Below are positions 1-49,015 of a stretch of DNA of 49,015 nucleotides, one piece after another. The stretch spans positions 1 through 49,015 of the IMG/VR virus record IMGVR_UViG_3300028393_000098. One strand, written 5' to 3'. Source of the DNA: a virus. Within the stretch, counting starts at the first letter, position 1, and each line of letters opens with the position of its first letter. Made by a program: the position numbers and the translations under genes. A model generated the notes under the pieces. It searched no databases and had not been told where the DNA came from. It was given only the letters and a program-made list of their open reading frames with translations.

Positions 1-243
1 TATTTCCGTGAGAAAATGTTAGAACTTGGTTCGCATGAATATGAAGACTGTCGTTATAATTTTGTTGAACATCGTAGACGTAATCACGAGCATCCAATGT
101 GGCAAAAACTTTGGAATGGTGTATCAGAATCTATGTGGACTAGTCAAGAATGGTATGATTACTGTGAAGATAAACTTGGTCATGAAGAATTAATGAAATA
201 TCATCCAGAAGCAAATGCTTCTTCACTGGAGGGATTCTTTTAA
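1..243 (+). CDS. Hypothetical protein, 5' end cut by window edge
   Basis: The frame is open from base 1, so the ATG at 16 may be internal and the real start may lie upstream. The visible part is about 80 residues, acidic and rich in Trp, Tyr and His (for example MWQKLWNGVSESMWTSQEW), with no signal peptide or membrane segment. I do not recognise a family. It ends in TAATG, overlapping the start of the glutamine amidotransferase gene, so the two are probably co-translated and it may belong to the same pathway. Confidence 0.6.
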   Translation, partial: YFREKMLELGSHEYEDCRYNFVEHRRRNHEHPMWQKLWNGVSESMWTSQEWYDYCEDKLGHEELMKYHPEANASSLEGFF

Positions 244-938
244 TGTGTAGCGTCATTGGTGCCCTAATACAGAATCCTACACCAAAGGATTTTGAAATCA
301 TCAGAAATATTTTTGTTGAGTCAAAGATTCGTGGTATGCATGCAACTGGAATGTCGGTTATCGTAAAAGATAAAGTTCTTACATTTAAAGAACCAGTACC
401 AGCGGATCAATTCAGAAAGTTAGATAATTTAGAGGAGATGGTTAATGATGACGGTAATCTTTACCTTATTGGTCATTGTAGATATAGCACTAGCGATTTA
501 CTGTATAACCAACCGATAGCAAACGAAGAACATTCTATTGTTCATAATGGGGTTATCACTCAAGAACTAGCAGAGAACTGGGATAAGATATTTAATTACA
601 AATGCGAAACTAAGAATGATTCTGAATTAGTTTTACACTCGGAATCACCACTAGAAGAATATCAAGATGCATCAATGGCAGTTTGTGAATTATCTTCTGA
701 AAAGAAATTACTAGCATATCGCAATGGTAAACGTCCATTATATTTGACTTCTCTATCAAATGGTATTATAATTACTTCTACTGCTGATATACCAAAACGT
801 GCAGGTATTAGAATTCCAGCTGTTGAAGTACCAATGAATACATATATTACATTTGATGGGGATATGACTATGACTGTTGATGTTGTAAAATCTAATAATA
901 ATGATTTACAGAAAGTAGATTATGAAATATCCAACTGA
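243..938 (+). CDS. Class II (Ntn-type) glutamine amidotransferase
   Basis: A free-standing glutaminase domain of the GlmS/PurF/AsnB class that would release ammonia from glutamine for a partner enzyme. Visible signatures: Cys2 directly after Met (MCSVIGAL), the N-terminal nucleophile once Met is removed; RGMHATG at 30-36; GHCRYST at 77-83, equivalent to GHTRWAT; QP at 90-91; and HNGVI at 101-105. At 231 aa it is only the glutaminase half, with no synthase domain fused. It overlaps the amidoligase gene by 17 bases, so the two probably form a glutamine-dependent ligase. The natural acceptor is unknown. Confidence in the fold is high; the link to the amidoligase is inferred from adjacency. Confidence 0.85.
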   Translation: MCSVIGALIQNPTPKDFEIIRNIFVESKIRGMHATGMSVIVKDKVLTFKEPVPADQFRKLDNLEEMVNDDGNLYLIGHCRYSTSDLLYNQPIANEEHSIVHNGVITQELAENWDKIFNYKCETKNDSELVLHSESPLEEYQDASMAVCELSSEKKLLAYRNGKRPLYLTSLSNGIIITSTADIPKRAGIRIPAVEVPMNTYITFDGDMTMTVDVVKSNNNDLQKVDYEISN

Positions 939-1797
939 TAAATTTACATATGGTATGGAAATAGAGTGGGGTGATGTTCCTCGCTCTTTTTCAATTCCAG
1001 ATAATCTCGGCACATGGGAGTATTCAGAACGAGATATTATTAACTTAAGAGATCCTTACAAATATGTTTGCGCTGACCCACTTGGTGAAACTCCTCCAGT
1101 CGGTGGGGAAATTAATACTAAACCGACTAGAACTTGGCAAGAACAAGTTGACAGGTATTTTGAACTTGAAGAACTATTTAAATCTATCGGTTCTCCACCT
1201 ACTGTTGGCGCAACTGCTCATACTCATATTCATTGTCGTGTTCCTGGGCTACGTGATGACATCGATGCATTAAAGCGTTTGACGAAATATATTAAAGAAA
1301 ATCAAACAACAACTATTGACAGAGTTTATGGTTTTTTTGACCATAATCAAATGAGAGGTGCTAAAGGTTCTAAAATGTATTTGAAGTTTGATGGTGGTCG
1401 AGCACTACCAGATTACATGAGCGATAATATTATCAATCTAGCAACAGACTTTCCTTCATTTATTAAGATGCACGCTGCAGGCAAAGATGGCGTATCAATG
1501 GGTCGCCCATTCCGTTATGCTATTAACATGTATGCGTTAAAACATATTGATACTGTAGAGTTTAGATTATTCCGTGGTACACTAGATAGAACTGAACTTG
1601 AATCATGTTTCCGTTTTGTTCAAGACTTCCTTGATGCTGCATTAAATGATGGACCATGCGTTGATGATTTATTTGCTTTGAATAATTATAAATTCCCTTC
1701 AATGATTTGGGATCTTAATCAGTTCCTTGGTTGGGAGAAAACTAAGCATCCAGAAGATCGTGGAGAAAAGGTAAGAACTTATGTTGAAGTTGTCTAA
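922..1797 (+). CDS. Putative amidoligase (COOH-NH2 ligase, glutamine-synthetase-like fold)
   Basis: Resembles the 'putative amidoligase enzyme' family, predicted ATP-dependent ligases that join carboxylates to amines. Visible elements: GMEIEW at 11-16, the strand with metal-binding acidic residues; GGEINT at 61-66; HTHIH at 100-104; RPFRYAINM near 195-203; and VEFRLFRGTLD at 212-222, the Arg-containing strand typical of the family. Length of 291 aa fits. It overlaps both the glutaminase gene upstream and the GNAT gene downstream, so the three are probably one translational unit. A likely role is forming an amide bond with glutamine-derived ammonia. Substrate is unknown: candidates are an amino-acid-like adduct for DNA base modification, a peptide, or a cell-wall component. 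Confidence 0.75.
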   Translation: MKYPTDKFTYGMEIEWGDVPRSFSIPDNLGTWEYSERDIINLRDPYKYVCADPLGETPPVGGEINTKPTRTWQEQVDRYFELEELFKSIGSPPTVGATAHTHIHCRVPGLRDDIDALKRLTKYIKENQTTTIDRVYGFFDHNQMRGAKGSKMYLKFDGGRALPDYMSDNIINLATDFPSFIKMHAAGKDGVSMGRPFRYAINMYALKHIDTVEFRLFRGTLDRTELESCFRFVQDFLDAALNDGPCVDDLFALNNYKFPSMIWDLNQFLGWEKTKHPEDRGEKVRTYVEVV

Positions 1798-2332
1798 GTG
1801 TTCACGTGCTGATTTTATTTCAGCAATAAACCCTGACAAAGAAGATAACTTCGCCAAGACATTTGTTGCCAAAGCAGATATGCAAGACCAATGGGATTAT
1901 TGTATTGGCGCATTCGATGGTAATGATTTAACTGCTGCAATTATTACCACAATCTCAAAAACCAAACCTCATGTTGCCAACCTTCAACTCTTGCACACTT
2001 TCGTAAAACATAGGGGTAAAGGTTCGGCTCGATTACTCTGTGAGGATTCGTTAAAACGAGCCAGAACGAATGGTGCAACTTACTTCAGGGTATCCTCTGA
2101 GAAGTCTGCAGTGGGCTTCTACGAGCGTCTGGGGTTTAAGTTTTGGGGAGCCCAAAAGAGCGGATGCTCTCTATCAGTGTTTAGAATAGGGGGAGATACC
2201 TTCTTAGAGGGCGACTACGACCTCTCCGATACGACTATCAATAAAGCGGTCAACCGAAAGGGTAAGGGGGGATGTACGGCTCTCTACGACCTTGCAAACA
2301 CCCAAATAAGGGTTAAAGTAGACGATTTTTAA
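1781..2332 (+). CDS. GNAT-family N-acetyltransferase
   Basis: An acetyl-CoA-dependent acyltransferase. Motif A, the pyrophosphate-binding loop, is HRGKGSARLL at 77-86 (R/QxxGxG/A type). Motif B is GFYERLGF at 112-119. The C-terminal 50 residues beyond the core (FLEGDYDLSDTTINKAVNRK region) are Lys/Arg/Gly rich and may bind substrate. The ATG overlaps the amidoligase stop by 17 bases, so it is the third enzyme of a glutaminase-amidoligase-acetyltransferase unit. Codon usage in its last third looks less AT-biased than its neighbours, possibly a sign of separate origin. The acetyl acceptor is not predictable from sequence. Confidence 0.8.
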   Translation: MLKLSKCSRADFISAINPDKEDNFAKTFVAKADMQDQWDYCIGAFDGNDLTAAIITTISKTKPHVANLQLLHTFVKHRGKGSARLLCEDSLKRARTNGATYFRVSSEKSAVGFYERLGFKFWGAQKSGCSLSVFRIGGDTFLEGDYDLSDTTINKAVNRKGKGGCTALYDLANTQIRVKVDDF

Positions 2333-2344
2333 GTCAAATTTCGC

Positions 2345-2373
2345 TTTACTTTAATTGTGAAATAAGGTATAAT
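2345..2373 (+). promoter_or_regulatory. Sigma70-like promoter, near-leaderless
   Basis: TTTACT at 2345-2350 and TATAAT at 2368-2373, with a 17-base spacer and an upstream TTTCGC context shared with other promoters here. The next ATG starts 5 bases after the -10 box, so the transcript should start at or within a base or two of the start codon. Confidence 0.75.
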
Positions 2374-2378
2374 ATATT

Positions 2379-3395
2379 ATGGATTATAGACTCCCAGAGA
2401 ACAATAGAGAAGCATTTATACGCTGGTACGCATGGTCATTAAAATATGATGATTGCGATCCAGCAGTTTGGACTACAAATTATCTCAATAAGCGATACGA
2501 GCATAATGATGAACAACGTCTTTGGCTTGCTTGGTTATATGGCAATACTTATCAACTCCCAACTGCATGGATATTGATGAATGAATTTCCTGATTATGAA
2601 TTAGCAACAGTTGATAGAATTACTCAGTGGAACTCTACAAATTATAAACGACTAAGATATCAAACAGATACAAAATGGAACAAGGGGCATCTTCCAGCAA
2701 TGTTTGCCTCATATCAGCAGTTTATTGGTAATAAAACACAACGAGAAAGATTGGAAGGATTTTATGGATTCAATGAAGAGGACAACTTTAATAATTTGTG
2801 GGAAAGCGTTAAGTCTGGGTTGCATAAGTTTGGTCGCTATTCCACTTGGTTTTATCTTCAGCATCTTAAGCATACCGCTGGTATTCGTATTAGTCCTACT
2901 AGTCTCATGCTGGATGATTTTGATGGCTCTCGTTCTCATCGTAATGGATTACTTTGCGCCCTTGGCAGATATAACGATATGGATAGAAAACTCACTGCTC
3001 AAGAGTATCAAACTCTTGAGTCACAAGCCAAGTATATTCTTACCGAAACAAAGGATAGATTCCCAGATTTGGAAAGGCAAATAGATTTCTTTACAATGGA
3101 AACCTGTTTGTGTTCATTCAAGAAAATCTTTCGTGCTCATCATGGACGTTATCTTGGTTACTACCTTGATAGACAAGCTGAAGAAATAATCAAAGCTGAG
3201 AGTGATGGATGGTATGGTATTGATTGGGATGTTTTATGGGACGCAAGAAATGAAACTATTGATTTCCGTCTAGATCATAAACGTGGTATTGATAAAGAAA
3301 AGTTTTCTTCTTTTATGAATTCAGGTAAAATGGAAAACTTAGAATGGATGTTTGATGATGAAGAACCTATGTTAATTGGATTGGAGAATTTTTAA
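2379..3395 (+). CDS. Probable amino acid:DNA transferase (alpha-glutamyl/putrescinyl-thymine pyrophosphorylase-like)
   Basis: Resembles the phage family thought to replace the pyrophosphate on 5-hydroxymethyl-dU in DNA with an amino acid or polyamine, building hypermodified thymidine. The segments I match from memory are YDDCDPA (23-29), FGRYSTWFYLQ (151-161) and DDFDGSRSHRNGL (179-191), within a long helical protein of 338 aa. No canonical catalytic motif is described that I can check by eye, so this rests on overall resemblance. The kinase that would prepare its substrate is two genes downstream, which strengthens the call. It has its own promoter with almost no leader. It could instead be a different DNA glycosylase-like phage protein. 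Confidence 0.6.
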   Translation: MDYRLPENNREAFIRWYAWSLKYDDCDPAVWTTNYLNKRYEHNDEQRLWLAWLYGNTYQLPTAWILMNEFPDYELATVDRITQWNSTNYKRLRYQTDTKWNKGHLPAMFASYQQFIGNKTQRERLEGFYGFNEEDNFNNLWESVKSGLHKFGRYSTWFYLQHLKHTAGIRISPTSLMLDDFDGSRSHRNGLLCALGRYNDMDRKLTAQEYQTLESQAKYILTETKDRFPDLERQIDFFTMETCLCSFKKIFRAHHGRYLGYYLDRQAEEIIKAESDGWYGIDWDVLWDARNETIDFRLDHKRGIDKEKFSSFMNSGKMENLEWMFDDEEPMLIGLENF

Positions 3396-3811
3396 TGAAT
3401 GATACTATAACACTTACAAATGCTGGCGGAATTTCAAGTAATATTGGCGCAGGAACATATCCTCTTGTTGGTAATGGTGGCGCAGGTTTAACTACCACAA
3501 TTAGCAATGGTGCTTATAATAACAAACCTTCTGTTGATGCTATCATTGATCGCTATGCTTTAAATGAGTTTATAGTTGAGCATCGTGTTCAAGAACAAGA
3601 ACTACTTAAACTTAAAGAACAGAACGTAGATTACGCTGATACTATTAAAGAAAACATGGCTAAGAATCTATCACGTGATATAATTAAGAAAGTAACCTTC
3701 ACCAAGAAACTAGAACACGATACCTTTGTTCATTCTTTCCGTGGACGTTGCTGGGTCTTTACTAAAGAAGAATTAACAAATATGATTCAGGAGATTAAAA
3801 ATGGCATTTGA
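3395..3811 (+). CDS. Hypothetical protein between transferase and kinase
   Basis: 138 aa in two parts. The first 45 residues are low-complexity, Gly/Asn/Thr rich and uncharged (AGGISSNIGAGTYPLVGNG). The rest is charged, helical and probably coiled-coil (residues about 48-95), followed by a short beta-like tail with FRGRCWVFTKEEL. No family recognised. It starts within the stop of the putative amino acid:DNA transferase (TAATG) and overlaps the kinase start, so it belongs to the same operon. It could be an accessory or scaffolding subunit of the modification pathway, but only position suggests that. Confidence 0.75.
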   Translation: MNDTITLTNAGGISSNIGAGTYPLVGNGGAGLTTTISNGAYNNKPSVDAIIDRYALNEFIVEHRVQEQELLKLKEQNVDYADTIKENMAKNLSRDIIKKVTFTKKLEHDTFVHSFRGRCWVFTKEELTNMIQEIKNGI

Positions 3812-4412
3812 TGAAAAGGTAGGTGTAATTGATACTATCAATGTAGAAAGAGTAACCAATCCAGTTAAGACTAGAAAGATTATAGCAGTAGGTGGATCTC
3901 CTGGAACTGGCAAAACTACATTATTTCGTAAATTTATGGAAGATAAAACTTGGTTAGAAGTTTCACCTGCTAAACTAGTCAACGCCAGTTATAATACTGA
4001 GCGAGATCTTTATATTATTGGTAAATACGAAGAGGGTGAAACCTTTGCTGGAACTGACCGACTTTCTATGGCGGTTCAACCACCACTCCAAGAATGGATC
4101 GCTTCTCATAACTGTAATATCCTATTTGAGGGGGATCGGGTTTTTAACCAATCTTTCTTAGAGTTCTGTATGGGACTCCCAAATACCCAATTAGAAGTCG
4201 TATTTTTAAAGGCTCCAAAAAATATTTTAGAAGAACGCTATAGAGAGCGTGGATCTGACCAATCTGATCAATTCCTAAAAGGTAGGGAAACTAAATATAG
4301 TAACCTGATGTCTAATTTTGACTTGATGCCCTATATTACTGAGTTTGCGAACACTAACTTAGAGGAGCAACAGAAGGTACTTGCTTTTTTGGAGAAGCAC
4401 TTTATTAGTTAA
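3801..4412 (+). CDS. P-loop kinase, probable 5-hydroxymethyl-dU DNA kinase type
   Basis: A small P-loop phosphotransferase. Walker A is GGSPGTGKTT at 31-40. Further conserved-looking blocks are FAGTDRLSM (82-90), ILFEGDRVF (107-115; the acidic Walker B-like strand) and GRETKYSNL (161-169; a basic lid-like region following the ERYRERG segment). The GTDRLS and GRETK blocks resemble phage kinases found beside amino acid:DNA transferases that phosphorylate 5-hydroxymethyl-dU in DNA. That function is inferred from resemblance and from the transferase two genes upstream. At 203 aa it is about the size of a deoxynucleoside monophosphate kinase, which is the main alternative. Confidence 0.7.
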   Translation: MAFDEKVGVIDTINVERVTNPVKTRKIIAVGGSPGTGKTTLFRKFMEDKTWLEVSPAKLVNASYNTERDLYIIGKYEEGETFAGTDRLSMAVQPPLQEWIASHNCNILFEGDRVFNQSFLEFCMGLPNTQLEVVFLKAPKNILEERYRERGSDQSDQFLKGRETKYSNLMSNFDLMPYITEFANTNLEEQQKVLAFLEKHFIS

Positions 4413-4431
4413 GCAAGCATCTTCTAGGGAT

Positions 4432-5127
4432 ATGACTTACCTAGAGAACGCTAATTTTGACTGGATGGATTTACTCAATTTCTATGAGCGTCCATTTAGA
4501 GCTAAACTCAACCCATCAAAAGTATGGGTAGATCTAGATTCCTATAAAAATGATCCTATCGGGTTATCAAATTATGTTAGAAAATGGCGCACTAAGATTC
4601 AGTGGTGTCGTGAAAAGTCTAAAGCAAAATGGACTGAGCACTATGTGGCAATTGGTGGTGAGTATAATACAGAAGGACGCCAGATAACCCTTCAAATCTA
4701 TACACAAAAATATAGCATATTCCCATTCACCGATAAGTCTTGGGCAGGATTTAAGTTTCGTTTAATACAGACTTTAATGCATGAGATAATCCACTTTATG
4801 CAATATGATAGAAGGGGCGATGAGTGGAGTAACTATGTTGTTCCATATAAAAAAGTCGGAATAGCCAAAAAAGACGAACAGAGAGCATATCTCTCTGAGT
4901 TTGATGAGATACAAGCATATGCGCATTGTGTGTATCTAGACTTTAAAATGCGTAGACCAAATGTAGATATCGACATCCTGTTGAATCGTTATACACACAA
5001 ACGAGATTCTTCTACACTTCACTATTTCTTAAAGACGTTTGATTATGATTTAAGAAACAACATAGCAACCAGAAAAATTATAGACCAAATAGGTAAATGG
5101 GATCGTAAATATAATCGTATAACTTAA
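4432..5127 (+). CDS. HExxH zincin-like protein (possible metallopeptidase)
   Basis: 231 aa counted from the ATG at 4432, which follows an AGGG ribosome site and clears the kinase stop. An in-frame TTG at 4381 is less likely because it would lie inside the kinase gene. LMHEIIHFMQYDRRGD (115-130) holds the zinc-binding HEIIH at 117-121, and EFDEIQAYAH (156-165) supplies a candidate third ligand (Glu). The rest is rich in Trp and Tyr and basic at the C-terminus. The active-site pattern supports a metal-dependent peptidase or an SprT-like protein; the substrate is unknown. Its position directly after the DNA-modification genes may be coincidental, since a late promoter and structural genes follow. 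Confidence 0.65.
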   Translation: MTYLENANFDWMDLLNFYERPFRAKLNPSKVWVDLDSYKNDPIGLSNYVRKWRTKIQWCREKSKAKWTEHYVAIGGEYNTEGRQITLQIYTQKYSIFPFTDKSWAGFKFRLIQTLMHEIIHFMQYDRRGDEWSNYVVPYKKVGIAKKDEQRAYLSEFDEIQAYAHCVYLDFKMRRPNVDIDILLNRYTHKRDSSTLHYFLKTFDYDLRNNIATRKIIDQIGKWDRKYNRIT

Positions 5128-5138
5128 ATCCATTTCGT

Positions 5139-5146
5139 TATAAATA
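5139..5146 (+). promoter_or_regulatory. T4-like late promoter candidate (TATAAATA)
   Basis: An exact TATAAATA with no -35 box, 29 bases upstream of the first of a run of probable head or internal proteins. It is framed by an 8-base inverted repeat (AATCCATT at 5127-5134, AATGGATT at 5166-5173). In T4 this octamer alone defines late promoters. Confidence 0.55.
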
Positions 5147-5175
5147 AACATATAACTACTTAATTAATGGATTAA

Positions 5176-6033
5176 ATGAAAGATTATAGACAACTAATCA
5201 AAGAATTACCGAGTAAAACGATAGTTCTCGCCTGTAGTAAGTTTAACCCTCCGACTATCGGACACGAACTTCTTATAAAGGCTGTCAAATCTCTAGCTGA
5301 GCAGAAGAATGCTAGCTACGCCATTTATGCGTCCGATATAAGCGACGCTAAAAAGAATCCCTTAATAGTAGAAAAGAAAATACAGTATTTAAACCTGTTG
5401 TTTCCGAACACCAGTTTTTCTACATATTCAGATAATATTAATGAAGTAGTCGCTAAGTTAAAAGAAACCTACCGTAATGTTATTGTCGTTACTAGTGCAG
5501 ATAAAGTAACCTCATTAAAGAAGTCTTTGAAAGAAGCTACAGTAATTTCAGCTATGGATACAGATCCTGATACTGAAGAAGCTACTCGTAATTTTGCAGT
5601 TAAAGGTTTATACGAAGAGTTTAAAAAGAATTTACCATCAGCTATCCGTGATATTGATTCTCGTAGATTGATGAATGATTTGAGAGTTGGTTCTGGAGTT
5701 GAACCAGTTAAAGAAGAAATTAAATTAGTTAAAGACGAACTACGTGAACAATATTTCCGTGGTGAGATTTTTAATGTTGGTGAAACAGTAGAAGCCGAAG
5801 GACAACAATATGAGATTGTTAAGCGTGGCTCTAATCACCTATTACTAAAAGAATCTACTGGTAAATTAGTAAGTAAGTGGATTCAAAATGTTAAATTAGT
5901 AGAGAAGAAAGTAGAGAAGAAAAAATTAAAATCTTTTAAATCTACTGTTAAAGATAATCAACCAAATGGTTTAGAAAATGTTGATTATAAATTACCGTAT
6001 GATCCAATGAGTAGTTCAAATGCTGTCGTTTAA
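5176..6033 (+). CDS. Cytidylyltransferase-fold protein with capsid-targeting-like N-terminus
   Basis: 285 aa. Residues 16-160 form a nucleotidylyltransferase (HxGH) domain: FNPPTIGH at 23-30 is the nucleotide-binding motif, followed by SDISDAKKNPL, a layout shared with the first domain of the large gene at 9449. The C-terminal part (from about residue 195, EQYFRGEIFNVGETVE... GSNHLLLKES) looks like a small beta domain found in marine T4-like phage proteins. The first residues (MKDYRQLIKE) resemble the T4 capsid-targeting sequence MKTYQEFIAE. It follows a late promoter candidate. Substrate unknown; an NMN/pantetheine/glycerol-phosphate-type adenylyl- or cytidylyltransferase is possible. Confidence 0.7.
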   Translation: MKDYRQLIKELPSKTIVLACSKFNPPTIGHELLIKAVKSLAEQKNASYAIYASDISDAKKNPLIVEKKIQYLNLLFPNTSFSTYSDNINEVVAKLKETYRNVIVVTSADKVTSLKKSLKEATVISAMDTDPDTEEATRNFAVKGLYEEFKKNLPSAIRDIDSRRLMNDLRVGSGVEPVKEEIKLVKDELREQYFRGEIFNVGETVEAEGQQYEIVKRGSNHLLLKESTGKLVSKWIQNVKLVEKKVEKKKLKSFKSTVKDNQPNGLENVDYKLPYDPMSSSNAVV

Positions 6034-6412
6034 ACAATATGTTTCTAATAGAGAAGCAATTGATGAAGAAACTATTTCTCAAAGACAACATTCTAAATTT
6101 AGATTAAGAACTAGTCAAAGAAAACGTAGTTTTAAAGCAGGTATAGCAAGACATACAGTTGCTAGTGGTAAAAAAGCAGCAAGTCGTGCCAGAAGAATGG
6201 CAATACGAATGATAAAGAAACGAATGTTACGTGGTAGAAAGTTACGTAATCTAGCACCAGATGAAAAAGCAAGTATTGAAAAGCGTATGAAAACTAAAAT
6301 GGCTCAGGTTAAACAAATGGCAAAAAGTTTAATACCAACTATTAGAAGAATTGAAAAATCAAGATTAACCCATGGGTCAGTTTCTCGTGGTAAAAATAGG
6401 AAAGTATTTTAA
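6020..6412 (+). CDS. Small highly basic protein, candidate internal head protein
   Basis: 130 aa, extremely rich in Arg and Lys (for example RARRMAIRMIKKRMLRGRKL), so very likely nucleic-acid binding. It begins MLSFKQYV, related to the N-termini of the following genes and to the T4 capsid-targeting motif. It overlaps the upstream gene by 14 bases. I do not recognise a family. A role in DNA condensation or as an internal protein packaged with DNA is inferred from charge, context and N-terminus only. Confidence 0.65.
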   Translation: MLSFKQYVSNREAIDEETISQRQHSKFRLRTSQRKRSFKAGIARHTVASGKKAASRARRMAIRMIKKRMLRGRKLRNLAPDEKASIEKRMKTKMAQVKQMAKSLIPTIRRIEKSRLTHGSVSRGKNRKVF

Positions 6413-6413
6413 A

Positions 6414-6860
6414 ATGGATGAATTAATAGCAGCACTTAAAGTTCTTCAAGCAAATGCAACTGTTATGTATTATAAAGTACATCAGTTTCATTGGAACGTA
6501 GAAGGTATCTTATTTACTCAATATCACGAATTCTTTGGTGATCTGTATGAAGACATTTATAATTCAATTGACCCAATCGCTGAGAATCAACGTAAATTGG
6601 GTGCTTATGCTCCAGTAAGTCTTGATGAGTTGTTTAAATTCAAAACATTAAAAGAAGAAACTACAAAAGTAGAATTACTTGCTGATATTCTAGCTTCTCT
6701 TATTGAAGCTAATAACGAAGTGCTTATCAGCCTAAATAATGTGTTCGATCTAGCTACTAAACATAAGAAACAAGGTATTGCTAACTTTGTTGCTGATAGA
6801 ATTGATACTCACGAAAAGCATGGCTGGTGGTTGCGTGCTTCTGCAAAGAAAATAGGATAA
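6414..6860 (+). CDS. dps: Dps-like ferritin (DNA protection during starvation)
   Basis: 148 aa, normal Dps length, one four-helix bundle. VHQFHWNVEG (22-31), HEFF (38-41) and the helix DLYEDIYNSIDPIAE (43-57) supply the His, Asp and Glu residues of the intersubunit ferroxidase site. Dps dodecamers oxidise and store Fe(II) with peroxide, and many bind DNA. The ATG at 6414 follows AGGAAAG; an in-frame ATG at 6372 would overlap the upstream gene by 41 bases and lacks such a site. It sits inside the block of putative head-packaged proteins but lacks their N-terminal motif, so whether it is packaged or expressed in the cell is open. Confidence 0.85.
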   Translation: MDELIAALKVLQANATVMYYKVHQFHWNVEGILFTQYHEFFGDLYEDIYNSIDPIAENQRKLGAYAPVSLDELFKFKTLKEETTKVELLADILASLIEANNEVLISLNNVFDLATKHKKQGIANFVADRIDTHEKHGWWLRASAKKIG

Positions 6861-6861
6861 T

Positions 6862-8058
6862 ATGAAATCGTTTCAATCATACTTAAAAGAAGCTGCTGAA
6901 GAAGGCGCAAAACTTAAACACATTACTCATCCAGAAGATCGTCCATTAATGCATGGACATGAAGGATTTGAGCATGCTCATGGTGCTTTAATGCACGCAC
7001 ATGAGCATATGAAAGCTGGTAAGAATAACGCAAATCTTACAACTAAGTATGATGGTTCTCCTGCTGTAGTTTTCGGTACACACCCTAAGAATAAAAAATT
7101 CTTTGTTGCTTCTAAATCTGCATTCAATAAAGAACCAAAGATTAATCATACTGATGCTGACATCGATAAGAATCATGGTCATGCTCCAGGTCTTGCTGCT
7201 AAATTAAAAGCAGCACTACACCACTTACCTAAAGTTACACCAAAGGGTAAAGTATATCAGGGTGATATTATGCACTCTGAAGGTGATGTTAAACACGATA
7301 AGAAAACAGGCAAAGCATCCTTTACTCCTAACACTATTACCTATACTGCTTCTGGCGATGAAGCTAAGAAAGCTACAAAAGCAAAAGTAGGTGTTGCTGT
7401 TCATACTCAATATCATGGTAAAGATATTGCGTCTCTATCTGCTCACCACGAAGTTAATCATCATGAATTTGGTCAGCATCCTGACGTACATCACCACGAT
7501 GCCAGCTATGATACTAAATCTGTAAATCATTCTCAAGCTAACCAAGATGAGTTCCATAAGCATATGGCTGCAGCAAAAGCAGTTCATGACACTCATGGTG
7601 ATAAAATGTATAAAGCTATTCACCCTGCGCATAGTGGTGAACATGGTCACTTAGCCACTTACATTAATTCAACTGTTAGAAATAATACTACTCCAAACGT
7701 AAAAGATTTTAAAGCTCATCTTGAAGCACATCATGCTAAGCAAGTTGCTGGTGTTAAAACTGAGAAAGCGCAAAACGCTAAACGTGAAAAAGGTAATGAA
7801 GAAATCTCTCACGTTGAGAAGAATAAAGCGCATTATGAGAATGTATTAACTGCTCATAATCATCTAGCAGCTGCAAAGAATATACTAGTAAAATCTCTAG
7901 AAAGTGGTCATAGTAATTATGAACACCATATCGAAGGTAAAGAATCTAAACCAGAAGGATTTGTTATTAACCATGAACACAATGGTAAAACAGAACCTTC
8001 TAAACTTGTGAACCGAGCTGAGTTCGCCAGATCAAACTTGTTAAAGGTAAGAAAATGA
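6862..8058 (+). CDS. His-rich KxDG protein, possible ligase/nucleotidyltransferase fold (DUF6267-like)
   Basis: 398 aa and remarkably His/Lys rich. It begins MKSFQSYLKE|A, a good match to the T4 capsid-targeting sequence including an LxE|A prohead-protease-like site. TTKYDGSPAVVFG (60-72) matches motif I (KxDG) of DNA/RNA ligases and capping enzymes. YQGDIM (132-137) could be motif III, PEGFVIN (364-370) motif IV and SKLVNR (380-385) motif V. Order and spacing fit a covalent nucleotidyltransferase. I think this belongs to a phage family named DUF6267, from memory. It may seal nicks in injected DNA, or may be an inactive relative. The ligase reading is inference from motifs. Confidence 0.65.
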   Translation: MKSFQSYLKEAAEEGAKLKHITHPEDRPLMHGHEGFEHAHGALMHAHEHMKAGKNNANLTTKYDGSPAVVFGTHPKNKKFFVASKSAFNKEPKINHTDADIDKNHGHAPGLAAKLKAALHHLPKVTPKGKVYQGDIMHSEGDVKHDKKTGKASFTPNTITYTASGDEAKKATKAKVGVAVHTQYHGKDIASLSAHHEVNHHEFGQHPDVHHHDASYDTKSVNHSQANQDEFHKHMAAAKAVHDTHGDKMYKAIHPAHSGEHGHLATYINSTVRNNTTPNVKDFKAHLEAHHAKQVAGVKTEKAQNAKREKGNEEISHVEKNKAHYENVLTAHNHLAAAKNILVKSLESGHSNYEHHIEGKESKPEGFVINHEHNGKTEPSKLVNRAEFARSNLLKVRK

Positions 8059-9158
8059 AATCATTTAAAACTTTTGTGATTGAAGAAATCTATTTTCCAG
8101 AGACTTTATTAGAAGCTAAAGATGATGCTACCAAAGCTGGTGGTGTATCAAATAATACTAAAGGTGTTCTTCACGAACTATTAGTTGGTAAGCATTTAAA
8201 TGGCGGAAATCATATGCCCACACATGAAAATGCTGAGGGTGAAACCCCCGAACAAGCGCACGATCGCTTAAAGAAACAAATTCACCCAGACGACTATAAA
8301 AAGATTCACGCTAAAGCTAAATCCGCTGCAGAAGATATTAAAGCAAATCATGCTAAAACTCATCCAGGGCATGTAATCCATGCAGTTCATTGGACATCAA
8401 AGGCTGGAGATACTGAAAAGGTTACTGGAGTTAAGGCTGCTCAAAGTGGTAAAGATTCAGATTCATCCGATGTGTATTTTTCTTCACACCATCCTAGTAA
8501 ACCTAAAGTTGTAGTTCACCATGGGGTTAGTTTAAAGGTTAGTGATAATTCTAGTAAGAATGTTCCATCATCAAGTCTTGGTATGGAATCTAGTGGGTCT
8601 AAAGCAAAAGATTTATTTAAAGAACATCAGAAAAAAGTGCATGAAATCGCTCCAGGATTAAAAGATGTTAAAAAGGAAGCTCATCATAAAGATATTAAAG
8701 ATGCTCGTAAAGAATGGGCTCAGAAAAATCCTGAACTTCATAATAAAATTAAAGCAGAAAATAAAAAACTATTGGTTAATGTTGCTCACCATCACGCTGC
8801 TGAATTACAAACCCATTTAAATAACGGAAATCATGAACACGTAATTAATCATATCCGTAATATTCTTGCTGCTAGACATACTCCTGCAGTTGAAGCTAAG
8901 AAAGCAACTTTTCAGAAACATACAACTTTTGAAACTTCTAAAGGTGTTCAGCATCATACGTCAGATCCAGGTCATGATTATGAACATATTCTAAAAGATC
9001 ACAAGAATATTAAAGTACAAGCAAAAGGTGGCTCAGTTCATTTTACTCACACAGATCCTAAGACTGGTAAAGAAACTAAATTTGCTTCTCAAGCACACAA
9101 GTTTGATTCACAAAGCGATCCATTAAGCACTATTAAGAGCGCAGGTAAGGCTGTATAA
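8055..9158 (+). CDS. His/Lys-rich protein with possible nuclease-like core and capsid-targeting-like N-terminus
   Basis: 367 aa. It starts MKSFKTFVIEE and has LLE|A at 18-21, which could be a prohead-protease site. GVLHELLVGKHLNGG (37-51), SSDVYF (137-142) and GVSLKVS (157-163) are arranged like the Glu, Asp and xxK elements of a PD-(D/E)xK nuclease, but this is a weak pattern match. The remainder is Lys/His-rich helix (residues 190-300). It starts in an ATGA overlap with the upstream KxDG protein, so the two are translationally coupled and possibly partners. Function not known. Confidence 0.6.
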   Translation: MKSFKTFVIEEIYFPETLLEAKDDATKAGGVSNNTKGVLHELLVGKHLNGGNHMPTHENAEGETPEQAHDRLKKQIHPDDYKKIHAKAKSAAEDIKANHAKTHPGHVIHAVHWTSKAGDTEKVTGVKAAQSGKDSDSSDVYFSSHHPSKPKVVVHHGVSLKVSDNSSKNVPSSSLGMESSGSKAKDLFKEHQKKVHEIAPGLKDVKKEAHHKDIKDARKEWAQKNPELHNKIKAENKKLLVNVAHHHAAELQTHLNNGNHEHVINHIRNILAARHTPAVEAKKATFQKHTTFETSKGVQHHTSDPGHDYEHILKDHKNIKVQAKGGSVHFTHTDPKTGKETKFASQAHKFDSQSDPLSTIKSAGKAV

Positions 9159-9159
9159 A

Positions 9160-9447
9160 ATGTTATCATTTAAAGAATACCTTGCAGAAGCTGCAGTTGA
9201 TGCCAAAGGATATAAGTCATCTACTGGTGGATTAACACAGAAAGGTGTTGATGCATATAATAGAAAGACTGGTGGTCATCTAAAGATGGCAGTTACTACA
9301 CCACCATCTAAATTAAAAGCTGGAAGTAAAGCTGCGAATCGTCGTAAGTCTTTCTGTGCACGAATGGGTGGTATGGAAGGTGCAATGAAAAAACCAAATG
9401 GCGAGCCAACTCGTAAAGCACTAGCATTAAGAAAATGGAATTGCTAA
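9160..9447 (+). CDS. Small DUF6321-like protein
   Basis: 95 aa. It begins MLSFKEYLAE|A, the clearest capsid-targeting and LxE|A protease-site match in the block. The body (SSTGGLTQKGVDAYNRKTG, then SKAANRRKSFCARMGGMEG and PTRKALALRKWNC) matches a short, very conserved basic phage/virus domain that I recall as DUF6321. The two Cys and the Arg/Lys suggest nucleic-acid binding. It would be packaged with DNA if the N-terminal signal is real. Molecular function is unknown. Confidence 0.75.
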   Translation: MLSFKEYLAEAAVDAKGYKSSTGGLTQKGVDAYNRKTGGHLKMAVTTPPSKLKAGSKAANRRKSFCARMGGMEGAMKKPNGEPTRKALALRKWNC

Positions 9448-9448
9448 A

Positions 9449-12115
9449 ATGATTAACTATAAAGATCTTCAAGAGAAAGGTATCTGTTGGACTGGATACA
9501 AACGTAAAAAAGGTACTAAACCTTATGAAGATGGCAGCTGTGTGAAAGAAGAATCAGAAAAGCACCACGCTATCGCATTTGGTCGTATGAATCCAATTAC
9601 GTCAGGTCACGAAGCAGTAGTTAATAAACTACATTCAGTAGCAAAAGAACATGGTGCATCACATAACCTTATTGTTTCTCATAGCCAAGATGCTAAGAAA
9701 AACCCATTAAGTGCTGCTCAAAAAGTTACACATGCTAAGAATGCATTCCCTGGAACTAAGGTAACTGCTGCTAGTAAAGAAACACCGACTATTCTTCACC
9801 ATGCTGCTGCAGCCCATGCTGCTGGTGTAACTCATTTACATGTAATAGCTGGTTCTGACCGCCACGAAGAGATGCATAATCTGCTTAATAAATATAATGG
9901 TCAGAATGCTGCTCATGGTCACTATAATTTTAAAAAGATTACTGTTCATTCTTCTGGTGAACGTGATCCAGACGCAGAAGGTACGACAGGTATATCAGCA
10001 AGTAAAATGCGTGAGCACGCTGCTGCTGGTAATAAGAAAGAATTTCATAAAGGTGCACCATCTAAAATGAAACCAGAACACAAAGACGCAATGTATAACG
10101 ATGTGCGTAAAGGTATGGGAATTAATGAAGATATTTATACATCTGAATATAAAATCAAAACTTGGGTAGATCCAGTTACTGGTGAAACTAAAACAAGAAA
10201 AATTAGACCACATAGAATTGACTTTAAAAATAGTAGAATGGGTGCTACTCCAAGTCAACCAGCAGTTAAAGAACAAGCTCCAGTTGCTCCAGTTCCAAAT
10301 AAGAAATATATTAAAGGAACTCCAGAGCACAAAGCATATAAAGCAACTAAGAAACCAATCAATGGTATGCCAACTAATCAGTGTAAAGAAGAAACTATGG
10401 ATCAACAAGCCGATCGTAAAATGCAATTAAAGCGTTTCAAAGACCAAATGACTAAAGCAAATGGACCACAGGTAGATACTGAGATCCCTCTAGATAAAAA
10501 AGAAAAAGACGTAATGCTTGGTAAAATTAAAGTAAAGAAAACTCCTACTGGTTTAAGTAAAGAAGATAAACAAGAACTACATGATGTTAATGAAGTCTTA
10601 CGTCCAGAAATGGGTGCAAGCACTTACATTAATGACTTTATTAAATCTACAAACCCACGTTTTAATAATAAGTCTAAAGAAGAACGTCGCAAAATGGCTA
10701 TTGGTGCTTACATGGCTGCCAAAGCACGTGGTGTTCAAGAAGCTCGTGGTTTAGCTGGCAAATATTACAGCATTGCGCAAGATCGTAAAGAAACTGCAGA
10801 TCAGAACAAAGGTAATCATGAAACTTATCATACCCATATGGGTGATTATCATGATCATATGAGCCGTTACCATGAAGAACTAGGTCAACATTCTCATGCG
10901 CAAGCCCATGCTGATAAAGCAGAGATTCATCATGAGAAATCAATGCAGCGAAGAAAGGCTGTTAAAGAAGGTACTATGCAAGCAAATGGTACTGATAAGA
11001 TTGATACTCAAACTTCTGCTCCAACAGCTTCAACTGTAAAAGATACTACTCAAGGTAAAAAGATTAAAGGATTTAAATTCTTTAATGGAGCATCAGAACA
11101 AATGAAAGAATCTGCATTACAAAAGTTTAGAGCAGAAGCCGATGCTCGTGCAAAGAAACACGATGAGATCGAAGCTAAACGTAAGAAAGCAGCTGAAGAA
11201 GGTAAAGAAAATATGTCCGCAGCCATTACTGCTTTATCTAAACAAGTTGCAGAAGGCTGGCATGAAAAACCTGCTTCAGCATATCGTCGTCCAGCAGATC
11301 ATCACTATCAAGTTACTTACTATGATAAATCTGGTAAAGCTAGTGATTCATCAAAGCGTTTTGCAGAAAAAGAAAAAGCAGAAGCCCATGCAGACAAAGG
11401 GAATGCTATTGATAAGGTTGGTGGATCATACAGAGTTCACAGAGTTGGTTCTCCAATTGATGAAGCATCTGTTCCACAAAAAGGTGTTAATGTAGATAAC
11501 GTAAATGCTGCTGGTCAAGAACCTCATGAAGAAAAGTGGGAACCAGTTAAGAAAAAAGTAACTAAAATTAAAAAAGAGGAAACTATGAAATCATATAAAG
11601 AGTTTTTACAAGCGTTAGATGAAAAATTAATTGGGAAACAAAAGAAATTAGATAAGAATCATAATAATAAATTAGATTCTGAAGATTTCGCAATGCTTCG
11701 TAAAGAAGAAGTTGAATCGATTGAAGAACTTTCTAAGAAAACTTTAGGTAAATATATCAACAAAGCTGCATCGTCATCATCTGAATCTGGTAGAAAATTT
11801 GGTGTGTCACAGGAACAAGATGGTGGTGAAGATGAACTTGGTAGCGGTGATGATTATCATTTATCCACAATGAATAAACGTCAGCAAGGCATCAAAGCTG
11901 CAGTTAAAAAATTAACTAAAGAAGAATATATAGATGAAGTTAAAATGGCGGATCTACCTTCACGTAAGATCCAAGGTAAATCTTATGGCGCAGATTACAC
12001 TGATCCAGAAGGTGCTGATGACGCTGATGATAAAAAACCAGCTAAAGCTGCAGGTCGCAAACTCGGCCAGAGCATCGGCACTTATAAACGTCGTCAGCCA
12101 AAAGCTGCGTGTTAA
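9449..12115 (+). CDS. Large modular protein with N-terminal nucleotidylyltransferase domain
   Basis: 888 aa. Residues about 38-225 form an HxGH nucleotidylyltransferase domain (FGRMNPITSGHEAVV at 44-58; GTTGISASKMREH is the family's second motif). The rest is Lys/Glu/His-rich, low in hydrophobic residues and modular, with segments ending in near-identical KEETM or KEGTM joints. One joint contains a new MKSYKEFLQALDE start. The start (MINYKDLQEKG) resembles the capsid-targeting motif. It may be a head-packaged polyprotein cut by the prohead protease, or a fusion of several internal proteins. The reaction and substrate of the transferase domain are unknown. Confidence 0.7.
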   Translation: MINYKDLQEKGICWTGYKRKKGTKPYEDGSCVKEESEKHHAIAFGRMNPITSGHEAVVNKLHSVAKEHGASHNLIVSHSQDAKKNPLSAAQKVTHAKNAFPGTKVTAASKETPTILHHAAAAHAAGVTHLHVIAGSDRHEEMHNLLNKYNGQNAAHGHYNFKKITVHSSGERDPDAEGTTGISASKMREHAAAGNKKEFHKGAPSKMKPEHKDAMYNDVRKGMGINEDIYTSEYKIKTWVDPVTGETKTRKIRPHRIDFKNSRMGATPSQPAVKEQAPVAPVPNKKYIKGTPEHKAYKATKKPINGMPTNQCKEETMDQQADRKMQLKRFKDQMTKANGPQVDTEIPLDKKEKDVMLGKIKVKKTPTGLSKEDKQELHDVNEVLRPEMGASTYINDFIKSTNPRFNNKSKEERRKMAIGAYMAAKARGVQEARGLAGKYYSIAQDRKETADQNKGNHETYHTHMGDYHDHMSRYHEELGQHSHAQAHADKAEIHHEKSMQRRKAVKEGTMQANGTDKIDTQTSAPTASTVKDTTQGKKIKGFKFFNGASEQMKESALQKFRAEADARAKKHDEIEAKRKKAAEEGKENMSAAITALSKQVAEGWHEKPASAYRRPADHHYQVTYYDKSGKASDSSKRFAEKEKAEAHADKGNAIDKVGGSYRVHRVGSPIDEASVPQKGVNVDNVNAAGQEPHEEKWEPVKKKVTKIKKEETMKSYKEFLQALDEKLIGKQKKLDKNHNNKLDSEDFAMLRKEEVESIEELSKKTLGKYINKAASSSSESGRKFGVSQEQDGGEDELGSGDDYHLSTMNKRQQGIKAAVKKLTKEEYIDEVKMADLPSRKIQGKSYGADYTDPEGADDADDKKPAKAAGRKLGQSIGTYKRRQPKAAC
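11585..12115 (+). CDS. Candidate internally initiated product of the large modular gene
   Basis: An in-frame ATG at 11585 sits 4 bases after a strong ribosome site (GAGGAA). It begins MKSYKEFLQALDE, the same capsid-targeting-like motif that opens the neighbouring genes. The product would be 176 aa, containing KNHNNKLDSEDFAM, an EF-hand-like loop seen in several phage proteins, and a basic C-terminus. Either this is a second product of the gene, or the motif marks an old gene fusion. Confidence 0.4.
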   Translation: MKSYKEFLQALDEKLIGKQKKLDKNHNNKLDSEDFAMLRKEEVESIEELSKKTLGKYINKAASSSSESGRKFGVSQEQDGGEDELGSGDDYHLSTMNKRQQGIKAAVKKLTKEEYIDEVKMADLPSRKIQGKSYGADYTDPEGADDADDKKPAKAAGRKLGQSIGTYKRRQPKAAC

Positions 12116-12121
12116 TAAATA
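12114..12121 (+). promoter_or_regulatory. Late promoter candidate (AATAAATA)
   Basis: One mismatch from the T4 late octamer, spanning the stop of the large modular gene, 27 bases before the ATG of a probable abundant virion protein that also has a strong AAGGAGAA ribosome site. Confidence 0.35.
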
Positions 12122-12148
12122 AACAAGTCCAAATTCAAGGAGAATAAA

Positions 12149-12988
12149 ATGGCACTATGGGGAAATAAGGACGCTGTTGCTATCACTGGCACAACTGTCA
12201 GCGTCACTAATGGTTCTAAAGCTGTAACTGGCTCTGGAACTACGTTTTTAACAGATTTACAAGTTGGTTCTATTGTAGAAATTACTTCTGGCACAACTGC
12301 CAAAAGTCGTGTTGCTGCAATCACTTCAGATACTGCATTAACATTATCCGATAACTTTCCTGGCACTACTGCTGCTTCGTTGGCAATTGCTAACGTGAAA
12401 AAGCAACTAATGCCTAAGAATGTATATCGTCAATCTGCTGGTGGTACTGCTGGTACTCGTGGTGCTACTAACCTAGCAACTGTAGTTGGTGTTGATATTA
12501 CTGAAGCACAAGCTACATCAAACCGTGCCAAGGGTATTAAGATTCCAGGTTGGACGCAGTTTAAGACATATACTGACGCACAAGGTAATACTCGTCGTAA
12601 AGTGGTAGTTCTTGTTGCTGGTAATGGCTTTACTCAAGCAACTATGTCTGATGCTACTGATGATACTATCGTTAACGATCGTTCAATTACTATCGGTACT
12701 CAACCTGCTACCGTTACTGGTGCAGCTGCCACATACACTGGTACATTCGCTGTAGCAGCAACTGTTACTAATACTGGTTCATTGACTTACAACTGGCAAG
12801 TATCTACTAACAGCGGATCTACTTGGGCTAATGCATCAGGTGGTGTTTACTCAGGTAACACAACTAATACATTGACTCTAACTAATGCTGCTAAAGCAAC
12901 TTATAACAACTATCAATTCCGTTGCCAAGTAAGTGCAGCTGGTGCTGATACTGTAACAAGTACTGCTGCTACTCTAGTATACGCTTAA
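12149..12988 (+). CDS. Virion structural protein with C-terminal Ig-like domain
   Basis: 279 aa, rich in Thr, Ala, Gly and Val with few charges, as in capsid or tail surface proteins. The N-terminus MALWGNKDAVAITGTTVSV and the region to about residue 190 match, from memory, a structural protein common in marine T4-like phages. Residues 190-279 (LTYNWQVSTNSGSTWANAS ... NTLTLTNAAKATYNNYQFRCQ) form an Ig-like beta sandwich of the kind used as virion decoration or carbohydrate-binding modules. It has a strong ribosome site, a late promoter candidate upstream and a terminator downstream, so it is probably highly expressed and monocistronic. Confidence 0.75.
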   Translation: MALWGNKDAVAITGTTVSVTNGSKAVTGSGTTFLTDLQVGSIVEITSGTTAKSRVAAITSDTALTLSDNFPGTTAASLAIANVKKQLMPKNVYRQSAGGTAGTRGATNLATVVGVDITEAQATSNRAKGIKIPGWTQFKTYTDAQGNTRRKVVVLVAGNGFTQATMSDATDDTIVNDRSITIGTQPATVTGAAATYTGTFAVAATVTNTGSLTYNWQVSTNSGSTWANASGGVYSGNTTNTLTLTNAAKATYNNYQFRCQVSAAGADTVTSTAATLVYA

Positions 12989-13002
12989 TAAATAGTTATG
13001 TG

Positions 13003-13030
13003 GATGGGAGAATTGTTCTCCCATCATTTT
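13003..13030 (+). terminator. Strong intrinsic terminator-like hairpin
   Basis: A perfect 10-bp stem (GATGGGAGAA with TTCTCCCATC) and a 3-base loop, followed by ATTTTG, right after the virion protein gene. Confidence 0.7.
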
Positions 13031-13037
13031 GAGAGAT

Positions 13038-13427
13038 ATGATGTCTGGTATGAATGAACAATTAAATGAGTCCAATTTTCTAATCTATGCAATGCATCAT
13101 TATGACAATACGCAATGTTATAGTCTAGCTGAATTTGAAGATGATCTAAAGAAATTTTTATATTTAAAGAAATTAATTTCGAGATATAAGAATAATGAAG
13201 ATCTAAAAGAAAGATTAATACTTAATCATATAATTGTCCTTTATAATCTATTTGGTGAAGCAACTACGAATATGTTGTTTTATAAAGTAGATAAATGTTG
13301 TTGGGATATTCTAGTAACATTTTTAGTATATCTTAACAGAATGCCAGAACAACTTCCAGAATATGGAATATTATTATCAGAAGTAATATTAGATGAGAAT
13401 GTTATCTCAACGCTAAGGAAAATCTAA
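13038..13427 (+). CDS. Conserved T4-like phage protein (DUF7207-like)
   Basis: 129 aa, helical. The stretch FLYLKKLISRYKNNEDLKER followed by ILNHIIVLYNLFGE resembles a small protein conserved across marine T4-like phages; function unknown. I chose the ATG at 13038 after GAGAG; an in-frame TTG at 13029 lies in the terminator, and ATGs at 13041 and 13050 are alternatives. It overlaps the next gene by one base (TAATG). Confidence 0.7.
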   Translation: MMSGMNEQLNESNFLIYAMHHYDNTQCYSLAEFEDDLKKFLYLKKLISRYKNNEDLKERLILNHIIVLYNLFGEATTNMLFYKVDKCCWDILVTFLVYLNRMPEQLPEYGILLSEVILDENVISTLRKI

Positions 13428-13960
13428 TGAGTCGTATTATAGATAACGCAATAGCATTTAAAGTATTGCATATGATGGTTACAAACTTTACTGATACTGA
13501 AGCATTTAAGCTCGGTATTATTGATGCACATGGTAACACTATAAGAAAATCAGTTCATTTTACATCTGACGCTGAGCGTAACGCATTTGATTATTTGACT
13601 CGTTTAGTTTTTAATATGAAAAAAATCATCAATAAAATTGGTGGCGAAAACAAATTAAAAAGTATGGCTGCAGCATTATGGTTGATTAGAGAGAATTATA
13701 AAAGTGGAGCAAGAACCACTTCGCAGTTAGAAGTTAAATTTAAGAAACTAATGGAAACTGATATCCATTTAGTTGAAGAAGAGATTATAGTTGGTAGATT
13801 CTTAAAAGAAGATGGTGTAGCTGCTATTGGCGGTGCACCAGCTAATAATACTTCTGGTGCAGTGGCAACACAAGAACCAAAGATATATCCTAATAGTAAA
13901 AAGAAACCTATATTTGGTTTGGCAAGACGTAAACCATTAGCAATTAAAGAGATTAAATAA
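13427..13960 (+). CDS. Conserved T4-like phage protein of unknown function
   Basis: 177 aa. The N-terminal 120 residues (IAFKVLHMMVTNFTDTEAF, LVFNMKKIINKIGG, AAALWLIRENYKSG) are helical and resemble a conserved gene that in marine T4-like phages lies near structural genes. The C-terminal tail is Pro/Lys rich and probably flexible. It is coupled to both neighbours by TAATG overlaps. A virion or assembly role is a guess from context. Confidence 0.65.
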   Translation: MSRIIDNAIAFKVLHMMVTNFTDTEAFKLGIIDAHGNTIRKSVHFTSDAERNAFDYLTRLVFNMKKIINKIGGENKLKSMAAALWLIRENYKSGARTTSQLEVKFKKLMETDIHLVEEEIIVGRFLKEDGVAAIGGAPANNTSGAVATQEPKIYPNSKKKPIFGLARRKPLAIKEIK

Positions 13961-14397
13961 TGTGGTTGTTTGATTTATTACCAAACTTTCTTTTAATCTT
14001 TTTAATTAATGGATTAATAGTAATTGGATTACTAGGAACACTTTCTAGTTATTTTATTCAATTTATTCCAGCAATTACTCCGTATGCAAGTCTAGTCAAG
14101 ACAGCTGGTATTATTCTTTTGGTTGTTGGAGTTTATCTCCATGGTGGATATGATAATGACCAAAAATGGCAAGATAAAGTTACTGCATTAGAAGCTAAAG
14201 TTAAAGCAAGCGAGCAACAAAGTAAAGATGCAACTGACAGAATTTCAGATCTGTTAAATGAAAAAACAAAAGCTGTTAAAGAAAAACAAATTGTTATTCA
14301 AGAAAAAATTAAAGAAGTGGCAACAAAGATTGATGCTGAGTGTAGGGTATCCCCTGACGTGATTGAAATCCTAAATAACTCGGCAAGAAAAAAATGA
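13960..14397 (+). CDS. Inner-membrane spanin (i-spanin, Rz-like)
   Basis: 145 aa. Two hydrophobic segments (about 5-30 and 42-62) precede a charged periplasmic coiled-coil (about 72-125), the layout of an i-spanin, which pairs with an outer-membrane lipoprotein and fuses the two membranes at lysis. Most i-spanins have one N-terminal membrane helix, so two is a variation. The next gene starts in its stop codon (ATGA) and encodes a lipoprotein, the classic Rz/Rz1 arrangement. Confidence 0.75.
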   Translation: MWLFDLLPNFLLIFLINGLIVIGLLGTLSSYFIQFIPAITPYASLVKTAGIILLVVGVYLHGGYDNDQKWQDKVTALEAKVKASEQQSKDATDRISDLLNEKTKAVKEKQIVIQEKIKEVATKIDAECRVSPDVIEILNNSARKK

Positions 14398-14654
14398 AGA
14401 ACCTATTAATATCGTTTCTATTTCTTTTCTTAGTAGGATGCGCAGTTCCAGTTCAAAGAACTTTTCCTACGGCACCAGAAGAAATTAAAGTCAGTTGCCC
14501 CGATCTACAACTAATCCAACCTACTACGAAACTGAGTGAAGTAGTTATGGTTGTCACTAATAATTACAGTCAATATCAAGAGTGCCAGTTAAAAATGGAT
14601 GCTTGGATTGAGTGGTACGATAAACAAAAAGACATTTTTAACAGCGTAAAGTAG
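14394..14654 (+). CDS. Outer-membrane spanin lipoprotein (o-spanin, Rz1-like)
   Basis: 86 aa. The N-terminal signal peptide MKNLLISFLFLFLVGC ends in a lipobox (LVGC, Cys16), so the mature protein is a lipoprotein of about 70 residues. It is Pro-containing near the N-terminus with a helical C-terminus. Overlapping the i-spanin gene by ATGA, it should complete the spanin complex and shows that the host has an outer membrane. Confidence 0.75.
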   Translation: MKNLLISFLFLFLVGCAVPVQRTFPTAPEEIKVSCPDLQLIQPTTKLSEVVMVVTNNYSQYQECQLKMDAWIEWYDKQKDIFNSVK

Positions 14655-14660
14655 AACCAT

Positions 14661-15014
14661 ATGGATAATGAGAGAATAGCCAGATTGGAAACGCAAGTAG
14701 AAGGTATCAAAGACGATGTTGCTGCCGTAAAAGCTGACATCAAAGACCTACATTCTAGATTAACAACTCAGGGACGTGAGATTGTTTCTAAGATTGATGG
14801 ATTACAACATTGTTTAGATGACAAATTAGACACTACTGCAAAAGCTGCTACTGAACAGCGTGAAGAAATGAAACAAGATGTGCATAAAGAAATTGAAAAA
14901 ATTGCAACTCGTGTTGATATTCTTGAGAAGTGGAGATATATGATTGTGGGTGGTGCAATTGTTTTGGGTTATCTAATCGGTCACGTCCAGTTTTTAGATA
15001 AAATATTCAAATAA
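14661..15014 (+). CDS. Coiled-coil protein with C-terminal membrane anchor (XhlA-like)
   Basis: 117 aa. Residues 1-90 form a heptad-rich coiled-coil (RIARLETQVEGIKDDVAAV onward). YMIVGGAIVLGYLIGHV at about 92-110 is a tail membrane anchor. The shape matches the haemolysin XhlA/holin-accessory family. Directly after the spanins, it may be a lysis accessory protein or holin partner; no other holin is evident here. Confidence 0.6.
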   Translation: MDNERIARLETQVEGIKDDVAAVKADIKDLHSRLTTQGREIVSKIDGLQHCLDDKLDTTAKAATEQREEMKQDVHKEIEKIATRVDILEKWRYMIVGGAIVLGYLIGHVQFLDKIFK

Positions 15015-15017
15015 TAT

Positions 15018-15046
15018 TTGCTTTGCAAGAGCATATGGGGTATAAT
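15018..15046 (+). promoter_or_regulatory. Sigma70-like promoter before primase
   Basis: TTGCTT at 15018-15023 and TATAAT at 15041-15046, 17-base spacer. The wider TTTGCTTTGCAA context recurs at 41147, and nearly at 23757. The primase ATG begins 8 bases after the -10 box, so almost no leader is expected. Confidence 0.7.
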
Positions 15047-15054
15047 TACTCTAT

Positions 15055-16086
15055 ATGCTCTATATAGACAACAAATACGCACAAATCCTTGGCACTCGTC
15101 TAAGGAACTTCAAACAAAAGAAAGACTACCTCTGGAACTACTCATGTCCAGTGTGTGGTGATTCTTCCAAGAACAAACTCAAAGCACGTGGTTACATTTA
15201 TCGTGGTGAGCAAGAGTTATTTGTAAAATGCCATAATTGTGGATATGGAACTAATCTTGGTAATCTTATCAAGTATGTTGATACTAAACTTTATGATGAA
15301 TATGTTTTAGAACGCTACAAAGCTGGCGCATCAAAACATCATGATCACAAAGACGTTAAAGTAACAAGCGTCATTCTAGAAACTCCCAAAGAAGAATTAC
15401 TCGAAGATGATATTCTCTTTAGCTTATCTCGTTTAGATAAGTTACCATTAACGCATCCTGCAGTTCAATATGTTATTGATAGAAAGATTCCAAAAGATAA
15501 ATGGAGTCTTTTGTATTTTGCGCCAAAATTTAAAGCATTTGTTAATTCGGTAACACCAAAGTTTCAAGAACCAATTCAGGATGAACATCCTAGGATGGTT
15601 ATTCCTTTCTTTACTCCAGCTGGTAAATGTTTTGCTTTCCAAGGCAGAGCATACGGTAAAGAAGAACCTAAGTATTATACTATTAAAGTTGATGAAACAC
15701 AGGAGAAGATTTATGGACTCGATCGCTTGGATTATAGCAAACGTATATATGTTGTTGAAGGACCGCTTGATTCGTTATTTTTACCTAACGCAATCGCTGT
15801 ATCAGGAGCAAGTTTTGACACTCCTACTATTCGTCGCTTGCTTGCTAATGCTACAATAGTAATGGATAATGAACCAAGAAGCAAAGAGATAACTAAGTTC
15901 CTTGAAAAGAATATTGAAGCAGGATATTCTGTTTGTATGTTTCCAGAATATATTGATCAAAAAGATATTAATGATATGGTTTTACATGGTAATATGAAGC
16001 CTGACGAGATTATTAATACCATAAATACAAATACCTTCTCTGGCATGGAAGCGAAATTAAAGTTTAGTAGTTGGAAAAAAATATAA
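15055..16086 (+). CDS. DNA primase, T4 gp61-like
   Basis: 343 aa, the usual length for T4 gp61, which makes RNA primers for the lagging strand with the replicative helicase. An N-terminal zinc ribbon uses C31, C34, C59 and C62 (SCPVCGDSSKNKLKARGY ... KCHNCGYG). A TOPRIM-like catalytic core follows, with YVVEGPLDSLFLPNAIAVSG holding the conserved Glu and an acidic stretch VMDNEPRS. The short leader argues for early expression. Confidence 0.9.
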   Translation: MLYIDNKYAQILGTRLRNFKQKKDYLWNYSCPVCGDSSKNKLKARGYIYRGEQELFVKCHNCGYGTNLGNLIKYVDTKLYDEYVLERYKAGASKHHDHKDVKVTSVILETPKEELLEDDILFSLSRLDKLPLTHPAVQYVIDRKIPKDKWSLLYFAPKFKAFVNSVTPKFQEPIQDEHPRMVIPFFTPAGKCFAFQGRAYGKEEPKYYTIKVDETQEKIYGLDRLDYSKRIYVVEGPLDSLFLPNAIAVSGASFDTPTIRRLLANATIVMDNEPRSKEITKFLEKNIEAGYSVCMFPEYIDQKDINDMVLHGNMKPDEIINTINTNTFSGMEAKLKFSSWKKI

Positions 16087-16099
16087 TAACGGAGTAAGT

Positions 16100-17899
16100 A
16101 TGGCAGATATAGTGGGTGGCATTAACGTAGATTATTCACGTGATAGTTTATTTGACGAATTAGGTAAACTAAGATTAAAAGAAAGTTATATGAAGGATGA
16201 TGAAGTGAGCCCACAAGAGAGATTCGCTTTTGTAAGTAAAACATTTGGAAGTAATCCAGAACATGCACAAAGACTATATGAATACAGCAGTAAACATTGG
16301 CTCTCTTATTCTACTCCCATTCTCAGTTTTGGTCGTAGTAAGCGTGGCATGCCTATATCATGTTTCCTTAATTATATTGAAGATACTGCAGAGGGACTAG
16401 TTGATAATTTATCTGAAACAAATTGGCTGTCAATGCTTGGGGGTGGTGTTGGTATTGGCTTTGGTATTCGTTCTGCTGACGATAAGAGTACTGGAGTTAT
16501 GCCTCACCTCAAAATGTACGATGCTTCATCACTTGCATATCGTCAAGGGCGCACTCGTCGTGGAAGTTATGCTGCTTATCTTAGCATCGACCACCCAGAC
16601 ATTATCAACTTCTTAGAGATGCGTAAACCAACAGGCGACCAGAATATGCGTTGCTTGAATATGCATCATGGTATTAACATCCCAGATGCGTTTATGGAAA
16701 TTATTGAGAAAGCAATGATAGATCCAAACTTTGATGACTCTTGGAAGCTAGTAGATCCTGCATCAAATGAAGTTCGTGAAACAGTTTCAGCCAAAGAACT
16801 ATGGCAACGTATTCTTGAAATGCGCATGATGACTGGTGAACCATATATTCACTTCATTGATGAATCTAATCGTAAGATGCCTCAATGGTTAAAAGATAAG
16901 GGATTGAGTATTAATCAGTCTAATCTTTGTTCAGAAATTATTCTACCAACCAATGAAAAACGCACTGCTGTTTGTTGTTTGTCTTCATTGAATCTTGAAC
17001 ATTATGATGCTTGGAAAAATGAGCCACTGTTTCTCAAAGACGTTGCTGAGATGCTTGATAACGTGCTTCAATATTTTATTGACAACGCACCAAAAACTAT
17101 TAAGCGTGCAATCTATTCAGCAAAACAAGAACGTAGTATTGGTATCGGTGCTTTAGGCTGGCATGCATACCTTCAAAGAAATAATTTGCCTTGGGAATCT
17201 CCAATGGCTATTGGTAGAAATAAGCAAATCTTTACGCATATTAGAGGTCAATTAGATGAAGCGAACAAACAATTGGGATTGGAGCGTGGTGAAGCTCCTG
17301 ATGCAGTGGGTACTGGGAATAGGTTTAGTCATCTTATGGCTATTGCTCCCAATGCTTCTTCTTCCATTCTCATGGGCAATACTAGTCCTTCTATTGAACC
17401 TTATCGTGCCAATGCTTATCGCCAAGACACTCTATCGGGTTCTCACCTAAACAAGAACAGGTGGTTAGATGAAATTATCCAGAAAGAAGCAGTCAGTCAT
17501 AAAGAGGGTTGGGCAGACGAAGTGTGGTCTAGCATTATTGCGAATGATGGTTCAGTTCAGCATATCGATTGGATGGACCAGTGGACAAAAGATGTTTTCA
17601 AAACTTCTATGGAAATCGACCAGCGTTGGGTCGTCCAACATGCCGCAGATCGGCAAGTATTTATAGATCAGGCGCAATCGTTGAATGTATTCTTTAGACC
17701 AGATAGTCACATTAAATATATTCATGCTGTGCATTTCCAAGCATGGAAGCAAGGATTGAAAACAATGTATTATTGCCGTAGCGATAAGATCGCCAAAGCA
17801 GATAAAGTATCAAAGCGTATAGAAAGAGAAGTCATTAAAGAAATTGACTTACACGCACTAACAGGAGATGCTGACACTTGTTTAGCATGCGAAGGATAA
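16100..17899 (+). CDS. nrdA: Ribonucleotide reductase class I, large subunit
   Basis: 599 aa, the catalytic subunit that reduces ribonucleotides to deoxyribonucleotides. STPILSFGRSKRGMPISCFL holds the first redox Cys; NLCSEI, about halfway, holds the thiyl-radical Cys; TAVCCLSSLNLEHYD provides the partner Cys region; CLACEG at the C-terminus is the redox-shuttle Cys pair. The N-terminal ATP-cone regulatory domain is absent, so overall activity is probably not switched off by dATP, as is common in phage enzymes. GGAG lies 6 bases before the ATG. nrdB follows. Confidence 0.95.
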   Translation: MADIVGGINVDYSRDSLFDELGKLRLKESYMKDDEVSPQERFAFVSKTFGSNPEHAQRLYEYSSKHWLSYSTPILSFGRSKRGMPISCFLNYIEDTAEGLVDNLSETNWLSMLGGGVGIGFGIRSADDKSTGVMPHLKMYDASSLAYRQGRTRRGSYAAYLSIDHPDIINFLEMRKPTGDQNMRCLNMHHGINIPDAFMEIIEKAMIDPNFDDSWKLVDPASNEVRETVSAKELWQRILEMRMMTGEPYIHFIDESNRKMPQWLKDKGLSINQSNLCSEIILPTNEKRTAVCCLSSLNLEHYDAWKNEPLFLKDVAEMLDNVLQYFIDNAPKTIKRAIYSAKQERSIGIGALGWHAYLQRNNLPWESPMAIGRNKQIFTHIRGQLDEANKQLGLERGEAPDAVGTGNRFSHLMAIAPNASSSILMGNTSPSIEPYRANAYRQDTLSGSHLNKNRWLDEIIQKEAVSHKEGWADEVWSSIIANDGSVQHIDWMDQWTKDVFKTSMEIDQRWVVQHAADRQVFIDQAQSLNVFFRPDSHIKYIHAVHFQAWKQGLKTMYYCRSDKIAKADKVSKRIEREVIKEIDLHALTGDADTCLACEG

Positions 17900-17901
17900 A
17901 A

Positions 17902-18894
17902 ATGATCACAAAAACGAAAAACAATTTAACAGACCAACGCACTTATTTTAAACCATTCAACTACCCATGGGCATATGATGCGTGGTTGAAGCACGAACAA
18001 GCGCATTGGCTTCACTCAGAAGTACCAATGGCTGAAGACGTTAAAGACTGGAAAAAGAAACTAACCAATGAAGAAAAACAATTCCTCACGAACATCTTCC
18101 GATTCTTCACTCAAGGAGACATTGACGTTGCTGGCGGTTATGTTAATAATTATCTTCCTTATTTCCCTCAGCCTGAAATAAGAATGATGTTAATGGGTTT
18201 TGCTGCACGTGAAGCATTGCACATTGCAGCTTACTCGCATCTAATTGAAACTCTTGGTATGCCAGAATCAACTTATAATGAGTTTCTAGAATATCAAGAG
18301 ATGAAGGATAAACACGATTATGTTACCGAACTCAGTTCGAAAAATGGTACGTTGGAATCTACAGCGACGCACATTGCTGTATTCTCTGCTTTTACCGAAG
18401 GTATGCAGTTGTTTAGTTCTTTTATTATGCTTCTTAATTTTCCTCGTCATGGTATGATGAAGGGAATGGGTCAAATTGTTACTTGGTCTATTGTTGATGA
18501 AACAATGCACTCTGAGAATATGATTCGTTTGTTTAAAGAGTTTATCAAAGAAAATAATGAAATCTGGAATGATGAACTTAAAGGAAAGATTTATACCATT
18601 GCTGAAAAGATGGTTGAACTAGAAGATAAGTTTATTGACCTTTGTTATCAAGGTGCCGATATGCGTGAGTTGTCTGCAGAAGATGTTAAGAAATATATTC
18701 GTTATATTGCAGATCGTAGACTTATCAGTTTAGGTATGAAGGGCATTTTTAAAATTAAGAAAAACCCATTACCATGGGTTGAAGAAATGATCAATGCGCC
18801 AGTACACGGTAACTTCTTTGAGAATAGGGTTACTGATTATGCAAAGGGTGCGTTGTCTGGTTCTTGGAATGATGTGTGGGGCAAAGCTGCATGA
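17902..18894 (+). CDS. nrdB: Ribonucleotide reductase class I, small (radical) subunit
   Basis: 330 aa ferritin-like subunit that generates the tyrosyl or metal-based radical for NrdA. REALHIAAYSHLIE has the ExxHxxxY pattern (metal ligands Glu and His, radical Tyr). FTEGMQLFSSF and DETMHSENM supply the second Glu and the ExxH ligand pair. I chose the ATG at 17902, preceded by GAAGGA; an upstream TTG at 17878 would sit inside nrdA. It is coupled to the methyltransferase gene by an ATGA overlap. Confidence 0.95.
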   Translation: MITKTKNNLTDQRTYFKPFNYPWAYDAWLKHEQAHWLHSEVPMAEDVKDWKKKLTNEEKQFLTNIFRFFTQGDIDVAGGYVNNYLPYFPQPEIRMMLMGFAAREALHIAAYSHLIETLGMPESTYNEFLEYQEMKDKHDYVTELSSKNGTLESTATHIAVFSAFTEGMQLFSSFIMLLNFPRHGMMKGMGQIVTWSIVDETMHSENMIRLFKEFIKENNEIWNDELKGKIYTIAEKMVELEDKFIDLCYQGADMRELSAEDVKKYIRYIADRRLISLGMKGIFKIKKNPLPWVEEMINAPVHGNFFENRVTDYAKGALSGSWNDVWGKAA

Positions 18895-19430
18895 GTTATA
18901 TAGATCTTTATAAAGAGATGCACTTAGATGAATCTATCTATCCAGGAGATTCATTAAAAGAGCATGTAATTTTTTTAAAAGATCTTATAAAACAATATAA
19001 CCCTGAAACATTATTAGATTATGGTTGTGGTAAGGGTAATCAATATTTTATTGATAAAACTCATATACAATATTTTAATGGTATAATGCCATTTCTATAT
19101 GATCCCGCAGTTGAAACTCATAATACGCTTCCAGATAAACCTGTTGATGGATTATTTTCTACTGATGTATTAGAACATATACCAGAAGAAGAACTGGAAG
19201 CAGTTTTTAAAGAGATGTATAGTTTGTCTAATAAGTTTGTATATCATGGCATATGTACTATTCCAGCAATCGCTAAATTACCCAATGGCGAGAATGCACA
19301 TGTTACAGTTAAACCAGTAGAATGGTGGGTAGACAAAATTTCAAATTATTCTAACAAGACTACTTGGATATATTGTTATGGATTAACAAATAAATTAGTA
19401 AAAATAGAAAATAGGAAAGTTATATGGTAA
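18891..19430 (+). CDS. Class I SAM-dependent methyltransferase
   Basis: 179 aa. TLLDYGCGKGNQY is the SAM-binding motif I (about residues 40-52) and STDVLEHIPEEEL is the acidic/post-I region typical of small-molecule methyltransferases. The start (ATGA) overlaps the nrdB stop. The target is not evident; the family includes sugar, lipid and metabolite methylases, so it is not clearly a DNA methyltransferase (no DPPY/NPPY motif seen). Confidence 0.75.
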   Translation: MSYIDLYKEMHLDESIYPGDSLKEHVIFLKDLIKQYNPETLLDYGCGKGNQYFIDKTHIQYFNGIMPFLYDPAVETHNTLPDKPVDGLFSTDVLEHIPEEELEAVFKEMYSLSNKFVYHGICTIPAIAKLPNGENAHVTVKPVEWWVDKISNYSNKTTWIYCYGLTNKLVKIENRKVIW

Positions 19431-19570
19431 CAAAACAATTCGAATGTCCTTCATGTGAAGCTGAAGGTAAAATTACAGTAAAGGGCGAAGATTTTAAATT
19501 TGAAGATATCGTCTATTGCCCAATGTGTTCAGCTGACATCTATGAGGAAGAAGATCTTGATGAAGAGTGA
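19424..19570 (+). CDS. Small zinc-ribbon protein
   Basis: 48 aa, overlapping the methyltransferase end by 7 bases after an AGGAAAG site. Two CxxC pairs (CPSC at 8-11 and CPMC at 32-35) separated by a charged linker form a probable zinc ribbon with an acidic tail. Such mini zinc ribbons are common in T4-like phages; role unknown. Confidence 0.65.
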   Translation: MVTKQFECPSCEAEGKITVKGEDFKFEDIVYCPMCSADIYEEEDLDEE

Positions 19571-20132
19571 ATATCGTGAAATTTGGAGCACTCCAATTGC
19601 AGAGTATCAATTAGAAGAATCTAATTTACATCAAATGGTAGTAGACATGGTCAATCAACCATATGATAATCAAGGTAATGAGTTTAATATTATGGAAGAT
19701 AAAGATAACAAATTTACACAATGGGTTTTTTCTTGTTGTAAAGATTATCTTTCTAAATTTTATGATAAACTAGATCCAGAACTCCTTATTAAACGAGCAT
19801 GGGTTACTACTCAAAACTATGGTCAGCCAAATCAGGCACACTCCCATGGCGCAACAGATATAATTGCAGTATATTATATTCATGCGTTACCAGAGCATCC
19901 AGATTTAACAGTATATGATCCAAGACCCCCACATATATTCAATGAAGTCAGTTTCTGGAATGATGCGGGTATCCAAATCGCAGATTGTGCAAGACAAATT
20001 TATATTAAACCGATAACAGGAAAATTAATACTGATACCTGGATATTTACTACATGGGGTTGATTCCAATATGAGTAAAGAACCAAGGCTTTCATTAGCAA
20101 TGAATATTAAAATTAAAAGAGGTAATGAATGA
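19560..20132 (+). CDS. 2-oxoglutarate/Fe(II) oxygenase (TIGR02466-like)
   Basis: 190 aa from the ATG at 19560, overlapping the zinc-ribbon gene. The double-stranded beta-helix motifs are AHSHGATDIIAVYYIHALP with the proximal His, a YDPRPPH segment, and LIPGYLLHGVDSN with the distal His; RLSLAMNIKI provides the 2OG-binding Arg. It matches the phage 2OG-FeII_Oxy_5 pattern (HxH...VYY...DPR...H). The substrate is unknown; enzymes of this class hydroxylate proteins, nucleotides or small molecules. Confidence 0.75.
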   Translation: MKSEYREIWSTPIAEYQLEESNLHQMVVDMVNQPYDNQGNEFNIMEDKDNKFTQWVFSCCKDYLSKFYDKLDPELLIKRAWVTTQNYGQPNQAHSHGATDIIAVYYIHALPEHPDLTVYDPRPPHIFNEVSFWNDAGIQIADCARQIYIKPITGKLILIPGYLLHGVDSNMSKEPRLSLAMNIKIKRGNE

Positions 20133-20392
20133 TATTAGTTTTTAAACTTTCTACTAATGAGATTATCATTGGTAATGTAACAGGTAATTCTCCATTATCA
20201 TTTAATGTATCATATCCAGCGATTTTTGGTCAATCTAATTTAGAGCCATACATGGGTTTCGGAATGGGCACTGTTACATTATACACATCAAATATTGTAG
20301 CTACTACAAAACCAAATTCAGATATAGAAAATGCATACAATGCTATGTTTGGTCCAAATTCAACCGCAGATTTAGGTTGCACAAAAGTATAA
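20129..20392 (+). CDS. Small beta-barrel protein, possibly Sm/Lsm-like
   Basis: 87 aa, starting within the upstream stop (ATGA). The order (MILVFKLSTNEIIIGNVTG, FNVSYPAIFG, GTVTLYTSNIVATTKPNS, IENAYNAMFG) resembles a small five-stranded barrel conserved in marine T4-like phages that recalls Sm folds. That is only a resemblance. Function unknown. Confidence 0.6.
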   Translation: MILVFKLSTNEIIIGNVTGNSPLSFNVSYPAIFGQSNLEPYMGFGMGTVTLYTSNIVATTKPNSDIENAYNAMFGPNSTADLGCTKV

Positions 20393-20405
20393 TAAATAGT
20401 CCACT

Positions 20406-20831
20406 ATGTGGACATTTAATAACAGTATCATTGAAGAATTACCAGAAGACTGCGTTGGCTTTGTTTATTTAATTACGAACAAAGCCACAAGTCGCATGTA
20501 TGTAGGTAAAAAATTAGCTAAGTTTTCTAAGACAACCTATAAAATGGTTACTCAGAAAAATGGAATAAAGAAAAGAAAAAAGATTAAGTCAAAAATTAAT
20601 AGTGATTGGCTTGATTATTATGGTTCTAGCATAGAACTAAATAAAGATGTTGAGTCTCTTGGTAAAGAAAACTTTATACGTGAGATTTTATTTTTTTGTA
20701 AATCTAAGGCAGAGTGTTCTTACGTGGAAGCACGTGAGCAATTTGGAAGGAAAGTATTAGAATCAGACGACTATTATAATGGACAAATCTCAGTAAGAGT
20801 CCATGGTTCTCATATTAAAAATAAACTATGA
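20406..20831 (+). CDS. GIY-YIG nuclease (SegE-like)
   Basis: 141 aa. GFVYLITNKATSRMYVGKK (residues 18-36) is the GIY-YIG motif. DWLDYYGSS, FIREILFFCKSKAE, YVEAREQFGRKVL and YYNGQ follow in the order seen in SegE-type phage endonucleases. A basic KRKKIKSKI segment probably contacts DNA. No second DNA-binding domain is present. It may be a mobile seg-type endonuclease or a DNA-processing enzyme; it is free-standing, not in an intron. Confidence 0.75.
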   Translation: MWTFNNSIIEELPEDCVGFVYLITNKATSRMYVGKKLAKFSKTTYKMVTQKNGIKKRKKIKSKINSDWLDYYGSSIELNKDVESLGKENFIREILFFCKSKAECSYVEAREQFGRKVLESDDYYNGQISVRVHGSHIKNKL

Positions 20832-21979
20832 CATATCTACTATTCGCAACAGCATTGGCATTATCTGCTTGCGCTGCATTTTATTCTATAATGGGATTAG
20901 TTGCAATTTTTGCAGCGTCAGTCGTGCCCATTTTCATTATGGGATCTTTGCTTGAAGCATCTAAATTAGTAGTTGCGTCATGGTTATATCGTAATTGGAA
21001 AGAAGTTCCAGTATTACTAAAAACATACTTTACAATAGCATTAGTTATTTTAATGTTGTTGACATCAATGGGTATTTTTGGGTACTTATCTAAAGCTCAT
21101 TTAGATCAAGCAATCCCCTCTGGTGATGTAGCAGCAAAATTATCATTAATAGATGAAAAGATTAAAACCGAAAAGGAAAATATAAATGCAAATCGTAAAG
21201 AACTTTCTCAACTGGATTCTCAAGTTGACAGCACCCTTTCAAGAACCACAGATGCCAACGGAACAGAGCGTGCCATTTCCATTAGACGAGGACAGCAAAA
21301 AGATCGTCAAAGAATCCTTAAAGAAATCGGGGACACGCAAGCCAAGATCGCCAAGTACAACGAAGAACGTGCACCAATCGCTTCAGAAGTCCGTAAAGTC
21401 GAAGCAGAAGTTGGACCAATCAAATACATAGCAGCATTAATTTATGGAGATAATCCAAGCGAAGATATTTTAGAAAAATCAGTCCGCTGGGTTATTATCC
21501 TTATTGTTTCAGTATTTGATCCATTGGCAGTTTTATTATTAGTTGCTGCTAACTGGAATCAAAAACGCGAAGATGAAAATGCTGGTTTAGAAATATTTGC
21601 TGGTAATCCAGAAGTAGTTACAACTCCTCCTGAAGAACCATATCAGCATGGATATCCGCCAGTATCTAATCCAGTAAACTGGACAACTACATACTATGAG
21701 CCAGAAGTAGAAACGACTGAAGTTAAATTAGAAGATAATTTCTGTACAACAGATGATGCTCATTTATCTGTTAAAGGTGATGAACATATTGTTGAAAAAA
21801 CAGTTGTTAATTATGTTCCTACTACAGAAGATGAATTAGATATTAAAATTGATGATACAACTGAATGGGAACCTAAGTTATATGATCGTGTAGCAGATAG
21901 GAATGCTGATATACCATCACGAACAAAAGCATTCTTGAAAAAAGCAAGAGAAGTATTCTCTTCTTCAGAAAATACTTAA
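20828..21979 (+). CDS. Multi-pass membrane protein with coiled-coil
   Basis: 383 aa. Hydrophobic segments lie at about 1-25, 27-50 and 65-90 and again at about 217-240. Between them is a charged coiled-coil (about 105-195). A long acidic, Thr/Glu/Pro-rich tail (245-383) is probably cytoplasmic and flexible. The N-terminus contains LSAC but is followed by more membrane helices, so I do not call a lipoprotein. Similar proteins occur in marine T4-like phages; function unknown. Confidence 0.65.
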   Translation: MTYLLFATALALSACAAFYSIMGLVAIFAASVVPIFIMGSLLEASKLVVASWLYRNWKEVPVLLKTYFTIALVILMLLTSMGIFGYLSKAHLDQAIPSGDVAAKLSLIDEKIKTEKENINANRKELSQLDSQVDSTLSRTTDANGTERAISIRRGQQKDRQRILKEIGDTQAKIAKYNEERAPIASEVRKVEAEVGPIKYIAALIYGDNPSEDILEKSVRWVIILIVSVFDPLAVLLLVAANWNQKREDENAGLEIFAGNPEVVTTPPEEPYQHGYPPVSNPVNWTTTYYEPEVETTEVKLEDNFCTTDDAHLSVKGDEHIVEKTVVNYVPTTEDELDIKIDDTTEWEPKLYDRVADRNADIPSRTKAFLKKAREVFSSSENT

Positions 21980-22008
21980 AATTCTAATCTGTATAAAAGG
22001 ATCACTAA

Positions 22009-22239
22009 ATGTTATCAGAATTAAGAGAAATAGCAAGTTTGGGTGGTCCAGCTTCAAAATTAGCAAATGAATTATTAGTTGTTCGTGAACAATATGAGTC
22101 GGAAGAATTAACGAAAGAAGAGTATCAAACTATCGTTCAAGAAATTTGGCAAGTCAAAGCTGTTAAAGAATTATCAAATAATAAAAATGCATTTAGTTAT
22201 ATTGTATCTGCTGCTCAAGCCATGTATATGTTTGTCTAA
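22009..22239 (+). CDS. Small helical hypothetical protein
   Basis: 76 aa, predicted all-helical (ELLVVREQYESEELTKEEYQ). It has a clear AGGATCACTAA ribosome site. The segment LTKEEYQTIVQEI resembles the short 'SHOCT-like' helical pair found in many small proteins, but too weakly to name. Confidence 0.6.
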   Translation: MLSELREIASLGGPASKLANELLVVREQYESEELTKEEYQTIVQEIWQVKAVKELSNNKNAFSYIVSAAQAMYMFV

Positions 22240-22252
22240 TTGAAAGAAACCA

Positions 22253-22471
22253 ATGTTATCGTTATATAAAATACTATTGAAACTGTGTCAACTTCTAGCT
22301 TGGATTCTCGCATTTATTATAGTTCCAATATTTTCGGCTCTTTGGGTAATATGCACAGGATCGCTTGTCATAACATTTCAAATTCTACTAGTTCTTCACC
22401 CATCCCTTGGGCGAAGACTTGATCGGGTCTTTCAAACGAACTTTTTAGACCATTTATTCCCTACTAAATAA
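22253..22471 (+). CDS. Small membrane protein
   Basis: 72 aa. One or two hydrophobic helices cover residues 8-48 (LLAWILAFIIVPIFSALWV), with a basic Arg-containing C-terminus. A terminator follows 25 bases after the stop, so it ends the operon. Function unknown. Confidence 0.55.
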   Translation: MLSLYKILLKLCQLLAWILAFIIVPIFSALWVICTGSLVITFQILLVLHPSLGRRLDRVFQTNFLDHLFPTK

Positions 22472-22495
22472 CTTTTCTAAATCAATAACTTACGT

Positions 22496-22520
22496 AAACC
22501 CTACTTTTTGTAGGGTTTTT
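22496..22520 (+). terminator. Intrinsic terminator
   Basis: Stem AAACCCTAC/GTAGGGTTT with a TTTTT loop and a T tail. A promoter begins 12 bases later, forming a terminator-promoter unit that is repeated elsewhere in the window. Confidence 0.8.
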
Positions 22521-22531
22521 CAACATTTCGC

Positions 22532-22560
22532 TTTACTTTAATGCAAATCTAGCGTATAAT
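22532..22560 (+). promoter_or_regulatory. Sigma70-like promoter
   Basis: TTTACT at 22532-22537 and TATAAT at 22555-22560, 17-base spacer, in the recurring TTTCGCTTTACTTTAAT context directly after a terminator. Confidence 0.8.
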
Positions 22561-22570
22561 AGTTGTATAA

Positions 22571-22753
22571 ATGATGAAAAAGGTTACTATGAATGATTAT
22601 ATAAAAGGAATTACTGATGCTGGTGCTGACCTGTCTTCTGGTTGGCTCCCTGATAATTTTACTCTTGATTCTGTGGTTAATCAATTACGTGTTATGATTG
22701 GTGCTACTGATTCTTACATCGCTGGCTACTTGTCGGTTATCTATTCTAAGTGA
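22571..22753 (+). CDS. Small hypothetical protein
   Basis: 60 aa if started at 22571, only 10 bases after the -10 box; the ATG at 22589 (54 aa), with AAGG five bases upstream, is an alternative. The sequence (YIKGITDAGADLSSGWLPDN, LDSVVNQLRVMIGATDSYIA) has no known motif. Confidence 0.5.
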   Translation: MMKKVTMNDYIKGITDAGADLSSGWLPDNFTLDSVVNQLRVMIGATDSYIAGYLSVIYSK

Positions 22754-22761
22754 GGGTTTAA

Positions 22762-22914
22762 ATGGCTTCAGTAAAAAAACTATGGGAAGATATAAATTAT
22801 CTTCTAGACACCACTAAGTGGTCATGTGATGAAATTGCAAATGCGTTAAAATGCCCGATTGAATGGGTAAATGATATAGTTGAACAAAGATGGAAGGAAG
22901 CAATAAGTGAATAA
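22762..22914 (+). CDS. Small helix-turn-helix-like protein
   Basis: 50 aa. WSCDEIANALKCPIEWVNDI (residues 20-39) has the spacing of a helix-turn-helix (sensing helix, turn, recognition helix), so it may be a tiny DNA-binding regulator. It overlaps the MazG-like start by 8 bases. No match to a named family. Confidence 0.55.
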   Translation: MASVKKLWEDINYLLDTTKWSCDEIANALKCPIEWVNDIVEQRWKEAISE

Positions 22915-23191
22915 AATGAATGAGCAACAAAAAGAAATCCTATTGATTACTCAAGAGGAATGTGCTGAAGTAACCCAAGCGATTAGCAAGGTATTTCGAT
23001 TTGGTATGGAAGATTCTTATAATGGTGAAACTAATAAAGCTCATCTAGAAGAAGAACTAGGTGATTTGATGTGTATGATTGACCTAGTGATCGATTCAGG
23101 TATGGTTAGTGAATCAGCAGTTATGGCAGCCAAAGCTGAGAAGATGAATAAACTACTCTATTGGACAAATATTTTTAAGGAAGTGGCTTGA
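22907..23191 (+). CDS. MazG-like nucleotide pyrophosphohydrolase
   Basis: 94 aa all-alpha NTP pyrophosphatase-like protein. QEECAEVTQAISKVFRFG (residues 16-33) carries the ExxE-type metal motif and AHLEEELGDLMCMIDLVID (45-63) the ExxD motif. Such enzymes hydrolyse dNTPs or (p)ppGpp-like nucleotides and in phages tune the nucleotide pool. GTG at 22907 follows GGAAGGAAG at ideal distance; ATG at 22916 is the alternative. It ends in a TTGA overlap with the phosphatase. Confidence 0.8.
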   Translation: MNKMNEQQKEILLITQEECAEVTQAISKVFRFGMEDSYNGETNKAHLEEELGDLMCMIDLVIDSGMVSESAVMAAKAEKMNKLLYWTNIFKEVA

Positions 23192-23604
23192 TACGATTTA
23201 TCGAAAATGTCAGTAAGAGTGATGTGTTTCTAGGGCATCACTATGATGCTGGTCCAAATGCAATGTTAATTCGCATTCAAGATCCTGCTGAGGAGTTTGG
23301 CAAAATCAAATATCCCTTTAAAGAGGTATATGAGTTTGAATTTCTTGATGCTGAAGATAACGATGGGTTTGAAGAAGAATGCAAAATTCAAGATGAACAA
23401 GCTGAAGAGATTATTCATCTGTTACAACGTGCTTTAGAAAATAGAATGAATGTAGTTGTTCACTGTCACGCTGGTATCTGCCGTAGTGGTGCAGTAGTTG
23501 AAGTTGCAACGATGATGGGATTTACTCCATCTGATAGATATCGTCAACCGAATCTACGTGTTAAACATAAAATGATGAAAGTGCTGGGGTTGACATATGA
23601 CTGA
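23188..23604 (+). CDS. Dual-specificity/tyrosine phosphatase-like protein
   Basis: 138 aa. The active-site loop is HCHAGICRSGA (C(X)5R, about residues 91-101), with a possible general acid in the preceding FLDAEDNDG region. The start is an unusual TTG sharing bases with the MazG stop, with AAGGAAG upstream; no ATG is well placed. It could dephosphorylate host proteins or nucleotides. The phage-specific family is small and substrates are unknown. Confidence 0.8.
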   Translation: MIRFIENVSKSDVFLGHHYDAGPNAMLIRIQDPAEEFGKIKYPFKEVYEFEFLDAEDNDGFEEECKIQDEQAEEIIHLLQRALENRMNVVVHCHAGICRSGAVVEVATMMGFTPSDRYRQPNLRVKHKMMKVLGLTYD

Positions 23605-23755
23605 AGATCGTAAAATGATAATGGTTGCAGTATTAGAAGGTAAACTACCAGCTGATCGTGTAACAATGGAAGAGATTAATGAAGTTCAAGATCTTGTGTT
23701 TGAGTTGATTGCAGAAAGAGTTTCTCCATTTGCAACTCATGATACAATACAATAA
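23597..23755 (+). CDS. Small acidic hypothetical protein
   Basis: 52 aa, overlapping the phosphatase end by 8 bases. Helical, Glu-rich (MEEINEVQDLVFELIAER). The stop lies 2 bases before the next promoter. No motif recognised. Confidence 0.5.
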   Translation: MTEDRKMIMVAVLEGKLPADRVTMEEINEVQDLVFELIAERVSPFATHDTIQ

Positions 23756-23757
23756 AT

Positions 23758-23786
23758 TTGCTTTGTAAGAGGATAACGTGTATAAT
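23758..23786 (+). promoter_or_regulatory. Sigma70-like promoter, leaderless type
   Basis: TTGCTT at 23758-23763 and TATAAT at 23781-23786, 17-base spacer. The ATG at 23793 lies exactly 6 bases after the -10 box, so transcription should begin on the start codon. Confidence 0.7.
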
Positions 23787-23792
23787 AAGACT

Positions 23793-23921
23793 ATGAGACC
23801 TAGAAATCCAGTTGCTAAGGATTTAAGAACACCAAAGTACCGCATGCGTACTGTGGAGTCTAAGGTTAAGTATATTCGTAAACCAAAACACAGAAAGGTA
23901 GATCATGGACTTGGAGTATGA
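23793..23921 (+). CDS. Small basic protein
   Basis: 42 aa, very basic (MRPRNPVAKDLRTPKYRMR ... YIRKPKHRKV). The N-terminal block resembles a tiny protein I have seen in other marine T4-like phages. It is first in a transcript expected to be leaderless and overlaps the next gene. It probably binds nucleic acid or a polymerase; function unknown. Confidence 0.65.
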   Translation: MRPRNPVAKDLRTPKYRMRTVESKVKYIRKPKHRKVDHGLGV

Positions 23922-24150
23922 ACTTCACAGAGAAGGTTTAACACGATCAGTTAAAATCAAAAGTCATCCGTATGATTTGATTGAATTTACTATCCGTCAG
24001 AAACTTGTAAATGAAGTAGGGAAAGAAATTACCAATAGTGGTCATACATCTTTCTTTCAAACTAAAGAATTCATTGAGTTCTTTGGACCTATAATTAATG
24101 AAATGAAAGTGAGATTAGATAATGGCATTCCAAACAGTATTCAAGAATGA
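23905..24150 (+). CDS. Hypothetical protein
   Basis: 81 aa, mixed alpha/beta (LYELHREGLTRSVKIKSHP-like start), preceded by AAAGGTAGATC. It overlaps its neighbours on both sides. No family recognised. Confidence 0.55.
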   Translation: MDLEYELHREGLTRSVKIKSHPYDLIEFTIRQKLVNEVGKEITNSGHTSFFQTKEFIEFFGPIINEMKVRLDNGIPNSIQE

Positions 24151-24424
24151 AAAAGAATTCGAAGAGTTTAAAACATGGACACTAGGAGTTCTACACGATG
24201 ATAATGTCAAAGACTTGTGCGTTACTTTTACCAAAAAAGATGGTACTGAAAGATCAATGCAGTGTACCCTCGTTGAGCGAAGAATACCTTCAGACAAGAC
24301 CCCAAAAACCGAAAGCGAAACTACCACGTCTAATGGATCCGCAGTTCGTGTCTTTGACACAGAAAAATCTGAGTGGAGATCTTTCCGCTGGGACTCAGTA
24401 ATTAAATTGGAGTTTTCATTATGA
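24122..24424 (+). CDS. DUF2693-like small beta-barrel protein
   Basis: 100 aa. DLCVTFTKKDGTERSMQCTL (residues 31-50), the IP segment and VFDTEKSEWRSFRWDSV (76-92) form the signature of a widespread phage family (DUF2693/WYL-like barrel). Such proteins are thought to bind nucleic acid; their role is unproven. It overlaps the upstream gene by 29 bases and the next by 4 (ATGA). Confidence 0.75.
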   Translation: MAFQTVFKNEKEFEEFKTWTLGVLHDDNVKDLCVTFTKKDGTERSMQCTLVERRIPSDKTPKTESETTTSNGSAVRVFDTEKSEWRSFRWDSVIKLEFSL

Positions 24425-24609
24425 TTAAATTAATTCTTTGGTTGGCACTTATTATTACCATTATTATTATTGGACCACTTGCAACTATCTGGTCTTTAAA
24501 CACTCTATTTCCAGTTTTAGATATTGCATTTACTTTAGAATCATGGTGTGCTGCTTTAATTCTTGGTGGAGTAATTGGTGGTACAACTGGTCTTTCATTT
24601 AAACAATAA
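24421..24609 (+). CDS. Small two-helix membrane protein
   Basis: 62 aa with hydrophobic helices at about 3-30 and 42-58 (GPLATIWSLNTLFPVLDIAF between). The pattern is common in phage early regions and lacks any catalytic motif. Confidence 0.6.
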   Translation: MIKLILWLALIITIIIIGPLATIWSLNTLFPVLDIAFTLESWCAALILGGVIGGTTGLSFKQ

Positions 24610-24618
24610 GGATATATC

Positions 24619-25755
24619 ATGGCAGTGAATACAGCAAAACGTAGAGCAGCAACAGCAAAAGCTGAAGCAATAATGAAAGGTGATGAGCGAGTACTTTCAC
24701 AAGATTATTACATGCGAGATTTGTTGCATTCACTGAACTACTATAATTCTCATACTGATGACAAAGATAAAAAGAAGTGGTTCATTAGTCACTATGCTAA
24801 GATCGATAAAAAAGTAGCAGTTGAACTTCTTAAGGTTGACGAATACCACTTCCGAACTCCAGGTATCCTTGCTCGTTTGATCGATCTGGGTTCTGAACTT
24901 CAAGAAGCTGAACTAAATCATTATAATGTAGGTATTGAGAAACTTCTTTCTCAAATCAAAACACGTCAGAAGTCTCAAGATAAACAAGATAAAAAAGATG
25001 CAGCTGCAGCTAAAGAAGCATTGCCATCTAATGTAATATCAATTCAACAAAGAATGGAAGAGAAAGCCCATGACTTGGCTGGTGAAATTGAAGGTGCAAT
25101 TGATGACTTTGTTCTCAATGGATGCAAGTCTGACTTCTCAACAAAGAATTATCTACTGGCTAATCAAGTGGCTGGACCCATTGCTAAACGCATTGGAGAG
25201 TTATTTGTGGATACTGCCAAAGAAATTGAGGAAGCCATTGCTGGAGATGATGACCAACTAGTAGAAGGTTATTCGCATTTTACTAAACGAGAGTTAAAGA
25301 AGTTTTCGGAATTCGTGCAAACGATTATTGCCGATTGTCAGCAAATGGTGCAGACTGCCAAAGCAAATCGTGCACCTCGCAAACGTAAAGAAATTTCTCC
25401 GACTAAAATGGTATCAAAGATGAAGTTCTTGCGAGAATTTGCAGAATTAAATTTGAAATCTATCAATCCAACAGGTATAATTGGATCTAGCGAAGTTTGG
25501 TTTTATAATACTAAGTATCGTAGGTTTGGTGTTTACAAAGCAGAGAATGGAACAGTTTCTGTCAAGGGAACTACTATTGTTGGTTTTGATATTAAAGAAT
25601 CCAAAGCATTTACTCTACGTAAACCAGAGGAGTTCTTTAAAGATCTTGCTCTAGGAAAACGTGCTCTGAGTAATGCTATTAAAACTCTTAAAACTAAACC
25701 ATCTAACCCCAATGGTCGTATTAATGAGGAAACCATTATCCTCGGAGCGTTTTAA
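24619..25755 (+). CDS. Conserved phage protein of unknown function
   Basis: 378 aa with an AAGGATATATC ribosome site. The N-terminal half (to about 135) is charged and helical with a KQDKKDAAAAKEAL linker. Residues 140-260 are a helical domain (IGELFVDTAKEIEEAI). The C-terminal 110 residues look alpha/beta (SEVWFYNTKYRRFGVYKAEN). I recall similar large hypotheticals in marine T4-like phages but no function. Confidence 0.65.
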   Translation: MAVNTAKRRAATAKAEAIMKGDERVLSQDYYMRDLLHSLNYYNSHTDDKDKKKWFISHYAKIDKKVAVELLKVDEYHFRTPGILARLIDLGSELQEAELNHYNVGIEKLLSQIKTRQKSQDKQDKKDAAAAKEALPSNVISIQQRMEEKAHDLAGEIEGAIDDFVLNGCKSDFSTKNYLLANQVAGPIAKRIGELFVDTAKEIEEAIAGDDDQLVEGYSHFTKRELKKFSEFVQTIIADCQQMVQTAKANRAPRKRKEISPTKMVSKMKFLREFAELNLKSINPTGIIGSSEVWFYNTKYRRFGVYKAENGTVSVKGTTIVGFDIKESKAFTLRKPEEFFKDLALGKRALSNAIKTLKTKPSNPNGRINEETIILGAF

Positions 25756-26405
25756 TGGAATTTAATTATATAGAAGATGGCATCGATGCTGTTGTTATTG
25801 ATAACTTCTATACTGAAGAACAACTCAAAGAAATTATGCTTGAATTAAAATGGTTGACAAAACCATCTATAATGTTAAATCAGGATAGTCTAGTTTCAGC
25901 AGAAAACAAAGGTAATATTATTACTTCAAAAAGTGGAATCTTTTTAGAGTCAGTATTTAAAAACTGGGAACACTCTTCTTTAATATGTCATGGTCTTACG
26001 CAAACGAATTCAAAACAGTTTAAAGATAAACTTTTAGAATTCAATACAATGTTCAATGCATTATTTAATTGTAATGTTAGATCACATTTAGTTTCTTATT
26101 ATGAGAATTCTGATTATTATAAACCACATATTGATGGGTTTTTCTTTACTATATTAAATTATTTCTATACGGAACCAAAACAATTTGAAGGTGGAGATTT
26201 GATTGTATACTCCTGTAACTCAACGAAACAAGCAACTATAGAACCAAAACATAATAGAACTGTAGTATTATTATCATCTACAGTACATGAAGCAAAACAA
26301 ATAACAACAAAATTTGAAAACAAATTTACTGGAAATGGTAGATATTGTAATGCTATATTTTTAACAACAACTAGACCTAAAGATACTAAAAATGATTCTA
26401 ATTGA
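25755..26405 (+). CDS. 2-oxoglutarate/Fe(II) oxygenase, prolyl-4-hydroxylase type
   Basis: 216 aa. YYKPHIDGFFFTILNYFYT has the HxD metal pair, FEGGDLIVYS the conserved GGDL strand, STVHEAKQI the distal His and GNGRYCNAIFLTT the 2OG-binding Arg. All key residues are present, so it is probably active. Starts in a TAATG overlap. Substrate unknown. Confidence 0.8.
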   Translation: MEFNYIEDGIDAVVIDNFYTEEQLKEIMLELKWLTKPSIMLNQDSLVSAENKGNIITSKSGIFLESVFKNWEHSSLICHGLTQTNSKQFKDKLLEFNTMFNALFNCNVRSHLVSYYENSDYYKPHIDGFFFTILNYFYTEPKQFEGGDLIVYSCNSTKQATIEPKHNRTVVLLSSTVHEAKQITTKFENKFTGNGRYCNAIFLTTTRPKDTKNDSN

Positions 26406-27285
26406 TTATTCGCAGGTTGCTCTTGCAGCCATTTTGACATTTCAACGTGAGTTGAAGGGTACTGAGTCTGAGGTTAAAAATCTTATTCGTCATGTAACAT
26501 TATCTACAATCAAATCATATAAGAAGAAATACGGTAAAGAGTATGGTGACGTAGTTATCTGTTGCGATGGTCGTAAATACTGGCGCAAAGAATTCTTTGA
26601 ATATTATAAAGGAATGCGCAAGAGCAATCGTGAGAAGTCATCTTTAGACTGGGGATTAATCTTTGATACATTATCAGAGATGCGCACCGATCTTGCCACA
26701 TATTTTCCATATAAAGTTCTTCATATTGATCGTGCTGAAGCTGACGATATTATTGCAGTTATGACTAAGTATGCTCAAGATAATCTATTAGTTCAACAGG
26801 GATTGGTTGAAGAACCACAGAAGATTCTTATTCTATCTTCTGATAAAGATTTTAAACAACTACAACTGTACCCAACAGTTAAGCAATGGTCTCCAATGCA
26901 GAAAAAGTATATTACTGCATCTAAGAAAGAGATTAATGAATATATCATTGAGCATATTGTTAAGGGTGATGCAGGAGATGGCGTACCAAACATTCTAAGT
27001 AAAGATGATGTGTTTATGGTTGGTGACCGCCAAAAACCTATGAGTGCAAAACGTCTTGCTGAATTTATTGAAAAAGGTATTGATGCTTGTAAAAATGATG
27101 AAGAAAAACGTAACTGGCAAAGAAACGCAACTCTCGTGAATTTTGAATTTATCCCAACAGATGTTTCAGAATCTATTATTAATTCATACCTAAATAGTAA
27201 ACCGATCGGAGATAAGATGGCTATTATGAACTATCTTATTGAACACAAATGTCGTTTATTGTTAGATGAACTAGAGGATTTTTGA
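26392..27285 (+). CDS. rnh: RNase H / 5'-3' exonuclease, T4 Rnh-like (FEN family)
   Basis: 297 aa, similar length to T4 RNase H, which removes RNA primers from Okazaki fragments. Acidic metal-binding residues appear in order: MILIDYSQ (D5), VVICCDGRKYWRKEFFEYYKGMR, DRAEADDIIAVM, ILSSDKDFKQL and KGDAGDGVPN. These match the FEN/PIN active site and the helix-hairpin region. It pairs functionally with the primase at 15055. Confidence 0.9.
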   Translation: MILIDYSQVALAAILTFQRELKGTESEVKNLIRHVTLSTIKSYKKKYGKEYGDVVICCDGRKYWRKEFFEYYKGMRKSNREKSSLDWGLIFDTLSEMRTDLATYFPYKVLHIDRAEADDIIAVMTKYAQDNLLVQQGLVEEPQKILILSSDKDFKQLQLYPTVKQWSPMQKKYITASKKEINEYIIEHIVKGDAGDGVPNILSKDDVFMVGDRQKPMSAKRLAEFIEKGIDACKNDEEKRNWQRNATLVNFEFIPTDVSESIINSYLNSKPIGDKMAIMNYLIEHKCRLLLDELEDF

Positions 27286-27716
27286 TGAGAAAATACGTAA
27301 CAGAGATGCTTGCCGAAATTCAAGCAGACCCTAAGAAGATTGATGGTTATAAAACTGATGCTGTTCTTAAATTAATTTTTGAATATGCATTTGACCCAGC
27401 GAAGAAAATGTTGCTTCCAGAAGGAACACCACCATTTAAACCTGCAGCTGAGCCATTGGGCATGACACCAACAAACCTATTTGGAGAAATGCGTAGATTA
27501 TATGTTTTCTGCCGAGCAGATCTTACAAAACTAAAGCGTGAGGGTTTATTCATCTCCATGCTTGAGGGTTGTCATCCTACTGAAGCAGAAGTCTTGATTG
27601 CAGTCAAAGACCAGACACTACATAAAAAATATCCAAAGATTACACGAAAATTGGTAACTGATGCTGGGTTCATACCTCCATTAGAAAAGAAAGCCAAAGA
27701 AAGTGCGACATCTTGA
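27285..27716 (+). CDS. DUF6433-like conserved T4-like phage protein
   Basis: 143 aa starting in TGATG. KIDGYKTDAVLKLIFEYAFD, MLLPEGTPPFKPAAEPLGM, RRLYVFCRADLTKLKRE and MLEGCHPTEAEVLIAVKDQ match, from memory, a family labelled DUF6433 that is widespread in T4-like phages and lies beside RNase H. Helical; function unknown. Confidence 0.75.
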   Translation: MRKYVTEMLAEIQADPKKIDGYKTDAVLKLIFEYAFDPAKKMLLPEGTPPFKPAAEPLGMTPTNLFGEMRRLYVFCRADLTKLKREGLFISMLEGCHPTEAEVLIAVKDQTLHKKYPKITRKLVTDAGFIPPLEKKAKESATS

Positions 27717-27927
27717 AGACGAAGACAGAGATTTTGTTTTATTCCTTTTAAGTCTAGAGGTTGATGAGTTTGCAATGATTTTAAACTCAATGACCGAAAC
27801 CGATGCAATGGTTATATTGAATAATATCCAACTTGCAAGAGACGAATTATTTGACGATATGATGGAGAAAGAAGGAATGGAAGCTGCCAACGAAGTTATT
27901 GCAAAAATTAAATCAAAAATGACTTGA
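27703..27927 (+). CDS. Small acidic helical protein
   Basis: 74 aa, Asp/Glu/Met rich (DEDRDFVLFLLSLEVDEFAM), overlapping the upstream gene by 14 bases. The promoter for the next operon overlaps its last codons. No family recognised. Confidence 0.6.
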   Translation: MRHLEDEDRDFVLFLLSLEVDEFAMILNSMTETDAMVILNNIQLARDELFDDMMEKEGMEAANEVIAKIKSKMT

Positions 27928-27952
27928 CTTTAATCAAACTCTATAGTATAAT
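27924..27952 (+). promoter_or_regulatory. Strong sigma70-like promoter
   Basis: TTGACT at 27924-27929 and TATAAT at 27947-27952, 17-base spacer, the best consensus match in the window. A short leader with GGAGG leads to the ATG at 27973. Confidence 0.85.
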
Positions 27953-27972
27953 AGTACTATGGAGGATTTATT

Positions 27973-28317
27973 ATGAAACCTGTGATATTGTTATGTTTTG
28001 TTGCAACTAATGCAATGGCTTTAGACTTTGATACTGAGTGGTCAAAGTTTAACAATGACTTTGTAAAACTCAAATCAAAACCTATTGTGATGGCGAGCAA
28101 TTCGCCAATTTCAGTCACACCAATTCCCGTAGTTCCAGTTGAAGAAAGATCAAGTGTTCTTTTAGATAAGAACACTGAATCTAATGTATTGCAACAAGTT
28201 GATCCTAAGTCACTAAACAGACTTGGGTTCACATTGTCAGATCCTAATATGCGGGATCGTGTAATTCAAGCATATAGTAAACCGAATGCAGTAGTGTATT
28301 CATTAACATTGGAATAA
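27973..28317 (+). CDS. Secreted periplasmic protein
   Basis: 114 aa. MKPVILLCFVATNAMA is a signal peptide with an AMA cleavage site near residue 16. The mature protein is Ser/Pro/Val rich in the middle, then helical. Strong GGAGG site. First gene of an operon of four envelope proteins. No family recognised. Confidence 0.65.
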   Translation: MKPVILLCFVATNAMALDFDTEWSKFNNDFVKLKSKPIVMASNSPISVTPIPVVPVEERSSVLLDKNTESNVLQQVDPKSLNRLGFTLSDPNMRDRVIQAYSKPNAVVYSLTLE

Positions 28318-28323
28318 TATATT

Positions 28324-28863
28324 ATGAAAAAATTGATTATAGTAGCAGCAGTTCTTGCGTTATCTGCGTGTAGTTCAACAAAACTAACATCAGATACACC
28401 ATCATCAGACGCAGTTAAATTCACACAAGACTTTGGTAAGGTTGAAGTAACATTCAACGACAAGGGTGAGTGGGAATCTCTTAAATCTTCTGCAACATCT
28501 TCAGTACCTATTAATGCCGATGCTGGTCTTGAACAAGGTATGAACGTAGCACTGATGCGAGCAAAACGAAATATCGTTGAGTTCATCAATCAAGATCTAA
28601 AGTCAAAGACAACCACAGATACAATCACCAAAGCACTTGAGAAGAATGTAGCTGAGGATGATCTTAAATCTAAACAACAAGCAGCAAATATCGCCAGCGA
28701 AATTACCGAAAAGATCGCAGTTGAATCTAATGGTATCTTGAAAGGTATTTACATTGTTGAACGTAAAGTATCATCTGACGCTAAAACTGTTGTTGTAACA
28801 GTTCAAGTTGATAAACGATCTATGAATGCAGCACGTCAATTGCGTGTAGCGATGGGAAACTAA
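28324..28863 (+). CDS. Lipoprotein, LPP20-like
   Basis: 179 aa. MKKLIIVAAVLALSAC is a lipoprotein signal (lipobox LSAC, Cys16; mature start CSSTK). The mature region is about 160 residues: a beta start (VEVTFNDKGEWESLKSSA), then GLEQGMNVALMRAKRNIVEF, a helical pair and IVERKVSSDAKTVVVTVQVD. The AL/A-R repeat and the terminal beta strand resemble LPP20/FlgT-like outer-membrane lipoproteins. Probably outer-membrane and host-derived; role in infection unknown. Confidence 0.75.
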   Translation: MKKLIIVAAVLALSACSSTKLTSDTPSSDAVKFTQDFGKVEVTFNDKGEWESLKSSATSSVPINADAGLEQGMNVALMRAKRNIVEFINQDLKSKTTTDTITKALEKNVAEDDLKSKQQAANIASEITEKIAVESNGILKGIYIVERKVSSDAKTVVVTVQVDKRSMNAARQLRVAMGN

Positions 28864-28864
28864 T

Positions 28865-28993
28865 ATGAAAGCATTTATTATAGGAACAATCTTTGGTTTA
28901 GTTTTAGCAACTGTTGGTTTCAGTGGCATTGCTAGAATTCTAGACCATGGAGTAGCCACAGTTAAATCCCAATCAGAACAATTAGCAAAGTGA
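28865..28993 (+). CDS. Small membrane protein
   Basis: 42 aa with one hydrophobic helix (FIIGTIFGLVLATVGFSGIA, residues 4-23) and a short polar tail. Resembles tiny conserved T4-like phage membrane proteins. It overlaps the next start (GTGA). Confidence 0.65.
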   Translation: MKAFIIGTIFGLVLATVGFSGIARILDHGVATVKSQSEQLAK

Positions 28994-30003
28994 AACATAC
29001 ATTACTAGCATTATCTTTAATAGCGAGTCTATGTAGTGCAGAGGAAGTTATTACCACAGGATACGGTAATACATTCGACTCTGCTCTACGTAACGCTAAA
29101 GTTGCTGCAGTTGAAAAAGTAACAGGTACTTGGATTAATAGTGAACATAAAGTTCGCAATGGAAATCTAACTGAAGATATTGTTCAGTATAATGGCGGTG
29201 TAATTAAAACATATGAGGTTCTCTCATATAATAATAACGAAGTAAAGATCAAAGCTGATATTGATGTAATAAAAGATAATAGAGTTGGAACAAACTCTAC
29301 TACTATACCTGCAGTAATGCGTGGTAAATTAGTTGAACAACAACAAAATCTTGAACAGATTTACAACGCAGTAAAATCATTAGACAATAAAAACAAAGCA
29401 TTAAGATTAGATGTAAAGAATATTGAGTACGTGAATAAAGGTTCTAGTACTCAAGTATTCATTTCAGGAAATCTAGTTTGGATTCCAAAATGGCAAAGTG
29501 ATGTTCGTTCTCTGGCAGAAACTATAGATAGAAAAGATCTAAAAGATTTAGGACTCATTCAAAAAATTGCAGGTGGAGTAATTACATATGCAGATCCTAC
29601 TAGATTAACTGCTGGATTCTCTGCAATTCTTAGTAAACTTGCAGATGAGCAAACAAATAAAACAGATAATAATACTATTTGTTTTTCAGAGCATCGACCA
29701 TATATAATAGATTCCTGCTATATAATGGGTGTTGACTTTAAATCATTTGGTAATTCTATAGAAATAAAGTCAATAGGTATTAGTAGTGATGGTAAAGTAT
29801 ATACATACCCAATGCGTATACGAAGCACTGGGTTCTATGAAAAATTTAATCAGGATGAACCAAGAATAAGTTATCTTGGTGGAAGATATAAAAATAGTAC
29901 AATGGCAGTTTATACAAATCAAGAAATGAGTATAAATTATTCATTTATGGTACCAACAAATAAACTGGCAGAAATCGAAAAATTTGATTTTGTTATTAAT
30001 TAG
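28990..30003 (+). CDS. Exported protein with FlgT/LPP20-like N-terminal domain
   Basis: 337 aa, GTG start overlapping the upstream stop. MKHTLLALSLIASLCSA is a signal peptide (cleavage after residue 17; CSAEE). Residues about 20-95 (TTGYGNTFDSALRNAKVAAV, QYNGGVIKTYEVLSYNNNEV) resemble the FlgT N-terminal / LPP20 fold, like the lipoprotein two genes upstream. The middle is helical and the C-terminal 100 residues are beta-rich with two Cys (ICFSEH, SCYIMG) that could form a disulfide. Presumably periplasmic; may act with the lipoprotein. Confidence 0.65.
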   Translation: MKHTLLALSLIASLCSAEEVITTGYGNTFDSALRNAKVAAVEKVTGTWINSEHKVRNGNLTEDIVQYNGGVIKTYEVLSYNNNEVKIKADIDVIKDNRVGTNSTTIPAVMRGKLVEQQQNLEQIYNAVKSLDNKNKALRLDVKNIEYVNKGSSTQVFISGNLVWIPKWQSDVRSLAETIDRKDLKDLGLIQKIAGGVITYADPTRLTAGFSAILSKLADEQTNKTDNNTICFSEHRPYIIDSCYIMGVDFKSFGNSIEIKSIGISSDGKVYTYPMRIRSTGFYEKFNQDEPRISYLGGRYKNSTMAVYTNQEMSINYSFMVPTNKLAEIEKFDFVIN

Positions 30004-30011
30004 GAAATATA

Positions 30012-30767
30012 ATGTTTTGGTTTAAACCATCTGAAATTATAGTAGATTGTTTTACAAATGATCAACTTGTATATAATAATTTTAAAATTAAGAGAGCAAA
30101 AGAATTTATACCTTCATGGTGGAAATCTTTACCTTCCAATGCACAAGTAAAACAAAATTCTGATCTAGATTCTAAACTAACCATAAGACAACAAAACTTA
30201 AAACATTGCAATGGGTTTCGAGATCTATTTGCAGAGGGATTCATCATTCCAAATTGGGTAGATTGTCAAATAGAAATGCTTGACGAGAACAAGTATTATA
30301 TTTCAGGATATAACTCTCAAACTGTAAATATTAATGTTGGGTATCATGGAAGAGAACAAACAGGATACGAACTATACCCTGACTGTGCGCAATTAAAAAT
30401 TGGTTCTCCATGGTTCTTCCATGAGAAAACTGGAGTCAAGTTTAGTTGGAATGCTTGTATGTGGAACAATACCTCATACTTAAATGATATGCATTTGTTA
30501 CCTGGAGTTGTTGATTATAAAACTCAAAGAACAACAAATATTAATGTATTTATTAAAAAAGATAGTATTGTTAAATTAAATGCAGGCGATCCACTAATAC
30601 ATTTAATCCCACTTTCTGACAAAAAGGTAACTATTAGAAATCATATTCTGTCAAAACAAGAATTCGCTAAAATGTTTGAAGTTGAGTATAATGCAGTTAA
30701 TTATAACAATGTTAAACAAGTTAAAGCTACACCAGAAACAAAATGTCCATTTGGATTTGGAAAATGA
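30012..30767 (+). CDS. Beta-rich hypothetical protein (cupin-like?)
   Basis: 251 aa. Trp/Pro-rich N-terminus (FIPSWWKSLP), then AEGFIIPNWVDCQI, a GSPWFFHEKTG segment and AGDPLIHLIPLSDKKV. The strand order suggests a double-stranded beta-helix, and marine phages carry similar unknown proteins, but no HxD iron motif is apparent, so I do not call it an oxygenase. The C-terminal CPFGFGK overlaps the dCMP deaminase start by 4 bases. Confidence 0.6.
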   Translation: MFWFKPSEIIVDCFTNDQLVYNNFKIKRAKEFIPSWWKSLPSNAQVKQNSDLDSKLTIRQQNLKHCNGFRDLFAEGFIIPNWVDCQIEMLDENKYYISGYNSQTVNINVGYHGREQTGYELYPDCAQLKIGSPWFFHEKTGVKFSWNACMWNNTSYLNDMHLLPGVVDYKTQRTTNINVFIKKDSIVKLNAGDPLIHLIPLSDKKVTIRNHILSKQEFAKMFEVEYNAVNYNNVKQVKATPETKCPFGFGK

Positions 30768-31198
30768 AACAAAAATGGATTGAAGCATTCATGGACACTG
30801 CTGAGAGATTTTCTCAACTATCCAGCGCAAAACGATTAAAAGTAGGTGCGGTTGTTGTAAAAGATAATCGTATTATATCAATTGGCTATAATGGCATGCC
30901 ATCAGGATGGACAAATGACTGTGAAGATATTATACAGCATTCTGATGATACAATAACAACTAAAACTAAAGATGAGGTAATTCATGCTGAGGCAAATGCG
31001 ATCTCTAAGTTGGCAAGATCTAATGACTCTGGTTTTGGTTCTGTTATGTTTATTACTCACGCTCCTTGTGTGGATTGTGCCAAGTTAATTTATGGCGCAG
31101 GTATAAATAATGTGTATTATCGAAATTCATATCGAGATACACGTGGATTAGATTTTTTAACTAAATGCAATATTGGAGTGAATAATGTTTCAAACTAA
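30764..31198 (+). CDS. cd: dCMP deaminase
   Basis: 144 aa zinc enzyme converting dCMP to dUMP, the precursor of dTMP or of hydroxymethyl-dUMP. HAEANAI (with catalytic Glu) and APCVDCAK (PCxxC) form the zinc site, and GYNGMPSG is the substrate loop. I chose the ATG at 30764, which shares bases with the upstream stop; the ATG at 30743 would overlap by 25. Relevant to the possible thymidine modification, since it feeds dUMP. Confidence 0.9.
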   Translation: MKQKWIEAFMDTAERFSQLSSAKRLKVGAVVVKDNRIISIGYNGMPSGWTNDCEDIIQHSDDTITTKTKDEVIHAEANAISKLARSNDSGFGSVMFITHAPCVDCAKLIYGAGINNVYYRNSYRDTRGLDFLTKCNIGVNNVSN

Positions 31199-31415
31199 AT
31201 TTTATGAAAAAGCAATGCGTAGTTTAGGTAAGGTTGTTACTTGGCGCATTTTAGTAACAATTACTAACTTTGTTGGTGGATATCTTGCATCAGGTTCTTG
31301 GATGGTTGGCTTGGGTGTTGTTTCTTTCGCTCTAGTAGTTAACTCAATTCTGTATTTTTTCCATGAGCGTGCTTGGAATCGTATCGACGCTGGTAAAGAA
31401 ATACTAGTTGAGTAA
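31185..31415 (+). CDS. DUF2061 family membrane protein
   Basis: 76 aa. RSLGKVVTWRILVTITNFVGG is the family signature, followed by a second hydrophobic segment (VSFALVVNSILYFFHERAWN). Widespread small inner-membrane protein of unknown function. Overlaps the deaminase by 14 bases. Confidence 0.8.
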   Translation: MFQTKFYEKAMRSLGKVVTWRILVTITNFVGGYLASGSWMVGLGVVSFALVVNSILYFFHERAWNRIDAGKEILVE

Positions 31416-31457
31416 TTGTGTTGCGTAAGATATTTCCAATTTTACTAAAAACAAAAC

Positions 31458-31486
31458 TTGACTTTAATCAAAATATACCGTATAAT
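31458..31486 (+). promoter_or_regulatory. Sigma70-like promoter without an evident gene
   Basis: TTGACT at 31458-31463 and TATAAT at 31481-31486, 17-base spacer. Only about 60 bases separate it from an imperfect hairpin (31524-31549) and a second promoter, with no ORF between, so a short RNA is possible. Confidence 0.7.
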
Positions 31487-31523
31487 AGGTGTTCTGAGTT
31501 GATAAAAAACTCCTAAATAAACG

Positions 31524-31549
31524 ATAACCCTACTACTTGTAAGGTTATT
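31524..31549 (+). terminator. Imperfect hairpin, probable weak terminator
   Basis: ATAACCCTAC pairs with GTAAGGTTAT with one mismatch (C opposite A). It is a decayed relative of the AACCCTAC hairpin at 22496 and, like it, lies just before a TTTACT promoter. Confidence 0.4.
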
Positions 31550-31559
31550 AAAATATCGC

Positions 31560-31588
31560 TTTACTTTAAACCAAAGGTGTAGTATAAT
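31560..31588 (+). promoter_or_regulatory. Sigma70-like promoter, leaderless type
   Basis: TTTACT at 31560-31565 and TATAAT at 31583-31588, 17-base spacer, in the ATATCGCTTTACTTTAA context. The ATG at 31596 comes 7 bases after the -10 box. Confidence 0.75.
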
Positions 31589-31595
31589 TTCTACT

Positions 31596-31721
31596 ATGAA
31601 AACATTAAATATATCCAGATTGCATAAGCAGTTACCACTGAATAGTGGATGGACAGGCTCACGCTCAGTATTTAATGGTACACCAGCGATTGAGTATGAT
31701 CTCGGGGGTTTTGGAAAGTAA
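31596..31721 (+). CDS. Small ORF between leaderless promoter and terminator
   Basis: 41 aa (LNISRLHKQLPLNSGWTGS near the start). It fills the space between a good promoter and a strong terminator, so it is probably real and monocistronic. No ribosome site, consistent with leaderless translation. No family recognised. The alternative is that this is an untranslated small RNA. Confidence 0.5.
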   Translation: MKTLNISRLHKQLPLNSGWTGSRSVFNGTPAIEYDLGGFGK

Positions 31722-31744
31722 AGTAAACAAAAAGTTTATTTCCC

Positions 31745-31778
31745 AAAACCCTCTAGATGAAAATCTAGAGGGTTTTTT
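31745..31778 (+). terminator. Strong intrinsic terminator with GAAA tetraloop
   Basis: A 14-bp stem (AAAACCCTCTAGAT with ATCTAGAGGGTTTT) capped by GAAA, ending in a T run; separates the small gene from the tRNA cluster. Confidence 0.85.
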
Positions 31779-31828
31779 GTTTTAGGGCATCGTCCCAATC
31801 GTTCTTTAAAAATTTGCGTACCAAATGT

Positions 31829-31902
31829 TGGGGATTAGTGTAGTGGTAGCACAACAGATTTTGATTCTGTCGGTATAAGTTCGATTCTTATATCCCCTGC
31901 CA
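31829..31902 (+). tRNA. tRNA-Gln (TTG)
   Basis: Cloverleaf with anticodon loop TTTTGAT and encoded CCA. The first acceptor pair is T-T, and the terminal pair is likewise weak in other tRNA-Gln. First of the cluster. Confidence 0.85.
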
Positions 31903-31906
31903 AAAT

Positions 31907-31981
31907 GCGAGCATGGCGCAGTGGTAGCGCAGCGGACTTTTAATCCGTTGGTCGTGAGTTCGAATCTCACTGCTCGTACCA
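31907..31981 (+). tRNA. tRNA-Lys (TTT)
   Basis: GCGAGCA acceptor, loop CTTTTAA, canonical T loop TTCGAAT, encoded CCA. Confidence 0.9.
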
Positions 31982-31994
31982 AGTTTTCTTTGGT

Positions 31995-32068
31995 GTGGCT
32001 ATGTTGTAATGGTAGCAACACAGATTGTGATTCTGTTAGTGTGAGTTCGATCCTCACTAGCCACCCCA
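31995..32068 (+). tRNA. tRNA-His (GTG)
   Basis: GTGGCTA acceptor, loop TTGTGAT, discriminator C73 as expected for His, encoded CCA. The base at -1 is T, not the G needed by HisRS, so G-1 must be added after transcription or the start shifts. Confidence 0.85.
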
Positions 32069-32080
32069 AAGAAAATTTAT

Positions 32081-32155
32081 ACCCAATTAGCTCAGTGGTA
32101 GAGCAATCGCTTGATAAGCGATAGGTGAGTGGATCGTTACCACTATTGGGTACCA
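32081..32155 (+). tRNA. tRNA-Ile (GAT), odd T loop
   Basis: ACCCAAT acceptor, loop TTGATAA, encoded CCA. The T arm has a perfect 5-bp stem but loop ATCGTTA instead of TTCGANN, losing T54 and A58. Confidence 0.8.
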
Positions 32156-32160
32156 GTTTT

Positions 32161-32234
32161 GCCCTATTAGTATAATGGTATTACACCTGTTTTGTAATCA
32201 GGTTACGGGAGTTCGATTCTCTCATGGGGCACCA
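32161..32234 (+). tRNA. tRNA-Thr (TGT)
   Basis: GCCCTAT acceptor, loop TTTGTAA with a T-T pair closing it, encoded CCA. Confidence 0.85.
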
Positions 32235-32240
32235 GTTTTA

Positions 32241-32315
32241 CGGAATATCGGCAAGTGGTATGTCACTCGCTTTGGGAGCGAGATTTCGAAAGTTCGATTC
32301 TTTCTATTCCGACCA
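32241..32315 (+). tRNA. tRNA-Pro (TGG)
   Basis: CGGAATA acceptor, stem CTCGC/GCGAG, loop TTTGGGA, encoded CCA. Confidence 0.9.
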
Positions 32316-32322
32316 TTTTTAT

Positions 32323-32397
32323 GCAGGATTAATTCAGTGGTAGAATGTTTCGTTGCCAACGAAAATGTCATCGGTTCAAATCCGATATCCTGCTCCA
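32323..32397 (+). tRNA. tRNA-Gly (GCC)
   Basis: GCAGGAT acceptor, stem TTTCG/CGAAA, loop TTGCCAA, encoded CCA. Confidence 0.9.
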
Positions 32398-32405
32398 ATT
32401 AGTAT

Positions 32406-32479
32406 GCCTCGTTAGTTCAATGGTAGAACTCTGTCTTTACACGGCAGTTACGGCAGTTCGATTCTGTCACGAGGTACCA
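32406..32479 (+). tRNA. tRNA-Val (TAC)
   Basis: GCCTCGT acceptor (G-T first pair), loop TTTACAC, encoded CCA. Confidence 0.88.
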
Positions 32480-32481
32480 AT

Positions 32482-32556
32482 GCCCGATTAGTGAAATGAA
32501 TATCACGCTGTGCTACGAACGCAGAGGTGGAGGTTTGATTCCTTCATTGGGTACCA
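32482..32556 (+). tRNA. tRNA-Arg (ACG)
   Basis: GCCCGAT acceptor, loop CTACGAA; A34 is normally edited to inosine. Encoded CCA. Confidence 0.85.
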
Positions 32557-32564
32557 AAGTTTAT

Positions 32565-32656
32565 GGAGAGTTGTCTGAGTCTGGCTTAAGGAAACAGTCT
32601 TGAAAACTGTCGGGTATGAAAGTGCTCCGTGGGTTCGAATCCCACACTCTCCTCCA
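32565..32656 (+). tRNA. tRNA-Ser (TGA)
   Basis: Class II, 92 bases, long variable arm, loop CTTGAAA, encoded CCA. Confidence 0.9.
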
Positions 32657-32663
32657 AATTTAT

Positions 32664-32753
32664 AGTGAGTGGGCAGGATGGTAATGCAGCGGATTGCTAA
32701 TCCGTAGACTTGTGAAAGCAGGTCACAGGGTTCGACTCCCTGACTCACTGCCA
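32664..32753 (+). tRNA. tRNA-Ser (GCT)
   Basis: Class II, 90 bases, loop TTGCTAA, long variable arm, encoded CCA. Confidence 0.9.
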
Positions 32754-32760
32754 AAGGATT

Positions 32761-32837
32761 GCGGATATGATGGAATTGGTATACATATTTGACTTAAAAT
32801 CAAAGTTCTCCGAGTTCAAGTCTCGGTATCCGCACCA
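32761..32837 (+). tRNA. tRNA-Leu (TAA), short variable region
   Basis: GCGGATA acceptor, stem TTTGA/TCAAA, loop CTTAAAA, encoded CCA. The variable region is only GTTCT (5 bases), where tRNA-Leu normally has a long arm. Confidence 0.8.
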
Positions 32838-32840
32838 ATT

Positions 32841-32915
32841 ACGGCATTAGTATAATGGAGAATACAGTAGGCTTCTACCCTACGAATGTGGGTTCGATTC
32901 CTGCATGCCGTACCA
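32841..32915 (+). tRNA. tRNA-Arg (TCT)
   Basis: ACGGCAT acceptor, loop CTTCTAC, encoded CCA. Suits the AGA-rich coding here. Confidence 0.88.
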
Positions 32916-32920
32916 GTTTT

Positions 32921-32995
32921 GGGCTTATAGCATAATGGCAGTGCTGACAACTCATAATTGTTAAGGTGCTGGTTCGACCCCAGCTGAGCCCACCA
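32921..32995 (+). tRNA. tRNA with CAT anticodon (Met or Ile2)
   Basis: GGGCTTA acceptor, stem GACAA/TTGTT, loop CTCATAA, encoded CCA. Elongator Met and lysidine-modified Ile2 cannot be separated by eye. Confidence 0.85.
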
Positions 32996-32997
32996 AT

Positions 32998-33074
32998 ACC
33001 CTTGTGGACAAATTGGTAAAGTCAATTCCTCAAGAGGGAATATTCTATCGGTTCGAATCCGATCAAGGGTACCA
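32998..33074 (+). tRNA. tRNA-Leu, anticodon CAA or AAG
   Basis: ACCCTTG acceptor, encoded CCA. The perfect anticodon stem ATTCC/GGAAT leaves loop TCAAGAG (AAG, with C33); shifting by one gives the normal-looking loop CTCAAGA (CAA) but breaks the stem. Short variable region. Confidence 0.65.
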
Positions 33075-33080
33075 AGTTAT

Positions 33081-33157
33081 GTGAGTGTGAAGCTGAATGG
33101 TCAGGCTGTGGATTGCAAATCCATCTTATGCAGGTTCGAATCCTGTCACTCACTCCA
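33081..33157 (+). tRNA. tRNA-Cys (GCA)
   Basis: GTGAGTG acceptor, loop TTGCAAA, encoded CCA. Last tRNA before an internal promoter. Confidence 0.85.
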
Positions 33158-33181
33158 TAACCCTACTTGCAATATGGGTTA
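33158..33181 (+). terminator. Weak hairpin after tRNA-Cys
   Basis: TAACCC/GGGTTA stem with a 12-base loop and no T run; related to the AACCCTAC terminators and, as there, followed by a TTTACT promoter. Confidence 0.35.
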
Positions 33182-33191
33182 AAAATATCGC

Positions 33192-33220
33192 TTTACTTTT
33201 ATTAAAGAATGGCGTATAAT
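33192..33220 (+). promoter_or_regulatory. Promoter inside the tRNA cluster
   Basis: TTTACT at 33192-33197 and TATAAT at 33215-33220, 17-base spacer. It should drive the second half of the tRNA cluster. Confidence 0.75.
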
Positions 33221-33300
33221 AGTAGTATAAGTTAAGTTAATCAAAAGTCCTTTCTAAGTCTTTACGTCAAGTCGGAAGCATAAGGCATAATACGGTTTTC

Positions 33301-33332
33301 TGATGGAGTTTTTCCGAGATAAAACTCTATCA
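33301..33332 (+). other. Stable hairpin before tRNA-Glu
   Basis: TGATGGAGTTTT pairs with AAAACTCTATCA (12 bp with one G-T), 8-base loop. It ends 4 bases before the tRNA, so it may guide 5' processing or stabilise the precursor. No T run, so not a terminator. Confidence 0.55.
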
Positions 33333-33336
33333 CCAT

Positions 33337-33412
33337 GCTCGGTTCGTCTATCGGTTTAGGACACTGCCCTTTCACGGCAGGAAGACCAGTTCGATTCTGG
33401 TACCGAGTGCCA
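33337..33412 (+). tRNA. tRNA-Glu (TTC)
   Basis: GCTCGGT acceptor, stem CTGCC/GGCAG, loop CTTTCAC, encoded CCA whose last base enters the downstream helix. Confidence 0.88.
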
Positions 33413-33528
33413 TTAGTTTTGCTGATGTAAGCCATTGGGTAAACGTCAACCCTCCGTAACTTATTCAATAAACAGTAAACTCGAGTAAAGCTGTTGAGAT
33501 GAGCAAATAGTGCGTCAGCAAAACTAAT
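33412..33528 (+). ncRNA. Structured spacer RNA between tRNA-Glu and tRNA-Tyr
   Basis: A perfect 14-bp helix (33412-33425 with 33515-33528) closes an 89-base interior containing GGGT/ACCC and AACAG/CTGTT hairpins. It fills the gap between two tRNAs and includes no good ORF. It could be a processed small RNA or a precursor-folding element. Confidence 0.5.
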
Positions 33529-33533
33529 AGTAT

Positions 33534-33617
33534 GGGGAAGAAGCATCAATGGTGATGCAGTGGACTGTAAATCCGCCGACTCTGTCACGACTGGTTCGAT
33601 CCCAGTATTCCCCACCA
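33534..33617 (+). tRNA. tRNA-Tyr (GTA)
   Basis: Class II, 84 bases, loop CTGTAAA, acceptor GGGGAAG (G7-A66 mismatch), encoded CCA. Confidence 0.88.
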
Positions 33618-33703
33618 CGAATTGGCACTGTAAGAAGTCCATCAGAGGTTTGACGAGCCTGCAAATCAATCAATACAATTTGCGAATTTTGTCACCATAT
33701 TTT

Positions 33704-33778
33704 GGTCTTGTCATATAGTGGTTATTATACCTGCCTGTCTAGTAGGATATCGGGGTTCGATTCCCCGCAAGATCGCCA
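33704..33778 (+). tRNA. tRNA-Asp (GTC)
   Basis: GGTCTTG acceptor, loop CTGTCTA, G73, encoded CCA. The 86-base spacer before it holds only a small GCAAAT/ATTTGC hairpin. Confidence 0.88.
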
Positions 33779-33787
33779 AGTTTCTGT

Positions 33788-33863
33788 TCCTCGATAGCTC
33801 AGTTGGTAGAGCACATGACTGTTAATCATGGGGTCGCACGTTCAAGCCGTGCTCGAGGAGCCA
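33788..33863 (+). tRNA. tRNA-Asn (GTT)
   Basis: TCCTCGA acceptor, loop CTGTTAA, G73, encoded CCA. Confidence 0.9.
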
Positions 33864-33871
33864 AAAGTTAT

Positions 33872-33945
33872 TGCGGGTTGTGATAGTCACCACTTGGTTT
33901 CATATGCCAATGTTGAAGGGGGAGCGTTACCCTCGCCCGCATCCA
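33872..33945 (+). tRNA. Degenerate tRNA-like element with CAT anticodon
   Basis: TGCGGGT pairs with GCCCGCA, followed by T73 and CCA. The anticodon stem TTGGT/GCCAA gives loop TTCATAT. The D arm is shortened (GTGA, 3-base loop, TCAC), without the usual GG, and the T loop is AGCGTTA. May be a decaying tRNA-Met or a tRNA mimic. Confidence 0.45.
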
Positions 33946-33960
33946 AATAAGTAGTAGTAT

Positions 33961-34043
33961 GCCCTGATGGTGGAATTGGTAGACACGCTGGTCTTAGAAG
34001 CCAGTACTTCGGTGTGAGAGTTCGAGTCTCTCTTAGGGCACCA
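33961..34043 (+). tRNA. tRNA-Leu (TAG)
   Basis: GCCCTGA acceptor, stem CTGGT/GCCAG, loop CTTAGAA, 11-base variable region, encoded CCA. Confidence 0.88.
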
Positions 34044-34219
34044 TTGTTGAAGATCCGAAAGCGAGGATGACTAACCATCTACCTGACTGCTGAGGGTGTA
34101 CCAACCTATATTAGTATTCCACCTCAGTTATTCGAGGAAGAAACCTATGGTGGGTTTAGGATGAGAATATAGGGACTGAAAGAAGTCTTAATCGGATATG
34201 GCAGTATCTTCAACAATGG
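34041..34219 (+). ncRNA. Structured spacer RNA with predicted pseudoknot
   Basis: A perfect 14-bp helix (34041-34054 with 34206-34219) includes the CCA of tRNA-Leu and the first bases of the next tRNA. Inside: CCGA/TCGG, the crossing helices CTGAGG/CCTCAG (34090-34095 with 34122-34127) and CCTATATT/AATATAGG (34105-34112 with 34166-34173), plus hairpins AAACC/GGTTT and GACT/AGTC. No convincing ORF. Not recognised as a known RNA class. Confidence 0.5.
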
Positions 34220-34292
34220 TGATGTAGCACAGTGGTAGTGCACCTCCTTCATACGGAGATGGTCGTTAGTTCAAATCTAACCATCACCACCA
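34218..34292 (+). tRNA. tRNA with CAT anticodon (Met or Ile2)
   Basis: GGTGATG acceptor, loop TTCATAC, encoded CCA. It has a normal G1-C72 pair, so not an initiator. Second intact CAT tRNA in the cluster; one may be Ile2. Confidence 0.85.
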
Positions 34293-34310
34293 AGCATAAG
34301 TAGTATTATC

Positions 34311-34386
34311 GGGGGTGTAGCTCAGTTGGGAGAGCGTATGCTTTGCAAGCATAATGTCGTCGGTTCGATCCCGTCCACCTCCACCA
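34311..34386 (+). tRNA. tRNA-Ala (TGC)
   Basis: GGGGGTG acceptor with G-T third pair, stem TATGC/GCATA, loop TTTGCAA, encoded CCA. Confidence 0.9.
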
Positions 34387-34406
34387 CATATTATAAGGAG
34401 AAGTAA

Positions 34407-34589
34407 ATGGCAACAAAAGGAAAAAATTCTAATCAAAAGAATCGTAAAGCTGATCCAATGCGTACTAAGAATGGTAAAGAGCGTCTTGGTCCATTAAATG
34501 TTGCGCAACTTACTGCTCTTAAAGAGCGTAGTTCTCAGAAGAAAGTTCAAGCAAAGATTCAAAAAGAAATTGATCGTAAATCAAAATAA
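34407..34589 (+). CDS. Small basic protein
   Basis: 60 aa, Lys/Arg/Asn/Gln rich (MATKGKNSNQKNRKADPMRT), helical C-terminal half. Strong AAGGAGAAG ribosome site. Follows tRNA-Ala directly. Probably nucleic-acid binding; no family recognised. Confidence 0.65.
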   Translation: MATKGKNSNQKNRKADPMRTKNGKERLGPLNVAQLTALKERSSQKKVQAKIQKEIDRKSK

Positions 34590-34595
34590 ACAAAA

Positions 34596-35126
34596 GTGTA
34601 TAAAATAATAAATGATTTACTTACTGCTGAAGAGCAAGATATATTAGAGAATTCTGTTCTTAATGAATATACATCATGGAATTTTAACAGATTTGCTGCG
34701 TATAAACATCCTGCATTTAATATAAGTAATAATACAAAGAAGCATATTAATTCTTTCCGTCATTTAATATTTGATGGGGAAATAAAAGATAAAGAATTGT
34801 TTGATAAATTTATAATTATACCACAACGTCTCGGTGCAAAAAACATTTACAATATAATTGCTCAGTTACAATTAGTAACTAGAGAAACTAATGGTCAAGT
34901 AATTAAACATATTGATATGCCAACGCATTCAACTCCATATTTTTCTACAGTATATTATGTTAATAAAAGTAATGGACCAACAGTTTTGTATAATAATGAT
35001 GGTTCTGAGCTTATTAGATGCGAGCATGAACGTGGTAAACTTATAATGTTTGATGGTAATATACTTCACCATGCATCAAAACCTACTATTGATATTAGAT
35101 GTATAGTAAATTTCTGTTGGGATTAA
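34596..35126 (+). CDS. 2-oxoglutarate/Fe(II) oxygenase-like protein
   Basis: 176 aa, GTG start 7 bases after the upstream stop; an ATG start is not available nearby. VIKHIDMPTHSTPYFSTVYY carries HxD, GKLIMFDGNILHHAS the distal His, and IDIRCIVNFCWD the Arg. All metal and 2OG residues are in place. It is one of eight such enzymes here. Substrate unknown. Confidence 0.7.
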   Translation: MYKIINDLLTAEEQDILENSVLNEYTSWNFNRFAAYKHPAFNISNNTKKHINSFRHLIFDGEIKDKELFDKFIIIPQRLGAKNIYNIIAQLQLVTRETNGQVIKHIDMPTHSTPYFSTVYYVNKSNGPTVLYNNDGSELIRCEHERGKLIMFDGNILHHASKPTIDIRCIVNFCWD

Positions 35127-35127
35127 C

Positions 35128-35625
35128 ATGGCAAAAAAATATTTAAAGTATGTTGTTACTAGAGAAGATCAATCGTTATATGAAGATTTTGACATATTCT
35201 GTAAAGAATTCAATGGAAAAAATTTATTAAATATAGGTAATAAACATGCATGGAATTTACATCAAATGATTCAGAAAATATTTTTCTGTAACTGGCCAAA
35301 TACCAATTTTAGAAAATATTTTGTAAAAGCTGAAACTTGTATTTTAAACACTGGTGATGAAATTAAACAAATATCATGCAATAATAATCCAGATAATTAT
35401 TTTGGATACTTGTGTGTAAATTCAGATAATAAGACTAATATTAATTTTACTGTTGATACTATTAAAGAAAGTATAAATTTAGAATCTAAATTATTACTAA
35501 TATCACCATCAAATTATGAAACACATTCTATACAGTGGGGAGAAACATTCCCATTATTGTTAATTAAAATTAATATAATTCCTGCAGAAAATATAAAAAA
35601 TCAATTTGATTGGACACCATTGTAA
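35128..35625 (+). CDS. Hypothetical beta-rich protein
   Basis: 165 aa with many Asn and Ile. The second half (ETCILNTGDEIKQISC ... LLLISPSNYETHSIQWG) has strand patterns like a cupin or degraded oxygenase barrel, but no HxD or iron ligands. Between two genes of the oxygenase-rich segment; function unknown. Confidence 0.55.
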   Translation: MAKKYLKYVVTREDQSLYEDFDIFCKEFNGKNLLNIGNKHAWNLHQMIQKIFFCNWPNTNFRKYFVKAETCILNTGDEIKQISCNNNPDNYFGYLCVNSDNKTNINFTVDTIKESINLESKLLLISPSNYETHSIQWGETFPLLLIKINIIPAENIKNQFDWTPL

Positions 35626-36011
35626 TGGCACATGATTTAGATGTGGCTCATATTGCTTCTAAATTATATCCTAATGATACAGTTTCTATTGGCGTAGATT
35701 CTGTTAAAAAAGAAAATAAAATAATTTACAATATATCTGTTATAGTAAGATCTTCTGGTAATAAAGCGTGTATAATATGGACAAAAGATATTGAAGATTT
35801 TATTATAGATAACACATATAGAGATATGAAAGAACTTAATCTTTTATCTAATATGTATCATGAATTATATCCATATATTAAAGAACATGAAGTTAATTTT
35901 TCAGCTAAGATACATAAAAATTGGTTCAGTCGATTTAAATATGAAGAACGAAATAATAAATTAAAAATAAGTTTTTGCCCTTGTAGCTCATTTGGTAGAG
36001 CATCTGATTAG
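35625..36011 (+). CDS. Hypothetical protein whose end overlaps a tRNA
   Basis: 128 aa from ATG 35625 (TAATG overlap with the upstream gene). The last 11 codons (about CPCSSFGRASD) are read from the 5' half of tRNA-Thr(AGT), so the C-terminus may be an accidental extension formed when the tRNA inserted. The core (NDTVSIGVDSVKKENKIIYN) has no known motif. Confidence 0.55.
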   Translation: MAHDLDVAHIASKLYPNDTVSIGVDSVKKENKIIYNISVIVRSSGNKACIIWTKDIEDFIIDNTYRDMKELNLLSNMYHELYPYIKEHEVNFSAKIHKNWFSRFKYEERNNKLKISFCPCSSFGRASD

Positions 36012-36052
36012 TAATCAGGAGGTGGGCGGTTCGAGTCCGTCCAAGGGCACCA
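35977..36052 (+). tRNA. tRNA-Thr (AGT)
   Basis: GCCCTTG acceptor, stem TCTGA/TCAGG, loop TTAGTAA, canonical T loop TTCGAGT, encoded CCA. An A34 anticodon for Thr is unusual in bacteria. Confidence 0.8.
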
Positions 36053-36054
36053 AT

Positions 36055-36128
36055 ATCTCATTGGTGTAATGGCAGCACAAATGTCTCCAAAACATTTAGT
36101 CGGGGTTCGAGTCCCTGGTGGGATGCCA
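36055..36128 (+). tRNA. tRNA-Trp (CCA)
   Basis: ATCTCAT acceptor pairing through two G-T pairs, stem AATGT/ACATT, loop CTCCAAA, G73, encoded CCA. Confidence 0.85.
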
Positions 36129-36150
36129 AATATTAGGAATAATTTTAAAT

Positions 36151-36618
36151 ATGATAGCAATAATTCCAAATTTTATTAGTTCAGATGATATTGATGTTAT
36201 AATATCGAAAACTAATTTCAATGAATTTGTTCCAATTGATTATTCTCCAGGAGTTTTGTCAAAAAACTCGTTTAGACCAGATTGTCCAATTATTTTTAGT
36301 TCTTTGACTAAACTCAATTATGGAAATTTACAGTCAATTGAAATGTTATTGTATAAAGCTAATTCATATTCACCAACACACATCGATGGAGGTTCTATTG
36401 ATGGCGGTAAACAGTGGATACGAACAGTAATATTGATGTGTTCTGACGAATATAGTGGTGGAGAATTATTATTTCCAAATCTTAATATCAATCTTAAATT
36501 ACCAAAAGGAACACTAATAAGTTTTCCAGCTGGACAGGATTCTTTATTATATTCACATGGAGTTAATAAAATAAATTCAGGTGATCGTATATCACTTGTA
36601 TTCAGATATTGCAGGTAA
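36151..36618 (+). CDS. 2-oxoglutarate/Fe(II) oxygenase, prolyl-4-hydroxylase type
   Basis: 155 aa from the ATG at 36151; the frame is open back to a GTG inside tRNA-Trp, but the AGGAA site favours the ATG. SPTHIDGGS holds HxD, YSGGELLFPNL the GGEL strand, LLYSHGVNKI the distal His, and RISLVFRY the Arg. It resembles the gene at 43907. Its last 8 bases lie in tRNA-Gly(TCC), so two tRNAs frame it tightly, as in a mobile or shuffled cassette. Confidence 0.8.
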   Translation: MIAIIPNFISSDDIDVIISKTNFNEFVPIDYSPGVLSKNSFRPDCPIIFSSLTKLNYGNLQSIEMLLYKANSYSPTHIDGGSIDGGKQWIRTVILMCSDEYSGGELLFPNLNINLKLPKGTLISFPAGQDSLLYSHGVNKINSGDRISLVFRYCR

Positions 36619-36684
36619 GCTCAAGGTGAGACGCCAGCTTTCCAAGCTGCGCTGAGTGGGGTTCGATTCCCCCTACCTGCTCCA
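36611..36684 (+). tRNA. tRNA-Gly (TCC)
   Basis: GCAGGTA acceptor, loop TTTCCAA, encoded CCA. Overlaps the end of the oxygenase gene. Last of the tRNAs; no tRNA-Phe is found in the window. Confidence 0.88.
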
Positions 36685-36718
36685 AATTTTTTAATGAGGT
36701 AAAAGAAAAGAGGTAATT

Positions 36719-37192
36719 ATGCGTAAGCAAATCGATATTGATGAAGTTAGAGATTTCATCATGGCGCAGAGTCCTGAAACAAAAGTTTATATTGGTGGTG
36801 ACTCTGAACGATTCCTAATAGGAAATGATTGGTACGCAGATTACATTATGGTTATTGTTGTTCATATTAATGGCAATAATGGTTGTAAAATTTTTGGTGA
36901 AGTACAAAGAGAGCGTGACTGGGATCAAAAGAAAGATAAGCCACGCATGCGTCTTATGAATGAAGTCTATAAGATTGCAGAATTGTACTTGAAGTTACAT
37001 GATGTATTAGAAGATAGAGAATTAGAAGTTCACTTGGATATCAACCCAAATGAAATTCATGGTTCATCATGCGTAATACATGAAGCAACTGGTTATATCC
37101 GTGGAATGTGTAATGTTATTCCAATGGTTAAGCCAAAAGCATTCGCTGCTTCATATGCTGCAGATAGATACAAGTCTTATATGGCAGCATAA
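36719..37192 (+). CDS. DUF458/YkuK-like RNase H-fold protein
   Basis: 157 aa with a GAGG site. KVYIGGDSERF (residues 22-32) and VHLDINPNEIHGSS (104-117) carry the acidic residues of an RNase H-like core, then GYIRGM and KAFAASYAADRY as in the YkuK/DUF458 family. Function is not established; an RNase H-like nuclease activity is possible. Followed by a terminator. Confidence 0.8.
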   Translation: MRKQIDIDEVRDFIMAQSPETKVYIGGDSERFLIGNDWYADYIMVIVVHINGNNGCKIFGEVQRERDWDQKKDKPRMRLMNEVYKIAELYLKLHDVLEDRELEVHLDINPNEIHGSSCVIHEATGYIRGMCNVIPMVKPKAFAASYAADRYKSYMAA

Positions 37193-37215
37193 AATATTTT
37201 TAAAAATTTATCAAA

Positions 37216-37250
37216 AATACCCTGAAATTCACGTTTCGGGGATTTTTTTT
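37216..37250 (+). terminator. Intrinsic terminator
   Basis: AATACCCTGAAA pairs with TTTCGGGG plus ATT (one T-G pair), followed by eight Ts. Confidence 0.85.
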
Positions 37251-37251
37251 A

Positions 37252-37259
37252 ACTAAATA
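37252..37259 (+). promoter_or_regulatory. Possible late promoter (ACTAAATA)
   Basis: Two changes from the T4 octamer; lies between a terminator and the virion-like gene set. Weak on sequence alone. Confidence 0.25.
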
Positions 37260-37320
37260 TTTCTACAATCCCACAGAGGGTTGGTTCCCAATAATAATAA
37301 TAACAAAGAGGAAATCAAAT

Positions 37321-37587
37321 ATGCGCAAGCGTGTCAAAACAATCACAGAAGAAACTCATGAGTACGGCACAATCGTTCTCGAAACTCCACTTTATTCAGC
37401 ACTCTTAGGTTTGGCCACAGCAGATGGCGTAACACACGAGCACATTGATATGTGGATTGAGAAAACTTGTACTATCAGTGAAGAGGTAGAGGGAGACCCA
37501 CTAACAGTGGCAGATCATCTAGTTCCTATCACGGTAGGTACTCCAGCTGCAGCACCAGCAACAGCAATGGCTGCAGCAGCTTACTAA
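37321..37587 (+). CDS. Small hypothetical protein, possibly virion-associated
   Basis: 88 aa with strong GAGG site. Helical centre (LLGLATADGVTHEHIDMW), Ala/Pro/Thr-rich tail (TPAAAPATAMAAAAY). First of a run of low-charge, probably virion-associated genes. No family recognised. Confidence 0.65.
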   Translation: MRKRVKTITEETHEYGTIVLETPLYSALLGLATADGVTHEHIDMWIEKTCTISEEVEGDPLTVADHLVPITVGTPAAAPATAMAAAAY

Positions 37588-37603
37588 AAAGAATTTTGGG
37601 TAA

Positions 37604-37634
37604 CACCAGATCGCGTGGTGATGGCGAACATCAC
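37604..37634 (+). promoter_or_regulatory. Overlapping, mutually exclusive hairpins in a leader
   Basis: CACCA/TGGTG (37604-37620) and GTGATG/CATCAC (37618-37634) share the bases GTG, so only one can form. They sit in the leader of the Gly-rich gene and may be a weak attenuator; no ligand class recognised. Confidence 0.3.
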
Positions 37635-37674
37635 TTTGAAATTTCAATAACAACAATAAAAAAAGGAAATTAAA

Positions 37675-38451
37675 ATGGCAGAAATTCTACAACCAAGTGG
37701 CATGATGATGAGTGGCGGTGACGGAGGTCTTGGCTTTGGCTCAGGTGGCGGTCTAATTGGTGGTCTTATCTTAGGATCACTATTACGTCAAGGTAATGGC
37801 GGTTTATTCGGTGGTGGTACAGATGGTGGTGCAGCAGCTGCTGCTCTTCGTTCGCCTCCAGAACAAGCAGCAGCTAACATGGCATTGATGCAATCTATTG
37901 GTCAAGTTGACAAGTCAGTTGCAGTTGCAAGTGCTGCAATGGAAGCAAGTCAAGCACAGCAATCTCTTGGATTGACTAACCAGTTCAACGCTACAACAGG
38001 TTCATTGGCAACTCGTCTAGATGGCGTTAAAGACGCAGTTAATGGTAACTCTGTTGCTTTAATGCAACAATTGAATCAAGTTAACACTCAAGTGATGCAA
38101 ACTGCTAATGATACACAAACAGCAGTTTATAATGATGGTGACAAGACTCGTGCATTGATTGTTGCTCAGTACGAAGCAGCATTGAATCGTCAATTGTCTG
38201 ATGCTAATGCAGCAGTTATTGCTCTTCAAACTCGTTTTGAAAATGCAGAGCGTAGCCGTGGTATTGAAGTTACTACAACTAACAACATTAACCAAATGCA
38301 ACAACAAACTCAACAACAGCAACAGTACGGTCAATTGTACAATGCTTTGTGGGCTCTTGCACAAAACATTCAAAATACCAACTCAGCGATTAATGTAGGT
38401 TCTGGCACTCAAACTGCCAACCCACTTAATACAAATACTAACATTCGTTAA
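37675..38451 (+). CDS. Gly-rich/coiled-coil structural-type protein
   Basis: 258 aa. Residues 1-60 are Gly-rich (GGDGGLGFGSGGGLIGGLIL); 62-200 form a long amphipathic, Ala/Gln-rich coiled-coil; 205-258 are Gln/Asn rich (NQMQQQTQQQQQYG). Strong AAGGAAA site. Composition suggests an abundant fibre-like or scaffold protein. A terminator follows at once. Confidence 0.65.
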   Translation: MAEILQPSGMMMSGGDGGLGFGSGGGLIGGLILGSLLRQGNGGLFGGGTDGGAAAAALRSPPEQAAANMALMQSIGQVDKSVAVASAAMEASQAQQSLGLTNQFNATTGSLATRLDGVKDAVNGNSVALMQQLNQVNTQVMQTANDTQTAVYNDGDKTRALIVAQYEAALNRQLSDANAAVIALQTRFENAERSRGIEVTTTNNINQMQQQTQQQQQYGQLYNALWALAQNIQNTNSAINVGSGTQTANPLNTNTNIR

Positions 38452-38462
38452 TTGAAATGAAG

Positions 38463-38490
38463 CCCATCCTCACAAGGGGTGGGTTTTCTT
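38463..38490 (+). terminator. Intrinsic terminator
   Basis: CCCATCC/GGGTGGG stem with a 7-base loop, then TTTTCTTTT. The next gene starts 13 bases on, so read-through or a separate promoter is needed. Confidence 0.75.
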
Positions 38491-38502
38491 TTAGGAGAAT
38501 GT

Positions 38503-38943
38503 ATGTATCAATATCAAAGAATAACTCCATATTGGGCATCTTGGATGCCACCAATAGAACCAATCACATCTACACCATTCGTATCCCCACAACAAATCGT
38601 CAACGATAACGATAATATTAATATCGGTTCTGGCAATCAAATTATTGGTGGTGGAAACCCAAGTCCTGTCTCTGTGACTGATGTCACAACACCTACGTAT
38701 ACTGCGTTACCAACAGATTATATGCTATGCGTATTAACCAATGGTCCAGTTTTAATTACACTACCCACAGGTATACTTGGAACAGTTTACATCGTCAAAG
38801 ATTGTTTTGGTCAAGCCAATATTAATCCTATTATCGTACAAGGAACTGGTGGTCAATTAGTCGATGGATCAACTGCTACCATTAATTCCCCTTACGGCAG
38901 TATACAATTAATATTCAATGGTGTTGATTGGAGTATTGTATGA
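38503..38943 (+). CDS. Beta-domain protein, copy 1 of 4 (virion/fibre-type)
   Basis: 146 aa from the ATG after TTTTAGGAGAA. The Pro/Ile-rich N-terminus (TPYWASWMPPIEPITSTPF) leads to an 80-residue C-terminal beta domain: VLITLPTGILGTVYIVKD, a turn with VDGSTATINSPYGSIQL and NGVDWSIV. The domain is shared with three neighbours and looks like a common phage fibre or head-decoration module. Overlaps the next gene by ATGA. Confidence 0.7.
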   Translation: MYQYQRITPYWASWMPPIEPITSTPFVSPQQIVNDNDNINIGSGNQIIGGGNPSPVSVTDVTTPTYTALPTDYMLCVLTNGPVLITLPTGILGTVYIVKDCFGQANINPIIVQGTGGQLVDGSTATINSPYGSIQLIFNGVDWSIV

Positions 38944-39209
38944 GCATGCTTATTTTTACCAAAACGAAAGTCGAAACACCAGAGTCTGTTGAGGGTGAAA
39001 GTCTTGCTACTCATGTAGTACTCTGTCGCCAAAGAGAAGAATCCATCAATAATCGCATGGATGAGATCGAACAAAGACAGAATAAAATCGAACAAAGAGA
39101 ACATGAGTTACGCTCATATATTCTTAAAACAATAACGGCAGCATTTCTTGCTTTGCTTTCCTCGGCAGTATCTCTTGGTGTTATGATTTCTCAATTTGTT
39201 AAAAAGTAA
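38940..39209 (+). CDS. Coiled-coil protein with C-terminal membrane helix
   Basis: 89 aa. MDEIEQRQNKIEQREHELRS (42-61) is a coiled-coil; ITAAFLALLSSAVSLGVMI (67-85) is a membrane segment. Resembles the protein at 14661 in design. Lies among the virion-type beta-domain genes; role unknown. Confidence 0.65.
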   Translation: MSMLIFTKTKVETPESVEGESLATHVVLCRQREESINNRMDEIEQRQNKIEQREHELRSYILKTITAAFLALLSSAVSLGVMISQFVKK

Positions 39210-39262
39210 CATCACACACATCACACTCATTAGTTAATAACAATAATAAAAAGGAAAACTAA

Positions 39263-39664
39263 ATGTCATATTCAAATAACCCTACCTCGATCCTAGCAGG
39301 TTCAGGTATTACAGTAACCCCAACAACAGGTACTGGTTCTAATACAATTACTATCAGCGCAAGTGGTGGCGGATTTGTAGATATTAGAACTGCAGTTGCA
39401 ACTCCTATTGCAGTATTGGCTGCAACTGATAATGTAATTGACGTAGCAGTACCAGGTCCAGTAGCAGTGGCAGTAACATTGCCAGCTGGTGTACTAGGTC
39501 AAGAATTTACAATCAAAGATGGTCTAGGTTTGGCTGCACCAGCAACTCCAATTACTATCACTCCAACTGCTGGTACAATTGATGGTGCAGCTACTGCTGT
39601 AATCAATGCGCCATATGGTTCGTTGTCTTTCGTGTATAATGGTACACAATGGTTGATTCTATAA
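39263..39664 (+). CDS. Beta-domain protein, copy 2 of 4
   Basis: 133 aa. The N-terminus (NPTSILAGSGITVTPTTGTG) is a Gly/Thr-rich strand like those in tail fibres. The domain follows: VAVTLPAGVLGQEFTIKDGL, IDGAATAVINAPYGSLSF and NGTQWLIL. AAGGAAAA site. Nearly uncharged, so very likely virion-exposed. Confidence 0.7.
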   Translation: MSYSNNPTSILAGSGITVTPTTGTGSNTITISASGGGFVDIRTAVATPIAVLAATDNVIDVAVPGPVAVAVTLPAGVLGQEFTIKDGLGLAAPATPITITPTAGTIDGAATAVINAPYGSLSFVYNGTQWLIL

Positions 39665-39665
39665 T

Positions 39666-40136
39666 ATGGCTTACAGTAGACAACCTCAGGTAGTGAGAGC
39701 CAATGGTGGTGCACTTAAACAAACACCACCAGCAAATGAATTATCACCAGCTGGAATTGTTACCGTAGAACTAGAAGCATTAACCGCAACAACTACATCA
39801 CGTGGTGTTGTTCAAGTTGGTTCTGGGTTGGCTATTACACCAGCAGGTATTCTATCAGCAACTGGTGGCGGCAGTTCGCTACTCAATGTATCACTTGTTG
39901 CTGTTGATTATACTGCTACTCTTAACAATTACTATATTGGCGCCACAAAAAAAGGAATTACAATAACATTTCCAAAAGGTGTTACTGGTAAAGTTTACAT
40001 AGTTAAAAATCAAGCAGAAGGTAGTATTAAAGTTAAAGGTACTGGTCAAGATTTAGATAATTCTGGAGATAAGACTCTTGGTAGCGAATCAAGTCTTATT
40101 GCAGTATTTGATGGAACACGTTGGAATTTGGTATGA
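39666..40136 (+). CDS. Beta-domain protein, copy 3 of 4
   Basis: 156 aa. N-terminal spacer rich in Pro/Ala/Thr with GVVQVGSGLAITPAGILSAT, a repeat unit of phage fibres. Domain: ITITFPKGVTGKVYIVKNQ, GQDLDNSGDKTLGSESSLIA and FDGTRWNLV. It starts 2 bases after copy 2 and overlaps the Cys-rich gene (ATGA). Confidence 0.7.
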   Translation: MAYSRQPQVVRANGGALKQTPPANELSPAGIVTVELEALTATTTSRGVVQVGSGLAITPAGILSATGGGSSLLNVSLVAVDYTATLNNYYIGATKKGITITFPKGVTGKVYIVKNQAEGSIKVKGTGQDLDNSGDKTLGSESSLIAVFDGTRWNLV

Positions 40137-40363
40137 GATATTATACATTAATTGATACTAGACAACCAAAATTTGATCAACCAAAAAGAAGTTCAACTTA
40201 TCCTGATGGTAGCCCAATTCCAGAATCTTTGCCGAATGCATACGGATTAGCGCAGCACTGTGGTAATTGCGCAGCATATAACTTAAAAACAACAATATGT
40301 TCAACATATAACGCAGTAGTAAAAACAAATTACTGGTGTGCTACTTGGAAAGCAAAAAAATGA
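40133..40363 (+). CDS. Cys-rich small protein, probable metal binding
   Basis: 76 aa. HCGNCAAYNLKTTICSTYNA and VKTNYWCATWKAKK give four Cys in a CxxC-x(10)-C-x(12)-C-like layout, suggesting a zinc or iron-sulfur site. Located between two beta-domain genes with ATGA overlaps on both sides. Function unknown. Confidence 0.65.
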   Translation: MRYYTLIDTRQPKFDQPKRSSTYPDGSPIPESLPNAYGLAQHCGNCAAYNLKTTICSTYNAVVKTNYWCATWKAKK

Positions 40364-40713
40364 AAACTATTTGGAGAAAAATAAATGAGTTCAGTAGAAA
40401 AATTACAAGCAGAGGAAGTTCCAGAAGAGTCAAAACAACCACAGCAGAGTCAACCCACTATACAACAGCTGATGAATTCTACATTGGAGTCTCTAGTGAG
40501 AAACCAGTTACAGTCTATCTACCAGCAGCTGCAGCAGATGGAACAATCATTATCGTCAAAGCAGAAATGAAACCACCAATGGGTAATCGCAAAGTACATA
40601 TTGCAACTACTGATGATTCCACTATTGATGGTTACAGTGATGCAAGTATTACAGTTTCACATGGCGCAAAAACTTTTATTCGCAATCGTAATAACTGGTT
40701 CATTATTAGTTGA
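40360..40713 (+). CDS. Beta-domain protein, copy 4 of 4
   Basis: 117 aa from ATG 40360 (ATGA overlap). A basic N-terminal 30 residues, then the domain: DEFYIGVSSEKPVTVYLP, IDGYSDASITVSHGA and NRNNWFIIS. The N-terminal part overlaps another ORF in a second frame. Confidence 0.65.
   Translation: MKTIWRKINEFSRKITSRGSSRRVKTTTAESTHYTTADEFYIGVSSEKPVTVYLPAAAADGTIIIVKAEMKPPMGNRKVHIATTDDSTIDGYSDASITVSHGAKTFIRNRNNWFIIS
40385..40570 (+). CDS. Overlapping Gln/Glu-rich ORF in the alternate frame
   Basis: 61 aa, +1 relative to copy 4, with its own GGAGAAAAATAA ribosome site. Composition is unlike random translation (VPEESKQPQQSQPT, LQSIYQQLQQMEQSLSSK), with a coiled-coil-like end. It may be a real overlapping gene, or the N-terminus of copy 4 joined by frameshifting. 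Confidence 0.35.
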   Translation: MSSVEKLQAEEVPEESKQPQQSQPTIQQLMNSTLESLVRNQLQSIYQQLQQMEQSLSSKQK

Positions 40714-40804
40714 CTTTATAACACTTTTATAATAGAATTATACTACCTTGATTAATTGTGATTGAGGTGGTATAAAGAAAGATAGTTAGAAGTAGAGGTG
40801 AATT

Positions 40805-41059
40805 ATGAATGAGTTTAAAACTATTATTGAATCTAGGAAATTAAAATTAGAGAGACCACTTGTTGAACCAAAGTGGAGCGATACTCAGTGTAATGATATG
40901 GCGAGAATGTTAGAGATGGTTGACAGTTTAATTGCCACGGCAGTTGCGTCACACCAATCGCAACATCAATATAATATGTTGCAAACAGAGAAGGCAGAGT
41001 TCATTAGAGAATTCCTTGACACTGCTGAAAAGTACAGGGTACTGGTTAATGAGCATTGA
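40805..41059 (+). CDS. Small helical hypothetical protein
   Basis: 84 aa with an AGAGGTGAATT site. Helical throughout, His/Gln-rich mid-region (ATAVASHQSQHQYNMLQTEK). The 91-base leader contains TTGACT and TATAAT 12 bases apart, too close for a normal promoter. Terminator follows. No family recognised. Confidence 0.6.
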   Translation: MNEFKTIIESRKLKLERPLVEPKWSDTQCNDMARMLEMVDSLIATAVASHQSQHQYNMLQTEKAEFIREFLDTAEKYRVLVNEH

Positions 41060-41108
41060 CTAAATAGAATACCCAGAGAGATCTGGGATTCATGCAGAAA
41101 TGCATTTC

Positions 41109-41136
41109 AAGCAGTGGTTATCCACTGCTTTTTTTC
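41109..41136 (+). terminator. Strong intrinsic terminator
   Basis: AAGCAGTGG/CCACTGCTT, 9 bp, TTAT loop, T run. A promoter starts 12 bases later. Confidence 0.85.
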
Positions 41137-41147
41137 ATTTAATATAT

Positions 41148-41176
41148 TTGCTTTGCAATAAATTGTAAGGTATAAT
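41148..41176 (+). promoter_or_regulatory. Sigma70-like promoter for the oxygenase array
   Basis: TTGCTT at 41148-41153 and TATAAT at 41171-41176, 17-base spacer; TTTGCTTTGCAA context as before the primase. The leader is about 25 bases, so not leaderless. Confidence 0.75.
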
Positions 41177-41208
41177 ATACTTTAATACTTATAGATATAA
41201 AGAAAATT

Positions 41209-41787
41209 ATGTATAGTTTTGATAAAAAAGATATTGCAGCACAGTCATTAATTCATTTGATAAATCATGTTTTACCAAATGATTCTGTTGGAATAGAAAT
41301 TGGAACACATATTGCAACAACTGCATGTGGTCTAGTTCAAAATTGCTCAAATATTAAAACATTATACACAGTAGATTCTTGGAAACCATACACTGATTTT
41401 TTGAAAACAAAATGTGATGGTACTCCAAACTATTCTGTGGATGAAAAACAGATTGAATATTATAAAATGGTTGCATATCATCACATAAAATTTTCTGGAG
41501 TTACTGAAAAAATTATTGTATTAGAAATGGATAGTAATCTAGCAGCAACTAAATTTGAAGAAAATACTTTAAATTTTATTTTTCTGGACGCTCAATTATC
41601 AAAAGAACAAATGGAAAATGATTTAGAAGTTTGGTATCCAAAATTGAAATCTGGTGGTATTTTATCAGGGCATGATTGGTTTTCTGATGGCGTGAAATTA
41701 CCAACTCTAGAATTCAGGGAAAAAAATAATATAAAATCTAAAATGAGTGTTTTTGACAATACTTTTGTTTGGATAAAAAATACATAA
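41209..41787 (+). CDS. Class I SAM methyltransferase (Methyltransf_24-like)
   Basis: 192 aa. VGIEIGTHIATTACGLV (27-43) is the SAM-binding loop, YTVDSWKPY an acidic motif II, FIFLDAQ a motif-IV-like Asp and LKSGGILSGHDWF the strand-5 motif. This family often methylates sugars or small molecules. It heads the operon of four 2OG oxygenases, which suggests sequential tailoring of one target. Confidence 0.75.
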   Translation: MYSFDKKDIAAQSLIHLINHVLPNDSVGIEIGTHIATTACGLVQNCSNIKTLYTVDSWKPYTDFLKTKCDGTPNYSVDEKQIEYYKMVAYHHIKFSGVTEKIIVLEMDSNLAATKFEENTLNFIFLDAQLSKEQMENDLEVWYPKLKSGGILSGHDWFSDGVKLPTLEFREKNNIKSKMSVFDNTFVWIKNT

Positions 41788-41815
41788 ATATTTTTATGTT
41801 TTTAAAGAGAATTTT

Positions 41816-42478
41816 ATGATAACTGATATAAAAGTATTAGATAATTTTTATACCAATCCAGATACTATGTTGGATTTAGCAGTAGATTTTCCAATTAGTG
41901 GATGTGGAACTGGTAATAGGAGTATTGATATAGAGCAAATAAATCCTAAATTATGGACAGATATTCATAATGCTCTTTGCCACATTCATGGTGTACATCC
42001 AGATTCAGTTTATATGAATATGTTTTTTATGGAACATCTTTATAATCCTGTTGATGATATTTTTAATTCCTCTACGATTCATATTGATGGCAAAAACCCT
42101 AATGTTTGTAAATCAACAGTAGCTGAATATAAACTAGCATTCTGTGGACAGGTATTAATGACTAAAAATCTAGATCCAGAGTGCACAGTATCTATACATA
42201 AATTTAAACCACATATAACTTGGAATGAACAACAGATTGTTAATCATTGTATTGATGAGTATACCATACCTGGAGAGAAATACAGGGCAGGCTTAATTAA
42301 TCTAGAAGAATATAAAAAGCTACGAAATGAACATGATAATAATTTTGATCTTACATGTGAAATCAAAGGTGTATATAATAGACTAATATCTTGGAAAGGT
42401 GGCACGCTACACTCTCAGAAATATAGTAAAAAATCTCCACGAATAGTAAATCAATATTTTTTTGCGGAGTGGAAATAA
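41816..42478 (+). CDS. 2-oxoglutarate/Fe(II) oxygenase-like (DUF6445-type)
   Basis: 220 aa. VLDNFYTNPDTMLDLAVDF at the start and STIHIDGKN (HxD) followed, far downstream, by GGTLHSQKYSKKSPRIVNQYFF (distal His and Arg) match a family related to DUF6445. A large insert (residues 105-185) separates the two halves. Substrate unknown. Confidence 0.65.
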   Translation: MITDIKVLDNFYTNPDTMLDLAVDFPISGCGTGNRSIDIEQINPKLWTDIHNALCHIHGVHPDSVYMNMFFMEHLYNPVDDIFNSSTIHIDGKNPNVCKSTVAEYKLAFCGQVLMTKNLDPECTVSIHKFKPHITWNEQQIVNHCIDEYTIPGEKYRAGLINLEEYKKLRNEHDNNFDLTCEIKGVYNRLISWKGGTLHSQKYSKKSPRIVNQYFFAEWK

Positions 42479-43215
42479 TGAAAACATATAAAGTAGAAGC
42501 CATAGATGGTTTAATTAATGAAGATTTGAAATGGAGAGTTTGGGAATATATAATAAACCAAGAATTCCACGCAACTAGGAAAGATGTAAAATATCCTGAT
42601 GTTGGTTCTGTCATTTACTATAAGCCAATAGAAAATAAAAAAGAATATATGGATGAAACATTTCCATCAGTTAATAATCAGTACATGCACAGAACAGTGT
42701 TTGGTGCAAATGAACAAAATTTAATTGATGACCATCCCGTAATAGCGGAATTATGGATCACCATCAATAAACACTTTAATGATGAATTTATTATTGATGG
42801 TGATCCTGAAGGTATTGCTGATAGCAGGATGAAGTATCCATATGCTAATGTATATGTAAATGCGCAGATGTCAGAAACTATTAAAAGATCTCATGGTATT
42901 CACAGAGATACAATAGAACTAGATAAAGAAGATTATTTTACAATTTTGTATATTGCTAATCTTCAATGGTATCCTACTTGGATGGCAGAAAATGTGTTTT
43001 ATAGTGATGATGAAAACACTGGTGATACACAGCAGTTTCAAAAAGGTTTTGGGCAATCAAGAGGATTTAATGTAGGTTACCCATATGCTTATGTGGCACC
43101 AAAAGAAGGAAGAATAATTCTTTATGATGGACGAGCATTACACACAACTAAGCCAGCAGCCCCATGGGCTGAACAAATGAGATATGCTGTAGTTTTTAGA
43201 GTCAGGAGAAAATAA
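42478..43215 (+). CDS. 2-oxoglutarate/Fe(II) oxygenase
   Basis: 245 aa, TAATG overlap with the gene before. SHGIHRDTIELDKEDYFTIL holds HxD, ILYDGRALHTTKPAAPW the distal His, and MRYAVVFRVR the Arg. All catalytic residues are in place. Longer N-terminal region than its neighbours. Probably acts on a related substrate, given the shared operon. Confidence 0.75.
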   Translation: MKTYKVEAIDGLINEDLKWRVWEYIINQEFHATRKDVKYPDVGSVIYYKPIENKKEYMDETFPSVNNQYMHRTVFGANEQNLIDDHPVIAELWITINKHFNDEFIIDGDPEGIADSRMKYPYANVYVNAQMSETIKRSHGIHRDTIELDKEDYFTILYIANLQWYPTWMAENVFYSDDENTGDTQQFQKGFGQSRGFNVGYPYAYVAPKEGRIILYDGRALHTTKPAAPWAEQMRYAVVFRVRRK

Positions 43216-43907
43216 TGCCAAAAGAAATCCCACAAATGGCAGATGGAAGTATTACTGTACTTAAACATGATGGTGTTGATAGAGTACATAAATTATGGTA
43301 TACGCCGATTGCTATATGTAAACCATTCAGTGATGATTTTATGAAACAATTAAAACAGGATATTGTTTCAGTATCAGCAAGAGCAATGACCAACAGCATT
43401 GATGTTTGGCAATTAACAGATCTACCAGATACACTGCAAAAAGTAAAAGCAAAACAATTAGAAATTGCTGAGCAGATTTTTAAAGAAGATTCTGAAATGC
43501 CTCTGCCACCACTGCGTATAGCTAAAGGTTATTTTCGAGCAATTGAACCAAATATGCCATATAGGATTACACCACACCACCATGGTTCAACTCTCGGTGC
43601 TGGTATTTTTTATATAAATGTAAACAATAACAACGCTGGCAATCTAGTTGTTTTAGATCCTCGTGGTGGTGTAAATTATAATAATCAATTCAGTCCATTT
43701 AAACGAATTCGAATTGAAGAAGGTTTAATGATAGTTTGCCCTGGATATCTAATGCATTTTGTTGAGCCTACTGATTATCATAAGCCAATATATGACATGG
43801 AACGATTAATGATCGTATCTAATATTCATAGAATCTACGAAGATTTCTTGAAAGAATTGGAAAAAAATGAAAGTTATATTAACTCAATGGGATCGTTTGA
43901 ATTATAA
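43215..43907 (+). CDS. 2-oxoglutarate/Fe(II) oxygenase (TIGR02466-like)
   Basis: 230 aa. TPHHHGSTLGAGIFYINV gives the proximal His, NLVVLDPRGGVNYNNQF the DPR strand, and IVCPGYLMHFVEPTDYHK the distal His with ERLMIVSNIHR supplying Arg. It is the same sub-type as the gene at 19560. Starts within the previous stop (TAATG). Confidence 0.75.
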   Translation: MPKEIPQMADGSITVLKHDGVDRVHKLWYTPIAICKPFSDDFMKQLKQDIVSVSARAMTNSIDVWQLTDLPDTLQKVKAKQLEIAEQIFKEDSEMPLPPLRIAKGYFRAIEPNMPYRITPHHHGSTLGAGIFYINVNNNNAGNLVVLDPRGGVNYNNQFSPFKRIRIEEGLMIVCPGYLMHFVEPTDYHKPIYDMERLMIVSNIHRIYEDFLKELEKNESYINSMGSFEL

Positions 43908-44404
43908 TGTTAGAAATAAAAGAAAACTTTCTTACATATAACGAGTGTAGTGTATTATCTGCTGTAGATGTTATATCACATGGCAAACGAATTTGGGATG
44001 TTGAGGAACAAAATAGTGAAGTAAAAGTCAAAAGATCAAACATTAAACCATTCGTAAATGAGATGATTGATAAACATAATATACCTTATTCATGCGCTGT
44101 TGAATTATTAAAATATCTACCTGGATCTATGTCTAGTCCACATCAAGATATAGAAGGGTCGCATTATGATTCTTCTGGTGTTCATAGAATAACTAGCTGG
44201 AGCAAAACAGGTATAGTTTTATTAAATGATGATTTTGAGGGAGGAGATCTATATTTTCCAAATCTAGGAATATCATTTGGTAAAGAAGTAAAAAGTAGTT
44301 TGATAACATTTCCAGCTGGTGATTATAATTTGTACGTCCATGGTGTCACTCCTGTTACTTCTGGTATTAGGTACACATTAATTTTTAGATATGAAAAGGA
44401 ATAA
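43907..44404 (+). CDS. 2-oxoglutarate/Fe(II) oxygenase, prolyl-4-hydroxylase type
   Basis: 165 aa. LPGSMSSPHQDIEGSHYD contains HxD, DFEGGDLYFPNLG the GGDL strand, NLYVHGVTPV the distal His and IRYTLIFRY the Arg. It resembles the genes at 36151 and 25755. Fourth and last oxygenase of the array; coupled by TAATG. Confidence 0.8.
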   Translation: MLEIKENFLTYNECSVLSAVDVISHGKRIWDVEEQNSEVKVKRSNIKPFVNEMIDKHNIPYSCAVELLKYLPGSMSSPHQDIEGSHYDSSGVHRITSWSKTGIVLLNDDFEGGDLYFPNLGISFGKEVKSSLITFPAGDYNLYVHGVTPVTSGIRYTLIFRYEKE

Positions 44405-44405
44405 T

Positions 44406-44606
44406 ATGACTGAAGAAATTAAACAACCCTCCGAGTTTGCGAATAAGTACCATGCGGATAAGTTACTTAAGAGAGCAAAAAAGAAAGCAAAAAAATCTCT
44501 ACAAGCAAAAGGTTTATCTAAATCAGAAGCATCTAAACTTGTTAAGGGAGCAGTAAATAATATTGCAAATAAACCAATGAAACGATCAGCAGGTAGAGGT
44601 CGTTAA
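44406..44606 (+). CDS. Small Lys-rich protein
   Basis: 66 aa from ATG 44406 after AAGGA. Very basic (LLKRAKKKAKKSLQAKGLSK), helical; probably nucleic-acid binding. No family recognised. Confidence 0.6.
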   Translation: MTEEIKQPSEFANKYHADKLLKRAKKKAKKSLQAKGLSKSEASKLVKGAVNNIANKPMKRSAGRGR

Positions 44607-44607
44607 A

Positions 44608-44784
44608 ATGACTGATGTTGGTAAAGGTAGCAAACCGAGACCATATTCGGTTAATAAACAATTATTCGATAGTAATTGGAATGCAATTTTCAAGCAACCA
44701 GATACGAGTAAGATTGGCGACAAAATAGTTAAGCAAGTACAAGATAGTTTAACAGGTGATAAAAATGAAACTGCAACTGATTAA
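44608..44784 (+). CDS. Small conserved phage protein
   Basis: 58 aa. GKGSKPRPYSVNKQLFDSNW followed by NAIF resembles a short motif seen in many phage early genes (GKGDxPRPFSV...F..NWDxIF). Function unknown. Overlaps the next gene by 20 bases in another frame. Confidence 0.6.
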   Translation: MTDVGKGSKPRPYSVNKQLFDSNWNAIFKQPDTSKIGDKIVKQVQDSLTGDKNETATD

Positions 44785-44977
44785 GTATCGTGATGTTGGA
44801 ATGGCTTCACATACTTATTTTTGGAAGGACGAGAATAATCATGTTGCAAGTCCTTACTTTAATAGCGAAGACGAAGCCATGGATTGGGCAAAAGAGAAAC
44901 CAGAGCCGAGAATCCTAGAGGATGCAATCGCCGAGGACGAAGCATTTGCAAACATAGCCAGAAAAGACTCCATTTAA
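44765..44977 (+). CDS. Small hypothetical protein
   Basis: 70 aa from the ATG at 44765, eight bases after AGG. One beta hairpin (YRDVGMASHTYFWKDENNHV) and an acidic helix. Ends 17 bases before a terminator. No family recognised. Confidence 0.55.
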   Translation: MKLQLIKYRDVGMASHTYFWKDENNHVASPYFNSEDEAMDWAKEKPEPRILEDAIAEDEAFANIARKDSI

Positions 44978-44994
44978 TCGTCGTTTTACTATAT

Positions 44995-45018
44995 AACCCT
45001 CTGTTTAGAGGGTTTTTC
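44995..45018 (+). terminator. Intrinsic terminator
   Basis: AACCCTCT/AGAGGGTT, GTTT loop, T run. Another member of the AACCCT terminator family; a TTTACT promoter follows. Confidence 0.8.
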
Positions 45019-45075
45019 ACACTTTCCACATGCGTAAGTTATTGATTTAGAAGGGGAAAATAAGTCAAATTTCGC

Positions 45076-45104
45076 TTTACTTTCATTGGAAATTGGCGTA
45101 TACT
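45076..45104 (+). promoter_or_regulatory. Sigma70-like promoter, leaderless type (first of tandem pair)
   Basis: TTTACT at 45076-45081 and TATACT at 45099-45104, 17-base spacer. The ATG at 45111 is 6 bases on. The same TATACTTACTGTATGAA block recurs at 48864. Confidence 0.75.
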
Positions 45105-45110
45105 TACTGT

Positions 45111-45185
45111 ATGAAAATTGAAAACGAACTGAAATCAGTAAAACCCTCAAGATCTGAGGGGATTGCAAAAATCGCTTTACTTTAA
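45111..45185 (+). CDS. 24-residue ORF, possible leader peptide
   Basis: A short ORF (MKIENELKSV...) from a leaderless-type promoter. It contains a CCCTCA/TGAGGG hairpin and its stop codon falls inside the second promoter. It may be a leader peptide or simply transcribed spacer. Confidence 0.35.
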   Translation: MKIENELKSVKPSRSEGIAKIALL

Positions 45186-45204
45186 TCTCGGTTCGTAGTA
45201 AACT
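45176..45204 (+). promoter_or_regulatory. Sigma70-like promoter before the AAA+ ATPase
   Basis: TTTACT at 45176-45181, 17-base spacer, weaker -10 TAAACT at 45199-45204. Second of a tandem pair 100 bases apart. Confidence 0.65.
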
Positions 45205-45221
45205 ATATGTATAAATTGAAA

Positions 45222-46130
45222 ATGAAAGAAAAAATGAAAACTATGATCTCCTTTGACTCTGCTTCTGGAAAATTCCTCGGTACTGTGGACGGTAAAATTG
45301 TGGTTCGTTCTAAGTACGAATCTGCTGTTGTTTCACGTTTGGCTGAAATGTCTGGCACTATCGCTGAAGCCCAGAAAGCATTCGAAGAGAAATCTGAGAA
45401 GTTTGATATTAACACTCGCTTTGGTTTCGTTGAGAAGTTGGTTACTATGGTTGCGTCTGGTGTTCAGCCCTCCGCTGTTGTTACTGGTGAAGGTGGACTC
45501 GGTAAAACTTATACTGTGACCAAGACTCTCGAAGCCCATGGCTATAAAGATATTTCTGATCTAGCTGACTTTGAAGTTGGTTCTATCATTAATACTCGTA
45601 AATGTTTTACATTCGTTAAGGGTTACTCGACTGCGAAAGGTCTCTATCGTACCCTGTTCGAAAACAATAAATCAATCATCGTGTTTGATGACTGTGACGC
45701 TGTATTGAAAGATCCAGTTGCGTTGAATATTCTTAAGGGAGCATTGGATTCATACGGTAAGCGTATTATCTCTTGGAATGCAGATATGCGTGATGATGAT
45801 TTACCTAAGTCATTCAACTTTGAAGGTCGTGTAATCTTTATCTCTAACATGAGTCAGGATAAAATCGACCAAGCGATCCGTAGTCGCTCGATGATGATTG
45901 ACTTATCCATGACTACGACTCAGAAAATTGATCGTATGGAGTTTATCTCTAAGTTGGACGAATTCCTTCCTGAGTATGATGCTTCTGTTAAAGCTGATGC
46001 TCTTGCTCTAATTCGTGCTATTAAAGATGACTGCAAAGAAATCTCGTTGCGTACTCTTATCGCTGTTGCTAAGGTTCGTGCTTCCAATAAAGATTGGAAA
46101 GATCTTGCAACTTATATGTTGACCGCATAA
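45222..46130 (+). CDS. AAA+ family ATPase
   Basis: 302 aa from ATG 45222; an ATG at 45207 lies too close to the -10 box, and 45234 and 45243 are alternatives. Walker A is VVTGEGGLGKTYTV, Walker B SIIVFDDCDAV, sensor 1 VIFISNMS and an arginine finger region DQAIRSRSM. The SRSMM pattern and DDxD fit AAA+ clamp-loader/CbbQ-like ATPases. A single AAA module with a small N-terminal region; the partner and process are unknown. Confidence 0.8.
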   Translation: MKEKMKTMISFDSASGKFLGTVDGKIVVRSKYESAVVSRLAEMSGTIAEAQKAFEEKSEKFDINTRFGFVEKLVTMVASGVQPSAVVTGEGGLGKTYTVTKTLEAHGYKDISDLADFEVGSIINTRKCFTFVKGYSTAKGLYRTLFENNKSIIVFDDCDAVLKDPVALNILKGALDSYGKRIISWNADMRDDDLPKSFNFEGRVIFISNMSQDKIDQAIRSRSMMIDLSMTTTQKIDRMEFISKLDEFLPEYDASVKADALALIRAIKDDCKEISLRTLIAVAKVRASNKDWKDLATYMLTA

Positions 46131-46135
46131 TGATT

Positions 46136-46170
46136 AAGTCTGAATGGAGGAATATCCTTGGGCAGACTTT
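46136..46170 (+). terminator. Weak terminator-like hairpin
   Basis: AAGTCTG/CAGACTT stem with a 20-base loop, then TTTAATT. A second hairpin GCTGGTTTT/AAAACCAGC (46202-46231) follows; neither has a long T run. Confidence 0.35.
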
Positions 46171-46252
46171 AATTAACCCTAAACAGCAGCAGTCTACTTT
46201 TGCTGGTTTTTGACTATAAAATAAAACCAGCATTAATTTGAAAGGAAATATT

Positions 46253-46489
46253 ATGAAGATGAATTATATTGAAAAGCAAGAAGAAATCAAAATGTTTGAT
46301 CGTAGACATGGTTCATACTTTGATCGTGGCTCAGCTGACAGCTACTATGGTCGTCCACGTGATCCACATCGTGGTGGTGTTGGTGGTGAGTCTGGTCCAA
46401 GAATCGAAGCTATCAACCCTGCAACTATCCATGCCTACAATGCTGGATATGATTACAATGAAGAATATGGTGATAAGAAGGAATATTGA
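46253..46489 (+). CDS. Small conserved phage protein
   Basis: 78 aa after AAAGGAAATATT. MFDRRHGSYFDRGSADSYYG followed by RPRDPHRGG is a recurring motif of tiny phage proteins, rich in Gly, Arg and Tyr; it looks unstructured. The tail is acidic (YDYNEEYGDKKEY). Function unknown. Confidence 0.65.
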   Translation: MKMNYIEKQEEIKMFDRRHGSYFDRGSADSYYGRPRDPHRGGVGGESGPRIEAINPATIHAYNAGYDYNEEYGDKKEY

Positions 46490-46490
46490 T

Positions 46491-46706
46491 ATGACAGATT
46501 TTGTTTATGTGTTAGTCGGTACAAACGACGATGGCACTGAAGTGCTTGGTGTTTATACTACGTATGAAGCAGCCGAGAAAGAAAAGTTCGCCATCATACG
46601 TGACTACTACGATATCCCTGAGGATGAGGTAGATGACTGCGACCTTGACGAAGAGATTGAATCAATGGGTCATGAGATGAATATTTACACAAGGAAATTG
46701 CTATGA
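46491..46706 (+). CDS. Small acidic hypothetical protein
   Basis: 71 aa from ATG 46491, one base after the previous stop. FVYVLVGTNDDGTEVLGVYT and the following YEAAEKEKF form a small beta-hairpin-plus-helix unit common in phage host-interaction genes. Acidic C-terminal half. Unknown function. Confidence 0.6.
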   Translation: MTDFVYVLVGTNDDGTEVLGVYTTYEAAEKEKFAIIRDYYDIPEDEVDDCDLDEEIESMGHEMNIYTRKLL

Positions 46707-46900
46707 ATTTAAAGATGTATCAATCCGTAGGTTTACCCCTATACAAAGGTATCCCGATCGACAGACTGAAGGAAGTCCAAGCGCATTTCCGTAAGAACAT
46801 TACAGGAATTCGATATATATTTCGTGGTCCTCGTTATGATAGCATGCGTTGCTCCACTCGTAAACGTGACGCACATTCCTTTGATATCTACACAAGATGA
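46703..46900 (+). CDS. Small basic hypothetical protein
   Basis: 65 aa, ATGA overlap at both ends. PIDRLKEVQAHFRKNITG then IRYIFRGPRYDSMRCSTRKR: basic beta-rich half. No family recognised. Confidence 0.55.
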   Translation: MNLKMYQSVGLPLYKGIPIDRLKEVQAHFRKNITGIRYIFRGPRYDSMRCSTRKRDAHSFDIYTR

Positions 46901-47106
46901 ATACAATCTTTGCTCTTATAATCCTGACCTCAAATGGTCCAATGCAAGCCCATCAGTTCGCCTCAATGGCTGAGTGTCAGAAAGTTCTTTCAACCCTAAG
47001 ATCTGAGGCATTTTGTGCGGAACAGAAGCCAGTTGATATAAATTCTTCTATAAACCTAATGTTTGATGTTATGTCTAAAATGAAATCAAGGATGGAAGCA
47101 CTATGA
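46897..47106 (+). CDS. Small hypothetical protein with hydrophobic N-terminus
   Basis: 69 aa. MNTIFALIILTSNGPMQAHQ could be a short signal or anchor; two Cys (ECQ, FCAEQ) follow. ATGA overlaps. No family recognised. Confidence 0.5.
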   Translation: MNTIFALIILTSNGPMQAHQFASMAECQKVLSTLRSEAFCAEQKPVDINSSINLMFDVMSKMKSRMEAL

Positions 47107-47243
47107 AAACTCTAAAAGAACAAGAAACCGAAGCATTCCTGGCAATGGCTGAAGCAATGAAAACACTGGAACAACAATTAGCAGCAGCAAACGAACGCAT
47201 CCGTCAACTGGAAGCACAAGTCTATGGAGGGACTACCAAATGA
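47103..47243 (+). CDS. Short coiled-coil protein
   Basis: 46 aa, almost entirely one heptad-repeat helix (LEQQLAAANERIRQLEAQV). ATGA overlap at both ends, so translation is coupled. May dimerise. Unknown function. Confidence 0.5.
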   Translation: MKTLKEQETEAFLAMAEAMKTLEQQLAAANERIRQLEAQVYGGTTK

Positions 47244-47371
47244 AAGTTAGAAAATTAATTCTAAAGCTGTACAGAGCAATCATCAGAAAAGATCTTAAGA
47301 AAGAAGCCAAGATTAACAAAAAATTACTCAAGAAATCCATCAAGGGTAAAAACACACACCCAATCGTATGA
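47240..47371 (+). CDS. Very basic small protein
   Basis: 43 aa, Lys/Arg/Ile rich (MKVRKLILKLYRAIIRKDLK). ATGA overlaps. Probably a nucleic-acid-binding or membrane-interacting peptide. Confidence 0.5.
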   Translation: MKVRKLILKLYRAIIRKDLKKEAKINKKLLKKSIKGKNTHPIV

Positions 47372-47607
47372 CCACATTCACCACCGAAGATCGTCTCTCA
47401 GCCGAGTACGAATCCCATCCGACAAAGACCATTAATGATGCCACTGGTAATACCTACGCATCCGTAATCGATCTAGGAACTACCGTGAGGATTCAACTCC
47501 ATCCTAATCTAGTGGATCGCACTAAGTTTATTAATATTGACAAGCGAGCAGTTGCGGAGTTAATCTCTATTCTAACCGACTATACATTTCCAAAGTATCA
47601 AGACTAA
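47368..47607 (+). CDS. Small hypothetical protein
   Basis: 79 aa. ASVIDLGTTVRIQLHPNL, then FINIDKRAVAELISILTDY: beta hairpin and helix, a typical small phage fold. ATGA overlap upstream, TAATG downstream. Codon use here is less A/T-biased at third positions than in the structural genes. Confidence 0.55.
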   Translation: MTTFTTEDRLSAEYESHPTKTINDATGNTYASVIDLGTTVRIQLHPNLVDRTKFINIDKRAVAELISILTDYTFPKYQD

Positions 47608-47786
47608 TGATATTAGAGCAATCCAAAGATCCCGTATCCGCCAAGTATAATCAGTCTACTTCTTCCTGGGAGATCCAAGAAAAGACCAGATATCGCTGGT
47701 TATCCTCCAAGAATAAACCCGAATCTCCTCATTTCTATGACATAACTGATGCTCTTAATTGGATAATCGCATATGACAATCGATAA
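47607..47786 (+). CDS. Small hypothetical protein
   Basis: 59 aa starting in TAATG. Trp/Ser/Lys rich (STSSWEIQEKTRYRWLSS), ending ITDALNWIIAYDNR. No motif recognised; overlaps the next small gene by 14 bases. Confidence 0.5.
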   Translation: MILEQSKDPVSAKYNQSTSSWEIQEKTRYRWLSSKNKPESPHFYDITDALNWIIAYDNR

Positions 47787-47886
47787 CCTACTCTGGCTCA
47801 TAGCCACTATTATAACTACACCAATCTCCGCACTAGCATGCTGCTGGTTCGGAATATTATTACAAAATGACTCTAAGACCGACTAA
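47773..47886 (+). CDS. Tiny membrane protein
   Basis: 37 aa with one hydrophobic helix (LLWLIATIITTPISALACCW). Overlaps genes on both sides in other frames. Confidence 0.45.
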   Translation: MTIDNLLWLIATIITTPISALACCWFGILLQNDSKTD

Positions 47887-47980
47887 GCCAAAGATACCAG
47901 AAGGTGATATACATCCTAGAGAATGGATCCCACTGGTACTGGTTGCTCTAATAATCCTATACCTATTCATAACATCATGA
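47867..47980 (+). CDS. Tiny membrane protein
   Basis: 37 aa: Pro/Lys-rich start and a C-terminal membrane helix (WIPLVLVALIILYLFITS). Ends in an ATGA overlap. Confidence 0.45.
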   Translation: MTLRPTKPKIPEGDIHPREWIPLVLVALIILYLFITS

Positions 47981-48159
47981 ATGAATTATACAATGAAACA
48001 ATCGTAAGAAACGGTAAAACGTATAGGTATGATCTCGATTATGACTGTTACTATAGAGTGCATACACCAGAAGAACTAAGCCACTGGGGAGCATTCGGTT
48101 GGATCTATTGCGTATTGGCTCTGGCAGTGATGTGCTATGTGGTTGAAACAGTAAAATGA
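47977..48159 (+). CDS. Small membrane-anchored protein
   Basis: 60 aa from ATG 47977 (ATGA); an upstream in-frame ATG at 47923 would overlap the previous gene heavily. Tyr/Asp-rich polar half (YRYDLDYDCYYRVHTPEEL), then a membrane helix (FGWIYCVLALAVMCYVVE). Third tiny membrane protein in a row. Confidence 0.5.
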   Translation: MNELYNETIVRNGKTYRYDLDYDCYYRVHTPEELSHWGAFGWIYCVLALAVMCYVVETVK

Positions 48160-48374
48160 GTAAGAAGAAACGTGCCACTGGTCTTAATCCGCATAACGAA
48201 GTATCTACCGATATAAACCGAGTTGCTTATAGTAAGACAATGAATACGATTCGCCTTAATGATGAATGGCGTAGGTTATGCATAGAAGATCCAACTATAC
48301 CATTTAGAATAAGTTTCCCTGAGTGGCGTAAGAAACAAATGCGTAATCGGTATCATCGCGGATCGGCTAAATAG
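48156..48374 (+). CDS. Small basic hypothetical protein
   Basis: 72 aa, ATGA overlap. Basic (MSKKKRATGLNPHNEV; FPEWRKKQMRNRYHRG). Helical centre with several Arg. No family recognised. Confidence 0.55.
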   Translation: MSKKKRATGLNPHNEVSTDINRVAYSKTMNTIRLNDEWRRLCIEDPTIPFRISFPEWRKKQMRNRYHRGSAK

Positions 48375-48411
48375 ACTTCTATCTTGTTACCCTTGTCCGC
48401 CCACAATCGCC

Positions 48412-48705
48412 ATGCCAACTAAACGCATTCGTACTTATCCCGAGAAGCAATGTCCCACCTGCCACACCACATTCGCCAAGCAAGGTAAGTATTGTTCCAG
48501 AGCATGTGGCAACTCTCGTGTCTTCACACCTACCTATAAAGCGAAGATCAGTCGTGGTGTCCGTCAGAAAATGATTGATGATCCTGAGCATAAACAAAAG
48601 ATCGTGGCAGCAATTCAACCCGATATTCCTATACCACCTATGACGGAATCACCACTGGGTTTAGACCAGTTCTTAGCCGATGGTGACCTTTGGACCGAAG
48701 TGTAG
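48412..48705 (+). CDS. Zinc-finger protein, homing-endonuclease-associated type
   Basis: 97 aa. CPTCHTTFAKQGKYCSRACG gives four Cys for one zinc (CxxC...CxxxC), then TPTYKAKISRGVRQKMIDD, a helix-turn pattern (KISxGVRxKM) like NUMOD3 DNA-binding repeats. Such modules occur in phage homing nucleases, but no nuclease domain is present here; may be a free-standing DNA-binding protein or a remnant. Confidence 0.65.
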   Translation: MPTKRIRTYPEKQCPTCHTTFAKQGKYCSRACGNSRVFTPTYKAKISRGVRQKMIDDPEHKQKIVAAIQPDIPIPPMTESPLGLDQFLADGDLWTEV

Positions 48706-48729
48706 TTGCAAGAGTTCAATCAAGTTTAT

Positions 48730-48758
48730 TTGACGAATTCCCCAATACCCCGTATAAT
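48730..48758 (+). promoter_or_regulatory. Sigma70-like promoter
   Basis: TTGACG at 48730-48735 and TATAAT at 48753-48758, 17-base spacer. The only ORF after it is 6 codons (ATG at 48763), so it may drive a leader or reinforce the next promoter. Confidence 0.65.
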
Positions 48759-48840
48759 AACCATGTCGGGTTTGATAAAGTGATGTAGTAACAGCTGTTT
48801 TATATCGTTGTTTTATCCCTACGAAACAATCAAATATCCC

Positions 48841-48869
48841 TTTACTTTAATACCGAATTAGCGTATACT
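48841..48869 (+). promoter_or_regulatory. Sigma70-like promoter, leaderless type
   Basis: TTTACT at 48841-48846 and TATACT at 48864-48869, 17-base spacer; ATG 48876 lies 6 bases on. Confidence 0.75.
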
Positions 48870-48875
48870 TACTGT

Positions 48876-49015
48876 ATGAACATTGAAAAAGAACATATAA
48901 TGATTACTCGTGAATTCCTCTCTACTTTGACCTTCCGTGTTATGACCGATTCCGATAAGACAGGTTTCGCTGGGGTCATGTCTCCAATTCCCCTTATTGC
49001 TGAAACCGAAGATTT
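48876..49015 (+). CDS. Hypothetical protein, cut by window end
   Basis: The first 46 codons are visible (MNIEKEHIMITREFLSTLTF ...). No ribosome site before the ATG, as expected from a leaderless transcript. The start resembles the 24-residue ORF at 45111 (MKIENE), whose promoter is also almost identical. The rest lies beyond the window, so no function can be given. Confidence 0.55.
   Translation, partial: MNIEKEHIMITREFLSTLTFRVMTDSDKTGFAGVMSPIPLIAETED

Follow-up and report, generated by a model that had tools for sequence, protein, structure and literature searches.

Described systems

The system of Pseudomonas phage M6 comprises an amino acid:DNA transferase (ADDT, other name aGPT-Pplase; gp51), the 5-hmdU kinase HMUDK (gp54), HMUDK_hel (gp55) and a thymidylate synthase (TS) homologue (gp58). 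To our knowledge, the tailoring enzymes of thymidine hypermodification (radical SAM, PLP, flavin and acetyltransferase enzymes) include no amide ligases. The modules of Rhodococcus phage Tonitrus and mycobacteriophage Zemanar consist of ParB, a TET/JBP-like protein, ADDT and a P-loop kinase (PMC11955845). In the 5cxmC-glycine pathway of Synechococcus phage S-B43 (CmoA/CmoX/CmoY), an ATP-dependent amide ligase tailors the base carboxylate, and certain homologues of CmoY contain a glutamine amidase domain (PMC12783734). For phage genes encoding an amidoligase together with a glutamine amidotransferase (GATase), a passage of PMC10580990, citing Iyer 2009, gives a suggested role in the cell wall or in making an anti-superinfection peptide.

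Organization of the locus

The window analysed here is the entire 49 kb contig (49,015 nucleotides) of IMG/VR record IMGVR_UViG_3300028393_000098, which belongs to a virus of aquatic bacteria whose operon very probably serves to oxidise thymine in the viral DNA, attach an amino acid and tailor the adduct with an amide-forming enzyme. That the locus is a thymidine-hypermodification operon is highly probable, and we put the probability at about 0.8 that the whole is best explained as a post-replicative operon of this kind with amide tailoring. All open reading frames of the first-pass annotation were found at their coordinates, and the genes between 1 and 5127 all lie on the + strand. The glutaminase-amidoligase-acetyltransferase unit proposed at 243-2332 was borne out by a GATase_6 match, a predicted glutamine-synthetase fold and a GNAT match, respectively. 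The genes from 243 onwards stand as described; the unit itself extends further left, into a TET/JBP gene that the start of the window interrupts. The operon genes overlap by 1–17 bases, with the exception of a 46-base gap before the ADDT gene.

Truncation of the first gene at the record edge could suggest that decayed or non-functional genes are simply carried along. This is extremely improbable, given dN/dS values of 0.06–0.20 for the operon enzymes (versus an orthologous locus), intact catalytic motifs, and a gene order conserved over a large divergence, with the GATase down to about 45% identity. The 138-residue protein between transferase and kinase (3395..3811) is the fastest-evolving product of the unit by the same comparison (dN/dS 0.40); its AlphaFold model (pLDDT 58) is too poor to read and its membership of the operon is doubtful. 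A neighbouring 231-residue putative metalloprotease (4432..5127), containing HExxH and having only a weak SprT-like match, lies outside the proposed pathway and was not detected in more distant loci such as L186-L194. A DNA-level search against phages gave no match, and a search of NCBIfam no useful one. Elsewhere in the window, the dCMP deaminase (30743-31198) and MazG-like enzyme (22907-23191) were confirmed; these had been read as fitting an altered thymidine supply, of which they are not specific evidence and say little.

Probable source of the hydroxymethyl group

Bases 1..243 comprise the last 80 codons of the gene for a TET/JBP 2OG-Fe(II) dioxygenase, the proposed thymine 5-methyl hydroxylase; the encoded residues share 80–84% identity with the C-termini of 437-residue and similar relatives. 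A full-length relative (L003:5649-6962) matches Tet_JBP (PF12851; E value 9.6e-25), and among the related sequences, fragments included, an RTA-x-HxD-type motif is present in 210 of 235 and HGNT in 193 of 235. The stop codon overlaps the GATase start by one base (TAATG), and the median for this junction over 228 loci is likewise -1 base. Only the C-terminal tail lies inside the window and the catalytic residues (HxD...H iron site) outside it; because the record starts within the gene, the case for an intact copy in this phage depends on the relatives.

The dUMP hydroxymethylase that the first-pass annotation did not see was also absent on search, no TS-type enzyme (PF00303) being detected in the window or in TET/JBP-type relatives of up to 247 kb. 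Thymine is therefore probably oxidised within DNA, and the source of 5-hydroxymethyluracil (5hmU) is, on sequence grounds, probably the dioxygenase ending at base 243, in place of a dUMP hydroxymethylase. A missing hydroxymethylase had earlier been taken to speak against such a locus; this argument fails because the TET/JBP enzyme at the left edge is an alternative source of the hydroxymethyl group. ThyX, which was considered and rejected as this source, is encoded by 9 of 20 relatives, does not occur between the primase and nrdA genes of the window, and shows no constant association with ADDT; it is not needed once TET/JBP is recognised.

Phage TET enzymes that act on cytosine exist, and membership of the TET/JBP family alone leaves the target base undefined. 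A pathway in which 5-methylcytosine is oxidised and the later enzymes act on 5hmC is nonetheless quite improbable, and was rejected because no C5-cytosine methylase (PF00145) was found in 15 records, including ones of 165 and 174 kb. Moreover, both the ADDT and the kinase belong to families known from 5hmdU systems, and Asn177 is retained in the TS-type relatives that share the amidoligase. In those M6-like clusters, which combine this amidoligase family with HMUDK_hel and a TS homologue, Cys146 and Asn177 of the latter are conserved in 20/20 sequences; under the residue rule in PMC8670742, by which Asn177 denotes dUMP and not dCMP as the substrate, the homologues are of the dUMP type.

Transferase and kinase

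The product of 2379..3395 matches the Pfam ADDT family (PF18724) with an E value of 8.9e-21 and 75.1 bits, well above the cut-off of 26.2, which upholds its earlier assignment as an amino acid:DNA transferase and places it in the same family as M6 gp51. Any match to this ADDT occurs in only 376 of 50,697 phage records. The P-loop enzyme encoded at 3801..4412 belongs to the 5-hmdU DNA kinase superfamily (Ploopntkinase3 subfamily), with a match above cut-off to PF18751 (E value 7.7e-7) and none to PF18748 itself. It also matches PHROG 800 (3.8e-14), which holds the M6 HMUDK gp54, and aligns with the gp54 set in HHalign (probability 98.1; E value 8e-14). The similarity to 5-hmdU kinases previously suggested for it thus appears sound at the level of sequence homology. 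The PHROG name, terminase small subunit, was rejected as a function, since M6 gp54, the 5-hmdU kinase, bears the same label; P-loop relatives of the kinase are also encoded next to terminase genes, in phages that have no annotated ADDT nearby.

Proposed tailoring enzymes and their recurrence

The class II (Ntn) GATase domain encoded at 243..938 scores 34.7 bits against GATase_6 (cut-off 27). It has both the family profile and the N-terminal Cys nucleophile of class II enzymes, and Cys2, GHCRYST and HNGVI are kept in relatives; it is a putative ammonia source or amide hydrolase. The next product (922..1797), a carboxylate-amine (amide) ligase of the Amidoligase_2 superfamily, is below cut-off when searched alone against PF12224 (E value 0.046; 14 bits, cut-off 22), while its relative in L250 exceeds it (23 bits). 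Its AlphaFold model (pLDDT 94.1, pTM 0.92) has, by prediction, the glutamine-synthetase fold with acidic metal/ATP motifs; the best Foldseek matches are glutamine synthetase, GshA-type and YbdK ligases and PafA, with probabilities up to 1.00 and a TM score of only about 0.4. GxExE, DP, GGE, H, R and TxExR are invariant across 43 sequences. A PDB sequence search with the ligase profile found nothing, and bacterial genomes yielded only three weak relatives. The GNAT acetyltransferase follows at 1781..2332 (Acetyltransf_10; E value 4.7e-11).

Of 85 loci with complete flanks, 37 show the arrangement TET/JBP, GATase, amidoligase, GNAT, ADDT, kinase. Elsewhere the slot before ADDT is occupied by an amidoligase and a low-molecular-weight (LMW) phosphatase, or by one GNAT-like gene alone, and in L238 the LMW phosphatase is fused to the kinase. 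ADDT lies beside the amidoligase in 24/27 non-redundant distant loci. The tailoring genes are exchangeable between architectures, as in L279 and L281, where the order is GATase-ADDT-amidoligase-GNAT-HMUDK_hel-TS. The profiles, the arrangement of genes across hundreds of loci and the presence of the amidoligase in an unrelated thymidine-modification system together sustain the proposal of a thymidine-hypermodification locus with an amide-forming branch. The amidoligase and glutaminase had been proposed as a pair; they are not an obligate one, as the GATase occurs without amidoligase in 43 GN2-type loci, and the amidoligase without GATase in TS-type loci and phage Simon, each beside ADDT. Since each occurs alone, the GATase may not feed the ligase.

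It is conceivable, if rather unlikely, that the GATase serves ADDT instead, glutamine-derived ammonia acting as the nucleophile to give 5-aminomethyl-dU, which GNAT would acetylate, with the amidoligase, if present, adding an acyl or amino-acid group. ADDT is found beside the GATase in 28/28 GATase loci, the two are adjacent or one gene apart in the GN2-type loci lacking the amidoligase, the GATase directly precedes ADDT in L238, L245, L252, L253 and L279-L281, and both T4-like cassettes with GATase and GNAT would suit amine acetylation. Against this, ADDT homologues of known function reportedly transfer amino acids, and a B-type cassette, seen in 18 loci, combines GATase with amidoligase but lacks GNAT.

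The suggested cell-wall or peptide role would make ADDT a mere neighbour of a GATase-amidoligase-GNAT unit that alters the wall of the host cell or produces an anti-superinfection peptide, and Pseudomonas phage LUZ24 does carry genes of this type, the 13 genes displayed including no ADDT. We consider this very improbable and rejected it because the present amidoligase family differs from that of LUZ24, where our profile A3 finds nothing. Furthermore, in two unrelated architectures this family goes together with ADDT and a source of 5hmU, the unit overlaps TET/JBP, and its genes alternate in one slot.

Proposed pathway

For the thymidine pathway with amide tailoring, we infer the reactions, their order, the amino acid and the final base as follows. 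The thymine methyl group in phage DNA would be converted to 5hmU by TET/JBP, the hydroxymethyl group phosphorylated by the P-loop kinase, and the (pyro)phosphate displaced by an amino acid through ADDT. Most likely, the adduct carboxylate would then be activated with ATP by the amidoligase to form an amide, with the GATase supplying glutamine-derived ammonia, and GNAT might acylate the free amine. Because the pairing of GATase with amidoligase is not strict, this amide chemistry is a prediction, and its exact step is tentative. Such a pathway would end in an amidated and/or acetylated aminoacyl-methyl-deoxyuridine that may shield DNA from nucleases.

Because two independent architectures tie the amidoligase family to ADDT, a 5hmU kinase and a source of 5hmU, a class of amide-bearing DNA bases can be predicted. 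We think it somewhat probable that this represents a widespread, modular thymine hypermodification, in which a 5hmU amino-acid adduct is finished by glutamine-synthetase-fold ligases, with GATase, GNAT or a kinase-fused LMW phosphatase, to give new bases, the tailoring genes being exchanged between phages that oxidise thymine in DNA and those that pre-make 5hmdUMP. The final base may be of a new kind that resists bacterial defences, and the enzymes might serve to place new chemical groups on thymine in DNA. A function is also suggested for phage amidoligase and GATase genes now filed as cell-wall or metabolic.

Comparison with known systems

The locus shares ADDT and a gp54-homologous kinase with M6, so that a 5hmU-based pathway is expected. 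It differs in having TET/JBP in place of the TS-type hydroxymethylase, and amidoligase, GATase and GNAT in place of the PLP (gp52) and photolyase-like (gp53) tailoring genes; in addition, no HMUDK_hel was found in T4-like loci. Tonitrus and Zemanar share TET/JBP, ADDT and the Ploopntkinase3-type kinase, and their modules, as described or shown, have a ParB-like gene instead of GATase, amidoligase or GNAT. Caulobacter phage Cr30 likewise has TET/JBP, ADDT and a homologous kinase within about 9 kb, with a weak TET-associated glycosyltransferase match and inositol-1-phosphate synthase where no GATase or amidoligase homologue was found. LUZ24 and phiEco32 resemble the locus in a class II GATase (profile E value 1e-16 in LUZ24) near amidoligase genes, although the LUZ24 amidoligase is not detectably related by profile and neither unit has ADDT, kinase or TET/JBP among the genes shown. 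The S-B43 pathway is similar in that an amide ligase acts on a DNA-base carboxylate, but its target is cytosine, its ligase is AMP-forming and of another fold, it uses Cx-SAM chemistry, and no counterpart of its C5-methylase-type enzyme was found in the 15 records searched here. The core of TET/JBP, ADDT and kinase is already described; the amide-ligase/GATase/phosphatase tailoring branch, for which we found no description in thymine modification, appears to be new.

Gene assignments in the locus

All reading frames named in the first-pass annotation were found in the window. The product of 2379-3395, proposed as an amino acid:DNA transferase (ADDT), matches the Pfam ADDT profile over its curated cut-off (E value 8.9e-21). 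The proposal of a 5-hydroxymethyl-dU-kinase-like P-loop enzyme at 3801-4412 likewise holds, as this protein exceeds the cut-off for Ploopntkinase3 and is homologous to gp54 of Pseudomonas phage M6. It is assigned to PHROG 800 (3.8e-14), which carries the name "terminase small subunit"; M6 gp54, named HMUDK_HMUD1 "5-hmdU DNA kinase" in Pfam, also belongs there (2e-39). Profile-profile alignment of kinases from window-type loci, i.e., those with an amidoligase and a GNAT gene before ADDT, to M6 gp54 and the kinases of M6-like loci gave a probability of 98.1 (E value 8e-14) across 125 columns, beyond the Walker A loop. GATase_6 (243-938) and GNAT (1781-2332) are over their curated cut-offs. The amidoligase (922-1797) reaches an E value of only 0.046 against Amidoligase_2, not over the curated cut-off.

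An AlphaFold2 model built from 43 amidoligase family members has a pLDDT of 94.1 and a pTM of 0.92. Its best 50 Foldseek matches in the PDB are glutamine synthetases, GshA-type and YbdK carboxylate-amine ligases, and the Pup ligase PafA, with modest E values (2e-4 to 1e-2; TM about 0.4), as would be expected for superfamily-level similarity. The positions invariant in the 43 sequences (G11, E13, E15, D52, P53, G61-E63, H104, R198, T211, E213, and R215) fit an ATP/metal site. Nearly all members of the family come from phages; a search of 84,980 genomes gave three weak matches.

The window (49,015 bases) spans an IMG/VR virus record in full. Near-identical gene order in relatives of 165 and 174 kb marks it as part of a T4-like phage, and in these relatives DNA polymerase, UvsX and a DnaB-like helicase lie directly upstream of the locus. 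The window also contains 25 tRNA genes in an array covering most amino acids (31829-36128), further 2OG-Fe(II) oxygenase genes unrelated to TET/JBP (19500-20132 and 25755-26405; PHROG 81, 61), and genes resembling oxygenases whose PHROG label is DNA endonuclease V (34596-35126 and 42469-43215; PHROG 274). A ThyX gene between primase and nrdA in relatives (e.g., 52615-53190 of the related record G001) is cleanly absent from the window at 16086-16100.

Proposed source of 5-hydroxymethyluracil

The earlier remark that the hydroxymethyl-dUMP synthase forming 5-hydroxymethyluracil (5hmU) is not seen extends to the relatives tested, including seven records of 148-247 kb, none of which has a thymidylate synthase (TS) homologue; it overlooked another probable source, a TET/JBP gene whose tail ends at base 243. 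Bases 1-243 are the final 80 codons, 80-84% identical to relatives, and the stop codon shares a base with the start codon of GATase (TAATG; median junction -1 base in 228 loci). The full-length protein of the related locus L003 (437 aa) scores 87 bits against Tet_JBP (PF12851; cut-off 34.9), and those of L049 and L039 match likewise. Because TET/JBP is present, and neither a TS homologue nor, in 15 of 15 relatives, a C5-cytosine methylase was found, the simplest reading is that thymine would be oxidised in situ to 5hmU. Since the window does not include the iron-binding residues, we infer this step for the present phage from its relatives.

The DNA of Stenotrophomonas phage DLP6, whose TET/JBP homologue is 47% identical, is recorded as resistant to restriction enzymes (PMC8228603), which is supporting but indirect evidence. 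No ADDT, GATase or amidoligase homologues were found in the 30 kb region of DLP6 examined, so the resistance is uninformative on the tailoring branch.

Gene order and proposed chemistry

Among the first 80 loci, found by the window ADDT, the interval between GATase and ADDT, where both are present, holds either amidoligase plus GNAT (18) or a lone GNAT-like gene, GN2 (43), never both together; one locus has a divergent amidoligase and a low-molecular-weight (LMW) phosphatase there. In the close-amidoligase scan the order TET/JBP-GATase-amidoligase-GNAT-ADDT-kinase recurs wherever flanks are long enough, the few exceptions stemming from contig ends. Because similarity to these genes was the criterion for collecting the locus sets, in which some contigs appear twice, the counts are not population frequencies; the 85 long-flanked ADDT loci of all sets comprise 37 window-type, 18 with phosphatase replacing GNAT, 14 GN2-type, and 16 others. 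In one locus, L073, GATase and amidoligase are separated by a glycosyltransferase-like gene (326-1459; weak match to PF00534) that may encode an additional tailoring enzyme, and several loci with GATase and amidoligase lacking GNAT have a similar-sized gap ahead of the amidoligase.

Following established family assignments, TET/JBP would perform the oxidation, the P-loop kinase the phosphorylation, and ADDT the amino-acid transfer. Phosphorylation of 5hmdU by a DNA kinase, followed by modification through transferases, has been reported (PMC6449724). The amidoligase would most likely act on the remaining carboxylate of the amino acid, with GATase as its natural ammonia source. GATase could instead serve ADDT, since GATase without amidoligase and amidoligase without GATase both occur. 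GNAT would transfer an acyl group to an amine. CmoY, an amide ligase acting on the DNA base 5-carboxymethylcytosine, offers a precedent; some of its homologues have a glutamine amidase domain (PMC12783734).

Amidoligases in TS-type loci

The divergent-amidoligase scan revealed a second kind of locus, containing ADDT, amidoligase, LMW phosphatase, kinase, HMUDK_hel and a TS homologue, a gene set like that of M6 and the isolate phage Simon. Pfam confirmed ADDT, HMUDK_hel and Thymidylat_synt in loci L264 and L281, and GATase_6 and GNAT also in L281. Of the 27 non-redundant distant loci flanked on each side by 5 kb or more, 24 have ADDT, 24 a 5hmU source, 25 the phosphatase, and 16 GATase; ADDT is present in 28 of 28 GATase loci, compared with any match to this ADDT in 376 of 50,697 phage records. 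The residues corresponding to E. coli Cys146 and Asn177 are Cys and Asn in the TS homologues (20/20). By the Asn177/Asp177 rule, Asn177 denotes dUMP (PMC8670742), and the adducts would therefore be on uracil/thymine.

Gene content thus indicates that the tailoring genes travel together between two unrelated routes to 5hmU. Because this sharing would otherwise be hard to explain, they probably act on 5hmU-derived DNA. A natural fusion of LMW phosphatase (PF01451) and Ploopntkinase3 in one protein (3211-4260 of locus L238) suggests that the kinase product is the substrate of the phosphatase or is under its control. Separately, Vibrio phage 2.275.O has a distant amidoligase homologue (5890-7002) beside a 7-deazaguanine cluster (QueC/QueF/GTP cyclohydrolase), with a separate Ntn glutaminase nearby.

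Comparison with known systems

In the literature searched, the most relevant subscription papers apart, no link between amidoligases and thymidine modification was found; for phage amidoligase with GATase, cell-wall modification was suggested earlier (PMC10580990). Phage Simon (PQ683277) has an unannotated M6-like thymidine-modification cluster (4927-13084), with amidoligase and LMW phosphatase where M6 has PLP and radical-SAM-like genes. In Caulobacter phage Cr30, 18209-24682 encodes TET/JBP, ADDT, kinase, a weak match to TET-associated glycosyltransferase, and inositol-1-phosphate synthase, all annotated as hypothetical or SNF2; this cluster is a candidate for another thymine modification. 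The combination of TET/JBP, ADDT and kinase is common to the window locus, Tonitrus, Zemanar and Cr30. Such modules were reportedly predicted by Iyer et al. in 2013. In phage Tonitrus the module has already been termed thymidine hypermodification (PMC11955845).

Follow-up and report, generated by a model that had tools for sequence, protein, structure and literature searches.

A gene cluster with T4-type capsid-targeting N-termini in a freshwater T4-like phage probably encodes enzymes packaged in the phage head

The current analysis concerns IMG/VR virus record IMGVR_UViG_3300028393_000098, a stretch of 49,015 bases (hereafter the window) from a freshwater T4-like phage, whose nearest named relatives are T4-like phages, namely cyanophages, Pelagibacter phage HTVC008M, and Methylophilales phage Melnitz. 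Between positions 5176 and 12115, the plus strand of the window encodes a block of genes, six of which begin with a T4-type capsid-targeting sequence (CTS), a tag of approximately ten residues at the extreme N-terminus. A sequence-only reading of this DNA had listed these six N-termini, and all of them are true open-frame starts: MKDYRQLIKE at 5176 (gene A), MLSFKQYVSN at 6020 (gene B), MKSFQSYLKE at 6862 (gene D), MKSFKTFVIE at 8055 (gene E), MLSFKEYLAE at 9160 (gene F), and MINYKDLQEK at 9449 (gene G). However, the block consists of seven genes rather than the six it had counted, the additional one being gene C (6414–6860), which encodes a Dps/ferritin-like protein (PF00210, E = 4e-22) and has no CTS. 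The proteins behind the tags include a cytidylyl/NMN-adenylyltransferase-like domain in gene A (5176–6033), a small and very Lys/Arg-rich protein in gene B (6020–6412), a DUF6267 protein of RNA/DNA-ligase (covalent nucleotidyltransferase) fold in gene D (6862–8058; PF19782, E = 9e-104), a HinP1I/MspI-like PD-(D/E)XK nuclease fold in gene E (8055–9158), assigned from a model and an alignment, a DUF6321 protein in gene F (9160–9447; PF19846, E = 9e-25), and an NMNAT-like domain followed by a long tail in gene G (9449–12115). A DNA-level search of public phages with the block returned no match.

The pattern used to recognize the tag was partly tuned on the block sequences, with positions 4, 7, 8, and 10 taken from T4 mutagenesis, and it is matched in full by 4 of the 53 predicted genes of the window, while the T4 pattern at positions 4, 7, and 8 is matched by five; every one of these genes lies within the block, and a scan of all 53 predicted genes found the CTS pattern in none outside of it. 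Shuffled N-termini gave a mean of 0.03–0.04 matches per block and reached the observed number in 0 of 20,000 trials. When every start codon on both strands was scanned, only one extra match was obtained, inside nrdB, and the same start-codon scan of the reversed window sequence yielded zero CTS matches. Two long relatives, of 164.7 and 170.5 kb, likewise have most of their matches at ATG gene starts within the homologous region. As a control, the same pattern was applied to T4, where it recovered IPII, IPIII, and, at 19130, gene 61.1 (MKTFKEFIKED).

In T4 IPIII, mutagenesis has assigned positions 4 and 7 to targeting and positions 8 and 10 to processing by gp21, and an Asp at position 10 stops cleavage while leaving targeting intact (PMC9026906). 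Genes A, B, D, E, and F all have fitting aromatic or hydrophobic residues at positions 4 and 7, and gene G has Y4 and L7. The sequence-only reading had also proposed an LxE-type cleavage site, and this part stood for genes A (IKE), D (LKE), and F (LAE), in which I/L-x-E occupies positions 8–10, as well as for gene E in the variant form VIE, with V first. It did not stand for gene B, in which position 10 is N, or for gene G, in which LQE is shifted to positions 7–9. The tags at 6020 and 9449 are weaker than the other four. Gene B begins with the CTS-like MLSFKQYVSNREAIDE and its relatives with MLSFKEYVSDRETIDE or MLTFKDYVSDREAIDE; these relatives have D at position 10 followed by T/A-I-D-E, and a later cleavage site, after I-D-E rather than at position 10, is possible for this protein.

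Homologues of each block gene were drawn from 80 related viral contigs, and the full pattern was found in 29/35 distinct N-termini for A, 30/37 for D, 9/14 for E, 9/29 for F, and 21/37 for G, compared with 0/28 for the untagged neighbours, i.e. the gene at 4381, the Dps-like gene, and the head protein at 12149. After pooling and trimming, the block genes contribute 150 distinct N-termini, of which 95 fit the pattern, as opposed to 0 of 27 neighbour N-termini (p = 6e-11, for sequences that are related and not independent, and with the pattern-fitting start chosen wherever two candidate starts lay close together). Aligning the N-termini of homologues bears out the tag: its letters drift among relatives (MKSF, MLNF, MKRF, MGRF, and others), while the pattern at positions 4, 7, 8, and 10 is kept constant. 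The notion of a tag on every block gene was rejected, since it is missing from the Dps-like gene and from many relatives of the DUF6321 gene; the N-termini of gene C relatives gave zero CTS matches and the gene F tag is retained in only some relatives. These comparisons also bear upon a different explanation, in which the shared N-terminus would be a translation-initiation or protein-stability signal of the operon rather than a packaging tag. The codon context after the ATG could indeed be common to the genes of one operon, but it is the amino-acid classes at positions 4, 7, 8, and 10 that are conserved and not the codons adjoining the ATG, the same-strand neighbours (the 4381 gene, the Dps-like gene, and the MALWG head protein) are tagged in 0/27 cases, and the tag matches those of T4 IPII and IPIII. 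Accordingly, we find a translation or stability signal scarcely credible.

The nucleotidyltransferase, ligase-like, and nuclease-like domains suggested by the sequence-only reading were all recovered, the first through Pfam and PHROG matches and the latter two through AlphaFold structure models. When D, E, and the nucleotidyltransferase domain were each searched by sequence against solved structures, none gave a match, and folds were therefore used. The gene D model (pLDDT 87.6) matches Naegleria RNA ligase with a Z-score of 9.4 over 185 residues, and the first 32 rows of matches are all ligases, even though no sequence similarity to solved ligases is detectable. The motifs KYDG (62–65), YQGD (132–135), EGFV (365–368), and KLV (381–383) are present, and K62-Y-D-G65, Y132-Q-G-D, E365-G-x-V, and K381-L-V-N are invariant in 29 sequences of the gene D family. 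These features point to a polynucleotide-ligase-type fold with motifs I (KxDG), III, IV, and V, as in Naegleria RNA ligase, Trl1, and T4 Rnl2; unlike these RNA ligases, gene D has a large helical insertion at residues 225–347 or thereabouts. Gene E had no match in Pfam or PHROG searches. Its model (pLDDT 85.9) matches two restriction endonucleases, HinP1I with a Z-score of 9.7 across 215 residues and MspI with one of 7.7; Hjc and EcoRV score lower. It differs from HinP1I and MspI in having only about 10% identity and an extra helical part. E41, D139, and K161 are invariant in 14 gene E sequences, as is S159-L-K161, and the spacing from D139 to K161 resembles that of the HinP1I and MspI active sites. 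Gene E is therefore modelled as a PD-(D/E)XK fold with a catalytic-type D...xK and a helix-borne E, and is a candidate for sequence-specific DNA cleavage. Because the Foldseek E-values are weak (0.3 for D and 2.5e-3 for E), the fold claims for both proteins rest on VIA Z-scores together with the invariant motifs. In both models, the tag falls in an initial stretch of low confidence or disorder (residues 1–18 in D and 1–22 in E), and the enzyme fold follows.

Among the nucleotidyltransferases, the Pfam match of gene A (PF01467, E = 5e-4) is just under its cut-off; the TxGH motif of NMNATs is present in the form TIGH, and the second NMNAT motif, SxTxxR, was not found in it. Gene G has both motifs (TSGH, and SASKMR for SxTxxR). 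A seventh tag copy noticed by the sequence-only reading inside the last gene does occur in frame, as MKSYKEFLQA at 11585 within gene G (11585–12115), with GAGGA upstream and an EF-hand-like DKNHNNKLDSED after it. Roughly ten related loci retain this internal tag, and there GAGGA or GAGGGA stands 5′ of the ATG; within the gene G ORF, GAG accounts for only 14% of Glu codons, yet GAGGA precedes the internal ATG. Furthermore, in locus L041 a module related to this internal piece begins a separate gene at 16981. The internal CTS may be an internal start or mark a second packaged or cut piece.

The head genes of the phage are located beyond the 49 kb window, and six of the eight longer related contigs encode both a gp21-type protease and a gp23-type major capsid protein. 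The proteases of related contigs are 49–59% identical to that of cyanophage S-CREM2, and L016/G006, one of the contigs with both protease and capsid genes, encodes a D protein 92% identical to that of the window. The published virion proteome of S-CREM2 (PMC10665884), when combined with its genome, shows that 5 of the 6 full-pattern proteins are in the virion compared to 47 of the 213 others (Fisher p = 0.003). The tagged virion proteins are the SAM lyase gp6, gp13, the kinase gp14, gp136, and the cytidylyltransferase gp154. With a relaxed regular expression the enrichment was lost (p = 0.13), so that discrimination depends on the full pattern. Not counted here is gp12, a Cas9-like virion protein of S-CREM2, which has LRFASFMAEA at residue 17 with no ATG, GTG, or TTG directly before it. 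Many virion proteins are without a tag, and therefore other packaging routes exist.

The virion-detected nucleotidyltransferase is CTS-tagged in all four cyanophages examined, beginning MKKFSAFLNEA in S-SM1 (T4-GC190; PMC3037559), MKNFSSFLTEA in S-CREM2 (PMC10665884), MRFRQFIIEA in S-SZBM1 (PMC9146016), and MKSFLQFLKEA in S-SCSM1 (PMC9602691), and we found no mention of the tag in the published texts on these proteins. Both S-CREM2 gp154 and S-SZBM1_140 can be aligned to genes A and G of the window. Untagged forms occur in Syn1, S-MbCM7, and S-PM2; in S-PM2, the GC190 domain and DUF6267 are joined in a single untagged protein, and the GC190 protein went undetected in S-PM2 virions (PMC3037559). 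S-SZBM1, for which about 30 proteins were detected, was not significant as a second statistical replicate, and two tagged small proteins (191 and 192) are absent from its detected virion proteins. It is conceivable that such detections reflect contamination and that the tag in the lineage of the window merely persists by descent and plays no part in packaging, since highly expressed proteins may persist in CsCl-purified stocks, a carry-over that the authors themselves did not exclude (PMC10665884, PMC9602691). However, the detected set of S-CREM2 is enriched for tagged proteins, the detected nucleotidyltransferases are tagged in four of four cases though untagged forms exist, and the tag pattern is retained while its letters drift, all of which makes contamination combined with a relic tag highly improbable.

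The distribution of the tag among relatives is also informative. DUF6267 homologues lack it in Syn1, S-PM2, S-MbCM7, and S-SZBM1 but carry it in Melnitz, C48C1, DLP_6, and the lineage of the window, which suggests that the CTS is a movable part. In loci L049–L069, D starts instead with another leader, some 20 residues long, whose end is an x-E site (MFELLSLQSVADTYIDMLSEA; MINLQSLHSVANTYISVIAES); the same leader is also found on the unrelated gene E in two of these loci, and the short tag is retained on the nucleotidyltransferases in several of them. As the D and E proteins of this one sub-lineage bear a second leader, SLxSVAxTYxxMLxE, tag and scaffold may co-evolve. Locus L041 encodes further cargo with the tag, among it a small protein that has a HAD-like FDIDDTLF motif and only a sub-threshold DUF2608 match in Pfam. 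The T4-like capsid-targeting interpretation of the sequence-only reading is thus supported by the recovery of IPII and IPIII in the T4 scan, by the unrelated bodies found behind one tag, and by the tagged proteins in the virions of four cyanophages.

Based upon these features, we consider the block to be a head-cargo gene cluster, with a probability of about 0.8. It is very likely that A, D, E, and F, at the least, are packaged, and for the phage of the window packaging is well supported by inference. Several steps can be envisaged, of which those after packaging are more conditional. Firstly, the cargo proteins would be made with the ten-residue T4-type CTS, and, by analogy to T4 IPIII, the aromatic residue at position 4 and the aromatic or aliphatic residue at position 7 would bind the prohead scaffolding core. 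Secondly, a gp21-type prohead protease would cleave after (L/I/V)-x-E at positions 8–10; we regard cleavage of the CTS in the head as probable. Thirdly, the mature enzymes would remain beside the DNA inside the head and then enter the host together with it, a delivery step that we favour with more reserve. A competing possibility is that the tagged proteins belong to the prohead core, with the N-termini serving as scaffold-binding peptides, and would be degraded or expelled at maturation rather than injected. In T4, gp21 cleaves the core proteins gp22 and gp67, whose fragments mostly exit the head (PMC9026906), and the long low-complexity tail of gene G resembles a core protein. Conversely, conserved enzyme active-site motifs lie behind the tag, and tagged nucleotidyltransferases, a SAM lyase, and a kinase are found in mature purified cyanophage virions; a role as core proteins is therefore unlikely. 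As cargo, the restriction-enzyme-fold nuclease, the polynucleotide-ligase-fold protein, the two NMNAT-like nucleotidyltransferases, the basic protein, and the DUF6321 protein might be at work during the opening minutes of infection, preceding phage gene expression, although this is a guess from their folds. They could process DNA ends or nicks or attack host DNA, and supply NAD or a related nucleotide, partly in counter-defence. Such a specific role in early DNA cutting and sealing and in nucleotide or NAD supply, with possible counter-defence, is offered only tentatively.

Among the closest parallels to the block are the T4 internal proteins IPI, IPII, and IPIII and the T4 capsid-targeting sequence MKTYQEFIAE. 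Both share the N-terminal position of the tag, residues 4, 7, 8, and 10, a head with a gp21-type protease, and unrelated bodies behind one tag. Unlike the T4 cargo, which consists of small anti-restriction or DNA-bound proteins, the block cargo is mostly large enzymes encoded in one gene cluster, and no relationship is evident between the bodies of the two groups. The cyanophage virion cytidylyltransferase/NMNAT (T4-GC190) is homologous to A and G (PHROG 3041/395), occupies the same neighbourhood, and has a CTS-like start; it differs in that its hosts are Synechococcus and in its untagged S-PM2 form, fused to the ligase-fold protein. The ejection proteins of the giant phages SPN3US and phiKZ are similar in that a gp21-type protease cuts propeptides after Glu and a mass of protein enters the host, but they are set apart, by description, by the phiKZ motif S/A-x-E and by another head and cargo (PMC9026906). 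A T4 review already proposes varied cargo for the CTS (PMC9026906), and in the mostly open-access literature searched, we found no report linking the T4 CTS to these phages.

On balance, the CTS seems to be a portable head-import signal that serves T4-like phages (Kyanoviridae and allies) in delivering enzymes and that predicts which "metabolic" or anti-restriction proteins are virion cargo, such as NMNAT, SAM lyase, kinase, ligase, and nuclease, with the second leader of one sub-lineage hinting that tag and scaffold may co-evolve. Several groups have left undecided whether the cyanophage virion NMNAT/cytidylyltransferase, SAM lyase, and kinases are cargo or contamination, and the tag would largely settle this question by sequence. 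It would also let virion cargo be predicted across abundant aquatic phages. The classical T4 mechanism, known for small inhibitors, would be extended to a cluster of enzyme genes. The tagged enzymes in purified particles of sequenced relatives suggest a phage that carries an enzyme kit into its host, and the tagged cargo would indicate what such phages require just after infection begins, in its first minutes.

Sequences resembling the T4-type capsid-targeting sequence (CTS) also occur in S-CREM2 and in T4 itself. In S-CREM2 gp12, a virion protein annotated as Cas9-like (L086:7704-10313), the CTS-like LRFASFMAEA is located at residue 17, which might reflect a misannotated start codon or a tag that functions from an internal position. 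The N-terminus of T4 gp61.1, MKTFKEFIKED, matches the full CTS pattern; its gene, 61.1, is encoded on the minus strand (L090:19130, T4 record AF158101), and the record gives the product as hypothetical only. A second type of leader, approximately 20 residues long with the pattern SLxSVAxTYxxMLxE, is found on gene D, which encodes the ligase-fold protein, in certain related loci (L049, L050, L053-L059, L061, L064-L067 and L069). In L065 and L067, it is also present on the nuclease-fold gene E, which is unrelated to gene D. It is possible that this leader represents an alternative capsid-targeting sequence.

Near the start of the window (243-2332), several consecutive genes resemble those for glutamine amidotransferases, acetyltransferases and, weakly, amidoligases; together they are perhaps a cassette concerned with small molecules or surface modification. 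Elsewhere in the window, a cluster of 25 tRNA genes (31829-36128), a high number for a 49 kb phage fragment, represents most amino acids.

Within the block, an EF-hand-like DKNHNNKLDSEDF module (window 11585-11700) recurs in many relatives, where block proteins carry it in their long tails, with two copies in the related locus L066. The Dps/ferritin-like gene (window 6414-6860) is retained within the cargo block of relatives, and no CTS was seen on it either in the window or among these relatives (28 loci matched). Its product might function in DNA protection or DNA binding.
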